From Telopea speciosissima (Eukaryota; Streptophyta; Magnoliopsida; Proteales; Proteaceae): a DNA stretch of 64,000 nt. The translations under genes were made by a program, and so were the position numbers. Shown here one piece after another: positions 1 through 64,000 of this stretch. Every line of letters starts with the position of its first letter. Positions within the stretch are counted from its first letter, which is position 1. The stretch is taken from NCBI RefSeq assembly GCF_018873765.1, contig NC_057921.1, positions 67,197,557 to 67,261,556 on the forward strand, written 5' to 3'. Under the pieces are notes generated by a model. The model was not told the origin of the DNA and made no database searches. It worked only from the letters and a program-made list of their open reading frames with translations.

Positions 1-734
1 AAAAAAACACTAGCGTAATGAAAATTTGTTTTGAGAATTGTTGGGATAAAGGAGAAACTTGCATTATAAAGTTTAGTTGGCTTTACAATCATGGAATAAA
101 AAAAATATTAAATTTCCAATCTATAGTTATTTATCATTGAAGAAAAATCTGCTTCTGGAATTAATCGCACATTAAATGGTTTCTGTTGAAAATTATTATA
201 CAAGTTAAACCAATCAGAGTTTAGTTCTATGCCAGCTAATAGTACTTCTGATATTTAACCTGAAATAGAAAAAGACCAAACTCTAATGAATAGGGGTAAA
301 ATAACTCAAATATAAGTATATAACTGTCATTTCCTTTTATGAAAGCTGTAATAAAGCCCTAAGCCTTATTCCAATGATAATGACTGGAAAGGAATAACAG
401 CACATTTTAGAATTACCAAGAACTTGCCTGTAAGGTGGTTCAGAGGCAAAGGATAAATCAATACTGTGGGCATTGGAATGCCAGCAATTCAGTCTGATGA
501 GTATTTCTGAAGTTCAAAGGAATTGGCCAACTTTTTCCTAAGATCCATCAATCCTAATTGTATAGCTAACTGTGCGCCTGTATATAGTATAACATCCCTT
601 TCTTATATATATTTTTTAAAAGAAGCCCCAACTCCTTGGGGTGGATTAGATCTATTTTTCTTCTCCATTGCACTTCATTTTTCTTTTAGATAGGTACCTA
701 TTCTATGGGGGAGGGAGGGAGGGAAGATGAGAAC
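1..734. other. AT-rich stretch without a supported gene
   Basis: No open frame with a recognisable domain or credible splice sites is visible on either strand. If the 5' exons of the GMI1 gene lie left of the window, this stretch is intron sequence of that gene. Confidence 0.5.
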
Positions 735-930
735 CAGGAGGCTTGCATAGTTCGAGAACTCGCGAGATCTTGCCGAGTTTCTCGGTTTTTCGAAATCCCG
801 AGACGAGACTGCTTACCAGTCTCAAAATGTCAATATCTCGCTGAGATCTCGGATCTCAATCGAGATCTCGGTTTGACCTAGGAAAATGCCCATCTAGGTC
901 CTTTATATGAGTGCCAGATCTCGAGATGTT
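735..930. repeat. Dispersed repeat built on the word CGAGATCTCG
   Basis: The stretch repeats self-complementary words such as GAGATCTCG and CGAGTTTCTCGG. A related block in opposite orientation stands at 7680-7775, outside the other arm of the foldback element. The pair may be the outer ends of that element or two independent insertions. The superfamily cannot be assigned by eye. Confidence 0.5.
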
Positions 931-940
931 GCTGGAAAAT

Positions 941-1012
941 CTTGGTAAACAGACACCTATGTATGCCCGGAACCAAGACAGACACTTATTTATGCCTAAT
1001 ATCATTTAAGTA
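941..1012. repeat. Outer part of foldback left arm, cut off by copia insertion
   Basis: This sequence is the reverse complement of about 7449-7534. The match continues on the far side of the copia element from 6550 onward. It is therefore the distal part of a foldback arm that was split when the copia element inserted after position 1012. Confidence 0.75.
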
Positions 1013-1274
1013 TGTTAGAAGGCCTGTAGAACTGAATGCTTAGATGATCAGAATCGATCACCCAGCTCCTTTATTTATAATAATCAGAATTACAATTTAT
1101 TCACAATCAAAGTAGGAATGCCCCCTTGCCTATTCCTATTAGGAATTCCCATTCCAATTAGGAGTCCCAAAATAGAGATCAGCTAGGGGAAAAAAAACAG
1201 AAAAAAACATAAAACTAAAAGATAAAACATAAAGGACTAAATTACCCTATCAGTTAAAGTAGCCTATCTTAACA
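1013..1274 (-). repeat. 3' LTR of the copia element
   Basis: Terminal repeat of 262 bp. On the + strand it begins TGTTAGAAGG and ends CTTAACA, so it has the usual TG/CA ends. It pairs with 6283-6544 and has the same length. Confidence 0.95.
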
Positions 1275-1287
1275 CTCCCCCTCAAGT
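1275..1287 (-). other. Polypurine tract of the copia element
   Basis: On the element's strand this reads ACTTGAGGGGGAG directly upstream of the 3' LTR. This is the expected position and composition for the primer of plus-strand DNA synthesis. Confidence 0.85.
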
Positions 1288-2319
1288 TGGAACATAAATA
1301 TCAACCATGCCCAACTTGACAAGAATAGGATGAAAAACCTTCCCACTCAAGCTTTTAGTGAACACATCAGCAAGCTGGTCAGCAGATTGCACAAAAGGAA
1401 CACACACCAGTCCTCCGTCCAACTTCTCTTTAATAAAATGCCTGTCAACCTCCACATGCTTGGTACAATCATGCTGAACAGGGTTGTGAGCAATGCTAAT
1501 AGCAGCCTTGTTGTTACAATATAACATCATGGGAAGATGAACAGGAGTACCAATATCTTGTAATAAACCCTTGAGCCATAACATCTCACAAATATCTTGT
1601 GCCATAGCACGAAACTTAGCTTCAGCACTAGACCTTGCCACTACGTTCTGCTTTTTACTACGCCACGTAACAAGGTTGCCACCAACAAGTGAGCAATAGC
1701 TAGAAATGGACTTTCTATCAGAGGAACCAGCCCAAGCTGCATCAGTATATGCTTCGACACGAAGATGACCATTCGGAGACAAAAAAATTCCTTTTCCCGG
1801 TGCTGACTTTAAATACCGAAGAATCCGGATAACAGCATCCATGTGAGAGGAATGCGGACCGTGCATGAACTGACTGACCATACTTACAGATACTGTTATG
1901 TCAGGTCTTGTATGAGACAGATAAATGAGCTTACCAACCAATCTTTGATAGCGACCTTTGTCGACCGGTGTTCCCTCCTTTTCTTTAAGTCTGGTAGTAG
2001 CATCCATAGGTGTATCAGAAGGATGACACCCTAGCATCCCAGTCTCGGTTAATAAATCTAGGATGTACTTCCTTTGAGAAAGAAAGATGCCTTTAGAAGA
2101 CCGAGTAACTTTTATCCCTAGAAAGTACTTTAGTTTTCCCAGATCCTTTATTTCAAATTCTTGCCCAAGGTAAGTCTTCAACTGGGTGATTTCATGATTG
2201 TCATTCCCGGTCACCACAATATCATCCACATAAACTATTAGGATGGTTACCTTTTCACCATTTTTCTTGATAAACAGGGTATGATCAGCATTGCTCTGCT
2301 TATAACCCGCAGAGACCAT
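1282..2319 (-). pseudogene. Copia reverse transcriptase C-terminal part and RNase H
   Basis: The open stretch encodes the palm region with the catalytic YVDD motif near residue 30, followed by a copia-type RNase H with YTDAAWAG near residue 190 and SSAEAKFRAM near residue 230. It is separated from the N-terminal RT part by an in-frame TAG near 2356, at a spot where copia proteins normally read through. It stops just before the polypurine tract, the usual end of the polyprotein. Confidence 0.9.
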
Positions 2320-2355
2320 TGCCTTGTGAAATCGTCTAAACCAAGCACGGGGGGA

Positions 2356-2990
2356 CTATTTCAGCCCATATAAAGCATGCTTCAATTTACAAACTTTCCC
2401 GCTGGTTTTATCACAAGAGAAACCTGGTGGAATGTCCATATATACTTCCTCGTCAAGTTCTCCTTGGAGGAAGGCATTCTTCACATCTAATTGTTGTAAT
2501 TCCCAGCCTAGATTCACTGCACAAGAAAGTAGCACTCTGACGGTGTTTAGTTTTGCAACTGGTGCAAAAGTCTTCTGATAATCGATCCCATAAGTCTGAG
2601 TAAATCCCTTTGCAACCAAACGTGCTTTGTATCGATCATAGTGCCATCTACCTTCTGTTTCACCACAAATACCCACTTACATCTAACTGGTTTCTTTCCT
2701 GAAGGAAGAACCACAAGTTCCCATGTATCATTCTTTTTTAAGGCTTGCATTTCTTCCATCATTGTTGCTTTCCACTTTCCATCTGTAAAAGCTTCCTGCC
2801 AATTTTGGGGAATACGAACAGAAGAAAGAGAAGAGACAAATGTACGAAAGGATGGAGAAAGGGGGTCATAAGAGACTACATGAGAAATGGGATGCTGGGT
2901 GCAAGTCCGAATACCTTTACGATGAGCAATAGGTAAATCAGGAGGAGAAGATGTGTTACCTGGAGATTGATCTGGTTCCAGGGCCGACAA
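2356..2990 (-). pseudogene. Copia reverse transcriptase N-terminal part, frameshifted
   Basis: Two overlapping frames together give the beginning of a copia RT. The first (2990 to about 2650) contains WKATMMEEMQALKKNDTWEL and KWVFVVK. The second (2676 to 2356) contains [21 protein letters not shown] and [19 protein letters not shown]. The jump near 2650 is a frameshift, and the second frame ends at a stop codon after the conserved YGLK. This element cannot make an intact polymerase. Confidence 0.9.
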
Positions 2991-3227
2991 TTGTGGTGGT
3001 GGTGGTGCTGGTGCTGCAGTGGATGGGAGTTGCTTGTATTTGGAATGTCCCTTGTGAGTTGTGATAGGTTTTGAGATTAGAGTCGTTAATTTTCTTCTGA
3101 AATTCCCTAATGGTTTGTTGGACTGAAGTCATCTCCCCCTGAAGGGAATTGTCACCAATAGGATTTTCAGCATCTTCTAAGTTCTCCCCCTGGGGAAAAT
3201 CCTGTTGGGGACCAGCAGAGGCATCGT

Positions 3228-5725
3228 CTAAGTGCTCCCCCTGGGGAAAAGCCGGTTTGGCACCAGCAGAGGGAAGAGGGGTGGAAACAATAGTCGGTTG
3301 AGGGGTGGGATCAACAGGTGGTTGGTCCCGGGTCGGGTCTGTACGGGAAGGTCAACCATCACATCTTCACTAAAAGTCTCCCCCTGAAGAGGTGTAGATT
3401 GATAATAGGAGAGAGATTCATGAAAGACAACATCCATATTGGTGAAGGTACGACGTGTAGGAGGATGGTAACACTTATATCCCTTTTGGGATGGAGAATA
3501 TCCCAAGAAAATACAACGGACCCCACGGGGTTCGAGCTTGCCAACAGAGCGAGTATCCCGAACATAACAGACACAACCAAAAACTTTACGTGGGACGACA
3601 AAGGAGGAGGAACCTCGCAGTAAAGAAGCAGGAGTGTCAGAGTCAAGGAATTGGGTAGGGAGCCTATTGATGAGATAGGCAGCAGTCAGGACAGCATCTC
3701 CCCAATATTGGGAAGGGACAGAATGGGCAAACATAAGAGCCCGAGTCACCTCAAGGAGGTGGCGGTTTTTTCTTTCAGCCACACCATTTTGAGCTGGGGT
3801 ATCGACACAACTGGTTTGATGGAGTATACCATGGGCAGCAAGGTAGTTTTGGAACTGACCATCCATGTACTCTTTACCATTGTCACTCCGCAATATCTTG
3901 AGAGTGGTATTGTATTGGGTTTGAATCATCTTATGAAAACAAGAAAAAACGTCACTTTTGTTGTGCATTAAATAAACCCACGTACTCCTAGAATAACAAT
4001 CAATAAAAGAAACAAACCAACGATGGCCTTTGAGAGATGGTTTCCGGCTAGGACCCCAAACATCAAAATGAATAAGATTAAAAGGAGAAGAACTTCTTTT
4101 ATTAGAAATGGAATAAGTAGAACGATGTTGTTTAGCCAGAACACAGGCTTCACAAAAAAATTCGTTTCTATGACATTCTTTAGCTAATGCTGGAAATAAA
4201 AGTGATAATGTTCCTAAAGGGGGATGACCTAGTCTATTATGCCATTGTTGAAGTTCAGAAGAAACTAACGCGCTTTGATGTATGGGAGAAGCCAAAGGTG
4301 GTGGTAAAGTAGGACTCCCATTATCAAGCAGGTACAATCCACCATGCATCTTATCACATCCAATCGTCGCCCTCGTTGCCAGATCCTGAAACACACAGTG
4401 AGAAGGAAAAAAAGTTACTTTGCAATTTAAATCACGGGTAAGACTGCTGATGGAAATAAGATTAGTGGTAAATTTAGGAATATGTAAAACAAAGGATAAA
4501 GGTAAGGAAGGAGTGCAACTGATAGAGCCCTTCCCAGAGATAGAAGAGAGAGAGCCATCAGCCATCTGTACTTTATCTTTACCAGATATAGGAGAGTAAC
4601 GAGTAAAGAGGCTGGAGGATCCAGTCATATGATCAGTGGCACCGGAGTCTATGATCCAGGGAGAGGAGACTACCGATGCACAATGACCAGCAAAAGAAAT
4701 ACCTGGGTGGGCTAAATGTGAACCTGGAGGCGTGGAAGAACTGGCAAGTGTTGATGTCGTAGAAGCAGCAGAAGCCTGTAACATACGACGGAAAGCCTGA
4801 AGTTCATCCTTGGACAGTCCAGTGTTAGTAGGAGGAGCAGGAGTGACAGCCTCAGTATGATTAGCTTTGTTTTTTGATTTTTGAGCAGCACGTTTAGCTT
4901 CGAAGTTGGCTGGTTTACCATGTATCTTACAATAGATGGCCTTAGTGTGCCATAATTTTCCACAATGCTCACATTTAACTTCTGCTTTTTCGGCTTTGGA
5001 TGTGTTAGAAGTAGTAGAGTTCGAACCAGCTCCAGTTTGTAAAGCTGATCGATCAGTAGGTGCAGAATGGAGCATAGCTGAACGACGTCGTTCTTCAAAG
5101 TTAACCAGTGCATATGATTGTTCCAGTGTAGGAAAAGGATCCTTACCGAGAATTTGTATTCTTATTGGATCATATTTGACATTGAGACCAGCCAAAAAAT
5201 CATAAACTCGGATTTTGTCAACATGTTTTCTATAGGCAGCAATATCAGTAGCAGAGGTGGGTTGATAATCCGAGTAATGATCAAGTTCTTGCCAATGCTT
5301 ACGAAGTTCAGCATAATATTGAGAGAGAGTCAACTCATTCTGTTTAATCTCATGAATTTTCCTCCGTAAGTCATATACTTGTGCATCATTCCCTACCTGG
5401 GAATAGGTTTCCTTGGCAGCTTTCCATATCTGAGCAGCAGTGTCAGGGAGAAGATAACCAGGTGCAATGGAAGAATGCATAGAATGAATAAGATATGACA
5501 TTACCATAGAGTCATGAGATAACCATCGATTCTGTGCAGGCCCCTCTTCATAAGGTTTCACGAGGCTGCCTGTAAGGTGGCCTGTATACCACGACCAGCA
5601 ATGGTGATATAAATGGATTTAGACCATATCAGGTAATTAGTCCCATCTAATTTAGTGGGGGAAGCAAAAGGAAGACACTCCGAACGAGTGGATCCATCTG
5701 AGTCAGCTAAAGTAAGATCAGACAT
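3228..5725 (-). pseudogene. Copia gag, protease and integrase
   Basis: The gag start is taken at the ATG at 5725, since the frame opening MSDLTLADSDG is typical. A frameshift near 5565-5600 then moves into the long 777-residue frame. That frame shows a degenerate zinc knuckle (CEHCGKLWH), the protease motif DSGATDHM near residue 306, the GAG-pre-integrase motif HNRLGHP, and an integrase core with DVWGP, SDNGKEY and NGVAERKNR carrying the D, D and E positions. It ends without joining the RT frame. Confidence 0.92.
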
Positions 5726-6270
5726 GATGATGTCAAAAGGGTTTTGAAATTCCCAAAAATTTAGCAGTCAGAAAAGGCTGAAACTGAGGTCGAGTTTCCC
5801 TCTTGTAGTGGAGAACAAGTCCTCAAAAAAGGAGCTGAATCTGACCAGCCAATAAAAAGCTCTAATTTTAGCAAAAATTAGGGCAAAAAAACTGTTGGAG
5901 AGAAATCGCAGAGCCGAATCTGTCTTGGCTTGATTCAATACTGCAGTCTTCAAACAGGAAGAGGTGTGTGTCAGGGATAGCAGGAACCAATCTCCAGAAA
6001 AAACAGCAATCTATCTTCAGCTTTGTGGGAAGAACTTGATCTCCAATGGTGGAGGAAACCTGTCGGCAGTAGGCAACACCAGTAATCTGCAATCTTCAAT
6101 GAGGTGAATGCGAGGGTAGCATCTAAATCTTCATTAGATCACTTCATAGGTGCTGCCCTGAATGAGAGTGAGGAGCCGAGAGTGGTGGAGAAGGGAGAAA
6201 CCAGAAACCGTGGGAGGGAGGAGAAAAAAAAACCAGAAAAACTTGAGAACTTCTTCTTCGATCAGATTCT

Positions 6271-6282
6271 GCTCTGATACCA
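6271..6282 (-). other. Primer binding site for initiator tRNA-Met
   Basis: On the element's strand the sequence TGGTATCAGAGC begins directly after the 5' LTR. It is complementary to the 3' end of plant initiator methionine tRNA, the usual copia primer. Confidence 0.92.
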
Positions 6283-6544
6283 TGTTAGAAGGCCTGTAGA
6301 ACTGAATGCTTAGATGATCAGAATCGATCACCCAACCCCTTTATTTATAATAATCAGAATTACAACTTATTCACAATCAAAGTAGGAATGCCCCCTTGCC
6401 TATTCCTATTAGGAATTCCCATTCCAACTAGGAATCCCAAAATAGAGATCGGCTAGGGGAAAAAAAACAGAAAAAAACATAAAACTAAAAGATAAAACAT
6501 AAAGGACTAAATTACCCTATCGGGTAAAGTAGCCTATCATAACA
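6283..6544 (-). repeat. 5' LTR of the copia element
   Basis: Terminal repeat of 262 bp with TG/CA ends, followed on the right by the target duplication AAGTA (6545-6549). It differs from the other LTR at about 9 sites by eye. Confidence 0.95.
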
Positions 6545-6549
6545 AAGTA

Positions 6550-7534
6550 AATGTTTTTGTATTTGTATTTCATTTACTTAAGATATTATTCATAAATAAG
6601 CAAATACCCCCCTATTTGAATCCAATAAAAATAATTAAAAAATCAAATTTCAAAAGGAAAAAAAGTCAACCCCCCCTCCCCCCCTAGTTCAAGAACAAAA
6701 ACTGGGTTTTCGACGGTAGGTGCAATTTCCAACTTTCTAATGCTGGGGTTTTTCTCAAATCTAAAAATTCCATAAATCTTAATATGGTAAAACATTGCTA
6801 AAAACCAAAAGTGCGGTAAAATATTCATTTGTTTTGATGTCCAAAAAAATATTTTCATTCAGAGCGATTTTGACAGCATTTGTGCGCACCGAATTAAGTT
6901 TGACCAGTACATAACTCCTTCAATATAAATCAGATTTTAGCAATCTTGGACTTGTTGATACAAGTATTCACAACTGTATGGCGCGTGTAACCCCACTTGC
7001 TTGTCGCACTTTTGGATAAACCGCTTTCTTTTGTTACCTTATTGACGAAGGGGAGGGAGGGTGAGAAGTCCAAGATTGCTAAAATCTGATTTATATTGAA
7101 GGAGTTATGTACCGGTCAAACTTAATTCAATGTGCGCGAATGCTGTCAAAATCGCTCTGAATGAAAATATTTTTTTGGACATCAAAACAAATGAATATTT
7201 TACCGCACTTTTGGTTTTTTGCAATGTTTTACCATATTAAGATTTATGAAATTTTTAGATTTGAGAAAAACCCCAGCATTAGAAAGTTGGAAATTGCACC
7301 TATCGCCGAAAACCTAGTTTTTGTTCTTGAACTGGGGGGTTGACTTTTTTTCCTTTTGAAATTTGATTTTTTAACTATTTTTATTGGATTTAAATAGGGG
7401 GTATTTGCTTATTTATGAATAATATCTTAATCTTAAGTAAATGAAAATCATTTACTTAAATGATATTAGGCATAAATAAGTGTATTTGTCCTGTGTCTGT
7501 CTTGGTTTCTAGCATAAGTAAGTGTCTGTCCTGC
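6550..7534. repeat. Foldback element: long near-perfect inverted repeat
   Basis: The left arm (6550-6953, preceded by 941-1012 across the copia insertion) is the reverse complement of the right arm (7066-7534) at roughly 95 % by eye. A loop of about 112 nt lies at 6954-7065. A transcript would form a hairpin of over 400 bp. Open stretches inside the arms are mirror images of each other and carry no known domain. The element may be a MITE-like foldback or two oppositely inserted copies. Confidence 0.9.
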
Positions 7535-7679
7535 TTTCCCACTAAGTGAAACTCCTATTTGGACTTTGTTTTTGCAAAATCTGATAGTGCCATTGTATTT
7601 AAAGGGCCTAAAATAGGCTGAATACCAAGTTTCAAACTCAAACTAGGTCTAAAACCCACCGAGATGAGGTTTTGAGTCG

Positions 7680-7775
7680 GAAAAAAAAGTGCACCAACTC
7701 GGCGAGATCTCGACTCGACTCGACTCGGTTTTTCAAGGGTCTGAGTTAGCACCGAGACCCGAGTTTTCGAACCTT
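7680..7775. repeat. Second CGAGATCTCG-type repeat block
   Basis: The stretch reads CGGCGAGATCTCGACTCGAC and similar words. It mirrors the block at 735-930 in opposite orientation. No gene is visible between here and the SINE at 8076. Confidence 0.5.
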
Positions 7776-8075
7776 GGAAGCTTGAACCCAAGACCTCCTG
7801 GTAGGGTGGGCTTTTATTCTCCACACTTCTACCAATTCTGTAATGTTCATATCTGCAATTAATTTTGAACATTCAGATATTTCCTCAACATTTCAACACA
7901 AGTTGTTTTGGACTTCCCATTGTAATTTTAACTCACCAAATTAAGCCAATGCCATTCCTTGTCACTGGGGCAGTCTTTGATCTTCATTGCACATGGTTGA
8001 ACCATCTCTTTCAGGTTTCCCTATCTTGTTACCTGTCGGTTCAGCTCATAAATTATCTTGAAATTCTGATTCTAT

Positions 8076-8242
8076 AGCGGGCGAGCCTTGGCGCAATGGT
8101 TAAGCTGCACTATTGCAACCATCAAGTTGCACTATTGCAACATGGAAACAACCTCTCCGTAAAGTGGGGGTTAAGGCTGTGTACATTTGCCCCTCCCAGA
8201 CCCTACAGTAATGGGAGCCTCATGAACTGGGATGTTCTTTTC
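8076..8242 (+). mobile_element. Au-type SINE, tRNA-derived
   Basis: The 5' part has an A-box-like start (GAGCCTTGGCGCAATGGTTA). The body has GGGGGTTAAGGCTGTGTACA and CCCTCCCAGACCC, and the element ends near TGTTCTTTT. The B-box region is replaced by a short internal duplication of GCACTATTGCAAC. The same family occurs three more times in the window. Confidence 0.8.
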
Positions 8243-8671
8243 TCATCAAATTCTTATTCTATCCTTCTATGCTGCCATTTCCATCTATATTAGCGTGTGG
8301 TTGATTAGTTTAAGAGTTCGTAATTAGGCCAACATAATATTTTTTTATTTAAAACAACAGCTTGTTGTACAATTTGCCCATTTTTTCTTTGATTTGTTTT
8401 ATTCATGCTCATATAGTCTTGAAATGGAATGGCTTGACACCATTCTTTTGTTTTGGTGATTTGGCTTTGTTGTCCCATGGACAAGTGTAGAACCAGAACT
8501 AGCTAGTTCGATTAGTTTGCTTCTATCCATTTTATTGGATATTTGATCCTTTAGTACAAATCTGAGTTGTTTCTTTCCTTTTCGATCTTTAGCTCGCCAT
8601 GGCTGGATGCATTTTTGTCTTTGGGAAAACAATTCCTGAAGATTATTGATATTTTTTCATCTTCATAACAG

Positions 8672-11600
8672 GGAAGGCTTCCTTTTATGGAACCTAAGCA
8701 AAAAAAAGGAGATAAGGCACAGTTATTGAAGAGGTGTTGCATGAGAATAAAGTGCTTTGTGGGTAAAGTGATTGCTTTAACTAATTAGTGACAATATCAG
8801 TATTTATTTTTAATATTTGAAAGTTAAAGTCCTTGTTAACTATTATCTTTTAGAGTTATTATTATTTTTTTGGGGAATTGTTTCAGAGACTGATGCTGGT
8901 TTCAATCCTACACCTTCAAAGGTAAGTCTCTTTTCTGTGTTCTGTTGTGGGACTAAGGTTAATTGTTGGAGCATAAGATTGTTGTCTTAGGAGTTTTCTC
9001 ACCCCATTATATATAACAAAATATTGAGTATTAAACACGAGACTAATGAAGGCTGTTTTTCTCTAATGTCTTCTAATTGCTGCTGTTGGGAATCCCTTGA
9101 CTTGGCTCCTGTGCTGGAAGGTGTTTCTATCTTCTATCCTGAAATTCTCCTAATGAATCTTCAACCTGGCAGTTATGAGTGAATGTTATATCAATAGATC
9201 ATTGAGTCAGAAATTAAAACTATTTAGCAACCTAGAAGTTTATTCTGGCAGGCATCATTTATGTTTGCTAGCAATGAAACGTCATTGGGGTTTCTAGAAA
9301 TAGTTGCAAATGAATGCTCCGAATCTAAATTGAGTAGTGGCTCCTAGGGAGTGATTGTGATGTTAAGGTGGAAATGATGTGTGACCCTGTCAATGTGTAC
9401 TTCTTTGAGTATGTGCATACAAGAGTTGGCTTTAGTCAGAGATCGAGGAAGTGGATGGGAAAATTTTATTCTTAGGCAGGGTTCATTATTCTTATCACTG
9501 GGGTTGTAAGAGGTTTCTTCCCTGGTTCATGGGGCATTTGTCCAAGGGATCTAGTTTCCCCATTTTTGTTTATCCCAGTAACCGGTGGTCCATTGCCCCA
9601 AGTCTTATGCTGGAAATATCTACCTTGTGTAATTTTCTTCAAGGTGTTTCATTCGGTGATGGTGGTTTGTCTGTGTCTCATACTCTCATCTACATGCGGA
9701 AACATCACCTTCCATTGTTGCATGTATAACTACTCATTTATTTAATTAAGAAAGAATGCATACCTCAGCATTTGATAAACTTAAAACCTTTGCAGACTGA
9801 TCTGGCACATCATCATCCTTATACCACTGCTTTGAAGAACTTCGGGAACAGATATCCTGAGAAAGAGAATGGTAATGGTCGATATTAGTTCCATATATTA
9901 GTTTTTCTAATTGTCTTTGTGGTATTCCCAGATCTGCCAATTCACAATCATGCGAAAATTTTGTGAAATGTAGATACACATGTTGAAATATATAGAGGTG
10001 CAAAGGCATTGAGTATTTTACAGGTTGAAAAAGAATATCAGGATTGGGTATTTCAAATGCATGATAAATATGATGAGGAAATGGACGGTGGTGATGATGA
10101 ACCTGTTCTTGTTGTGAACCCTTGTAACAAAAAGGGCCTTGGTATCTCATCTGATGGTATGTTTATTTGGTGAATATTTTAAAGTCATTTTATTTTTGTA
10201 TTTAAACTTGTTGCATATTCCCAAGTATCCTGTATTTCTGTCGAGAAAATTCATCTGATTCCCAAGCCATTACCAGTATTATATAAGTATGGATATTCTT
10301 TGAATTTCGTTTGCTCTAATATTTTTTCTCTTTGACATTTAGTTGTAAGGGTGCATAAGGTTATAAGGAGGAAAGGGGCATCTTGGAGATCTGGTCAGAA
10401 GGTGAAAATTGTTAAAGGGGCTGCAACTGGGTGCCATAAAAACAATATATATGCAACCCTGGAATATATCTTGCTCGAAGGATTTCAAGGAGATGTGGGT
10501 GGTAAGTAACATATTTGCAAAAGTAAAGGCACATTATGATATGTTTGTCATCATGCAAATAAAACATTTTTTTTTATCAATTCTTATATGAATAATCTAT
10601 TTGAAGTGTGCACCGCATATATCACTTATATATGGGTGCCCTTGCGATACATAATCTTTTGGCATGTTTTTTTCTCAAAGATGAATTAATTGTACAAAAA
10701 CTTCTATATACAAAATTCTGTGGCTGTCATATTAAATAATCCTATTTTTCTCTAATATTTTACAGGGGAGGCTCGCCTCATTTGCAGGTAGGCTATTACT
10801 TGGACTTGATCCCTTAAGGGTTATTGTTTTATAATTTGTTCTTAACCTTCAATTTTTCCCCTCATTGCCTGTGCCTGCTATCCTTATAGGCCACTTGATC
10901 TCCCTGATGACAAAGGGACCTTACTTTCTGTTACTGATGGAAATGCCAGTTTAGATATTCGTGGCTCTATTTCTATTCCCATTAGTGTGATTGACATTGG
11001 GAAGGTAATGCTTGTATATATAAGCCCAATTATCTTTTCCATTTAGATGAAATGATTTTTGCCTAGTTCTCTTCTGAATCATTTGTAATAGTTTGAAGCA
11101 ATTAACGATGCTGAGTGGAATTTTCATCTCGAGAAACAACGTCAGAAAGCTCCTTCAACAATTGACGTGCTGAATGCTCAACATTGTCAGCAGTTGGAGC
11201 TGGATGGGGTATGTGGACTTAAGCTTGTTCCACTTTATATGTGTCATGATTTCTTGTTATGTCTCATGATCCCCCCCCCCCCCCAATCATCCTATTTAAT
11301 GGTAAAATGGCATAATATGTTTATTTTTCAGGCATTACCTGTTGGTGCTCCAGTTTGTGCTGGACATATTCCTCCTCGAGAAATTGTTGCCGTTGTTAGG
11401 CCTGTTAATTTTTCCTCCTTGAGTACCTCAAAAACTCTGGATCAAAAATATATTGTGAAGATTGACCAAGAGATGTATATGAAAGTCAAGTTTTCTTGTG
11501 ATGGTAAAGATTGTGAAGATGGTGAACATATTTATGCTGAACGTGTACAACCTTCATCACGGAAAGGATTTCATGGCTTATATATCTTTTCACTTGAGAG

Positions 11601-14600
11601 CAAACTCCCGCTTTTTCAAAGATCTGGTGTCTATTCATTTTCTTTTTCTGCTGTAAGTACTTAGCCAGACTCCCAGGTATGTTGGATTTCTTCTCTATTG
11701 GTTGTATCATACAATATTCCTTATGCAGTATTCTCTGCCTTGGAATTTTGTTTTTCAGAACTTTCCTGGTTCTGGTGATAAGAGGTGTGAGGAAAAGGTT
11801 ATCGTCAAATCATCTTCTAAGGTTGGGAAATGGGAACTTGTAAATGTTGAAAAGTTCCTTTCACAGGATTTGAGGTATGTGTAAGACAACTATCTTATAT
11901 TATCATTACCAAAGTTTCATTGCTTTTTATTATCTGAGGAAATTCATTATGAGTAATGATGAATATTGTAAAAAAAATGTTTTGTAAATTGCAACATATG
12001 AATACAAGTATACCCTGTCAATGTGATCGAGAGGTCCTAGGTGATTGGGAAGAGTAATCAGTAGCTTAGGTTGTCACCTTGGTAGAGCCTTCGCATTACC
12101 CATGTACAAATGATCCAAACTTCATTCTGTTGATCCTAGCCTCTTTAACATTTTATATATTTTAATGCTGAAAAGCACATCGGCATACTCATTTAATTTA
12201 GGGAAAATTGCCTAGATCTACTAGAAAAGAAAATAAATTACAAAACAAGTAGGGTTGAGCTTGTTTACACCTAATTTTCTTGTAAACCTACTTGTTTTGT
12301 AATCATTGTTTTATCTCATAGATGTAAGAAATTGTCCCTATAATTTAAATACGTGACTATACATCTCATTTCACCTGAACATTGTTCTTTTGATTTGTTT
12401 TAATGTTTTTAACAATTTTTTTTTTTTATCATTGATATGGTATAGACAGGTATTCAGCACCTGTTTGCCAAACAAATAAGAAACTTCCGAAAGAGATTCC
12501 CCCCCCCCCCCCCCCAACACACATAACAAATAAAAAATTGTAGTATATAACACATATGTGTGGTGTACATACATTGCACTAAACTAAACATAATGAAGAG
12601 TATACAGACAGACATTTTGTTGGCTTGGCAGTAATCTAGTCAAAATGACAGTACAGGCACTTACCTAGTTTGTCATTGCCTTGGCCAGTGTCACCTAGCC
12701 CCCAACAGTATCGCCTGGTTAACTAGGTGGCACCTAGGCATTGTCATATTTTACCTTTGTAGTGGCTTCTGCTTTTTAAGTTACTCATAATGTTGCTTTT
12801 ATTGATAAATATTATTGATTTGACAGTGTTGGTTCACGTCTTCCACCACTCTCTGTTGCTTGTTTTGATGTGTATGGCAATCGTATGCCATTCACGTGTA
12901 TTCCTAAAGTGTTGGTCAAACTAGACATGAAAGGAAGATCACAAATCCCTGTTGACAAAGTGAAGGTTGAACTCTCATCCGATAAAATGACTTTAAAGGT
13001 CAAGGTGTGCATTAGACATCTATATGTTCTTCAGTTTGTTCATCTGGAATCCTTTCAGTCATATGGTTTTGTTGAAGTGAATGCTTGAGTTTTTGCCTAA
13101 TGGTGTAGGACATGATGATTGAAAGTGGTGACATAGACAAGGTTCGGCCTGATTATAAATCAACCTTGGTAATAAGTTCTCAGGATGAGTTGTTCTTTTT
13201 CCGTGTCTCATGTCAAGGTATTGTACTTTATAATGATGGCTTGAATATATTACTGTACTTCTCTTTGTCCTTGTCCCATGTCAATGTATTGTACTTTATA
13301 ATGATGGCTCTAATATATTACTGTACTTCTCAGCGAATGGTGAGCATTTTGTTCTCTAGTAAGGTTAGTTTTATATGGAAATTGTGTTTCCTCTTCTCAT
13401 CTAGATTACTGGTTTTATTTGTATCAGTTGCCCCGGGACCTTTATGTCGTGTCAGGATACAATGCTCAAATTTGGATGGAAGCTTGCTTCCTGGGAATGT
13501 GATTGATCAGATTAAATTAGAGGTGATCTTGAACCTGTGCCTTAGCAGTTGTTTTCACTCTGATGTCTGAATTGTATGTGTTTCTCTTGTTATGTGTTCA
13601 CATCAAGAAATGCTTTAGTATAGATATAAGAAACCATAGTAGGACATTACTTGGGAATCATTTGAAATCCATCGATCCTAGAGAAGACAAGCTGTAGAGG
13701 GCTTCTTGGCAGTCCCAGTGATGTGTTCGGTAAGACCGCGACCAGTAATAGTTAAGTAAGTAGACCTGTAGCACATCAGGTAGTTAATGCCATCAAGTTT
13801 GATTGAAGCAGCAAAGGGAAGATACTCATTCTGCGGCTGCCCATCAAGCCCAGAAGTAACCGTAGAAGTGTCAGACATTAGGGCACAGGAAAACACCAGA
13901 TCGACTCAAATGTGGAGAAAATCAATATCTTCAAAATCAGCTGTTGGAAACAGCTTAAACTTGGATCGAGTTCTTCTGTTGGTGAGGTGAAAAACTCCTC
14001 CAAAAATTAGCTGCTGCTGATAAGGGATAGGTGAGATCGATCTGTCAGGGTTTTAGGAGAAAACCCGGAAAAAAAAAAGAGAATATGTAGATCACCCCCA
14101 AAAACTTGGCAGAAAAGGCCACAGATAGGATCAAAATCCTCCTGTAGGGTGATGAAGACCTCCTCCAAAAACCAGCTTGATCAGAAAAGGGGAAAGCTGA
14201 AATCGATGAAGTCAGGGTTTTTAGGGTTTTTTTCAAAACCCTAAGTCCTGAAATCGATAATTGTTTTTCAATCTGGCAAGCAATGATGGATGCTTCCACA
14301 GGAGCGGTACTTGATCTCGCAGAAGGGAGAAAGCACTCTAATCCATCCTTGCAGGGTTGATGTTTTTATCTCTTCGAAGTTGGAGACAGGGCAGCAACTA
14401 GATTCATAATAATCACCTCATTAGTGCTGCCCTGCTATGGTTTAGAAGAGAAGGTGGAAGAAGAAAGGTGAGATGAGAGGTTTGCGATAGAAGAAAGAAG
14501 GAGAAGCTGAAAACCTAGATCAGATTTTATGGCTCTGATACCATGTTAACAGCAGTGCTAAGGCTGAATGCTTGAATGATCAATGTGATCACCAAACCCT

Positions 14601-17600
14601 TGTATTTATAATAAAGAGATAATGGATAGAATTACAGTTAGGCCCCCTCATAGCCGACTCTACTAAATAAGTTGGCTATAGAGGAAAAAACCCCAAAATA
14701 CCCTTTAGGGTTACATCACTCAACAATTCACATTGTTGCAGAGTAAAGCTTTGAAAAATGATTAAATTTGAGTAGCTTAAGATTAGTTTTTTTATTTTTT
14801 TTAAATCTATTTTCAAAGCTTTCTGCCACGAAGTGAATTCCATTTGTTCAGAAACTTTCAATGTTAACAGACTACAGAGACAATGGAAGGCATAAAATGG
14901 AAGCGTAAGAATATATACATGATACCTCATAATATTGAAAAATAATGGGTCATAGAATTGAGTTGGGCCATGGAATCTAAGACTTGGTGTGTACTTAGTC
15001 ATCTATCTATCCTATGGTCGGAATTTCCAGATCAGCCTTCCATGTGGTAGGAAGTAGATAAATCCAACCAAGCTGTGGTACATGGGCCACCAATAAGACC
15101 TTTAGTGAAAGAAAGAAATGAATGAATGTAACTTCACCTCTGTTGTTATTAGTCCTATTTAGATCCACAAAAATAGAATTTAATTTGTTTTTTCTATCAA
15201 TTCCCATTGTGCTTCTTATGTCAAGTTTCATTTTCTTGGTTCTGAATTATGTGAAAATAATGTTATGTTTGTGTGTGTGCTCAATGGCCTAAAATGGTGT
15301 TTAGTTTTTAGAATGAACCTGGAACTCCAGGATCCTGGGTCATGGAAAATTGGTTTCCTTTCTCTCTTTTCCCTATGAGTGCTTTTATTATAAGGAGAAC
15401 AGATACACCAAACAATGGTAGTGTACTGAATTCCACCATTAAAAGAAATAATTATGGGTAGTGGAGTAAACATTAACTGTGATCTTCTGGGTTAACTTTG
15501 TACCAGATCCCTATGCTTTCTCTGTATGGTGTTTTTTCTCAATCCTTTCTCTCCTTTTCTAGTTGGGGTAGGGGAAGTGGAATTTTATGATGCATTTGCA
15601 ATAATGTGCTTACATTAAATTGGTAGAAGCATCTCCTTTGGTTCCAGTTTCAAATCTCTTTAATTTCTATTGTACTTTCTTCCAGATGTTAGATGCTTTT
15701 GGGAATCATGTCAAAAAGGGATTGGAAATTCATGTAAATGTTGATGGTTTTTGTTTTCAAGACCGGGCAGGTCCACGGCGAAAGGTGAGGTTTTTTCTAG
15801 TATTTTTCCTAGTTGCTCTCTCTAAGATTTTTTTAAATTTATTTATGTTGTGATAAGTGATAACGATACCCCATTTAGTTGGGATAAGGCTATGTAGTTG
15901 TTGTTGTTTTGATTACCAATTAACCATTAATTGTCATTTTTATTGACAATCCAGTAATAATGTAACAAAACTTGGTCGTCATACTTTTCGAAAATCAGTT
16001 GTTGAGTAGTTTTTCTATTTTAATTTTTGCAGCATTGAGTGTGTTTCTATGCTGTTAAATATTTAGTTAAAGCAGTCCAATACAATGTGAGTGATCTAGA
16101 CAGTTAGTACCCTTCAATTTTTTTCATGAAGTGTGGGTCTGTAAGTAAAATTGGTGGTCCGATGTGGGATTGACAGGGATAAACTGAAGTGCAAGCATTA
16201 TGGTCGAGGCATATGAAGGAAAGGCTAGGATCTACATGGTCACAAAAGGGTCCTTTAAATGCTAGTAGAGGAGTTTGTTCTGGTGGTTTTGGATGCTCTA
16301 GTGCTCATTGTTACAAAGTAAATGATTCAAACATTTCATGGCTCACCTTGAGGCTTGTACCTCTGTTACACCCTCATTTGTCCATTCAGTGCTCAATCAA
16401 CCTACAGTCCCTGTTGTCATTACTCACTTGGAGCTTTGTTTCATGTAAATTGTGCATCTTATCTTTTCCCTTCATACTCTATTTGTTCCAGTAGAGATAA
16501 AATGAAAGTTGCTAACCAGCACTTCTCATATCACCCATTCCATATCACTTGTCCCTGTTCTCTTATGATAATTCTTTGCTACCTGTTCATCAGTAGCATC
16601 ACCTATGTTACATGGGATCGGTTAAGGTATCTGTCAAGGGGTTGGGCATCAATGTACAGAGATAATCTTTGCTACCTTTTCATCAGTAGCATCTCCTATG
16701 TTACATGGGATCCGTTAAGGTATCTGTCAAGGGGTTGGGCATCAATGTACAGGGTGGTGTTAGTAAGTTTACCAATCATGATATTGTGCAAAAAACTTTC
16801 TATGTTGATGCTTTACATGAAAATAGTATGCCTGAAAGGAGGAACCATCACCTTCTATAAATTATGATTCTGTGGTTTCCACCATGCATTTGTGGAGGAC
16901 CTGATGGATTTTTCTTATCGGATGACATATATGCTTATGTCAACCGAGTAACGAACTTTTTACACGACTGAAGTGTTTCAATGAACACGTCTGTGTAGCT
17001 GTGCAAAGACTTGATATTCAGCTGAAAGGTATCTCCTTGTATTTGAGATGAAATGATATTCTTGCTAACAAATACGATAATCACAAGAGCAAATGTTTGT
17101 TCATATATTTGTATTCATTTATTTCTAGCATTCTTTTGTATAACTCTGAAGATAGGTACCATTGAAGAAAAAATCTTCTTATGTTCTTGAGACAGAATGC
17201 TTTACCCTGGTTCAATGAAGTATGTCTTGAACATTGTTACCTGTCTTAATTGCTATTTTCTTCAACTTAGGTGGATGATGAAGGATGTGTTGACCTTAGT
17301 GGCCTCTTGAGAGTTAGCGGGGGTTATGGCAAAAATGGTATGCCTTTTTTTTCCTACACCTTCTGAAAAGTGTCACTTATGATGTTGATCCTGTGCGAAG
17401 ACTATTACCATATATGAACTCCTATCAAGGTTTAAATGTTTGAAATGTTTGCAAGTGAGCTATTCCAATATTAATTTCTCATGAGTTTCTTGATATTGAA
17501 AAAGGTGGTATAGGCAACAAGGCAGTCTATTCTTTGGATGTTGGATCTCACGAGTGGCGGTGCTACCTTTCAGTCCTATTCTTGATGAACCAACATTTAT

Positions 17601-20600
17601 ATATAGATGTATGAGGATTTGTTTGGGACGTAAAAAGCCCCTTTGACAAAGGGATGATCTTTGAATAGAAAATAAAATGGATCTGCAAGGTCCCAAATGA
17701 ATTGCCTTATTCGAAAAAAAGCCTTGCTCTTTGGAACTTTTATCATGTCTGGTACTACATGGTTAATGAAAATTTTTAGGGACAATTTCCTTGATCTACT
17801 AGATAAGAAAAAAATATTACAAAACTAGTAGGTTTACTAGAAAAGTAAGTGTAAAACAAAGTCAAACCTTCTTGTTTTGTAATATTTTTTCGGGAGATAG
17901 AACGCTACCTAGGTGCGTGCGGTGCGCTACCCTTGCGCCCAGACACAGGGCGGGCGAAATGACCTCCATGACCCCATGGGAAGGCAGAATTTCCCAGGGG
18001 TGCGGTGATCATTTCACCCGTCCCTGTGTCTGGGTGCAGAAGCAGCGTACCGCACACACCCATGTATTGTTCTTTTTCCCTATTTTTTCTTATCTAGTGG
18101 ATCTAGGTAATTTTCCCCATTTTTTATTGTATTTTTTCCAACACCTTCTGATAAGTGTCCCTTATGATGGTGATTCTTTGCAAAGACTATTACCATTTAT
18201 GAACTCCTGTCAGGGTTTAAAATGTTTGAAATGTTGTGAGTGAGCTATTCCAATATGGGACCATACTGGCAATACCATTAAATTTTTCCAAATTCATGAA
18301 TTGTTTGCTTGGATGCATTGATTAATAATTAAATCATATAGGCTTTACATTCTACAGGAATCTTTTTGCATTTCTCCTTACATTTTGGAGGAATGTATTC
18401 CTTTGGGCTTTGACAGTTTATTCAGTTAATCTCAGAAAGAAAGATTAGGAATATATCTCTTATTTGTAGGGAGCATAAATCTAGCTAGTTTAGCCTAAAA
18501 ACTTAGGATTGTATGGAACTATGTACAGATCAATGTTTTAAGAAATGATTTTTTGGGGGGGATGGTGGGGGGAGCCACCGTCTCCCACATCCGGCACAGC
18601 CCTTTTCCCATCCTATACATCAGATTTTATCTTTGGGATAAATAAATGGGTGGCTGATGGGACAACCATCAGGCATCCTGAAAGCTCTTTAAACACTTGT
18701 ACATATTGCTGGTCCACTCTGGAAAACATATTTTTAACTGCTTGTCTTTATGTCTCATGCCTTTGGAAAGTCATTTGTATCTAAAGGATCTGCATTTTCT
18801 CATCTTGAATAGCACTTTTGAGTTCTTTGTCTCAGTAAGGTAAAGTGAAGTTAAGATAGAGAAGAATGCTATGCGTACAAAATTATTTCTATGTTTCACT
18901 TACATGACTTTTAATGCTTATAATTTTTGTAAACATTACCAGTGTCTCTTTCTGTTCACTTGGATGAGAAGTTGCTATTCAAGAAAGAGTTTCATGTTGA
19001 GAAACGGGAGCTGAGAACTATGTCTACTGTTAGTATATGCTTTACTCTACTCTTCCCCCCCCCCCCCCACCTCCTTTTTTTAAGTTTAGTGTCTAGTCTC
19101 CCACTTATATTGTTGGATGCATTTGGTTCAGGTACCCGAATATTGTCCTGCTGGTTATCAACTGAAAAATATTGTCTTTGAAGTTGTTGATGCCAAAGGT
19201 GTTGTTGATGAAGCTATACATGATGAAGTAAAATATGGTCAATCTCACACATTAACAATAAAATCAGGGTCATTGGAAATAGATGGTCCAGTACACTACA
19301 CTTTTAGGCATGGGAGATGCACCATTCCCGTTATTAAGGTTCCTTCCGGACAAAATGTCTTCCACTTTGAAGTTGCTCACTCTCATCACCCTGAGCTCCA
19401 TATGAACTTCAAGGTTACATCCATTTAACACTGGTTGCATTATTTGCAAAGCCAAACTGTGCTTTATGGTTTTGAATTCTTTTTCTTGCAGATTCATACT
19501 TTACAAGGTCCAAAAGTTGAGCCAAGTGAAGTCATTGAATCTCATTATTCAGATGTAACGTTCCCACTCCTCCCAGATTCATCTCTTTATGTTCCTAAGG
19601 ATATTCATTCCTTGGTGAAGTCCATCATAAATGATGAGAAGGTAAACAAATAGGTCTTAGCACCTTTTGGATGTTAGTTTTATGGTACCTCTAATAACCA
19701 ACATTTAAATGCCCCATCTAATAACTACACTATCTGTTTTTTATTTTCTTTGAATCCTAAGTATTTCAGTTAATAGGGACAAGAGTCAATATTGCTACGG
19801 TGCTACCTCTTTTTTGTTTTTTCCCCTCTTCTGACATTTGAAAGTAGCTTTTGTTCTTTTTCTGTCTTCGGATTTTTTTTATTTTTTTTTTCTGTTTTGT
19901 GAAGTGGGACAAGAAGGTGATTTTGAGCATTATTTTTTCCCTCTCAATTTCATATTACATGCTTTGCTCATGATTATCTGGCAGGATCTTGAGAACGACG
20001 TTTTTAGAATTGGCTTACGGATTGGGAATCATGAGGAGAAGTTAAAAATGCTCAATGACAGGAAGACAGAAATAGAGCAGGATATATATGATTTACAAGG
20101 TGGTAAACTTTCTTATATCTTCTGTGAATTACCTTTTTTTTTTCTTTGTAAAACATTCTTTCTAATGGATATTTAGTGTATACTTGAAAAATCAATAATC
20201 TGATTTTTCAGACATTATTGGAATGACTGTAATGAACTTGATGCTCAGTGGGCAAAGGATCTGAAGTTAAAGCTCCTATTTAAGGTTGAGAAGAATCAAG
20301 GCCATCTCAGATGAATGGTTGCTGTTGATATATTTGTTCCATTGTCTTTCTAAGATTAATAGTAGTTACTTCATTTGATAAACCTTGGAGCCTCTTCCTT
20401 AGCTTCTCTAAAGAATCCCTTTATCCGGCAGAATAAACTTACCTAGTGTCACTTCTTCCTATAAATTTGCTCATGCTTATTCATAATTCTACATTTGTTA
20501 ATTGATTACTTTTTGAGTTTTTCAACTTTTTTATGCAGTTAAATGTTGGATCTAGTCTTAGGTTTATCTGTATTTGTTTTATTCATTAGTTAGAAGTTGA

Positions 20601-23600
20601 GTTTGAGTTAATTTTGAATTTTGTTTAGGTTACGATAGAGTTTGAGTTCAAATTTTATTTCAGTTTTAGAGTTTGAATAGGTTTTTGTTTCTTTTTTACC
20701 TACTGCTATCCTATTTAGATGTGGGTTTTGTTGCCCTCTGGAAATTTATAGAACCCTCCGGCTGTGAGACCGTTTGATTTGAAACTTAGGGATTCACCTC
20801 ACTATTCTAGGGCGACTTATATTGCATACTTGGAGAGTGAGATACCACCTGAGACGGAAACTGTAACTCAGGTTTGAATCTGGTTCCTGTCCTTGTGTTA
20901 GATCTGAGTTACAATAATTTTTCTTTGATCTTTGACCTCTATTTCAAGTGTTGCTTGGTAAGATCAACTGGTCCCTCAGTTTCTGAACTCCTCCCAAAAT
21001 TTCAGACCACTTGGACTAGAATCGAAAGAGTTCTCTCATCTACAGCCAACTAACTCTTTCCGCCTTTCTCTTCTATCGTGAGGAAGAAGATTCTATCTTC
21101 TTATTTACATTTTAAAACCTATTCCTTTATATTACACAAAAGGAATAAACAAGTATTATTTTGCCACTTGGAAAACTGTTGACCTGCTACCCTAGGGAAC
21201 CAGTCTTCTTTTTTTCGGAGGGGGGTCAATAAGAGTAGCCATCCTCCTAGGTGTGCATCACTGTTGAATTAGAGTCCTCTTTAGACCCATACCCTCTATG
21301 GTTGCAAAGAAGCTCTTGTCTGTAAATTTTTTAGGCACATATTATCCTCAAATTTGGAATCAAATTAATACCCTTGCCTTTAGAAGTGGAGGTGCCATCA
21401 CTAGGTTCAATGATAAAAGCTTGGGTGCCTGTGTGCAGATGTGTGTTTTGAGTCTTGAAAGTGGTGACTTTTATGCAAGAGTGCTAATGGTTGGACTGTC
21501 CCCAATTGATCCATCCTGGAACCCTGCAAAGTAAGACCTGCTCCAGGTTGTGCTCCCCTCCCATCCAATTCTTTTGCATTGGTGTAAGTTCCCCCATTGC
21601 ATAAATGCAATGCTTTTGAGTGCCTCTTCCATTGTATGGCTGGAGTCAGCTTAACACCTACTCCTTTTTTGGATATTGGAAATTTGGCATAGAACCCCTT
21701 GTATAAGTACTCCACTTAATCATTTGCTTATGTGTAGACTGTAGTTGTACGTTCACTGCTCACAATCGTGGAGTATTTTCTCTATCTGCATTTTTCCCTC
21801 ATGCAACATGTCAAGATGGTATGGGCATTCACTCTTTAGTGGGGAGAATGATTTGTTTACAATAGCTGAACTCTTTCACTGTATATGTTTTGAAATCAGT
21901 GGCTTTATTATAGTTGCTTGTCGGAGATATCGTTGCAACGTATTAAAACATGGGAACTTGGTAAATTGACACAAATGGGTTTCAACTATTGATGCATGTA
22001 ACAGCTATAATGGAACCTAAGTTATCTAACCAACTGGACTATCTAGTGAATGGGAAAGAGTTAATATCAAAGCGGATAGAAAGAGAAGGTGATACTGCTG
22101 CTGCTGTAATCTGTAATCTTTCAAAGACCAATCAGTTTCTAGAATCACAGCCTTACTTAAAGCAAGATATAGTTGGCATTGTTGCTCTTCTTGGGACAGT
22201 CAATGATATCACCATTAGTAGGTAACCACCCTCATTTTACTTTTTATCATCAAATCTGTTTTTTGCCAACATGGAACATGATCCACCCCTGTTTTGTCAA
22301 ATTAAAGGTTATTTGCAGAATATTTGGGTGAAGATCACATGCTTGCAGTTGTTTGCAAGTCCTATGCAGCGGCAAGTGTTCTTGAAAAGTATGAAAATGA
22401 TGGAAAAGTGGATCGCAGACATGCTCTTCATGCAGCAGCTACAGAACTGGGGATATCAATTAACCGCCGGTTTCTTGTCGTATGCCTTGAGGGTATAAGG
22501 TGTGTTGAGTGTTTTTATATATCTATTACAGAACAGTTGTACAATGACTAATTATCTTTGTTTTCATTTTTTTTTTTTTACCCCTCTGAGCTCCAAAATG
22601 CATACTAACTTGCAAGAAATATGTATTTGTGGGAATGCCATGTGCTGTCAGAAAAGTCTAAATTGGTCGGGTTTGTTGACAGGCCTTATACTGGGGAGTT
22701 TGAAAGCAAAAATCCCCCGAGGAAGCTAGCCTTGCCGGATCCACTTCTGCCGACTGGAGAGATCCCACATGGATTCTTAGGGTATGCAGTTAATATGATC
22801 AACCCAGACATTCATTACTTGCATATAAGGACAATTGCAGGACATGGTCTTCGTGAAACTTTATTCTATCTACTTTTTGGTGAACTCCAAGTGTTTGAGA
22901 CAAGGGCAGACATGGAGCGAGCTCACTCCTGTATAAAGCATGGGGCCATTTCTCTTGATGGTGGGATTATGAAAGGCAATGGTATCATTTCTCTTGGATA
23001 TCGGTATGTGCTTTCACTCTATCCATATTAATGGGATATTCTAATCACCTAGATTAGGGTTATATAATCCCATGTAATTCAGGACTCTAGGGATTAGGGA
23101 CTCAAAATTGAAACAAAAATTTAGCGACTTCCCAATAGCACCCTTGATTTAGAAACTCATAAAATAGCTAGTTGCTAAACTTCACGGCTCTCAAAAATAT
23201 CATGTCACCAAAATAGAAACATAGGATAGATTTAGTAATGGAGAATTAAAAGTTACTGAAATAGCAACTCCAAATTTAGTAAGTAACTATAGAGATATAG
23301 CAAGTAGGAACCAAATTTGAAGAAATCAAATGGTTACCAAAATAGTAAGTTGCTGAAAATAGAAACTCAGATTTAGTAACTACTGAAAAACACCAACTAG
23401 TATAAGAAATGGCAAGTGAAACCAAAATATAAAATAGGGAATGAAATTAGTATCTAAGGAAACAAGGTAGGAAGAGGGTGTAGAAAATAGAAACTAGGAC
23501 AAGTATGTTGCTAGTGTAGGACACCAGCAATGATCTGAAACTTTAATGGAAGGAGGAGAAGAAGAAAGAAGGAAGGATATGTTAGGCCTCTCACCTAACT

Positions 23601-25562
23601 GTGGAGAAGGCACGACGCTTGTATTACTCTCCCACAACCTCATTTTCAAGGTTTAGGCTGCTCCCATTTCTTTTCCTCTAGCTACAAAGATGTTTCAGTT
23701 CGCCAGGTTGTTTCTTACCTGCCCATGGATTCAGCAGCAGTTCGAAAGGTTGACCTATTTGGGAATCTTTGGATCTATGCTTATTTTCAACTCCCTGAAT
23801 CATTTTGTCACTTACTCCGCCCTTCCCTCATCTCCAGGTGCCTAGGTGTCCACCATAAGCCTTTCCTCGTTTGAATCTCACTGTTAACTTTAAGGCTATG
23901 CCATCCTAATGTAGTGCTAAATGGAAGGATCTAATCAACGTCCATAAATGGTAAATCAGAGATTGAACTGCCAAATCGGAAAAATTGGGTGCAGTCATAT
24001 ACCTTTGAATCGGCTAAGTTCACGAGCTGGAGATAATAAGCAGGGACTCAAAACGCTGACATCCACCATAGGTTAAACCACCGCCTCTCAAGCCTCCTCA
24101 ACTGATTCTACCATAGAGGCCAACGATAGACAATAATTTCCCCCGAACACAGCTTACAACATTCATCGTACTGTGCTCTTCAAAGAGCAACTCCTCTCAA
24201 ATCTAAAAAGGTGCTGAGTGGTAATCCCATATTAAGGATTCTTGTGGTTTTGGAGAATCCAGCTACAAGAGAAACAAAAACGGAGAGCTTTCTCCCCTTT
24301 TCCCCCGACTCTTTGATCTTAAGAATGCTGGTTTTAAGAATGAATGATTGCCCTTCTCTGACCCTTACTGCCCAACCTGACAGCGGACAGCTAATGCGTT
24401 CCACTTATTTAACGAGGTTCTGTGGTCAATCCGCTCTAATGTAGTCCTAGATAGGTAGGAGACCTACTAGGAGCCAGTTCAACCAGGATCTGTAGAACTG
24501 CTGGTTCGATGGAGGCAGATTTGAGGTTTTAGGTCAAAATTAGGGTTTAGGTTAGGTTTAGGTCAGGTTTGTCTTATATGGTCATGATAGAAATTAACTA
24601 TTTAATCCATATAGGAATTCAATCCCCCTATTATGTGGGCTTATAGAATTGGCCCATAACAACAGTAGACCTAAAATATGAACATATGACCCATACAACC
24701 CAATGGGCACTCAAATTAAGCCTATTAATCCGTTCTTGGTCTAGTTTAATGGCCTGCTTTTCTGCTGGCCGCCTTGTTCTTTTGAACTATATCACATATA
24801 TTGAAAAGTAAAAAAATTATTTACTGTAAATTTTTTTTAAGCATTGTTTTTTGTGAAACTTTCTTGAGTAGTCCATGATCATGGGGCAGTTCTGCATGAA
24901 ATCTTGTGTATAGATAGGTGATCAACCAATGATTCAATAAAATGCAGCTACTTTCTGATCCATGAAAGTTCTGTTTGTGGCTTGGTGCAACTTGACAAAG
25001 ATGTGTTTGTTGCAAGCTTGCTCTCTTCTCTTACCTTTTTTTAGTTTCAATTTTTTTTTTTTTTTTTTTTTGGGGGGGGGGATGATGTTGGGGTTGGTTT
25101 GCTACTTGCATTTGGTACATGTGTTTTCTCTGCCACATAAATGAGGGGAATGTGGGGGGGGGGGGGGTGTTGTTTTGTTTTGCTAGTTGCAAGCTTGCTA
25201 TCTTCTCTTAACTTTTTTTTTTGGTTTCTCAATCCGCTTCCAAATCCACACATTTCAACCTGGATCAGTTTTCTGTTCTATTCAGGGAACCAGAAGTATG
25301 CTTTCCTGTTTTCATGCCAGAAGATCCAATGGATTTTGCTACAGACACAACCATTGAAAATCTGAGTCAGATCGAAGATAAAAAGTTGGAGTTGGTGTCA
25401 ACTAATGATGAATTAACAAGAGAAAGCAGAGCCCACGGCAAAGCAGTAAAGAAGTTCCAAAAGAAGAAAGAATGGTACAAAAAACTAATGGATTACAAGG
25501 AGCCGCTGGTAAGGGGAACCCAGTTAGAGTACAAGCCCAACAACATAAAGGAAGAGTACTAG
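8672..25562 (+). CDS. GMI1: GMI1, SMC-hinge/GHKL-type protein (3' part; 5' end outside the window)
   Basis: GMI1 is a nuclear SMCHD1-like protein linked to repair of DNA breaks. Exons: 8672-8762, 8887-8921, 9796-9871, 9974-10156, 10343-10501, 10766-10787, 10890-11004, 11092-11208, 11332-11652, 11759-11874, 12827-13004, 13109-13217, 13428-13522, 15686-15784, 17271-17337, 18943-19028, 19132-19413, 19492-19641, 19985-20099, 22005-22221, 22308-22499, 22683-23003, 25286-25562. All phases fit and give 1140 residues. The first exon ([16 protein letters not shown]) lies after the GHKL ATPase in this family, so roughly 450-500 residues are missing to the left. The middle resembles the long beta-rich region of the family. 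A coiled coil starts near residue 770, the hinge ([27 protein letters not shown]) spans about 815-1040, and a second coiled coil ends the protein. Family and frame are firm; single splice sites are less so. Confidence 0.87.
12201..12339. mobile_element. MITE family A, short copy
   Basis: A 139-bp element with inverted ends: the left end is GGGAAAATTGCCTAGATCTA and the right end, reversed, is AGGGACAATTTCTTACATCT. Flanks TTAATTTA and ATAATTTA look like an imperfect 8-bp duplication, which would fit a hAT-type MITE. The internal CTACTTGTTTTGTAAT is shared with the larger copy at 17779. It sits in the GMI1 intron between 11875 and 12826. Confidence 0.75.
13201..13335 (+). repeat. 68-bp tandem duplication across an exon-intron border
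   Basis: The segment starting at 13211 (TGTCAAGGTATTGTACTTTA) recurs at 13279 as TGTCAATGTATTGTACTTTA with few changes. The first copy contains the end of a GMI1 exon and its donor AAG|GTATTG; in the second copy the donor reads AATGTATTG. Confidence 0.9.
13678..14725 (-). mobile_element. Truncated copia element: LTR, primer site and gag start
   Basis: On the - strand the order is LTR (14544-14725, TG/CA ends), primer binding site TGGTATCAGAGCC (about 14531-14543), an untranslated leader, and a gag start at 13878-13680. That start contains [18 protein letters not shown] and [11 protein letters not shown], close to the gag start of the complete copia element in this window but from a different family. 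The remaining gag, pol and second LTR are absent. It lies in the 2.2-kb GMI1 intron 13523-15685. Confidence 0.85.
14544..14725 (-). repeat. 5' LTR of the truncated copia element
   Basis: About 182 bp, beginning TGTTAACAGCAG on the + strand and ending CTCAACA. It lies next to the primer binding site. No second copy is seen nearby. Confidence 0.7.
16566..16755 (+). repeat. Two tandem copies of a 93-bp unit
   Basis: The unit runs from GATAATCTTTGCTACC to GGGCATCAATGTACAG and is repeated once with very few differences. It lies in the GMI1 intron 15785-17270. The open stretch across it is a by-product of the repeat and has no domain. Confidence 0.92.
17345..17471 (+). repeat. Direct repeat, copy 1, next to a GMI1 donor site
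   Basis: This 127-bp segment (with ACACCTTCTGAAAAGTGTC and GTGAGCTATTCCAATAT) recurs at 18131-18256. It begins just after the exon that ends at 17337. Confidence 0.85.
17779..18118. mobile_element. MITE family A, long copy with inner inverted repeat
   Basis: The outer ends match each other in inverted form over about 35 bp (GGGACAATTTCCTTGATCTA and, reversed, GGGGAAAATTACCTAGATCC). Inside lies a second GC-rich inverted repeat (17905-18050) with the word CCCAGACACAGGG in both arms. The outer ends match the small element at 12201-12339. The inner part may be another MITE that inserted into the first. Confidence 0.8.
18131..18256 (+). repeat. Direct repeat, copy 2, directly after the MITE
   Basis: About 85-90 % like 17345-17471 by eye. 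It starts about 12 bp after the end of the long MITE, so the duplication flanks the MITE on one side only. Confidence 0.85.
23004..25285 (+). other. 2.3-kb last intron of GMI1
   Basis: The intron separates the hinge exon from the terminal exon. It contains a short repeat at about 24437-24497 that recurs inverted at 52595-52655. It also has a partial duplication of a segment beginning GTTGCAAGCTTGCT (25010 and 25187), and homopolymers T21G10 at 25051-25081 and G14 at 25154-25167. No further exon fits the protein family here. Confidence 0.7.
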
Positions 25563-27003
25563 GGAGTCTTGTCCCTGTTCTGTTTCAATTCATGATTTTG
25601 TTGATGTTGTACAGAGATTTTGTAAGTATCTCTTCCTGGTAATTTTTGTACATAACCTTATTTATGTTTTTATTTGTAAATATATACTTATATGAGCCCT
25701 CTGTGGATTAAGTTGTGACTCTAGTTTATACCATGTATACAAGTCTAAATTATGCCATCTATACAAAAGCGGTTAATGGGCAATCTATTGCGATGGTCAC
25801 ATAAACAAAACAGCCTGGTTATAAGCATGGCATGGGGACTCCTGATGACAGTTTGGTTTCATTGAAGGAGCGAAGACAGAAGCCCAGAACTGTATGTGTA
25901 CAAAATTTTAGCTCAATGTAGCTACCACAAATGGAGGGAGCCCCTCTAGCTAAAAGATCCATCGACCATAGGCTGTGTCTAGTTGTGTGTCAAAGGAAGG
26001 AAACTGAAATCAGTTTTAAATTGAAAATCTAATTTTTTGTACTCAATTGTGTAATCAACATAAAGTGTTATTAGTATAGTAATAGGGGAAGAGAACGATA
26101 CCTGGTTGTCATGTGCAGCGCTTGGTTCCTGTGTGACTGTCTCACTCAGGGATTTCTGCTTTTCCATAGCGTTGTGGCGGTCATTTTGTGTGGTAGTGTT
26201 TGGGAGCAAGGGCTTGCGCGTGGCATGTTACCTAGTATGGTGCTTTCTTCCATGGTAATAATATACTTTTCAAATAGAGTATTTATGTAGTTTTATCGGT
26301 GAGAGTTTTTGTATAAGCCGTTGGATCGTGCCCACGACCTTTCATCCCCATCCAACGGTTGCAACCTGCATGCAATCTTTTTCCATTTTTATTAAAACAT
26401 AGGTTCTTAGGTGTAAGCCCTTTATTTCCCTTGCAAATAGACACCCTGAAAATGTGATCTTCTGTGAAGTTTGGCTGAAGAGAACTTCTTGTATGGTAGC
26501 AAAGAGAGATTTTTCCTTCACCCAAGCCTCGAGAAGAAGAAATAATCTCTTCATAATTTCATTCATCACTTTTGGTAGTTAGTTGGAGGGTAGTAGTGGA
26601 ACAGTGCCAGATATTTTTTGGAGACATCTTGATTGTCAAGGAGTGTTGGCACATGACAGTATATTTGGTGGTCAAAATTCTCTCTCAGGTAAGGGTATGC
26701 CAACCATGCAAATGAACTTTTTCACCCATGGCAAAAATCATAATCAAAACTTTTTTAGTATAAGGTTTTGATTATGATTTTAAAAGTTGTAATCTTTGTT
26801 AAAAACGATAGATAATTGATGTTAATAGCTTATAAATTAGCCAGCGAGTAATCGAGTAAGAGTAGAAAAACTATCAATGATTGTATACTATGATGTTCAT
26901 TTATTTTTTGTTTAATTAATGTGATTTTTTTTTAAAAAAAAATCATGATCAAAACTTGAAATTGGCTAAATTACCTTCCACGTCAAAATAGGTATTTCTT
27001 CTT
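25563..27003. other. 3' flank of GMI1, no gene seen
   Basis: The AT-rich sequence after the GMI1 stop includes the probable untranslated end (TTTTGTAAGTATCTC near 25620). No open frame with a recognisable domain follows before the Mutator-like element. Confidence 0.6.
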
Positions 27004-27012
27004 AAATTTTGT

Positions 27013-29217
27013 GGGTAAATTACAGATCAACCCTTGGTTTGTGAAAAAACTCAAATCACCCCTTGGTTTAGACCTCAAAATGTTAAATTAGTCCTTGAGT
27101 TAGTCTTAAGCTGTTAAGTGATGATGTCACCCAGTTAAATAAATTTAAATTCTTAAACTACCCTTGATTAATGTTGATTTACGATTTTACCCTTGTAATT
27201 AAAAACCCCAAATTCTATCTTCTTCCTCACACACCACACTTTTCCTCACCTGGAACTCAATCTCCAGCTGAACTTCACCAGAGAGAAGAAAGAGAATAAA
27301 CAGTAGAATTACAAGGAGCTGCTTGCCCGACGAGTGACGACCACTCCTCTCCTAGCCCACCACCCTGCGCCTTTTCTCCCTATTCCATTTTACAGATTCA
27401 AGGTGTTTCTGGACAACAATAGCGAAGGATTCTGTCTCTCCTTCTCCGCAACTTCTCCTTAATCAAAATCTCCTTCCCCTCTGTTTGGCCAGAGTCCGCA
27501 GTTTCCCTTGTCGCCATCGCTTCAGCTTAATTCTAGCAATTTCGACTTCAATCCTCCACCATCGATCCTTGGAACCCTATTGGAGACCGACAGTGGTTCC
27601 CCTTTCTCCATGAAATTGGAGCTCCCTTCAAGCCAACAGCCCCAGCCAGCAGACACAGCTACTGCTGCCTCGAGCACCACCGCCAATGAGTACAAGATCA
27701 CCTCGCCGCTGGGCTAGAGCAATAGTGGAATATTGGATGCTCTGTTGGGTGAATCCCATGCTATTATGGGCGGCGACGATTCGAGGAGAAGTGGTTTGTT
27801 GGAAGAGAAACGTGGATTAGATGGATTGGTCAGTGTCAGTGATGCACCTCCTTCTATGTTAGTTTTCTATGAGAGTACCACCACCCGTTCTTTAGCTTCT
27901 ACCAATCGATGGGATGATTCCAGCCCCGCCCATTCCTTCGCTGGTAAACTCTCTTCCTCCTCCTCAATTGGATTTGCTTTGTTTTACTTCAAGTCAAAAA
28001 TTTTGATTGCCTTCAAGGGTATCTCTAGATTAATTTCATTCCAGAAGGATTGAAATAGAGAGTAAAAATAGAGAATGAATTGAACTCCCAACCAACAGAA
28101 ATAGTAGTAATAATGAAATATTTAAACTCTGTTTTGGATCCGCTGTTACCTTTTATATTTATATCGTACACAGATCTGCTGATGCTTCCCATATTGTTCA
28201 TTTTGTTTTCCCTTTTCAAATATTGTTCATCTGTATTCCTTTCTGCTTTCACTTTTTCATTAATTTCTGCTTTCTTAGTTCTTTAAATCATCACCATCAT
28301 TATAATTGTTTAATTCAATCTTTCATAATCCACCACAATAGAGCATAGCTGTTCTTATAACAAAAATCATGGGCTGCTGCCATTGATTCATTGCAGGGGT
28401 GAAGATAAAGAAAGAGGGAATATATGAGATCAATTCAATAGAAGAAAACTTGAGGAGTCTGTTTAATATAATCCCTTCTACGATGTCGGTGTCTGAGTGG
28501 TATAGCGACAGCGGTGAGATTTCAAATGGGCCATCATCAGGTGTGACTGATGATGAGAAGAGTATGTTAGAACTCTCCATCTCCGATCATTGATTTGGGA
28601 TTTTAATTCATGACCGGCAAAACCTAACTCTTCATCCCCTAAGTCATCCTCTGTTGTTAGATCGAAAACCTACAACTTGGATTGATTTTTTGTCTGCCGC
28701 TTCTTCTGATTTCAACAAACTATTAGCAGAATAATTTATCAGGTTTGGAACTTCCGTGGGTTGAGATTGAGGAGTTGGTTGATAATGAACTTTATTCTTG
28801 CAGGATTTGGGCTCAAGGAAAGAGAGCTCGATCGTTGTTTCTAAGTTGGAGTTACCACTGGTCCTTGCTTCCGTCGTTAGGATGAAGAAGACTTATTCTT
28901 CTTCAATACCTAAGCTTCTGTTAATTACAGTTATGCTTCTCCTTGTTGAGTTGGATTACATTAGACCATTCTTTCTTCCGAAGTTCCAGCGGAGTTGCAG
29001 GGAAGGGGGTGGGGTATTTGAGGTTGAAGATGAAGGAAGGGTATTATTGTAAATTTAATTTTAATATTTTAATGCAAAGGTAAAATAGTCCTTTCACATC
29101 AGTAACTAACAGCTGATTAACACCGTTACTATAGAGGGGGTAATTTGAGTTTTTTCAAAAATCAAGGGGTGATCTGAGTTTCGATGGAAAACTAAGGGAT
29201 GATTTGTAATTCACCCT
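27013..29217. mobile_element. Mutator-like element carrying gene fragments (Pack-MULE type)
   Basis: The ends are long inverted repeats: the left begins GGGTAAATTACAGATCAACC and the right, reversed, begins GGGTGAATTACAAATCATCC. The similarity extends for over 100 bp. A 9-bp duplication flanks it with one mismatch (AAATTTTGT at 27004-27012, ATATTTTGT at 29218-29226), the size typical of the Mutator superfamily. No transposase is present. The interior holds gene-like sequence with a retained intron (27484-28593) and a further unassigned GC-richer part at 28800-29050. It lies in the gap between GMI1 and DMS3, ending about 0.9 kb before the DMS3 start codon. Confidence 0.85.
27484..28593 (+). pseudogene. 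Captured fragment resembling the C-terminal region of a GAMYB-like MYB gene
   Basis: The first part (27484-27943) reads QSPQFPLSPSLQL, MKLELPSSQQPQ, DEY-like NEYKITSPLG, then an in-frame stop, then SNSGILDALLGES. The second part (28397-28593) joins in frame across a GT-AG intron (27944-28396) and reads GVKIKKEG, IIPSTMSVSEWYSDSGEISN and GVTDDE. The order and motifs recall the region after the DNA-binding repeats of GAMYB-like R2R3-MYB factors. The MYB repeats themselves are absent. Intact splice signals show genomic capture rather than a spliced copy. The identification is from memory of the family and is tentative; the gene-fragment nature is clearer. Confidence 0.55.
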
Positions 29218-29226
29218 ATATTTTGT

Positions 29227-30137
29227 ATGCTTTTTTAATTAATTAATTGAAATTTGGAGCGACTTTACAATGATTCAAGTAAAATGACTCGACTCAGACG
29301 GATTCATGATTGAATTTTGTTGTTGTTTAATTTATTTTGATTGAGTCTATATGAATCTGATTTTTTAAAATTTTGATTCGATTCAGATGACTCGCTCAAG
29401 TGGAAACCTAGTTTTTCATCTATGATTCAAACAGTCAAATCCAACGCTCCAAGGTTTATTAGTAGGTCACGTACTTACCAAATTACCATGAGTAATGTTT
29501 CCAGATACCGCAAGATAAACCCGGCCTGGTGTCCAGATTGATCCCGGTTGATTCTGATATGATCCGAAACAGAATTGGGTGGAATCGGCCTATTTATTAG
29601 ATATGAAAAACTATCCATCTGATCCAACTGGATCCGATCCGATTGTAAGATCACTGGATACCCGCTTACGTCGCCCGCAAAAGTACATAATGACGCCCCG
29701 CTTACGTGGCAAGGACGTTGCATTTCTTTTGTTTTGTAGTTTTTTCTATTTGCCAAGGAGAATTAGAGAGTACCATCGTGTACTCCGCAATCTCTGGAAC
29801 CCTAGATTCAAGCCCAAACCAACCTGTATGGAGAATTTGCCAAAACTGATCTTTATCACTGCTCTGATCTTACCCCTACATGCAATATTTCACCACTGAG
29901 TAACTTGCTTTAGTTGGGAAACCATTTATGAATCTCAAATTTGTGGGGAATTGCTAAAACTGTTTGTTTATGGCATATATTTCTCTGTAGCCATCGAACA
30001 TTCGTGATTCCTTCGCTCGTTGCTCGACGTTTTTCAGGTACAGGCGAGTAAGGGCGTAGAAAGAAAATAACAAACAGAGAGTGATAGAGAAAGACAGGCG
30101 GAGACAGAGGGCGCCTTCTCGTCTCGTCATCTTCGTC
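29227..30137 (+). promoter_or_regulatory. Upstream region and 5' leader of DMS3
   Basis: This is the 0.9 kb between the Mutator-like element and the DMS3 start codon. It includes a block of GATCC-rich repeat words near 29540-29650 and a purine-rich probable leader at 30030-30137. No confident TATA box or operator-like motif is visible. The short open stretches have no domain. Confidence 0.4.
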
Positions 30138-33100
30138 ATGTTTCAGCCCAACCACCAGGTTTTCATCCACTCTCTTTAACCTTTTATCTTTCCAGGAAAG
30201 AACAAAAATCTAGGGTTTCCTTCCCCCCACCTCTTTTTTTTGGGTTAAATTTTGTTTGAAATACAAAGTAATTTGCGTATTTCGAGACTGAATTGGCGGA
30301 TGGTTAAGCCGCTGCTAGTTTGGCGTAAAGGAAACGCTATCCTTTTCATGTTGTCTAAATTTGGCGGGTCTTAGATGAAATGTCATTAAAACTGTGGGAG
30401 CATTGTTGTGTTCCACATAATTTGGAACTCTGATCGTTTCCTGACGGTAATGTATCCAACTGGTTCTAGTCTGCTGATCCACCCGACCTTACTTGGAAGT
30501 GCTTGATAAAGAAATGTCTGCAATGAAACCAAAATGCATCCTTGACATATGGAGTTGGTACTTCCACAGACATGCAACCACCAACTCTACTACTAACCTA
30601 GTATTCATTAAACATCGAACTGACAAGTATCAAAGCCTGTGGTTATACGAGGTGAAAATTGCATGCCAGTTTCTGGTTCCGTCTTCCTCTCTGTTTGCCT
30701 AAACTCAATTTATATTAATGGGTCTGTGCTTCGGCATGTGTTTCCCGGCTCGTTTAGTAATCTTGCATTTTAGCTGAGTTACATCTGGCCACATATAAGC
30801 CCCAAACCTAGTATGAGTGGAGCATTGATTATGGCTATAGCCCCTATTCTGAAGTGCTCAGGCAAAATAACCAACCGAAAAGAGAAGAAGAAGATAGCTA
30901 TAGTGTGACATCCTTCCAACTTTGAAATAAAAGAGTTCATGTCTTTGACAATGTTCATCAAGTAGGTATCCCCATTTTTCTGCCCAAATTGATGATGTGG
31001 TCTACTGTACCCAGTTATTCTCATGTAGGGCCCACATGGAAATTTACTCCTCAACCCCAGGTTTGGCTTCTTTTGCACAAGGCATCAAATATACAGGAAA
31101 AGTTTTTAAGACACCCATAATTCTGTCAAGTTTAGTATGGTTGATTCTTTACCCCCCCTCCCCCCCCAAACAAAAAAAGTTTAGCTGGGTAATTTTTCTA
31201 CATTTCATCACCATTGAAGTTGTCCTATATATAGAAGAGAGGAGCCCAAGTCTTCTTTTTTTTACTTTTTTACTCCTTGTTTCTCTTTCATTTGGTTAAT
31301 AATAGTTTGCTTTTTGTTTTTGCATGAGGTGTATGCTCTGATAGTTGACGGAGCTTTTGTTCTTTCTTCGTTGATCTTCTTTGCACTGATACATGCCAGC
31401 AATTTTTTGGCTTTTTTTCAGTTCTTGATTTCTCCGAGAGCATTGAATCCTGTGGAACGGAATGACCCCTTTGTGATAGCGGAGAGTGAAACACAGAAGG
31501 AAGAATTTCGTAAGGTGGAGTTCGTTTTAACCTATTCCAAGGTTGGTCCAGTCCTAATTCTGGAACTCCCTTGGAGCCTCTATTCTTTTGTGCATATATC
31601 AGATAAGCAACATATTGTCATGTAGTTCCTGTCAAGCAGTTTTTAACCTAGTCCAGTCCATAGTTGTCACGGCATCTAGGCGAACTAAGGCGATCAAAGG
31701 GGTAAAAAAACAAAGCGACACCAGCAAACAAAGCGAGAGAAAAGTGCCTGGACGCCTAGGCAGTGCCTAGGCGACGCCTTGACAACTCAACTATGGTCCA
31801 GTCCATGTTCATTATGTCATCCATTGACAAAATCACTGTCCTTGGAATAGGCGCAGTTCAACCAGAAGTAATGTTTTATTGATTTGATTTGTACAGGAAC
31901 TTCAGGATGATCTACAAAATTTAGGGCTGAGAATCAAACACCATGAAGAGAATATTAAATTTTTGAAGAACTACACAAAGAGCTTAGACAAATCAATTTT
32001 GGACATCCATGGTATTTTTTCCTCTCCTTTTTTGAACTCCATATTGCACAAGAAAACATTTAGGTGTATCAGTGTTAAGTATTGCTCTACTAACATCAGT
32101 AATTTGTCAGGTACTCTGGGGAAATACCATTCAAGTGAAGTTAAGAATGAAAATGAGAATAGCAACCACTTTCAAACTGAGGACACAATTGAACAGATAC
32201 TACGGCATGAGAAATCTGCAGCTGCCTTATTATACCTGCTGAAAACTCGTCATGGGAGTCAGGCACCAAATCTACCCTTTACAAAGGATGTGTTGGGTAC
32301 TGTAGCTACACTGGGCAGAGTAGATAATGATAACCTTAGTAGGTTAGTTTCTGTTTGAATTTCCTTTTTATTTTTATATCAAGATGTGGAGTGGCACAAT
32401 AGTGATATGTATACTACATGTTACTATTTCGAGTGACTGGTAAAATAATCATTTTTTGTTTTGTCATAACTCAGTGTCCCCTCCCCACCCCTCTCCCCCG
32501 CCCCAAACCACAAAGAATATATCCTACGGACCAACCTGTATTTTTTGGCCAGTGGTCAAGAAAGTTCAATAAGTTGCACTATTTTGGACTGTGACACTTA
32601 ATATTAGTGCTGACTATCATTTGGTTTTTCAGATGGTTATGGTAGTCTGGGGAAATCTGTTTTTTGAAGGTTGCCCACTGATTGGATGCTTTATCAGTGA
32701 GGTGGTCCATTAATTTCAATGGATGGTGTAAAGAGGGAACTAATGAAAAGAGGAGCATTGTGAGATGCCTTCATTTGCCAATTAATGAGGTTTCAGTCCA
32801 TTCTAACATTGATTGATTTACAGAATTCTGTCGGAGTATTTAGGTTTGGAGACTATGCTGGCAATCGTATGCAAGACATATGAAGGCGTTAAAGCTATGG
32901 AGTTGTATGACAGGGAAGGCAGGATCAATAACAGTACTGGTCTTCATGGACTTGGATCTTCAATGGGAAGGCCCATGGATGGCCGATTTCTAGTCATTTG
33001 TCTTGAAGATTTAAGGCAAGAATCTCAAATATTTCCCAAGTTTGCAGATAAGCCGACCCATATTCTGAATATGTTTTTCTGTGCAGGCCGTATTCTGGTG

Positions 33101-35748
33101 AGTTTGTAGCTGATGACCCGCAAAGGAAGATTTCTCTTCTGAAGCCAAGATTGCCAAATGGGGAGTGTCCAACTGGATTTCTTGGCTTTGCTGTGAATAT
33201 GATCATTTTGGACAGTGCAAACTTATCTCTTCTCACTGGTAGTGGGCATGGCCTCAGGGAGACTCTATTCTATGGCCTTTTCTCACGGTTGCAAGTATAT
33301 AGAACAAGAGCAGAAATGCTACTTGCTATCCCTTGCATTAGTGACGGTGCTGTCTCTTTGGATGGTGGAATCATTAGGAGCAATGGTATATTTTACCTGG
33401 GAAGTAGGTAATCCTCAAGCTCCATTTATAACTTTAGGAAAATCTATTGGCAATCAAGTTTTGCTTGATTCAGGGTTTTTTTCTCCTCCAAACTGCCTCA
33501 CAGTTTGAAAATTATCCTCAGTTTCCTTGTTTTGAGTTTGGGTGCGGTGAAAATGTCCCAACTATTCTCACTGTTGTTATGGGATGTTTTTATCATTGCT
33601 TTTTGTAGGTTCTGGAAATTGCATGCCTCATCTAATGTATCAATGAATTAAAAATTAGAGAGAGAGGGTTCATTGAGGAATATTTTTATTTGTTAGGAAA
33701 ATTAAATAAATCCAAACTGCAGTGTATGATGGAATCTGGCCATTCCTTTCGTGGACTGTTTGAGGTGTTTGGTTTGAGTACCAATTTGACCAAGCTTGTT
33801 TATTTTGCAATAGCTTCTGATAACGAACTTTATGTGCTTTAAGGAAAGACATAGAGGTGAGATTCCCAATAGGCTCTGGAACAACAAATCTTCCTCTGGA
33901 CTACATACAAGCTGAGGAGAAGATCAAGCAAATGAAATGGGAAAAAGAGAGACTTCTTGAAGATATGCAAAGAGAGCAGGCATTGGTGAACCATGTAAAG
34001 AGCAAATATGATTCAAAAAAGCAAGAATTCGTCAAGTTCATAGCTCAAAGCTCACATAGTCCATTTCAGGTACAGCCTTGGGCATATTTCTTCTAACAAG
34101 TAACTGAAATACTCTTTTTTGGCGGTTTGGGGGGGGGGGGGGTGTTGGGGTTGGACATACTTATTTTCACCCCTTTGCTGCATGTCTCCTGATTAAGGCT
34201 TTTTTCGTTTCTGTCTTCCACTAGTTCTACCAATGTTTTGCAATAAAATCCATCATTAACCGACAAAAAAGGTTAGAAGAAATAACAAGGAAAAGTGGGT
34301 ATAAGATGCTTTTTTTTTTTAATAAGTTTCAGTTGCTATTCTAATAACCTGCAATTGTGGTTCCAGTTGATTCATGATTGTAACTACTAGGAAGCTTGTT
34401 TGGTTGCATTTGTAAAGCATTTACTATAATGAATCTCTGTATGCATATGCACTTTCAGAAGTACAAAAATTTATTTGGTGCCTTATGAACCAGGGGAAAT
34501 ATCAATTTTAGAAAGAAAAAGGGAAAGTGAGAGGAGGAAAAAGTCAACATGAACCTTATTTCTTATAAGCAGCCTTTAGTTACCTATAAAAAAAAAATTT
34601 GGTGGGTGGGGGAGACCAGAAATTTAGGTGAGACCCCACCTCTTTTCTTCAGTGTTGGATTTTTTGAATGTTCGAAATTTTAATCGAAATGTTCGAAATT
34701 TTTGGCAAAATATTTCGACCATTTCGATAGGGTCAAAATGACTTTTCCTATTGAAATCTCAAACCTTCTTCTTCCCTATAAATCATACCTCTAGTTTGTC
34801 CCTCTCAACCTCTAAGAGGAGTTAGATACAAACTCTCCATGGAAATGCCATGAGGATGATCTAATGGTTTTTGGCAAGGACAAGTTGTGTAGTGGGAAGG
34901 TGTCGGTCATAGAATAAGTTTATGGGTATATGTTGGCTTGGTTTAGGCGGTTTGTGTGCTCTTCTGCCATAATTTTTCAGATTATTACTTTCACAAGATG
35001 TCTCAATCAGCCAATGCTTCAAGATTTTTAAAGGGATGATGCCCCCCTTTTTCTGAGGAATGTCAGTTGATGGGAACTTGAAAAAGTAAATTTGCTTGGC
35101 ACTATTTGAAAGAGGAGTCATTGAAAAAATAAACTGGAAGAGACGCGTGTATGGTGGGTAATATGATTGAGATGGATCACCAAATTTGAACTGAGAACAA
35201 TCCAAGGGGTGTTTCTCTATTCAACAGTCAAAATGCCAAGTAATCAATCCACATGGTAAAAAAAGTTGGTCGTGTAGGAATCCATTCCCAGTCTTTGTGA
35301 GAAACTTTATCCAATTTTTGGAAGATTTGAGAGTCTGAAACTTGGGTAGCAGCAAGGGAAGTAGCAATAATACGCTCATTGGTGTTCTTTTTATGCTATT
35401 TGATCAGTCTATCTCAACTCATTTTACCGATTAACATTATTTTTTGATTAATAAACATGTTGAACAGTCCAGGAATAGAAGTATAGAACTTCAGATTTGA
35501 AGACAGTGACAGAAATTATTTTTTGACCAAGAAAAGGTCCCTGGTTATACTTTACCAACCTTTCAAATTTCAGTAACTCTGTCTACAAAATTTGCTTTAT
35601 GACTAAATTGTATAGCTTATTTCTGTTCTATCACGATGTAAGGTATATGATCTTGTATTATTTGATGAACATGTCCTGATTTCTGTTCTGTTACCATGAG
35701 CAGAATCAAGTTCCAGTAGGACGAGATAGAAGCATCATCCATAGATGA
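30138..35748 (+). CDS. DMS3: DMS3, SMC-hinge protein of RNA-directed DNA methylation
   Basis: DMS3 joins DRD1 and RDM1 in the DDR complex, which brings RNA polymerase V to chromatin in the nucleus. Exons: 30138-30158, 31422-31541, 31897-32011, 32111-32342, 32824-33015, 33087-33407, 33844-34069, 35704-35748. They join in phase to 423 residues; Arabidopsis DMS3 has about 420. The first exon codes only MFQPNHQ, as short as in Arabidopsis. A coiled coil ([16 protein letters not shown]) comes first, then the hinge at about 110-345 with [24 protein letters not shown] and AVSLDGGII, then a charged coiled coil ([18 protein letters not shown]). No ATPase part exists, which is normal for DMS3. The intron after 33015 appears to use a GC donor. 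The gene follows GMI1 in the same direction. Confidence 0.93.
31660..31795. repeat. Dispersed repeat with GGCG/CTAGGCG words in DMS3 intron 2
   Basis: The ends are loosely inverted (TAGTTGTCACGGCATCTAGG and CGACGCCTTGACAACTCAAC), and the word CCTAGGC recurs inside. Similar degenerate blocks lie near 12650-12760, 52060-52200 and 58600-58920. A decayed DNA transposon end is possible. Confidence 0.6.
34070..35703 (+). other. Last intron of DMS3
   Basis: 1.6 kb separates the C-terminal coiled-coil exon from a 45-nt last exon. It holds a G14 run at 34129-34142 and a CGAAATTTTAATCGAAAT-type repeat at 34660-34730, but no exon that fits the protein. Confidence 0.6.
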
Positions 35749-36904
35749 AATTTTTATTGAGCCACTATGGCTGGATAGGGAGCTTCAAGATTTTTCCCCC
35801 TAATCCAATTACAGTCCATGTAATTGTTTTCTGATTTATGTGGAAGGAACGATTAATAGAAAGATAATCAATGACTGGAGAGGGAAGCCCGTGTATCTTG
35901 ATGTGAAACAACTGAAATGTATCCATCCTTCAATGGTTCAGTCCCTGGGACTTGCTTGTACATGCAAGAAGATGAATTGCTTTATGGTGGGAAAAACTAA
36001 ATGGAGTTGCATTATCCTTGCATGCCTCTGAAATATGTCTCGATTGTTGTTAGCATTTCATATTTCCTGGCTGAAGGAATTCTTGAATGTTGTGTTCAAA
36101 TTCAGCTGGCAAATCTTTGGTCAGGGAGCACTCATGCAGGGAAGTAATTGACCAATCATATGATTGGTAGCAACTGTAGATCTTGTAGGGTGTCATCTCT
36201 ATCATACTTTTCCGAGGTTCTGGCAATCCTTTTTAAACCCGATTGATATCAAATGGTTGGGCTTGATACTTCTGCATCCATCTTAAGGGAATGTGGTGAA
36301 ATATAATGTTTCTTTTCCAAAAGCACACATCCCAATGCAAACCCAGTCAGTCCAGCCGTTGGATACATCATTGGGCATTCCTTGGTTGATGGGGTCAATG
36401 GAGAGGAACCCGGAGTACCTGAATTCTTTTTAATTTTTTTGGTAAAAGGTTTACCTGAATTCAATCCAAAGTTAAATGAACATTAACAAAGGGATCCAGA
36501 TATATAATATTTATGTGATGGGTGGGAATCAAGGGCCATGTTCATTGTTGTAAAGATTTGGATCCTTTGGCAGAAGAGGATCATTACCCAAATAACTTTT
36601 CTTTGTATTCTTCTCAGCGGTCTGTAAAGGTTTCAGCTGGTTGTAATGAGGTTTTGGAATCAAAATCCCACCTCAGGGTTTGGTTGTGCCATTGTGGCCT
36701 TAGGGAGGAGATTTAAGGAGTGGCTAAAAGTATATAATCTTTGATATTTAAAATTAAAAAAAAAAAATTTGGGTAAGGGGGTTCACAAACATGTTTTATT
36801 GTACTGATTAGAGATGAAATTGAGAATAATATAGAATTGGGATTATTGTTAGACGCTATGTTTGTTTGGTATACATTCTCGAAATGTAGAATGAATTCGG
36901 ATCT
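35749..36904. other. DMS3 3' flank, no gene seen
   Basis: The stretch holds the untranslated end of DMS3 and AT-rich spacer. No domain or confident splice structure is visible on either strand. Confidence 0.5.
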
Positions 36905-37070
36905 TTATCACCTCCAGTTTGCTGACCGGCCCAGTTCCCCGGTTCCTCTAACAAAGGGGGGCTGAAATGACCTCTCTACCCATGCCCAAACACCTTGCCC
37001 GAGTGGGGTCCACCATCCCCCTATTAGAGGAACTGGGGAACTGGGCCGGTCAGCAAACTGGAAGTGATAA
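36905..37070. mobile_element. MITE family B, copy 1
   Basis: A 166-bp element with nearly perfect inverted ends over about 40 bp: TTATCACCTCCAGTTTGCTG at the left and, reversed, TTATCACTTCCAGTTTGCTG at the right. Two further copies lie at 41415 and 47178. Confidence 0.88.
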
Positions 37071-37229
37071 TTTTCCATTCCAGAGTGGGTCACATTCTCT
37101 GACATACATGAAAGAGAATGCATACCAATTTTTATATTTTTTTTAATGGGGGGAGGGGGAGGTCTGAGGTTGGTATTCTTGACACGGTTCCAAGAATTGG
37201 GAATCAAATCGGTGAAATGGAAATCAAAA

Positions 37230-37480
37230 TGGTGAATTCATGGTTTTAGTGCACGGTATCGATAATAGGTATCGGTAATCTGTAAAACCGATACGATACC
37301 GATACAATATCAACCTGGATCAGCTGTATAGGATAAACTTTCCCCTGAATCTCCTTAACAAATGAGTTTTCTGACCATTTTACACTTTGTCCATACCATA
37401 CTACCGATACGGTATTGGCACGGTATGGGAATCGGTGACTAACAACACCGGTACATATCACCCGTATCATACCGATACTT
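37230..37480. repeat. Repeat of ATCGGTATCG/GATACCGATAC words
   Basis: The words ACCGATACGATACCGATAC and GGTATCGATAATAGGTATCG recur several times. A related block is at 42080-42240. It is probably the decayed ends of a dispersed element; the class is unknown. Confidence 0.5.
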
Positions 37481-38059
37481 AGAATCATGGGTTTATCAGC
37501 AATGATCGATCCCAATTCCAGCCAATCTAATTAGGTCAATTTATGCCAAAAAAAAACCCCTAGAAATGTTGTTTTCAGATCTGAGGGCTCATTCAGTCAT
37601 TCTAGAGTTCTTGGGACTAATTAAAGTCTATTCTGATCAGATCTAGGGACCGTCGATCCCCAATTCTGTGTTTTAAAATGTTGATTCTCAACCATCAATG
37701 CATATCAAACACAGCCTAGAGAAAAAATGAGCAACAACATGGACAAGATGGGGTTTGGGACACAAAGTCATGAAAGCTAGAGCATAAGAAAGCCAACTTA
37801 AAGGCGAAGGCAAAAGCCAAAAGGTAAAGCTTGAGCATAAGAAAGCCAACTTAAAAGCGAAGGCAAAAGGTATTGTTTTGTACAACAAAATCCTCCACAG
37901 TTGCAAATCTCCATATGCTCCACTTAAAACATCATCGTAGTTTTTCATAGCCTCCACATCAAGATAGTCATTGAGAACCCCCAAAAAACCCTACATGCTG
38001 TCGACTGGCTTTTAGAATACAACTTCAGGACTTTAGTTACAGGCTCCAAAATCTAAACA

Positions 38060-41020
38060 TCACCTCAACCTGGACTCCATCTTTTTTATGGCCTCCTCTA
38101 CTGCAGGCACAGCCTTACTGAAAGCTGACCACTGCTCCGCAGTCAAACTTATTCCTGTGGATACAGAAGAAAAAGGTCTATCATTAAAATTCAATTATAA
38201 TAAGCTGCCAAGAGCCCAAGATACACTTTTTAATGGATAGCAATGATGTAGAAACTATGAAATGGTCAAAAAGTCAACAATGATAAGCTCTGGTTCGACC
38301 TCAATGAAGCCACAAATAAATCACAAAAACCGTGGACAAACTATGGTGGTCTGCAAAAGGATCAATCCAACAAGATGATCCCAATCATGAATCAGGACCT
38401 CTTTCAGACCTAATGAGCTGCAGGGGCACCCCCTTGCATTCAACATCAAGGTGAAGGATTAAGTATCCAAAAGTATTTTGCTAAAACACACCACTTACAA
38501 GTATGGAGAAGTTTGTCCAGATATAATTACAGAACACCCTTTAAAGGACACTAGTATTTTCAACTGAATTTCGCATCAAGCAGGCAAAAGGCATATATGG
38601 GCATTAAATAAGGATCCAAGACACTAGTCCAGGCACCTCCTGGTGCACCACAAGTCCACAATACCTGGAGATTTATGCCAACAAGCTGTTGATAGGACAG
38701 TAGGCTAAAAGAAACCCATTCATGGTGGGTTAATCCTTTCCAACTAGAAAGAGATGAGGCATCATCAGCAATCTATCACGCAGAACATGCTGGACTATGC
38801 AGAAATCCAAAGAACATATTACTTTGCAACCCAAAAGTGAGCATATAAAGCTTACATCAAAGTCCAATGATATGATGCAGAAAAGAAAAACGAAACTCTC
38901 CAATTTAACAAGTAATATTGACAAATAGATGTAAATGGAATCAAAAGCACCGTAGGAGATCCAAGAACATCAATATATACATCTTATGAATCAGGAACCA
39001 CTGAAAGTTGAAAGTTGATAGTTGAGAAGCAGATCAATAAAAATAGAACAGTATAGTTGAACAGATTATTTGCGAGTTCATCAGTATTGATAGATGACCA
39101 CGGCTCATAATCTGCATTCACCTACTGACTTGCTATCCACCTGCATACTGCCAAAAGGGAAAAACATAGACTATAACAAGAATCCGGTGGAAGCCCAACC
39201 CCAAATTACACACACACAACCCACCCACCCCCCCCCCCCCAAAAAAAAAAAAACCCAATCACAAGGCATTTATGAAGCCCTATCCCGACTATTTGAAGGA
39301 GATCCGAGATGTAACAATCTTTCCTAAGACTGGGACCGACATGGACTACAGAGCACAAAAATTTACAGGATTCCCAAATAAAAAGTTCATGTTATGGTAT
39401 TTCAACTAATTCTCCAAGAAGAAAAGGTCTAAATCCCAAACTCATGTATCACTGGGAACTTGTTACAAAACAAAGGACAGCCGAAGTATACAAGCCGATT
39501 GGTTGAAGCAAACATCCAAGAACCTCCATAAGAACAGCACAGAAGGTGACAAGCAAGAAAAAATAAATTGAAACTACGTTTCAAGCCAAAAATACTTTGA
39601 GACTTATACAACATAAGTAGCTGACCTTCAAGAACTAACCCCCTCCCCCAAAACCAAAGAAAAGAAAGGCAACTGATAGAAAGCTATATTGTAAAGCATA
39701 TTGCAAGGCCAGACTGAATAGAGAATGATGAATGATTAGGACCATATAGTTAAGAATTTCATGTCACAGCCATTCCAAAACTAATCCATCGGTTGGAAAG
39801 TTTGGATAGGCAGGCCAGCCAACTTACTCAAAGTAGTTTCCGCAAGGTTACTAACTTGCCATATAAGATTTCTACAAACCTGTTTGATGGCTTGCTCATT
39901 TCACATGATCTAGAGTTCAAACAATTACTTTGAAAAAGAATCTATGGCATTGGTCACATACAAGCATTCCTCTAACCATCTTCACCAAATCCACCAAATT
40001 GTGGCAATAAACACAAATACTACACTGGGAGACTGCCTAAAGCGGCTTCTCAACCCAGTTAAGAAAAGAAAACATGTAATGGGGCAGTTCCATGAGGAAA
40101 ACATGATGTATGACTCCAAAATCATGCAAGTTATGAAAGATTGCTTCAAAAACCTTCATGCGTGAAGGAAAAATTAAAATATTCTGCTCAAAACTTGTAA
40201 AAGGTAATATAAAATTGCAGAGATGTCCCGACTATTAAGCTATAACTTAAATATAAAAAACCACAGAGGCCTAAAGCAGAGAAATAAAAAGTACAGAGAA
40301 GTAATGCCAGAATAAAAGGTAATACCTTTGGAGGAAGGAAGCTGCTTTCCGTCTTTTTCGTAGTATTCTCTTATCGACACCAAAGACTTCCCTCTAAAAT
40401 CCTGAATCGTAACTCTTCTCTTGTTCGATAGCTGTAAGGAGCCAAGACCCCATTAGAGAAACAATTCCAAATACCCTTAAAAGCTAACTAGGGTTTGCAA
40501 GCTCTTTCTCCCCATCTACCGTTTCCTGAATAAATAGAACGGAAAATGTAATCCTGTTGTTCCCCCAACACTTTGTAAAACTAGGGTTTTAACTATTTGA
40601 GTCACAGGATTTTAATATTTTGAAAGAGGGAGAACCAAAACTACAGCGTCTATAATATTGCACTAAAAAGCAACTCACCCTGCAAATAATGAGATCGCCC
40701 TCATCGTCGTACTCTTTGGCGGAGATAGTGGGTTTCCTCTTTTCCTCACCACCTTCGTCGTCGTCTTCTTCTTCTTCAACCTCCTTTTTTTCTTCATCGG
40801 CTCCAGCGCCTGTCGCATGTTGGTCGTCCTGCTCCTTAGAAAGCAAGAACGATTCGACTACCTTTCTCACGAAACGCTTGGGAGCCGGACCTGAAAGATC
40901 GATACCAAGCTTCTCCGCAGCCATGGTCCTGACCTTGGACTCAGTCATCTCGTTCATGTCTGCGTTTCTTAAAATCTCCAGCACTGTCTCCTCCAATTCA
41001 CGTTGAGTTTCTGGTTCCAT
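38060..41020 (-). CDS. KELP: KELP, PC4-type RNA polymerase II transcriptional coactivator
   Basis: KELP is a small nuclear protein that binds single-stranded DNA and supports activated transcription. Three exons on the - strand: 41020-40679, 40431-40326 and 38154-38060 give 180 residues, a little longer than Arabidopsis KELP (165). The start is the ATG of MEPETQRELEE, as in relatives. Residues 5-60 form a DEK-C-like helical domain (ETVLEILRNADMNEMTESKV). Residues 75-93 are an acidic glutamate/aspartate run. The PC4 domain covers about 103-175, with ICRLSNKRRVTIQDFRGKSL, REYYEKDGK and ISLTAEQWSAFSKAVPAVEE. Phases fit (0, then 1) with good GT-AG borders. The second intron, 2.2 kb, holds a C12A13 run at 39229-39253 and no recognisable element. 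Confidence 0.94.
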
Positions 41021-41414
41021 TTCTGGCAAAGATCAGAGCTCAGTCAGAGAGATGCCCTTTAATCAATTTGATTTTGGTCCTTCATAACCTTTTATAGCAA
41101 TAAGTAACATTAGCCCGAACCAGTGAAACCGGTAAAAACCCATGGACCAAACCGAATCGATACTTAACGGATCAATTTTGTACTGTCACTACTGTGGTAC
41201 GACTGAACCAGATGAAAACCAGATCGTATCAAATCGAATCGATAAAATCGTAGTATAAATAATATTATTTAATAATGTACAAAAGAACGCTAACTGGTCG
41301 TGTAGCTCCTAAACACCATTGGTTTGGATGCAATTTTCGGTTTCACTAGGAGCTAAATGGTCTTTTCGTACACACAAGCATTGATTTGTGTTTAGGCACA
41401 GGAACCACGAATTT

Positions 41415-41580
41415 TTATCACCTGTGGTTCCCTTGCTCGGTACGGTTCCCTAGTGCCTCTAATAAAAGGGGGGTGGACCCTATCCGGACAATATATTCGA
41501 CCAAGGGGTGGAATGATCATTTCAGCCCCCCTATGAGAGGAACTGCATACCCGTACCAATTAGTGAACCACAAAGGATAA
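41415..41580. mobile_element. MITE family B, copy 2
   Basis: 166 bp, the same length as copy 1. Ends are TTATCACCTGTGGTTCCCTT and, reversed, TTATCCTTTGTGGTTCACTA. The core GGAATGATCATTTCAGCCCC also matches the family. It lies about 0.4 kb upstream of the KELP start codon. Confidence 0.75.
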
Positions 41581-43210
41581 AGGTCCCGAAAACCACACGA
41601 ACAGTTAGTGTTCTTTTTCCCTTTACTCATTGATAGCTTTTCTACTCATTCCCATTGAAAGATGAATGATGGCTATTTCAGCCTTAATTACCAAGCAATT
41701 TCTCCCAAAGGGCAGAAGAATGGGAGAAGGGTGGAAATTACCGCTCAACCCCCATTGAACTAAAAAAACTCCATTCAGTCAAATGCTCATGCACGCATTT
41801 TTATTGGGCCCCGCACTTGTGCAGGTGCTACCCGATCAGATAGCGATCTCTTGCCTATATAAATATATAAAATTTATCTTCTTAAGAATTGACAAAAATG
41901 CCAGGCAATTTCCCAACTCCAAGTCATTTTTCTCTACGGTTATGAGTTTGTTTCCATTGAAATTTAATTTTAGGTGTCAAATGGAAACACTGGCTACAGA
42001 TTAGCCTATACAAATGGTTTACTTGTATAATGATGTACTGTGGTCATGATTTGCTAAATATTAAATAGATCGGTACCCATATCAGTGTCTAGCTAATCAC
42101 AATACGATACAGATATGGGTTGGGTAAAATCGGGCCGATTTTGCTGGCCTGATCCATATTTTGGCCAATCCACCCGATCCATATCAATATCGTATCGGTA
42201 TCGGGCTCTAGTGATACTAATACGCCAATTCGATATTGATGCAAAACCACTATTGATGTTCAAATGTGTTGTGACAAATTCCGACTCAAGCAGCAGTCCA
42301 CCTGGTCGGGTCGTCCTGCATACGTAAACCACAAGAAAGACAAAGAAGTGCCGCCCTGAGCCGGTTAGCACACTCTGATGCCCAAGTCAGAGTTTGCAAC
42401 AGATAGAAATCTCAAGCTAGTGAGGTTAAACAAGAAAAAGTGAAGTGCCCCATACCTTATCTTGGCATGTCTATTTATAGCTTTAAAATACTAAACGGTA
42501 CCCAAGCTTTACCTATTTATGGATGGTAACCTTGGTTTTATGTCGTCCTCAGTGGCACAATCTCTGGTCGACACATGTATGACCTAGGGTCATGTGGAAA
42601 GTGTGACTGGGGTCATGCGAGAAGCATATCCTTAACCTGACCGGAGTCCCTCATTGGGTTGAGTCAATAGTTAACTCTAGTTAATTGAGATTATCCTGAG
42701 GTCAATACCCCGACCCGAGCTCCTAACGGCCAAGCCGGGGCCGACTTGTTCATCCACGTGTAACATGGGGATTGGTTCTGGCCCACTATGACCTATCAAA
42801 ATGTATGATACCAACCTAATCCAATACCACATCATCCATCCATCCATCCAGAAAAGAAAACATCTCAAAAATGGGGGAAAGTAAAGAAACAAGAAGCATT
42901 TACAAAAAAGAATTGAAAACCCAAAAATATCTCGTAAAAATATACAATACTGCCATAAAATTTGTTCCTGGTTTGAAGTAGTTACAGTTTATGAAATACA
43001 ACAAGAAGGTCAGGAGAAAATATGCATCTGTTACAAAGAAATTAGGAAGTTTGATTCCATTCTTCACTTTTTCTTTTCACTAGTTTCACTTAAAACACGT
43101 TAAGATGATTCAAGCTCATGTCATCCCAGTTGCACACCGTAGGACATAGCAATAAGCTCATCCTGCCCTTGAATGAAGCACATGTAATTGAAAGATCTCT
43201 TCTTAAATTC
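41581..43210. other. Spacer between KELP and the plastid-protein gene
   Basis: The region contains a GATACCGATACGATAC-type repeat (42080-42240). It also includes the probable untranslated end of the leftward gene close to 43210. Nothing else could be assigned. Confidence 0.45.
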
Positions 43211-45792
43211 TTACCTTTTGAAGCTCCTTGGATTTGGCCTCTCTTTGCTGCACAAGTAGATGAATTAGAGTAATGGCTATACCAGTTCAGAACCAATCTA
43301 TAAATGAGAGTATGCCCACAACCATGTTTAATAAAAACACAAAATATCCCCACTAGAACTGGCCTAGGGATGGTCCAGGACAAAGTAATCAGAACTGGCC
43401 CAAATGATAAGGTGGATAACATAAACACATCTGCTTAATTCACTTGAACTGGCAGGTTGAACTGAGCTGACCAATATCAGCAGAGACTTCAAGCAAGTAA
43501 GCCTACTCCAGCCAGCCCAGATCATCCAATTCAACAAAATCATATAGGTCACCAGTTCAATCCAATTTTAACCAAATCCAGACCTAAATCAGGACCTGCC
43601 AGTGGCATCAGACTAACTACAAGGTTTCCCCTTCAACCTACCAGGCTAGACTGCATTTTGTGATTATGGCCAGCAGAAGTTACTTAAAACTTGTATAAAA
43701 GGACTATTGACAGCATATTAGTCGGAACTCGGAAGCACGAGAAAAGATGAGAAAAAATATGGTGCACATGAGAGGCACATATTATTATACCATTTGCAAG
43801 GCATGTACATTCTAGAGTTTCAAATGTCATCTTGTACGTTGTTCAAATTTTCTCCTTTTGAACTCAAAAGAAATAGTTTTCAGATTTAAAAGTTGTAGTT
43901 CTTATAGTAGCATGTATATGTCTTTATGCTAGGTTATATTCGAGCCTTTTCTCAATAGACTGTTGTTCAACACCACAATTACTGGTGATTGATACCCAGA
44001 GAGTGTGATCTTTTAAAAACCCAGTGGGATGATCCATCAATTGACATTCTCTCTCAATACAAGTGATGTGATGCACAAAAAAACCCAGCACTAATGCATC
44101 AAACATGAATTTGATGTTTCTGAAAACATAACAGACACTTAAATCAACTACAATTACAAGTTGGAAGAAACACCTATAGAAAATGTCAAGGTGGTGGGCA
44201 TACAGTCATTGTCATGTCCAATGGGCGATGCATTTTTAGATTTACTTCTATTTTCTGCCTTCATGTCAAGAATGGTTGAATTTTACAGATACCAATAACT
44301 GATTTAAGATTCAATGCAGATGGCATTCATCAGATGACAGGAAAGGACAACCAAAAGCGTAGTATAATAATTACAAACCATTTCTCCAGGAGAGTAAATT
44401 AGAAAAGCAAAATAGAAGAAAGGAGAAACATGTAATAAGAATTTTACCTTGCTTGAACCTCATCACTGCTGATCATTGAAGGTTTTCTTCTGCCACTGCC
44501 AGATGCAACCTCATCCATGTTTTGCCCACGTCGCCTGTACCTACCACCAGATGCCACAAACCCAGGACAAGGCCTGTAAGCCTTTATGGGCCACCAGCCA
44601 AAACCAGGGACTACTGCTATCCCCCCTTGAATCCTTCCCTCGCCATTGCAGCCCTTCTCTAGTTCCTCTCTCCCACAGGCCTTACACCCCCTATAAATGA
44701 GCCCTTCTCAATGATTGGAAATTAACTTATTTATCATTCATCCATCTAGAATTTTTTTTATCAGAAAATATAGAAGGTAAATTCACAACATTTACATCAG
44801 TCTATAGATGTTAAGTAGAAACCATTCATTTCTATCCTACCGAATTTAAATAAGCCAGACCAAGCTACTTGGGGATCGACTACTCATTTATGATCAAAAT
44901 TATAACCACATTATACACCAATTATAAGAACTCTTCATAACCAACTCCCCAAACATGAACAAAAACACACCTTGACTAGAAAATTATTGACAACAGAACA
45001 AGCACAAGCGAAAGCAGGGGATGGCCATGTTGCCCTTACCAATGTGCTACAACTAGAAGCTATTCAGAGGGCATTAAAGGAAGATAGACATCTGCAGATT
45101 AAAAGAATCCTGGAGCAATCTGGTTCACAAAATGAGACTTGACTGCACACTTCAGCCGAGTCCCATGGCCTATGAGAAAGGTTTGCCTTGGTGAAGTTAG
45201 AATGCCCACACAATCAAATACCCAACAAAATTTTACACCGATAATTAGGAAATCTATACCATATATTAAAGCATCTCACTCTATTTCCTGAATCCCATCA
45301 ACCACAATTGTCAATGGAACCCTCAGTCCCTCGTATATTCTCTTATTTTTTCTATGCCTTGGATTATGGGGAAGCAAGGGGTCGCTTATGCTCAAAGTCT
45401 CGCAACATCAAGGGATACAAAACTAACCGGTGAATCGATTAACCAAAGCTCAGAACCAAGCAATAAATATCACGATGGAAGGAAATGGTTGAATTTAACG
45501 ACATTTAGATGACTCAAATGAAGGGGGAAACACCCAGTTTGAATCATAGTATATACCTCAGAGGCATCTGGTCTGCATCTTTAGTGGCAGATTCAACTTC
45601 AATGGAGACAACGTCCGGTGATGCAGGAGAAGAATCTTCAACTAAAGAAGCCAGAGGGATGTTGAGAGGTATGGGCTTGGCCTTGAATGCCGCGAGAGGA
45701 TAAGTAGTGCGTGACCGTATGCAGTTGCTGAAATAAGGTCGATGGGAGTAGAAGGACTGAGAAGGGGTCGGAACAGGGAGAAGAGACGCCAT
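43211..45792 (-). CDS. Probable plastid-targeted protein with DnaJ-like Cys/Gly motif, function unknown
   Basis: I do not recognise a named gene here. Exons on the - strand at 45792-45557, 44690-44448 and 43247-43211 join in phase to 171 residues. The first 45 residues (MASLLPVPTPSQSFYSHRP onward) are rich in serine and basic residues and poor in acidic ones, as in a chloroplast transit peptide. The second exon starts RGCKACGREELEKGCNGEGR, which holds CxxCG and GCNGEG and resembles half of a DnaJ-type zinc finger. It continues GFGWWPIKAYRPCPGF and ASGGRYRRRGQNMDEV. The third exon adds only a basic tail and stops at a TAA that overlaps a possible donor, so a longer alternative end is possible. 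FtsH5-interacting protein, a small thylakoid protein with a DnaJ-like finger, is one relative to test. Confidence 0.72.
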
Positions 45793-46208
45793 TCTTGTGG
45801 ACAAACTTCAGGAGAGAGATCAGAGACGTGTGCTCACCTCCTGCTCAGCACTTCGCTCTTACTGCTCTCCAGTCTCCCCTTGTGTTCCCGTCTTCCTCGT
45901 GATCAGCTGCTTCAATTCCATGACAAGCTTTGGGTCCACTGAAACGGAATCTTTTTATCTTTTTGATTTTTTATTTTTTTTTGGGAGAGGATTCTCTGCC
46001 TGGTAGCGTAACCCCTGCGCCAGTTGCTGGGTGAGGACTTTCGGGACGGAATCACATGCATGCGTTGGATCATTAACAGTGGCGGGATTTTTTGTATATA
46101 TAGGGTTAGGGTGGTCATCATCCCTGCCTTTGTGTCGGAGCATAGACGACATGCGACCAGACAGAATTCTTTTTCCTTTTTTTTTTGTTGGGAAGCAGTT
46201 TTCTACAC
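45793..46208 (-). promoter_or_regulatory. Leader and proximal promoter of the plastid-protein gene
   Basis: The stretch lies directly upstream of the start codon at 45792 and is bounded by a MITE at 46209. On the gene's strand a TATATA run occurs at 46093-46102 (read TATATATACAAA), but it is about 300 bp from the start codon, so its role is unsure. Confidence 0.3.
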
Positions 46209-46316
46209 GGGAGTGTGGCTTACACCAGCACTCTCATGTGTCTATCTCTCTCCTCCTTAGAGCATGGGAGTGGAAGTGTCTTTTCACATGGGAAGGAGAG
46301 ATAGACTCATGAGAGA
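46209..46316. mobile_element. MITE family C, decayed copy
   Basis: It begins GGGAGTGTGGCTTACACCAG and has ATGTGTCTATCTCTCTCCTC, as in the better copy at 62152. The right end stops after AGACTCATGAGAG, so the right terminal repeat has been lost. Confidence 0.7.
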
Positions 46317-46383
46317 TCTTTTTCCCTTTTTTTATATGAAAGATTATCACATACCAATGTGAAGATTCCTACACATAATTTCT

Positions 46384-46640
46384 CACACTCTCTTGTTAAA
46401 CCCTCCGTTTGGAGGAGTCGATTTCCCACCCCTTGTTGGTGGAAACTACACTCTACTTATAGACTGATAGACCCCACACACACACTCTTATTAAACCCTC
46501 CAACTGGATGTTTCGATTTCCCACCCTTGTTGGTGGAAACTGCACTTACCCATAGACCCCACACACTCTCTTATTAAACCCTCCAAATGGATGATTCAAT
46601 TTCTCATCCCTCGTTGGTGGAAACTGCATTCTAACATCGT
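46384..46640 (-). repeat. Three imperfect tandem copies of an 83-95-bp unit
   Basis: TTAAACCCTCC recurs at 46396, 46491 and 46574, each time followed by a conserved TTTCCCACCC/GTTGGTGGAAACT segment. The array lies about 0.6-0.85 kb upstream of the plastid-protein start codon. Confidence 0.88.
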
Positions 46641-46911
46641 AGCGATCTCACTCTTTTCTTATGTCATATAAGGGTAAGAAATTGTTGCCTAGTCGCATAG
46701 TCCTTGCATCAATGTAGTAGCCGATGAGAACGTACATAAAGATATCAACATAATGGGATTTTTTTTATTTCAAATCAAGATAGTTGTTGTCCAAACAATA
46801 AAAATTTTCACGTAAATATTTTCCAAAATATTATTTTTAGATGAATTTTCAGAATTTTTATAGCTTTGCCATGTGATGCTGCTTCTCTACTAAAATTTGT
46901 CCACTTGACCA

Positions 46912-47069
46912 TTATTCACTCAAGTACAATACACCCTCAAGTGCACCAAAAAGGTACATCTGATGGTGCGCATGCATTTGGGGAGTGTTTTAAAACAAAA
47001 GCACTTAAAGTTGAACCGTCAGATGTACCTTTTTGGTACACTTGAAGTGTACTGTACTTGAGGTGATAA
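46912..47069. mobile_element. MITE with TTATCACC-like ends, separate family
   Basis: About 158 bp with inverted arms of roughly 55 bp: TTATTCACTCAAGTACAATA at the left and, reversed, TTATCACCTCAAGTACAGTA at the right. Both arms contain GGTACATCTGA or its complement. The terminal word is like that of family B, but the interior is different. Confidence 0.8.
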
Positions 47070-47177
47070 TTTTTCGAAAAAGAGAGCAATTACCGTTGTT
47101 CCAGGTGAATTCTTTTTTTTTTGTTAAAAATATGAGAGATCGGATTTGATTGCTTAAGCTTCGACCAACGTCTATAT

Positions 47178-47339
47178 TTATCACCTCCAATTTGCTACCC
47201 GCTTCAATTCCCTCCAATCCCTCACATAGGAGCAGAAATGACCACCCTACCCCACCTTGGGCAGTGGGTAAGGTGATCATTTCCGCTCCTGTGTGAGGGA
47301 TTGGAGGGAATTGGAGCGGTCAGGAATTGGAGGTGATAA
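47178..47339. mobile_element. MITE family B, copy 3
   Basis: 162 bp with ends TTATCACCTCCAATTTGCTA and, reversed, TTATCACCTCCAATTCCTGA. The arms pair over most of the length (TTCCCTCCAATCCCTCACA and its complement). Confidence 0.88.
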
Positions 47340-48496
47340 CGATTCATAAATTAAGCAACAAGTTTACCTTCACCCCTTGTGGGAAAAGAAAAAAAAAGAG
47401 CTCACTATAGACATCTAAACCCTGTGATTGAACTTCGAATTACAACCATCAACTTGATCAGTTTACAACTTGCCCAACTAGTAAAATCTTCAAGATGAAA
47501 CCAAGAGAGTTTTTAACAGTTTTCATTAACGAGGATTAGGGACTATGAAAGAACCTGCATCTTATACTGAAGCCTACAAGCTCTTCTTATGTGAATGATT
47601 AAGCAGATGACCCACAAATCCAAGCTTCTATGAAGGACCTATATAATCCATAACATGATGGAATATTTGATGTTATTCCATCTTGGGCCAAAACCAAACT
47701 CTAATGTTTTACTGAAAAAACAATCCCAAGTTAGAAACAAATTTCTCTTTGTCCATTGTGAGTTTCCCATCTTTATGACGGATGGATGTGACTCCAGGAA
47801 AAGGCAGACATCGTAGAAGCCCAAGATTCAAACTTATTTTTTTGTTTGGTGGACACGTGAAGAAAAAACTTCTCCTATGACCCATTTACCACTCTTGAAG
47901 AACAGAAATCCCATCATATGGGTGGATATTTTTCCCCACTCAACCATATCTAAATTTTCTTCTATGTTATGAACAATTCATAGGAGAACAAAATGGCACA
48001 GAACACAAAATGAACTTCACAAATAAAATGATTGTCGGGAATATATTTTTTTCCCCATTTCAAAGAAACAACAGAGCCTAAGGGATTATTTTCTAAAATA
48101 AATATTGACATTTAAAAAATTACAAGTGTGCACCGCAAATTTGAGTTGGACTGGGCAGGCACACAAATTTGAGTAATGAAACCATCCCAAACGGTCCCTA
48201 TCTCACAGAACCCAGAATGGCAAAACGGCCACATCATCATCATCAAAGCGGGGCTCAGTCCAAGGGATTACCCAGAAAAAATAAAAGAAATAATAAAAAA
48301 GGTGACTGTGTCACCCAAGTGAAAATGAGCAAAAGAGTGAGCGAAGCAAACACTAAGGCTGAGAAAGATATTTTCAGAAGAAACTCAAATTATGAAGAAA
48401 CCAAATGAGAACATGTATAGCAAAAGATGACCTACTAACAAAGAGCACTATATATTCCTTTTTCTTACTTATTATATCCTTCCATTTACTTTATTT
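47340..48496. other. Spacer and 3' flank of SKIP8
   Basis: AT-rich sequence with no recognisable domain. The part next to 48496 should hold the SKIP8 untranslated end (- strand). An open stretch at 48169-48408 has low-complexity lysine-rich sequence and is not credible as a gene. Confidence 0.5.
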
Positions 48497-51400
48497 TTAC
48501 CCGAACAAATTTTGGTGCTCTGCGCCTCCACCAATGAACATTGCAGAGCCGTGATGGTGAACCATGTACCACTGCCCATTGTGGAACTCATACACATTGG
48601 TGACATTAAATGGCCCAGTTTCCACGTCCACATATGCCTTCATCGTAACCCAAGCCATGTCGGTCAGCACCCGAGCACGCACATCCCGAATCTGAAAGGC
48701 AACCCCTGCCCAATTGAACGCAAGCTGCCAACTCTCCATAACTGCATCGTACCTGTAGGAAAACCAGTAATGGATTAATCCACACAGAATTGATCACACC
48801 ATCTTCCTCTCCCCCCCACCCCTTTTATTTTATTTCTAATAAGCACAAACCATCTTGCACTTTAAAGCCATAAACTGAGAAAGAGGAGGATGGGTGGGCA
48901 AGGATTCTCCTAGCACTGTGCCACAGAGACACATGATCAAGCACACCATCTTCCTTCATAGACAATAGAGCCCAGAAAGAAGCCTTCCCTTCTCTCTGCA
49001 TGGAAGAATCATAGGGTTCAATATGTTAGTATTAAATTGTCCACATTGTTGCTCGCAGACTCTTGAAGACCAAGCTCACTAAGTGCATCATGAAGCCAAC
49101 ACTTGACAAGGACTCCATTTAATTCCCCTATATATAAAACTCTCAATGAAGACTTCCTGTAACTGGAAGTAGCATAAACATTGTCAAGAGAAAAGCCTTG
49201 CGTATGCTTGGGTAAGGTTGTAATAAATTGTCCATATGCTGCTGTTTGGTGGGAATAATTTCTTAGCTAGATCCCAAATCATTCTTCTGTATTTTCTATT
49301 TTCTTCTTTGTTTCTATTCTGGTTTTTATTTCAATACCCTGCAAATCTGAGATCAACTGAGGTTCCAAACTACTGCTGGGATTCATTAAATCGAGGGTGG
49401 ACCTTGATGCAACGGTTAGGTTGCTCCATTGTGACCAAGTGGTCACAGGTTCAAGTCTCTGGAAACAGCCTCTCTGCAAAGCAGGGAAGGCTGCGTACTC
49501 CCCAGACCCCACAATGGCGGAAGCCTCATGCATTGGGTACGCTCTTTGTAGAAAATAGAGAAGAATGATAGAATTGGATCAAGTATCCCACTCTCTCCCG
49601 GGTCTCTCACTCACGGCCTCTCACCATATACCACTGCACCTCACAGCCATCTGAATCTCACAGAATAAAAGAAAAGGCTCAAGCCAAAATCTAATTAATA
49701 AAATCCGTATACAATGCTGACCTCCCTTACAAACTTATATAGAAGAATCAAAAATAGATTTGGACACATAAAGCGGCCTAACCCAATTCTTAACCTAAAT
49801 TGACTAGAAAGGTGAAACAATAAAGAAAACAGACTCAAAATTGAACTCTAACTAAACTAATGAAGTAAATCCCGTTTTCCTACTTTCTATCTGTATTTTA
49901 GGCTCATTAAATTGGCCAATTACAAAGTACAACACATAGAATCAAAGGCCCATTGAATACATAACCCAAGGCTTATTTCCACTAAAATAAGCCCTTTAGG
50001 AGACTTATTTGTATCACCCCCCCCCCAAAAAAAGGGAAGAAAACTCCAATAACTACAATGATTTATTCAAAAAGATGTAACCCAAAGGGAGGACACAAAT
50101 GTCACTACTGTGAATGGGCCAACAAAGCAGCCTGAGAATGCACAAAGGAAATAAAAGTAGCACTCGTGGGTTAACTAGGTAACCTATCAGCACTTTCTCA
50201 CCTCCTCAGCTATTGATGGCTTGCTTAATTACTAGCACTGAGAAAAACCACGGACTACTAGTCCCTTCTTTAATCCACTTGGTTAAAATTATGTCCATCC
50301 AGAGTGGCTTATTGCATTCAATATCTACCTAAGGTTCACCATCTTACAGAAGAAACACATTTCATTGTTGCCTTCCTTCAACCATCCAACTCCAGATTTC
50401 TGCCTGAAGGATTTCTTCAATCTTTTTCACTCTTTAGAAGTATCCTTCAGTGTTTGCCCACGCGAACAATACCTCATCTGAACCTACTATGTTGGTCACA
50501 GAAAAATTATATCTAGGATGCCAGTCTGCTTATATCTCTTTTTATCCGACAATCATCAGCTGTACTTCTACCTATCTTGTCACCAAAAGATATATTAAAA
50601 CATAATCAATCTCACTTAAAAAATCGTGTTACCATTTGTGGTGTTTGTTATCCACAGATCTAGTAATGGCAAGTACCACAAACATGTCCAATTAAACCTC
50701 TTTTATACTTCTACCTTGTCAAAACCTCACCTCATCAATTATTTTCCTTTTTTATGAATAAAGCCAACTTTATTGAGAAAAGAAAAGAACCAAGCACAAT
50801 GGGACAAATACAATGAGAATAGAGAGAACAATTACGTGCAACTCAAGACTGGTAAATAGGATAATAAACCCCACTGTACACGGAACCCCCACTCCCAAAA
50901 CACCCCTCTTGGCAAGCTCAGGCCAAAAGATGTTAAACCCAAGTCTCCAACTGATCAAGATATTCATGTAAGAACTGAGAGAGATCAAGCCTTGCATGAG
51001 ATCAAGCAGGGCAAACAAGATGACATAGATGCAAGGATCCCAAGTTGAAAAGGATAACTAGCCAACCACAAGAGTCTAGCAAAAAGCCTCCTTAACCAGC
51101 ACAGATTGATGATCCAGGCGGTGGCTGCAAATCTGGTCAAATGGGATTAATTAGACTCAGTTAGTCAGTATTAAGTTTATTGGAGAACCCGGGACTCAAC
51201 TAACATTAAGAACTTTTCATACCGGCAGAGTATTTACAGGTGGCACTGCAGAACACGTACAAGCTCCCGCTAATGGAAAAACTATCACTATATGTATTCC
51301 TTTTTCTACTTCTTCCAAGCACAGGATAACCCCAAGGGGTTGTGGGTTTTTTTCTACCAATTGGGGCCCTCCTGATGCAGATCCAAGCACCTGCAAGAAG

Positions 51401-54400
51401 AAGAAGCCCTAAAATTAGGGCCTAGTATTTGGAGCCTTAGTTTATTACTTAGTTTATTTCAGCTTTAGTTATTTCCCATACTTAGTTTATTTTTCAGTTT
51501 AAATGTAACTTAAATTGAACCGGTTCAGCCTTGGTTCAATTTAAGTGATTAATTCTTATTGGTTGTTAGGTGCTTATTTCTTATTGGTAGAATAGGAATC
51601 TTTTAAGTTTTTAGTTTTAATTAAAGCGTCAAAACCCTTGCACAATTTATGTGAAGGATGGATTCATATATGTAATAGGAATTTGGCCATAGGCCATATT
51701 ATAAATAATAAAATTGTGGGAGGCTCCCCCACAATTCAGACTTTAAAATTTTTTATTCTGCTTGCTGCCTTATGAGTAATATCAAAATGAGGGATTGGTG
51801 GATCTCCAATCGACTCCTTGCATCTTGTAGATCGAGAGGTCCTTCTTCCAGTTCTTTGAAGCTGCTGCCATTGAAGAAACCTGCATATTCCAGCAAATAT
51901 TTTGCAGTTTTTAGTCATCCCCTTCTTCTCCTAATCCTCTACAGCCTACCCTAACATTCCCCCTTTTTATTTTATTTGAATTCTTTAAACCCTAAACCAC
52001 TTACAGCTTCATTCCTCCGTTAGAATCCCACCACATTTGAACCATAGCTCCTTCTTAATACCATAGTTATCAAGGCATCAACATGGCGACACCATGGCGT
52101 CCAGGCTCCTTGGTCGCCTTGCTGCCATGGCGGTGTCGCCTTGAATTTTGCCCCTCTAAAACGCCATGGTCGCTTTCCCGCCTTGGTAACTTTGCTTAAT
52201 ACCCCCTACTCTCGACCCTAACTTATGGCCTATCCCAACAGCTTAACCCTAGTTCCCCCTCATCACCATTAAAACCCAAAAAACCCCTAAGACCTGTCTA
52301 GACTTATCCAGCCATTCAAACCCAATTAAATTACAACCGAACCTCCCTTTCACTGCCATTAACACTTGACCAAGAGCACTCTCCAGAAATCCAATCCTAA
52401 ACCCTAATTTCACCTATTTTTCTATTTCCCAAAACCCAAAAGCCTAACCCTAATTTTCTGAATTTCAATTCTTCACTCAAACCTTATCAATCCTACATCA
52501 CTAGACTCCTAAGAACCTGCCTAGTTTATTCAAATAAGATTCAACCCTTTTACCCTAAACCTAACGCTAATTCTGCCCCAATCGGCCAGCAGATTTGTGA
52601 GATCCTGAATTACCTGGCTCCTAGTAGACCCTTGTCTATCTAAGACTACATTACCTCCCTTCACCAACCCCATGGGGATGGTCTACCAGGTTCATAACTA
52701 CTACTCTTACTATCATTGGGGCCCTCCCTTCACCACCCCCATGGGGATGGTCTACCAGGTTCATATGCTACTCTTACCACAGGACGCTTGCCTATCCAAC
52801 ACTTAGATCCGGCTATACCCAAACTTTTCTGGTTTACCCCAACATTACCCACCTGTCCAAATGTTGCTGAGCAGTTTTAGAATATCAAACAGACCTCCCC
52901 AAAAGGTAATTTTAAATGGTTCTTATGGACCTCCATCTAAAAACTCTACAAACTCTAAAAAGTTTCTATTTTCAGATTCCTTGGTTCTCAAGTCTAGGAA
53001 TTAGGAAAGTTTCCAGAGTTTAATCATTTTTAAGAATGGAAAATTCAGGGGTTAGTTAGTCTATAAATAAAGGGTCATATTAGCAATGTAATGCAATGGT
53101 TTTTCGAGATGAATGGATGTGAATTATCTGAATTGACAAGGAAGCAATTATGATAGGTGTTTTTGTGTGGAAATCGCAGGGTAGATTGGAGCTTTGTTTG
53201 CTGCTGTTATTCCATATTCTCCATACATCTCTCTCTTCAATTCTGTTCTTATTCATTGATTCTTGAATTCCCAATTCTATAGGTTAATTACAGCCCCATT
53301 CCAACCCCTACAGATTCCCTGTTCTGCACTGCAATTTCAGCAACCTACAATCCAGCATCTATCTCCATCCCCTTCTATTTGCCCTGAAATTTCAACCCTA
53401 GTCCCTTCTGACCATTCCTTGTCAGACCCTACCAGAAAACTCTAATTTCAGAACAATCTTCATAGCCTAGTCAATCCCTTCCACTGTTCTTGACTGCAAG
53501 GTTTCATTGGCCCCATCGAACCTCCACAGAGTAGAGATATTCAGGCCATATTCAAATCACTGAAAGGGCTATCAGAGTGGGGAAGTCGACTGCAGTTTCA
53601 GTTATTAAATTTCTCCCAATTGATCACAATTCTGCCCTAGTTCCAACTACATTGAGTTAGACTGCTTCTGTCCTAATTCCTTGGTTCAAGGTTAGGGTTT
53701 GTGGGCCACCACCAAGGGATGAGATCAGTCCCAACAAATCCCTTTGTGTAGATCTGGATTGGATGATTCAAAAAACCTTGATTTCTATAGACTTTTAAGA
53801 CTAAAAAGGAAAATAATGAGAGTTCAAAAATCAGTGCTTTGGCTTCCTCAATGGATGAATCCACTGCTCCATAGGGCCAGAAGATAGTTGCAACAGTTTC
53901 CCAAAATAGTCCCAAGAAATGCCTTCACTTGCTCAATCTCCTTCATTTACTCACTTTCTAGTTATTCCTGCATGAGCCTTTTCATCTTCACAGGATAACT
54001 GTTATCTTCTCTCAAAACACATGTCCCAAGTTCCAGGGTGGAAATATTATCCCAAATTAGACTATTTCACCATATGCTATTATCTGTTTGAAGAGGCCGG
54101 ACCTCAGCGCAATGGTAAGGTTGCTCCATTGCAACCTAGTGGTCACGGGTTTGAGTCAGGAAACAGCCTCTCCGCAAAGCAGGGTTAAGGCTGCATACAT
54201 TACGACCCTCCCCAGACCCCGCAGTGGTGGAAGCCTCGTACACTGGGTACGCCTCTTTTATGGTATTATCTTTTTGACTCACAAATTTGGAATTGTTCAC
54301 ACTACCAGCACATTTCATTAGATAACTAAAAACTAAGTTTCCATTTGAAAGTCATAATCTTGCATAATTTCAGGCCAAACTGTAATCATTTGTACATATA

Positions 54401-57400
54401 AATTTTCATTTCTGCACTCCATCTTTTAATAATCCTAGAAACTCCAATAGAATATGACAAGCACAAACTAATCTTCCAAATGAGAGAAAAATATCATCTA
54501 CCATAAAAAAGGGCGTACCCAGTGCGCGAGGATCCTGCTACTGCAGGGTCTGGGGAGGGGCACATGTACGTAGCCTTAACCCCCGCTTCACGGAGAGACT
54601 GTTTCCTGATTCGAACCCGTGACAACCAGGTTGCAATAGAGCAACCTTACCATTGTGCCGAGGCCCACCCGCTTCCATCATTGAAAATAATCATTATCCC
54701 AGGAAAAGACAGAGATAGACCCAAGATTACTATAACTGCCCATATAGAACTATTCCAAGATTAACTATGTGGGCTGAGGAAGTTGTAGGAGAGTATAAAT
54801 CTAAGTAGCAAGGCTAGTAGACTACCATGTTCCACCTATCAAATTATCCTGGGACAAACTACTATCAGATGGTTTCCGATTCTTCAACCAAATCTCTAAG
54901 TGCTCCTCTTGAAAAAACATAAATGGTATTTGGATAAAAAAAACTATACCATTTCAACGGCAATGGCACAGTAAGGAAAGTATCTCCAAACAATAATAAG
55001 TGAAAGCCTGCTCTAAATTCCATAAAACAGATATATCCTAGCACTGTAGAAAATATTAAGGCCAACAGCCCAACAAAAGTCAAGGCTTAATGAGCAGCCC
55101 ATAAACCAGTTTACTACGCATATCTTGTAGTAAGGAAAAGAAGTGTGTAAGCAGTCTCAAAAATAAAAAAGCAACTTAAGTATCGACAATGCAGATCCAG
55201 GAAGTATCATACCCTGTGAAGAACTCCCCAGAGCTATGAATGCACTTCACATAATCAGCATTAAGCCAAAGACGACTCATCGCTGGAAGGGACCTGTCTC
55301 TGATGATACGGTAGAACTCATCATTGACGTTCACAACTGCTCTTGTAGCTGCATAATATGCCTTCCACCCATTATGTGGTGTGATGCTGTCTTGTTCCAT
55401 GGTGAAGTCCTAGAAAAACATGGTCAAAAACTAAATTACGAACCTTAGATACATCAAATAAATCCAAACCTTATTCAAGGAAGTTCCACCATCTGATTAG
55501 ATAATAGCAATAACAGAACTGTATATAAGTTTATCCACATCATTTAAGTGGTGATTTAATAATATTCAGATGCCAGAGAACAATTACTATACTCCTATAT
55601 GTCAAACTATAAATAACGATGAGGTACTTTAACTAGTTACAGATTTTCAATCTTCAAGTTTTATTTAAGTCAGGTAAGAAGCATACTCAAACAAGCAAGT
55701 ATTAGACCAAATCAAACCACGAATGAGTTTTTACAATCATAGGAAATGCAACAAGAGAACTCAATTAAACTCCACAAAACCTTTTCCCAACTATTTGGGT
55801 CAGCAACACAAATCCATCAACATTGCCCTTCCATCAAACCATAAGTCCACAAGTCTTTCCTCACAACCTCAAACCACATTATGTTCAAGTTTTCAGTCTT
55901 TTCGTCCTTCAATCTTGTCACACTGTGTGTGTGTGTTGGAGGTCCATGTCCATGGATCTCTATACTGTGGGATTATATTGTGTCTAAGTAGTTTAGGTTC
56001 TATCGTTTCTTCCTTTCCTACTGTGATTATACCCTAGGCTTAGCTAGCTAAGAGTTCTAGTTCCATTATGTAATCAATCAGTTTTAATATAAATACATTG
56101 ACTGGGCGATAGATGAGATCAGTATCTATCGCACCACCTTCCTCCATCATCTCAATCTCCCATCTTCTTCTCTCTTCTCTCCTTCTCTGGTTCTAGGTTC
56201 TGGTTTGTTTGGATCATCGGACTTGGACTCTTACTGACTTACCCTCAGGAAAGGAGTTTGTGAGGTGTCTTTGGGTGTACATAGTTAAATATCTTTTTGA
56301 TAGTTCTATTGAGAGACTCAAAGCTCAGTTGGTTGTGAAAGGCTTTACTCAGACTTACGGTGTCAATTATTTTGAGACTTTCTCTCTAGTGGCACGTCTT
56401 AATTATGTCCAAGTTCTTATCTCTTTGGCAGTGAATCTTGATTAGCCTCTGTTTCAGCTAGATACCAAAAATACCTTTTCTCTATGGTGATTTTGAGGAA
56501 GAGGTTTATATGGAGCAACCTCCAGGTTATGTTGTTCAGGGGGATAATGTGTCCAAGGTATGCCGTCTTCACAAGTCTATATATGGGATGAAACAGTCTC
56601 CATGTGCCTGATTCGATAAGTTTAGTAAAGTTATTGGTGGTTATGGGTTCACTCAATGCTTCTCTGATCACTCTGTGTTTATACGTAATCAGGGGGACGA
56701 GGTTGTGATCCTAGTTGTGTACGTTGATGATATCATAATTTCAGGTAATGATTTTTCTGCATTGAAGAGGTCAAGGGATATCTCCATTGGCATTTTCAGA
56801 TGGGACTTGGGAGTACCCAAATTTTTTCTAGGGATTGAAGTTGTTCGTTGCAAGAAAGGTGTCAATTTTGTCTCAGAGGAAGTACATTATGGATCTTCTA
56901 TCTGGTTTCGGCTATAAGCCCATTGACAACCCTATGGATCCAAATCTGAAACTTGGGGTTTGTGATGGCAAAGAGTTTGACAAACAAACATCATTATAGA
57001 AGAATAATTGCAAGACTTATTTACCTAATTGTCATTCACCCGGATATTTCCTTTGTTGTTGAAGTCATCAGTCACTTTATGGAGAGTCCTAAACATGCTC
57101 ATGGGATGCTACTTGTTGCATTCTGAGGTATCTTAAAGCCTTAAAGGTGCTCCTAGCAAAGGTCTTATTTATCGACGTCATGGTCACACTGATGTTGTGG
57201 GTTATTCTGATGTTGATTGACCTGGTGCTACCAACAATCGTCGATCAACCACTGGATATTGTACATTTGTTGGTGATAATCTTATTTATTGGAGGAGTAA
57301 GAAACAGAATATTTTGGCTAGGTTGAGTGCAGAGGCTGAGTATAGAGCTTTGGCTCATACTGCAGCAAAATTGATGTGGTTGAACTCTCTACTACAAGAG

Positions 57401-59953
57401 TTGGGTTTCTTAGTTCCTAAACCAATGAAGATGTATTGTGATAATCAAGCTGCAATTTATATTGCTAGTAGTCCAGTCTTTCATGAGAGGACTAAGCATA
57501 TTGAGGTTGATTGTCAATTTGTGAGGAATGTGATTATGCAAATGATTATTTCAACTCCGGCAATCAACTTGGTGATATGTTTACAAAGGTACTGTTTGTA
57601 CCATTTCTTGATGGTTGTTCTAAGCTGGGTATGGGAGATATATGTACTCCAATTTGAGGGGGAGTGTTAGAGTATGTGTGTGTGTGTGTGTGTCTCGGTT
57701 GGAGGTATGTGGGGGTCCATGGACCTCTATACCGTGGGATTATAGTTTGTCTAAGTAGTTTAGGTTCGACCGTTTCTTCCTTTCCTATTGTAACTAGACT
57801 TAGTTGCCAATTATGATTATACTTTACGCTTAGCTAGCTAAGGGTTATAGTTCCATTATGTAATCATTCAGTTTTAATATAAATACATTGGCTGGGCAAT
57901 AGATGAGATCAGTATCTATCGCACGATCTTCCTCCATCATCTCAATCTCCCATCTTCTTCTCTCTTCTCTCCCCCTCCGGTTATAGGTTCTGGTTTATTT
58001 AATTCTGTTTTACTTACAATACCATTTCTAGTCTACCTACCTATCATCAAAGTTGAGACCCTGTCCCTCTAGGCAGTCCGTTTCAGGAAGACATCTTAGA
58101 TCAGCTCAAAAAGAAAAATTCCTTCTGAGAAGGATATTTGATACAAATTCTCAATCAAGTAAGTAAAGAAAACATCGACAGTATGGTAAGCTTTTCCCCA
58201 AGCTTAACATAATGCAAGATCTCAATGACCAGATTTTGTAGAGATTAAAACCAGGGTTTCATTGAGATGATTTTTTCACTAAGATTCTTTTTAAGTCCTT
58301 CAGATCCAAGTTTGTAGTCTACACAAAAATAATTCCATCTGGCTAGGAGAAAAAGGAAGAACATTGGTTACTGAACTGAGAAACCAGTAACGAATAAGGA
58401 AATCAAGGTTTAGGGTATGAATTGAATTAGGGTTAGTGAAACAATGTTGGCTGAAAGTTTTTTAGCTGGCTAGTCGGAGAATATGGTTTTCCTGACTATT
58501 TTAATTAATACATCCTCACACAACTAGATTCAGCTTCTCCCAATTTCTTCATCCCTAAATCTCAACCCCATCCACATTCCAATGCACCCGGCATGCCACC
58601 AAAGTGATGGACAGCCACCATGGCACCTAGCTGTCGCCTAGCTAGAGGTGACAACGCCAAGGTGTCCTCCGTATATTAATTGCAGACCATATTTTTTGCT
58701 AATTTAACTATATATTTTAAATATTTCATCATATTCCGTAAATTTTGCATAGTTGTTTAGTTATATACTCTATAATTATTATTTTCTTGAGTCTAGGAAC
58801 CTTGACACTCGAGGCAACAAGGCGCCTTGAGCATTAAGGAGTGCCTTGTCACCTCACTGACACTGTGACAACCATGATGCATACGGCATGGCACCAAGGC
58901 GAATGCAATATATCACATTCCAGACCATCTTTTCTAGTTAGTTAGTTATATATCTTAACTCTTGTTATGCAATTACAGGATTCATCACAACACGTGAAAA
59001 ACCCTAAACTTAAGTCAGAATTTTGTTTAAGCTATCCAATCCAATGATAAAAACTAGCATACTTAAAAATCTCCAACCATGTGCCCACTACTAACTAGAC
59101 AGACCAATAATCTACAGTTATGTCCATGAACCCACCACAAGTCAATAACTACAGTTGGGTGACTCTATGCTCAAAGTGTGAACAGCCAATGTGAAGAGAA
59201 AAGGGGGCAAAGGGATTGTATATATTAAACTTTGGGAGGGTGATGCACTATTAAAGCGAGCAATCAGTAGTTTGAAGCTTCAGTAAGAAAGCTGTAATTG
59301 CAGTTTCTATTATTCAGCATCAGGATTTCCGAGGAACAAGCGAGAGAATATTAAAAAACTCGGCAACAATCCTCTAAACAAAATTACTGTTCCCCTTCAT
59401 AAAATTAGACCAAGAAATAGAAGTATTGCAAGCCAATAATTACAAGTCTTGAACGAACCTTGTGATAAAGAGCTTTCCACGCGTTATCATCATTGGCAGC
59501 CCTCCGCATGGATGAATTTGTCATAGAAAGACGGCATAGACTCGGATAATCCAAGTAACTCAGCGCGTGGGTTGTGATCTCTGGAACTAACTGCTCCATC
59601 ATTGAAGCCCCGGACTGTCTCTCAGCCCCGTCGGCACGCTCAGCCACCACAGGACCTCTATCGTGCATATCTCCGACGTAACCGTTGGCGTAAGGAGAAG
59701 AGAGAAAAGTAGAATTGGAAGCCTCACCACTCCCACCACAAGAACAACTACAACCACAGACTTTCTTGTTCGACGAACTCTGGGTACCGCAACCTCCGTC
59801 GGATTCCTTCAATTTTAACCTCCAGAAAATGCTCAAGGGCGACAATCGAAACGCCCACAAAGCACACAAGCAACAAAATGCAGTAATAGCCGCTGCTATA
59901 TACAAAGCCAAATTTGAAGAACCACCAGATAAAAGAGAGATGATGCTCTCCAT
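48497..59953 (-). CDS. SKIP8: SKIP8-type F-box protein with SnoaL/NTF2-like domain
   Basis: SKIP8 proteins bind SKP1-like ASK proteins and are thought to act as substrate receptors in SCF ubiquitin ligases; the target is unknown. Exons on the - strand at 59953-59459, 55409-55213 and 48752-48497 give 315 residues, with phase 0 and 2 junctions. A hydrophobic segment at about 13-37 ([20 protein letters not shown]) looks like a membrane anchor. A Cys/Ser-rich linker (CGCSCSCGG) follows. The F-box is at about 117-165 ([20 protein letters not shown]). The second and third exons form one SnoaL/NTF2-like fold ([52 protein letters not shown]). Introns are large (4.0 and 6.5 kb) and hold a copia relic and three SINEs. 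Confidence 0.93.
49396..49548 (+). mobile_element. Au-type SINE in SKIP8 intron 2
   Basis: tRNA-like head with GGACCTTGATGCAACGGTTA (A box region) and GTCACAGGTTCAAGTCT (B box), then GGAAACAGCCTCTCTGCAAA, CCCAGACCCCACAATGGCGG and GGGTACGCTCTTT. It is antisense to SKIP8. Confidence 0.88.
52060..52200. repeat. GGCG-rich dispersed repeat
   Basis: Inverted ends AGTTATCAAGGCATCAACAT and, reversed, AGTTACCAAGGCGGGAAAGC enclose repeated ATGGCG and GGTCGC words. It is of the same general kind as 31660-31795. Confidence 0.6.
52595..52655 (-). repeat. Short dispersed repeat also found inverted at 24437-24497
   Basis: Both sites share the word GGCTCCTAGTAG and AGACTACATT in the same order and spacing, in opposite orientation. 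They are probably small remnants of one larger element family. Confidence 0.6.
52655..52792 (+). repeat. Two tandem copies of a 69-bp unit
   Basis: CTCCCTTCACC followed by CCCCATGGGGATGGTCTACC and AGGTTCATA occurs twice, 69 bp apart, inside SKIP8 intron 2. Confidence 0.9.
54094..54260 (+). mobile_element. Au-type SINE, + orientation
   Basis: The head reads GACCTCAGCGCAATGGTAAG (A box) and GGTCACGGGTTTGAGTC (B box). The body reads ACAGCCTCTCCGCAAAGCAG, and the end reads CACTGGGTACGCCTCTTTT. The sequence is well preserved. Confidence 0.92.
54504..54670 (-). mobile_element. Au-type SINE, - orientation
   Basis: Reversed, it reads GGGCCTCGGCACAATGGTAA, then GGTTGTCACGGGTTCGAATC (intact B box), and ends GGGTACGCCCTTTTTT. 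It lies about 245 bp from the + oriented copy. Confidence 0.92.
55916..57995 (+). mobile_element. Internally deleted copia relic in SKIP8 intron 1
   Basis: Two LTR-like repeats (55916-about 56205 and 57665-about 57995) share long stretches such as CTTAGCTAGCTAAG and GTATCTATCGCAC. The interval contains only RT and RNase H remains. A purine tract TTGAGGGGGAG (57655-57664 region) stands before the right LTR. No primer binding site follows the left LTR, and gag, protease and integrase are missing. The right LTR has about 22 bp (near 57790) that the left one lacks. It inserted antisense to SKIP8. Confidence 0.85.
56209..57660 (+). pseudogene. Copia RT and RNase H remnants
   Basis: RT starts at [19 protein letters not shown] and continues with [16 protein letters not shown]. 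It then changes frame and reads [11 protein letters not shown] at about 56715, the catalytic motif region. RNase H-like parts follow: [19 protein letters not shown] at about 57320 and [20 protein letters not shown] at about 57430. Several frameshifts and stops separate them. Confidence 0.88.
58600..58920. repeat. Decayed GGCGCCTTG-type repeat blocks
   Basis: The stretch contains CACCTAGCTGTCGCCTAGCT, AACAAGGCGCCTTGAGC and AGTGCCTTGTCACC. It is like the other GGCG-rich blocks in the window but has no clear ends. Confidence 0.45.
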
Positions 59954-62151
59954 CTATAAGACATCAAAACCTTGCATTGCAGAACATGAAACCCTAGAAA
60001 AGAGAAGAAGATAGGTAATAAAAAGAGGCTTCGGGGGGTTTCATCTAGAAATTAGGGATTTCGAGATTACTTCCTTCTCCGTCTGTCCGGTCTTGTTACA
60101 CTCTTGCTCCGCAGATGGAAAGTACAAATGGTGTTTCGATAAACGTAACCGCTCTTTTTCTGAGTTAAAAGAATTTTTGCATACAACGAAGAAAGGAAAA
60201 GAGAGGGAAAGAGACTCTTAAGTCTTAACTAAAGAGACGCAAATGAGGCCCTGTAACTAATTCCGTATAAAGTTTTTGTGCCAGAAAAAAATCTGTATCA
60301 GATTAAATTACATTCTCCCCCCACCCCACCTAACAACTTAAGGGTATCAATTGGTTGGTTTGAACCGGTTTTGATCTGAAATTGTTTCAACCTGAAACCA
60401 AGTGGTGAAACAATTATTCGGTTTCGATCCGGTTGGTTCATCTTGGTCTAGTTTCGGGTTTAAATACATACATAAGGGAATTCATGGGAAACTGTTGGTT
60501 TTTTTGGGTTTTTGATTTATTATTGGGTTACTATCAGCCCGATCTCGGATTTATATCAGGTTTGATCCGTTTTCATTTATAATCGGTGCATTTGATCAGC
60601 CGGGTACGTTTAAGGTTTTGGTTGGTTTGGTCCAAATTGAATTGGTCGATCATACTTATTTGGGCTGAACTTTGACACCCTTACCTACTCTTCCATAATT
60701 TTATTTTTTTTAACAATTAATAATAGGGCAAAAGGAAATGTACTGTATCATCTCTGTCTATTTCTCTTCTATTCATATGAATTGACTTCGCTACCCTCCT
60801 ATGCATGATACCGTTTTGTCATAATTCATTGGTGTGTTTCCTATGCCACTTGCTCAAGAACCCTCTCCAATAATAATAATGTGTAAAATTAAAATTAAAT
60901 AATCCATTAGAGGTTCATACTAAGGTTTGATAGGATCATCTCTCTCTCTCTCATTGATATAATCTTATCTTAAAATTAAAAAATAAAATACTTTGGATAG
61001 TTGTCATCATGTAGAAATTGTTACATTGCTAAGGAATATGTATGAATAGATTATTATTCTAATTCTATCAAACATTTTATGTTTGTCATTGTCATTTAAG
61101 CTTTATTATGAAATTGTAAAATAGATATCGACTTGAGCGTTTCGCTCAAGTCGAGTAAAAAAAAACCATGGAACTTGGTCAATAGTCATGAAAACTCAGC
61201 TCAAGTTTTTAGAAATGACTAGACTATGTCCATGTCATGTCCAAGTCGGTTCAAGTTTCTTATTGATTCATTGTTTTTGCCCAGGTCATATAAAATTCAC
61301 TTAGGTTTTCTTTTTTCTTCTATTGGGCCATGTAATATTCATAGACCATAAAGTTTGGTGTAAAACTAAATAAAGCACTAGATTTTTTGTTTGTTGTTTT
61401 TAATATCAGTCTTTGTTTTTTTCCTTCTCACATATGAAATAACCATAGCCTCAATCCCTCCTCAGTCAAAAGAAGAGAAGAATGAAAAAAAAAAAAAAAA
61501 AACAAAAAATCTTTTCTCTTATCAAGTTTGACTTGTCTGACTCACCAAGTTCTGAAAAGAGCGAGTCGAATAAAGAAAAAAAAATTGGTTTTCCAATCAT
61601 ATTTGTAACAACTAACAAGTGATTATTATTTTCTAATAATTCAACTGGGGAAGGAATTGCATCCTTTTTTCATATAATCACATATCGGGGGAATCCTTTT
61701 TGAACAAAAAAAAAAAGAGAGAGACAAAAATTGAGAGCAACTAGATAAGGGTTCCACAATATGTGAGATGTTCAGCTGATGTTGATTTTGATAGTAGTTA
61801 TTTACAAACGAAAATTAGTACCCAAAAAAGTTAAAGGAAAAATTCTTGCTCTAAGTAAAGTTGGGGAAATAGAACCAAACAAATATATATAGTAATCAAA
61901 TTATGGTATATGCTCTCTCTCTCTCTTCACATCATAGCTCTAAAATCAATCCAATGGCACACTTCAATTTGCTTACAAGTTCGTAAATTGTTTTCATTGT
62001 CTCGGATGACATCTCTACAAGTGCACAAAGACCATGTAACATTTTTTAATGCCCCTTGTCTTATTCCCAAAAATCATTAAAGTCAAAGATTAAAAAATAA
62101 AAATAAGAACTCTCAAAATTATTTGAAAGTGGGGAAACAGTTTTTTATCCG
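59954..62151. other. Upstream region of SKIP8 and AT-rich spacer
   Basis: The first few hundred bases should hold the SKIP8 leader and promoter (- strand). Further out come a repeat with AACCGGTT words (60340-60660), TC microsatellites (60938-60951 and 61913-61927) and an A run near 61485. No gene is visible. Confidence 0.5.
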
Positions 62152-62281
62152 AGAGTGTGGCCTAGGCTAACACTCTCATGTGTTTATATCTCTCCTCCTC
62201 AAAACAATGGGGCAAAACTGTCTTTTTATATGCGAAGGATAGATATAGACTCATGGGAGTGTTGGCGTAGGCCACACTCCC
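62152..62281. mobile_element. MITE family C, intact copy
   Basis: About 130 bp with 28-bp inverted ends: GAGTGTGGCCTAGGCTAACA at the left and, reversed, GAGTGTGGCCTACGCCAACA at the right. The copy at 46209 is its decayed relative. Confidence 0.87.
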
Positions 62282-62879
62282 CGACAAAGGTTTTTCCCTT
62301 GAAAATGATATACCATTATGTAATTTTCAAGAGTTGTCATGGCTCACACACTTTTCAAGTACACATGAGAAATGACAAGTATTACTACAGAAAATCAAAT
62401 AGATTAAAGTAAAAGGGGAAAAAAAAGATTATACATTATTTTTTATTTGAATAAGAAAATCCCTTTTTAAATCGAGCTGTAAACAAATATTTGCACAAAA
62501 TTATGTTTAGCAAAATTTTTTTGTAATTTCAATCAAATTGAAAGTCTTCTACATTAGCAAATTTGAATTAAAGCGGTGGTCAAGCATCTCTCTTAAATAA
62601 TACAATATCTAAAATTTTATAGTTTGATGCAATATTATATTGTATTTTAGGTTAGAATTAGCAAAACCCTGGTATGTATAATGCGCCATCAAATTTGACA
62701 TGTAGCTTATCTTTGTAAATTTAGTTTTGATAGGAAAAGGTTTTTCGAGCTATCGGGGCAAGGTACGCAGCTCCTCCATATCTATCTCTCTATTTCTCAC
62801 ATTGCTATCCTCTCTTTCCGTTATGTTTGGCTTCATTCTCATAGAACCCTCTCCCTTATTGTATATCTAATAGGGATTT

Positions 62880-63057
62880 TAATCCTCTTCAATTCCTAAA
62901 AATGTGCAGTGCGGCAGTGCTAGGTGGAGATTTTGACACCTAGCATCTCAGAAATCCAATGGTGGATGCTAATGAGAGTGGATCGTTGGATATCCGAGCT
63001 GCCAAGTGTCAACATCTCCACCTAGCACTGCACACTCTTAGGAATTGGAGAAGATTA
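62880..63057. mobile_element. MITE family D
   Basis: About 178 bp with inverted ends TAATCCTCTTCAATTCCTAA and, reversed, TAATCTTCTCCAATTCCTAA. The arms extend over GTGCAGTG and CTAGGTGGAGAT and pair for about 60 bp. Confidence 0.87.
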
Positions 63058-63689
63058 TTTTCCATCCAATAGTCAAAATATCAAATCATCAAACAAGAAG
63101 AAAAAAATAAAAGGTGCACCACAATGAAAAAAAAGGACCATGAATATGTAGAAATATCCTCTGTGCTCCGAAAATTTCTTGTACTTTCTATATTTGTAGC
63201 TTATATCCCTACAACGTCAAGATACTTGTGCAACCTTCTATGTTAATCTTATGTTGTTTCACAAAACAATTAACATGCAATACAACCAAAGTGGTGAACT
63301 AACAAGTTATAATGTTTAATTACCAAAAACAAAAAAAGAACTAACAAGTTATAATATTACTTTTTTGCCCCTTATCTTATATCCATAAGTTATTTAGTGT
63401 TGGGGTAGAAAGGATTTCAAAAGGTTGAAAATCATTAAATGTAGCATTTAATACATATTCTATTTAAAAACCCTTTTTTACCTCTCCATTAAATACTATA
63501 TTAAATAGTTTTTGAAAATAAGACAAGGGATCAAGGAAAAAAAAAGGGTTATAGTTTTGTTGTAACCATTAACCAACCTTGGTTATAGCAAGGTTTTCCA
63601 TGTATACGTGGGTTTCCCACACTGCCAATGTGAGAAGGAATCTGCTTGCCACACCAATGGTTGTATTGAAAAAGATATCAATCAGCTAT

Positions 63690-64000
63690 CTTCCCAATTT
63701 AGAATGTTGGACAACATTCAAGTTGAATCAGATTGTAAAGCTCTCGTGTCGCTATTGACATTTCTATCAAGAGCCCCCTCCCCCTTTCGGCTATCTCCCC
63801 GGTCATCACAGATATACATTGGTTGTCTTCTCTTTTTGAGGATTGTTAACTTATCCACATCTTTAGGGAGCTAAGCAGTGTAGTCGACTCCATACCTAGG
63901 AAGGCTTTGTCTCTAGCGAGCAAGACAGATTGGCCTCTATCCACTACTTGGCTCCAGGAATTATATAATCCGGTTACCTCGGATTTGTTGCTTTCTTCTC
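63690..64000 (+). pseudogene. RNase H-like fragment, broken and cut by the window end
   Basis: The sequence reads IQVESDCKALVSLLT, then after a frame change SPVITDIHWLSSLFEDC, a stop, LIHIFRELSS, VVDSIPRKALSL and WLQELYN. This order is typical of the plant RNase H-like domain found alone or at the end of LINE-type polyproteins. At least one frameshift and one stop are present. The right end lies outside the window. Confidence 0.7.

Follow-up and report, generated by a model that had tools for sequence, protein, structure and literature searches.

Arabidopsis keeps the genes for DMS3 (At3g49250) and GMI1 (At5g24280) on different chromosomes, as locus numbers given in passages of PMC7541909 indicate and as a preliminary description of the present DNA had stated. 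In Telopea speciosissima, a DMS3 gene lies directly behind a GMI1 gene. GMI1 is named in passages of Arabidopsis papers as having a role in DNA repair (PMC5651269, PMC7541909), and Arabidopsis DMS3 is described in passages of PMC6718625 as binding RDM1 and DRD1 and recruiting Pol V. The locus raises the question of whether a factor of RNA-directed DNA methylation (RdDM) descends from the 3' part of a GMI1-type gene. We addressed this question in a window of 64,000 nucleotides on C6, and in the matching region on C1. The plant sequences compared were the T. speciosissima genome and the chains of the PDB.

Two hinge genes in the window

The preliminary description placed two SMC-hinge genes head to tail, GMI1 before DMS3, with 4.6 kb between them, and we recomputed the distance from the GMI1 stop codon to the DMS3 ATG as 4,575 bp. 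Borders of the exons marked "recomputed" below were recalculated, and "shared" denotes exons whose junctions are common to both genes.

1..25562, plus strand: 3' two thirds of GMI1 (exon peptides, Pfam domain; many upstream exon borders set by eye)
19985..20099, plus strand: GMI1 coiled-coil exon, 115 nt (recomputed, shared)
22005..22221, plus strand: GMI1 exon, 217 nt, counterpart of the 232 nt exon of DMS3 (recomputed, shared)
22308..22499, plus strand: GMI1 hinge exon, 192 nt (recomputed, shared)
22683..23003, plus strand: GMI1 hinge exon, 321 nt (recomputed, shared)
25286..25562, plus strand: GMI1 last exon, with the returning coiled coil and the stop codon (recomputed)
30138..30158, plus strand: DMS3 exon 1, with the start codon (open frame; counterpart on C1)
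31422..31541, plus strand: DMS3 exon 2, without likeness to the preceding GMI1 exons (spliced frame, shuffle test)
31897..32011, plus strand: DMS3 coiled-coil exon, 115 nt (recomputed, shared)
32111..32342, plus strand: DMS3 exon, 232 nt (recomputed, shared)
32824..33015, plus strand: DMS3 hinge exon, 192 nt, with a GC donor after it (recomputed, shared)
33087..33407, plus strand: DMS3 hinge exon, 321 nt (recomputed, shared)
33844..34069, plus strand: DMS3 returning coiled-coil exon, 226 nt (recomputed, shared)
35704..35748, plus strand: DMS3 short last exon, with the stop codon (spliced open frame)

The presumed ATG of GMI1 lies at coordinate -12421 (C6:67185135), 12.4 kb 5' of the window, and the ATPase exons are also upstream of the window; the gene spans about 38 kb on this presumed model, and 24 of its exon peptides were placed on C6 between -11787 and 25559. 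When the N-terminal exons were joined by eye, Pfam identified HATPase_c_3, a GHKL-type ATPase (29.5 bits, cut-off 25), and in exons joined in the same way SMCHD1_S5 scored 16.8 bits, below its cut-off of 27. The ATPase domain was detectable only after the exons had been joined, and raw-frame Pfam scans of the first 20 kb of the window (the last 7 kb in two of three frames) and of the preceding 10 kb did not find it. The middle region matched no Pfam family, and phmmer searches of the PDB with the ATPase part and with other N-terminal and middle exons gave best E values of 0.98, 0.14, and 1.5. The tail of the protein matched Arabidopsis DMS3 (PDB 6ois) at 231 bits, which relates its C-terminal hinge to DMS3. 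The name GMI1 was assigned from this architecture, a GHKL ATPase with a C-terminal hinge part, rather than from a comparison with GMI1 sequence. Two peptide searches found one copy of GMI1 in the genome. A Copia element and organelle-like DNA lie within its introns.

Spliced DMS3 is an open frame of 423 amino acids, of which residues 18–408 matched 6ois at 434 bits (versus 231 bits for the GMI1 tail). No ATPase family was found in this protein in Pfam at E values up to 1, so that the ATPase is seen in GMI1 only. The glycine at the hinge-dimer interface (G339 in Arabidopsis, numbered by alignment) is invariant in all four aligned sequences. The genome contains two DMS3 genes, one in the window and one on C1. 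Pfam SMC_hinge was tried as a marker and rejected, as neither protein matched it at E values up to 1; the model found four other places in the genome and none at the GMI1-DMS3 locus. The hinge assignment of both genes is one of homology to DMS3 and not of a match to PF06470.

Shared introns and the duplicate block on C1

Recomputation upheld the one-for-one correspondence of exons that had been noticed earlier (115/115, 217/232, 192/192, and 321/321 nt), with equal junction phases. In a protein alignment of GMI1 with both DMS3 copies, the junctions within the shared region, five in all, coincide in column and phase: column 56 (phase 0), column 94 (phase 1), and columns 173, 237, and 344 (all phase 2). 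If five introns were placed randomly in each gene, a simple combinatorial estimate gives a probability of about 8e-14 for this coincidence. Because all five introns are common to GMI1 and DMS3, descent of the pair by duplication at the DNA level is supported, and the two genes have what is expected of a tandem: adjacency, the same orientation, and intron positions in common. We put at about 0.7 the probability that GMI1 and DMS3 arose long ago as tandem paralogues and have remained adjacent, with DMS3 derived by partial tandem copying of a GMI1-type gene. The preliminary description had likewise derived DMS3 from the 3' part of a GMI1-like gene; the duplication it proposed now has five introns behind it, and its long-gene-first direction is a matter of inference, to which we return below.

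The copy need not have been partial from the outset. In GMI1 as in DMS3, the coiled-coil exon begins at a phase-0 junction, and exons 1 and 2 of DMS3 could thus be an eroded GMI1 remnant if the whole gene was duplicated in tandem and the ATPase and middle exons were then deleted from the second copy. However, exon 2 of either DMS3 copy resembled the two preceding GMI1 exons no better than shuffled sequences did (861, 1966, 1497, and 1759 of 2000 shuffles scored as well, compared with 0, 72, and 0 of 2000 in the controls), and among the 24 GMI1 peptides no upstream one matches between the genes. We regard such a history as unlikely.

The region on C1 is collinear with that on C6 and shares with it SSI, IQD, DMS3, KELP-like, SKIP8-like (inverted), and aspartyl protease genes. 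Two of these served as synteny markers in the window:

40592..41032, minus strand: frame of a gene that we take to encode a KELP-like coactivator (DEK_C, 48.7 bits; second-best place in the genome on C1)
59405..59953, minus strand: first exon of a presumably SKIP8-like F-box gene (F-box-like domain; second-best place in the genome on C1)

Further pieces at 48.4–58.6 kb of the window also match C1. Ks is 0.23 between the DMS3 copies and 0.33–0.70 for the flanking genes (six stretches, five genes); with several collinear flanking genes of similar divergence, C6 and C1 show what is expected of a genome-duplication block. Because the DMS3 copies differ by a Ks of only 0.23 whereas synonymous sites between DMS3 and GMI1 are saturated, a split of DMS3 from GMI1 that would predate the genome's own duplication is supported. 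The split also appears to predate the divergence from Arabidopsis, a view supported because the window DMS3 is 56.0% identical to Arabidopsis DMS3 (357 aligned residues) and 37% identical to the neighboring GMI1.

All 24 GMI1 peptides were placed on C6, and the four that were placed on C1 are all at DMS3 exons; none of the 24 lies in the corresponding gap of the C1 block. At the nucleotide level, the strongest match within this gap (17875–18094) was rejected as a GMI1 remnant, being a dispersed repeat that occurs there in both orientations. By itself, the missing GMI1 fits loss from C1 or later arrival on C6 equally.

Published Arabidopsis locus numbers, as distinct from genome sequence, put GMI1 (At5g24280) near SSI (At5g24300) and DMS3 (At3g49250) near IQD21 (At3g49260) and IQD15 (At3g49380). 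Because SSI and IQD, the respective Arabidopsis neighbors of GMI1 and DMS3, are both neighbors within the C6/C1 block, the tandem looks old, and the pair may later have been parted by duplication and gene loss, leaving GMI1 with SSI in one Arabidopsis region and DMS3 with IQD genes in another. The adjacency thus comes with synteny, in the C6/C1 block and in the Arabidopsis locus numbers, that is consistent with the earlier suggestion that this locus keeps the ancestral order. A point against it is that a VIT-family gene, which lies between GMI1 and SSI in Arabidopsis, has no counterpart near this locus: among 39 matches to this family in the T. speciosissima genome, the nearest on C6 is 6.8 Mb away and none is near C1:86.9 Mb.

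The lack of any GMI1 trace in the C1 gap, where the only candidate was a repeat, would also suit a history in which the two genes are old paralogues, GMI1 moved beside DMS3 on C6 after the block was duplicated, and the C1 block never held GMI1. The position of SSI beside GMI1 in Arabidopsis would then be a coincidence, and GMI1 would hardly be expected to land immediately next to its closest relative with matching orientation; we therefore consider this history very improbable.

Direction of the copy and a proposed origin of DMS3

We infer that the long gene came first because animal SMCHD1 has an ATPase-hinge order like that of the long gene, as passages of PMC5651269 describe it, and because the survey PMC4607528 counts DMS3 among six RdDM proteins reported only from angiosperms, in passages that restrict DMS3-like proteins to this group. 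At odds with the survey, figures in PMC6624907, according to passages of that paper, apply the name "DMS3" to sequences that take in an alga, a moss, and a lycophyte; the paper also includes a DMS3 collinearity figure. A profile built from GMI1, the two DMS3 copies, and Arabidopsis DMS3 was used to search the PDB for an outgroup hinge and gave four matches, of which only DMS3 was real; the three others (E values of 0.41–0.86) were rejected as a root. The pair is accordingly not rooted by sequence here, as the reverse course would allow, but a short DMS3-like hinge gene that was older than GMI1, with GMI1 formed by fusion of a MORC-type ATPase gene to its tandem copy, is the least probable history given the same order of ATPase and hinge in SMCHD1, the reported restriction of DMS3-like proteins to angiosperms, and the sub-threshold SMCHD1_S5 match in GMI1.

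Under partial copying of the long gene, a GMI1/SMCHD1-type gene would have had its 3' part copied directly downstream before the split from the Arabidopsis lineage. The copied part would have comprised the coiled-coil exon, the hinge exons, and the returning coiled coil, leaving out the ATPase, and the copy would have become DMS3 by acquiring its own short 5' end (exons 1 and 2), while GMI1 would have retained the long form. On the mechanism described in Arabidopsis papers, the DMS3 product would form a homodimer through its hinge and carry a short arm of antiparallel coiled coil, and RDM1 and DRD1 would scaffold it for Pol V recruitment. Later genome duplications would have copied the block, and one-sided gene loss would have parted the pair: the C1 duplicate may have retained DMS3 and lost GMI1, and in Arabidopsis one region may have retained GMI1 with SSI and the other DMS3 with the IQD genes. 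A wider reading, in which DMS3 was born at this locus, the tandem dates from before the angiosperm radiation, and repeated break-up by genome duplication and one-sided loss (on C1 and between Arabidopsis chromosomes 3 and 5) kept gene order from revealing that a core RdDM factor descends from the 3' half of a DNA-repair ATPase gene, has in our estimate slightly less than an even chance of being right.

The mechanism itself is ordinary, consisting of tandem duplication and domain loss followed by one-sided loss. What the surviving tandem with its matching introns offers is a concrete and testable origin for DMS3, and SSI, IQD, KELP, and SKIP8 are markers by which the locus can be located in other angiosperms. 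This origin fits the biochemistry: DMS3 is a hinge without a motor, MORC6 has been proposed to lend it ATPase activity (passages of PMC5651269), and RdDM would thus have reassembled from two proteins what GMI1 combines in a single one. Literature passages from papers that give both genes by name or locus number contain no description of the tandem, although forms such as "AtDMS3" can escape a search by name.

Comparison with known systems

The fold of the DMS3 hinge resembles the hinges of SMC1–4, according to passages of PMC6718625, yet neither GMI1 nor DMS3 reaches the model for canonical SMC hinges (PF06470). Animal SMCHD1 has the order ATPase, S5, and hinge (passages of PMC5651269); GMI1 resembles it in the order of ATPase and hinge, and its SMCHD1_S5 match of 16.8 bits is below the cut-off of 27. 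In contrast, no SMCHD1 chain was matched by GMI1 parts or by the hinge profile in PDB sequence searches. Arabidopsis GMI1 (At5g24280) is likened to the present gene by architecture, both being long genes with a GHKL ATPase and a C-terminal hinge part, but the T. speciosissima gene covers about 38 kb, and its introns contain a Copia element as well as organelle-like DNA. Unlike the Arabidopsis pair, which is on different chromosomes, T. speciosissima DMS3 follows GMI1 at a distance of 4,575 bp, and a further DMS3 copy is present on C1; the protein encoded in the window matches Arabidopsis DMS3 (At3g49250; PDB 6ois, 6oit) over its full length, with the hinge between two coiled-coil helices and the interface glycine kept.

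Gene identities and shared exon structure

Two plus-strand genes in the window C6:67197557-67261556 have a hinge region in common (plain coordinates are window positions, and negative ones lie before its start). The product of the downstream gene (423 aa) matched Arabidopsis DMS3 (PDB 6ois) through residues 18-408 of the product, with 434 bits (E 3.2e-129), and the tail of the upstream gene matched the same entry with 231 bits. The upstream gene was named GMI1 on its architecture. Its 24 exon peptides, which represent part of the exons, were placed from -11787 to 25559, and in a model predicted from exon order and splice sites, with many upstream borders set by eye, it spans 37,984 bases from the presumed ATG (-12421) to the stop. 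The assembled N-terminal part matched HATPase_c_3 with 29.5 bits (cut-off 25) and SMCHD1_S5 with 16.8 bits, which is under the cut-off of 27; a Pfam search with the middle region matched no family. The features of the locus are as follows.

About -33.9 to -14.8 kb, C6, IQD-GMI1 interval: retroelement frames, Gypsy-like by eye
1012-6544, frames on minus strand: Copia-type LTR retrotransposon, 263-nt repeats at both ends, 97% alike
6680-7339, GMI1 intron: long hairpin with a 112-nt spacer and two arms of 274 nt (96% complementarity)
19985-25562, plus strand: tail exons of GMI1 shared with DMS3
23400-24180, minus strand, last GMI1 intron: bacterial-type LSU rRNA fragment
27013-29217, between GMI1 and DMS3: DNA transposon candidate, inverted ends alike at 36/40 and 46/58
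30138-35748, plus strand: DMS3

The Copia-type element lies inside GMI1, with an exon at -0.1 kb before it and another at 8.7 kb after it, and the Gypsy-like stretch has similar sequence at C1:86869308-86874911. A group II intron match, just under the gathering score, was observed beside the LSU rRNA fragment; the region is probably inserted organelle (plastid) DNA. The segment at 27013-29217 is likely a DNA transposon. By eye, frames within it resemble pieces of a GAMYB-type gene, and one short piece scanned against Pfam gave no match.

The preliminary description had reported an exon-for-exon match between the two genes, and its lengths proved exact (GMI1/DMS3: 115/115, 217/232, 192/192, and 321/321 nt). 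The four internal GMI1 exons are bordered by AG and GT. In a protein alignment of GMI1 with this DMS3 and the second DMS3 of the genome, on C1, all five junctions fell in the same column and phase, a coincidence with a chance of ~8e-14 by a simple count. DMS3 uses a GC donor after 33015 (window 33016), as does the C1 copy (C1:86914699), and GMI1 carries GT at the matching junction; because this GC-AG intron is kept in both copies, it is older than the genome duplication. Outside the shared part GMI1 and DMS3 differ, and DMS3 has one extra short last exon. Exon 2 of either DMS3 copy showed no likeness to the two preceding GMI1 exons beyond that of shuffled sequences (861, 1966, 1497, and 1759 of 2000 shuffles were as good; 0, 72, and 0 of 2000 for three control exons).

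A duplicate block on C1 and its Arabidopsis counterparts

A search of the genome (822,943,500 bases, 1287 contigs) with DMS3, at E values up to 10, gave 15 matches: nine at the locus (six in DMS3 and three in GMI1) and six at C1:86907614-86916179. The C1 DMS3 is intact (433 aa) and has the exon order of the C6 gene, with different lengths at two exons (144 and 238 nt vs 120 and 232 nt in C6). Comparison of 174 kb of C6 with 140 kb of C1 by blastn yielded 139 pieces, and the order common to both is starch synthase, IQD, DMS3, KELP-like, SKIP8-like (inverted), and aspartyl protease. With 4hln as its best PDB match, the starch synthase was assigned to SSI. The domains DUF4005, DEK_C, F-box, and TAXi/Asp mark the remaining flanking genes, some of which we take, by eye, to be IQD, KELP, and SKIP8. 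The C1 place ranked second genome-wide, after the C6 gene itself, for KELP (14 matches), SKIP8 (4), and IQD (25). We found no GMI1 on C1: none of the 24 exon peptides matched the interval that separates DMS3 from the IQD side, and the four that matched C1 all fell on DMS3 exons (24/24 matched C6). Genome searches with two parts of GMI1 (14 and 6 matches) revealed no second GMI1.

As the preliminary description had stated, GMI1 and DMS3 lie on different Arabidopsis chromosomes, being listed as At5g24280 and At3g49250 (PMC7541909). SSI is given as At5g24300 (PMC3608163), IQD21, IQD15, and IQD16 as At3g49260, At3g49380, and At4g10640 (PMC1368998), SKIP8 as At4g10925 (PMC5440562), At4g10920 as a transcriptional coactivator (PMC9039731), and CNX3 as At1g01290 (PMC5791162). 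The Telopea block likewise contains a MoaC (CNX3-type) gene, at 69.2 kb. At4g10920 is presumably KELP, and the two terms co-occur in the literature. Locus numbers run in order along Arabidopsis chromosomes, which places SSI two genes from GMI1 and an IQD gene directly beside DMS3. The collinear C6/C1 block and these neighbor numbers fit an ancestral order of the two genes, which gives the adjacency synteny support. The block IQD gene carries the motif GHNVRKQ, as printed for IQD17 and IQD18, which are placed in group Ic with IQD15 and IQD16; IQD15 and IQD21 are both at most 13 numbers from DMS3, and either may be the counterpart of the block gene. By locus numbers, the counterparts of this one block are spread over Arabidopsis chromosomes 1, 3, 4, and 5 in small neighboring sets, a scatter to be expected after repeated rounds of genome duplication and gene loss.

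Divergence of the genes

Over the part shared by the genes, DMS3 is 80.7% identical to the C1 copy (302/374), 56.0% to Arabidopsis DMS3 (200/357), and 37.1% to GMI1 (135/364); GMI1 and Arabidopsis DMS3 are 41.7% identical (145/348). Because DMS3 is closer to Arabidopsis DMS3 than to GMI1, the split between DMS3 and GMI1 is older than the divergence of the Telopea lineage and Arabidopsis. Synonymous sites are saturated between DMS3 and GMI1 (pS about 0.75). The two DMS3 copies have a Ks of 0.23 and a Ka/Ks of 0.43, and flanking genes have Ks values of 0.33-0.70 (six stretches, five genes). DMS3 (30138-35748 vs C1:86906367-86920434) is the least diverged gene of the block, with a lower Ks than the flanking stretches, possibly through gene conversion or strong constraint. 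A recent genome duplication has been reported in Macadamia, of the same family (PMC8906886).

Proposed origin of DMS3

Arabidopsis DMS3 dimerizes via its hinge, its end helices fold into a coiled-coil arm, RDM1 bridges DMS3, and DRD1 orders one arm (PMC6718625). The interface glycine (G339 of Arabidopsis DMS3, numbered by our alignment) is invariant in all four aligned sequences, including GMI1. MORC6 has been proposed as the source of the ATPase missing from DMS3 (PMC5651269). We infer that DMS3 would represent the hinge part of a machine of the GMI1 type: partial tandem duplication would have released it, and it may then have specialized for RDM1 and DRD1. The genes and this kind of event are already known; in the passages and abstract openings that made up the literature examined, we found no description of the preserved tandem, its duplicate, or the split remains.

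The earlier proposal that DMS3 derives from the 3' part of a GMI1-like gene stands in part: shared junctions and synteny argue for it, and its direction depends on a published survey and on the order of domains in an animal protein. A search for an outgroup hinge to root DMS3 and GMI1 found none. Two further considerations count against certainty on direction: the survey was filtered by length and ATPase motif (PMC4607528), and DMS3 figures elsewhere show algal, moss, and lycophyte members (PMC6624907). Two points favor the long gene as the putative ancestor. In the survey, DMS3-like proteins were reported in angiosperms only, and gymnosperm sequences were inseparable from GMI1/SMC-related ones (PMC4607528); and in animal SMCHD1 the ATPase precedes the hinge (PMC5651269).
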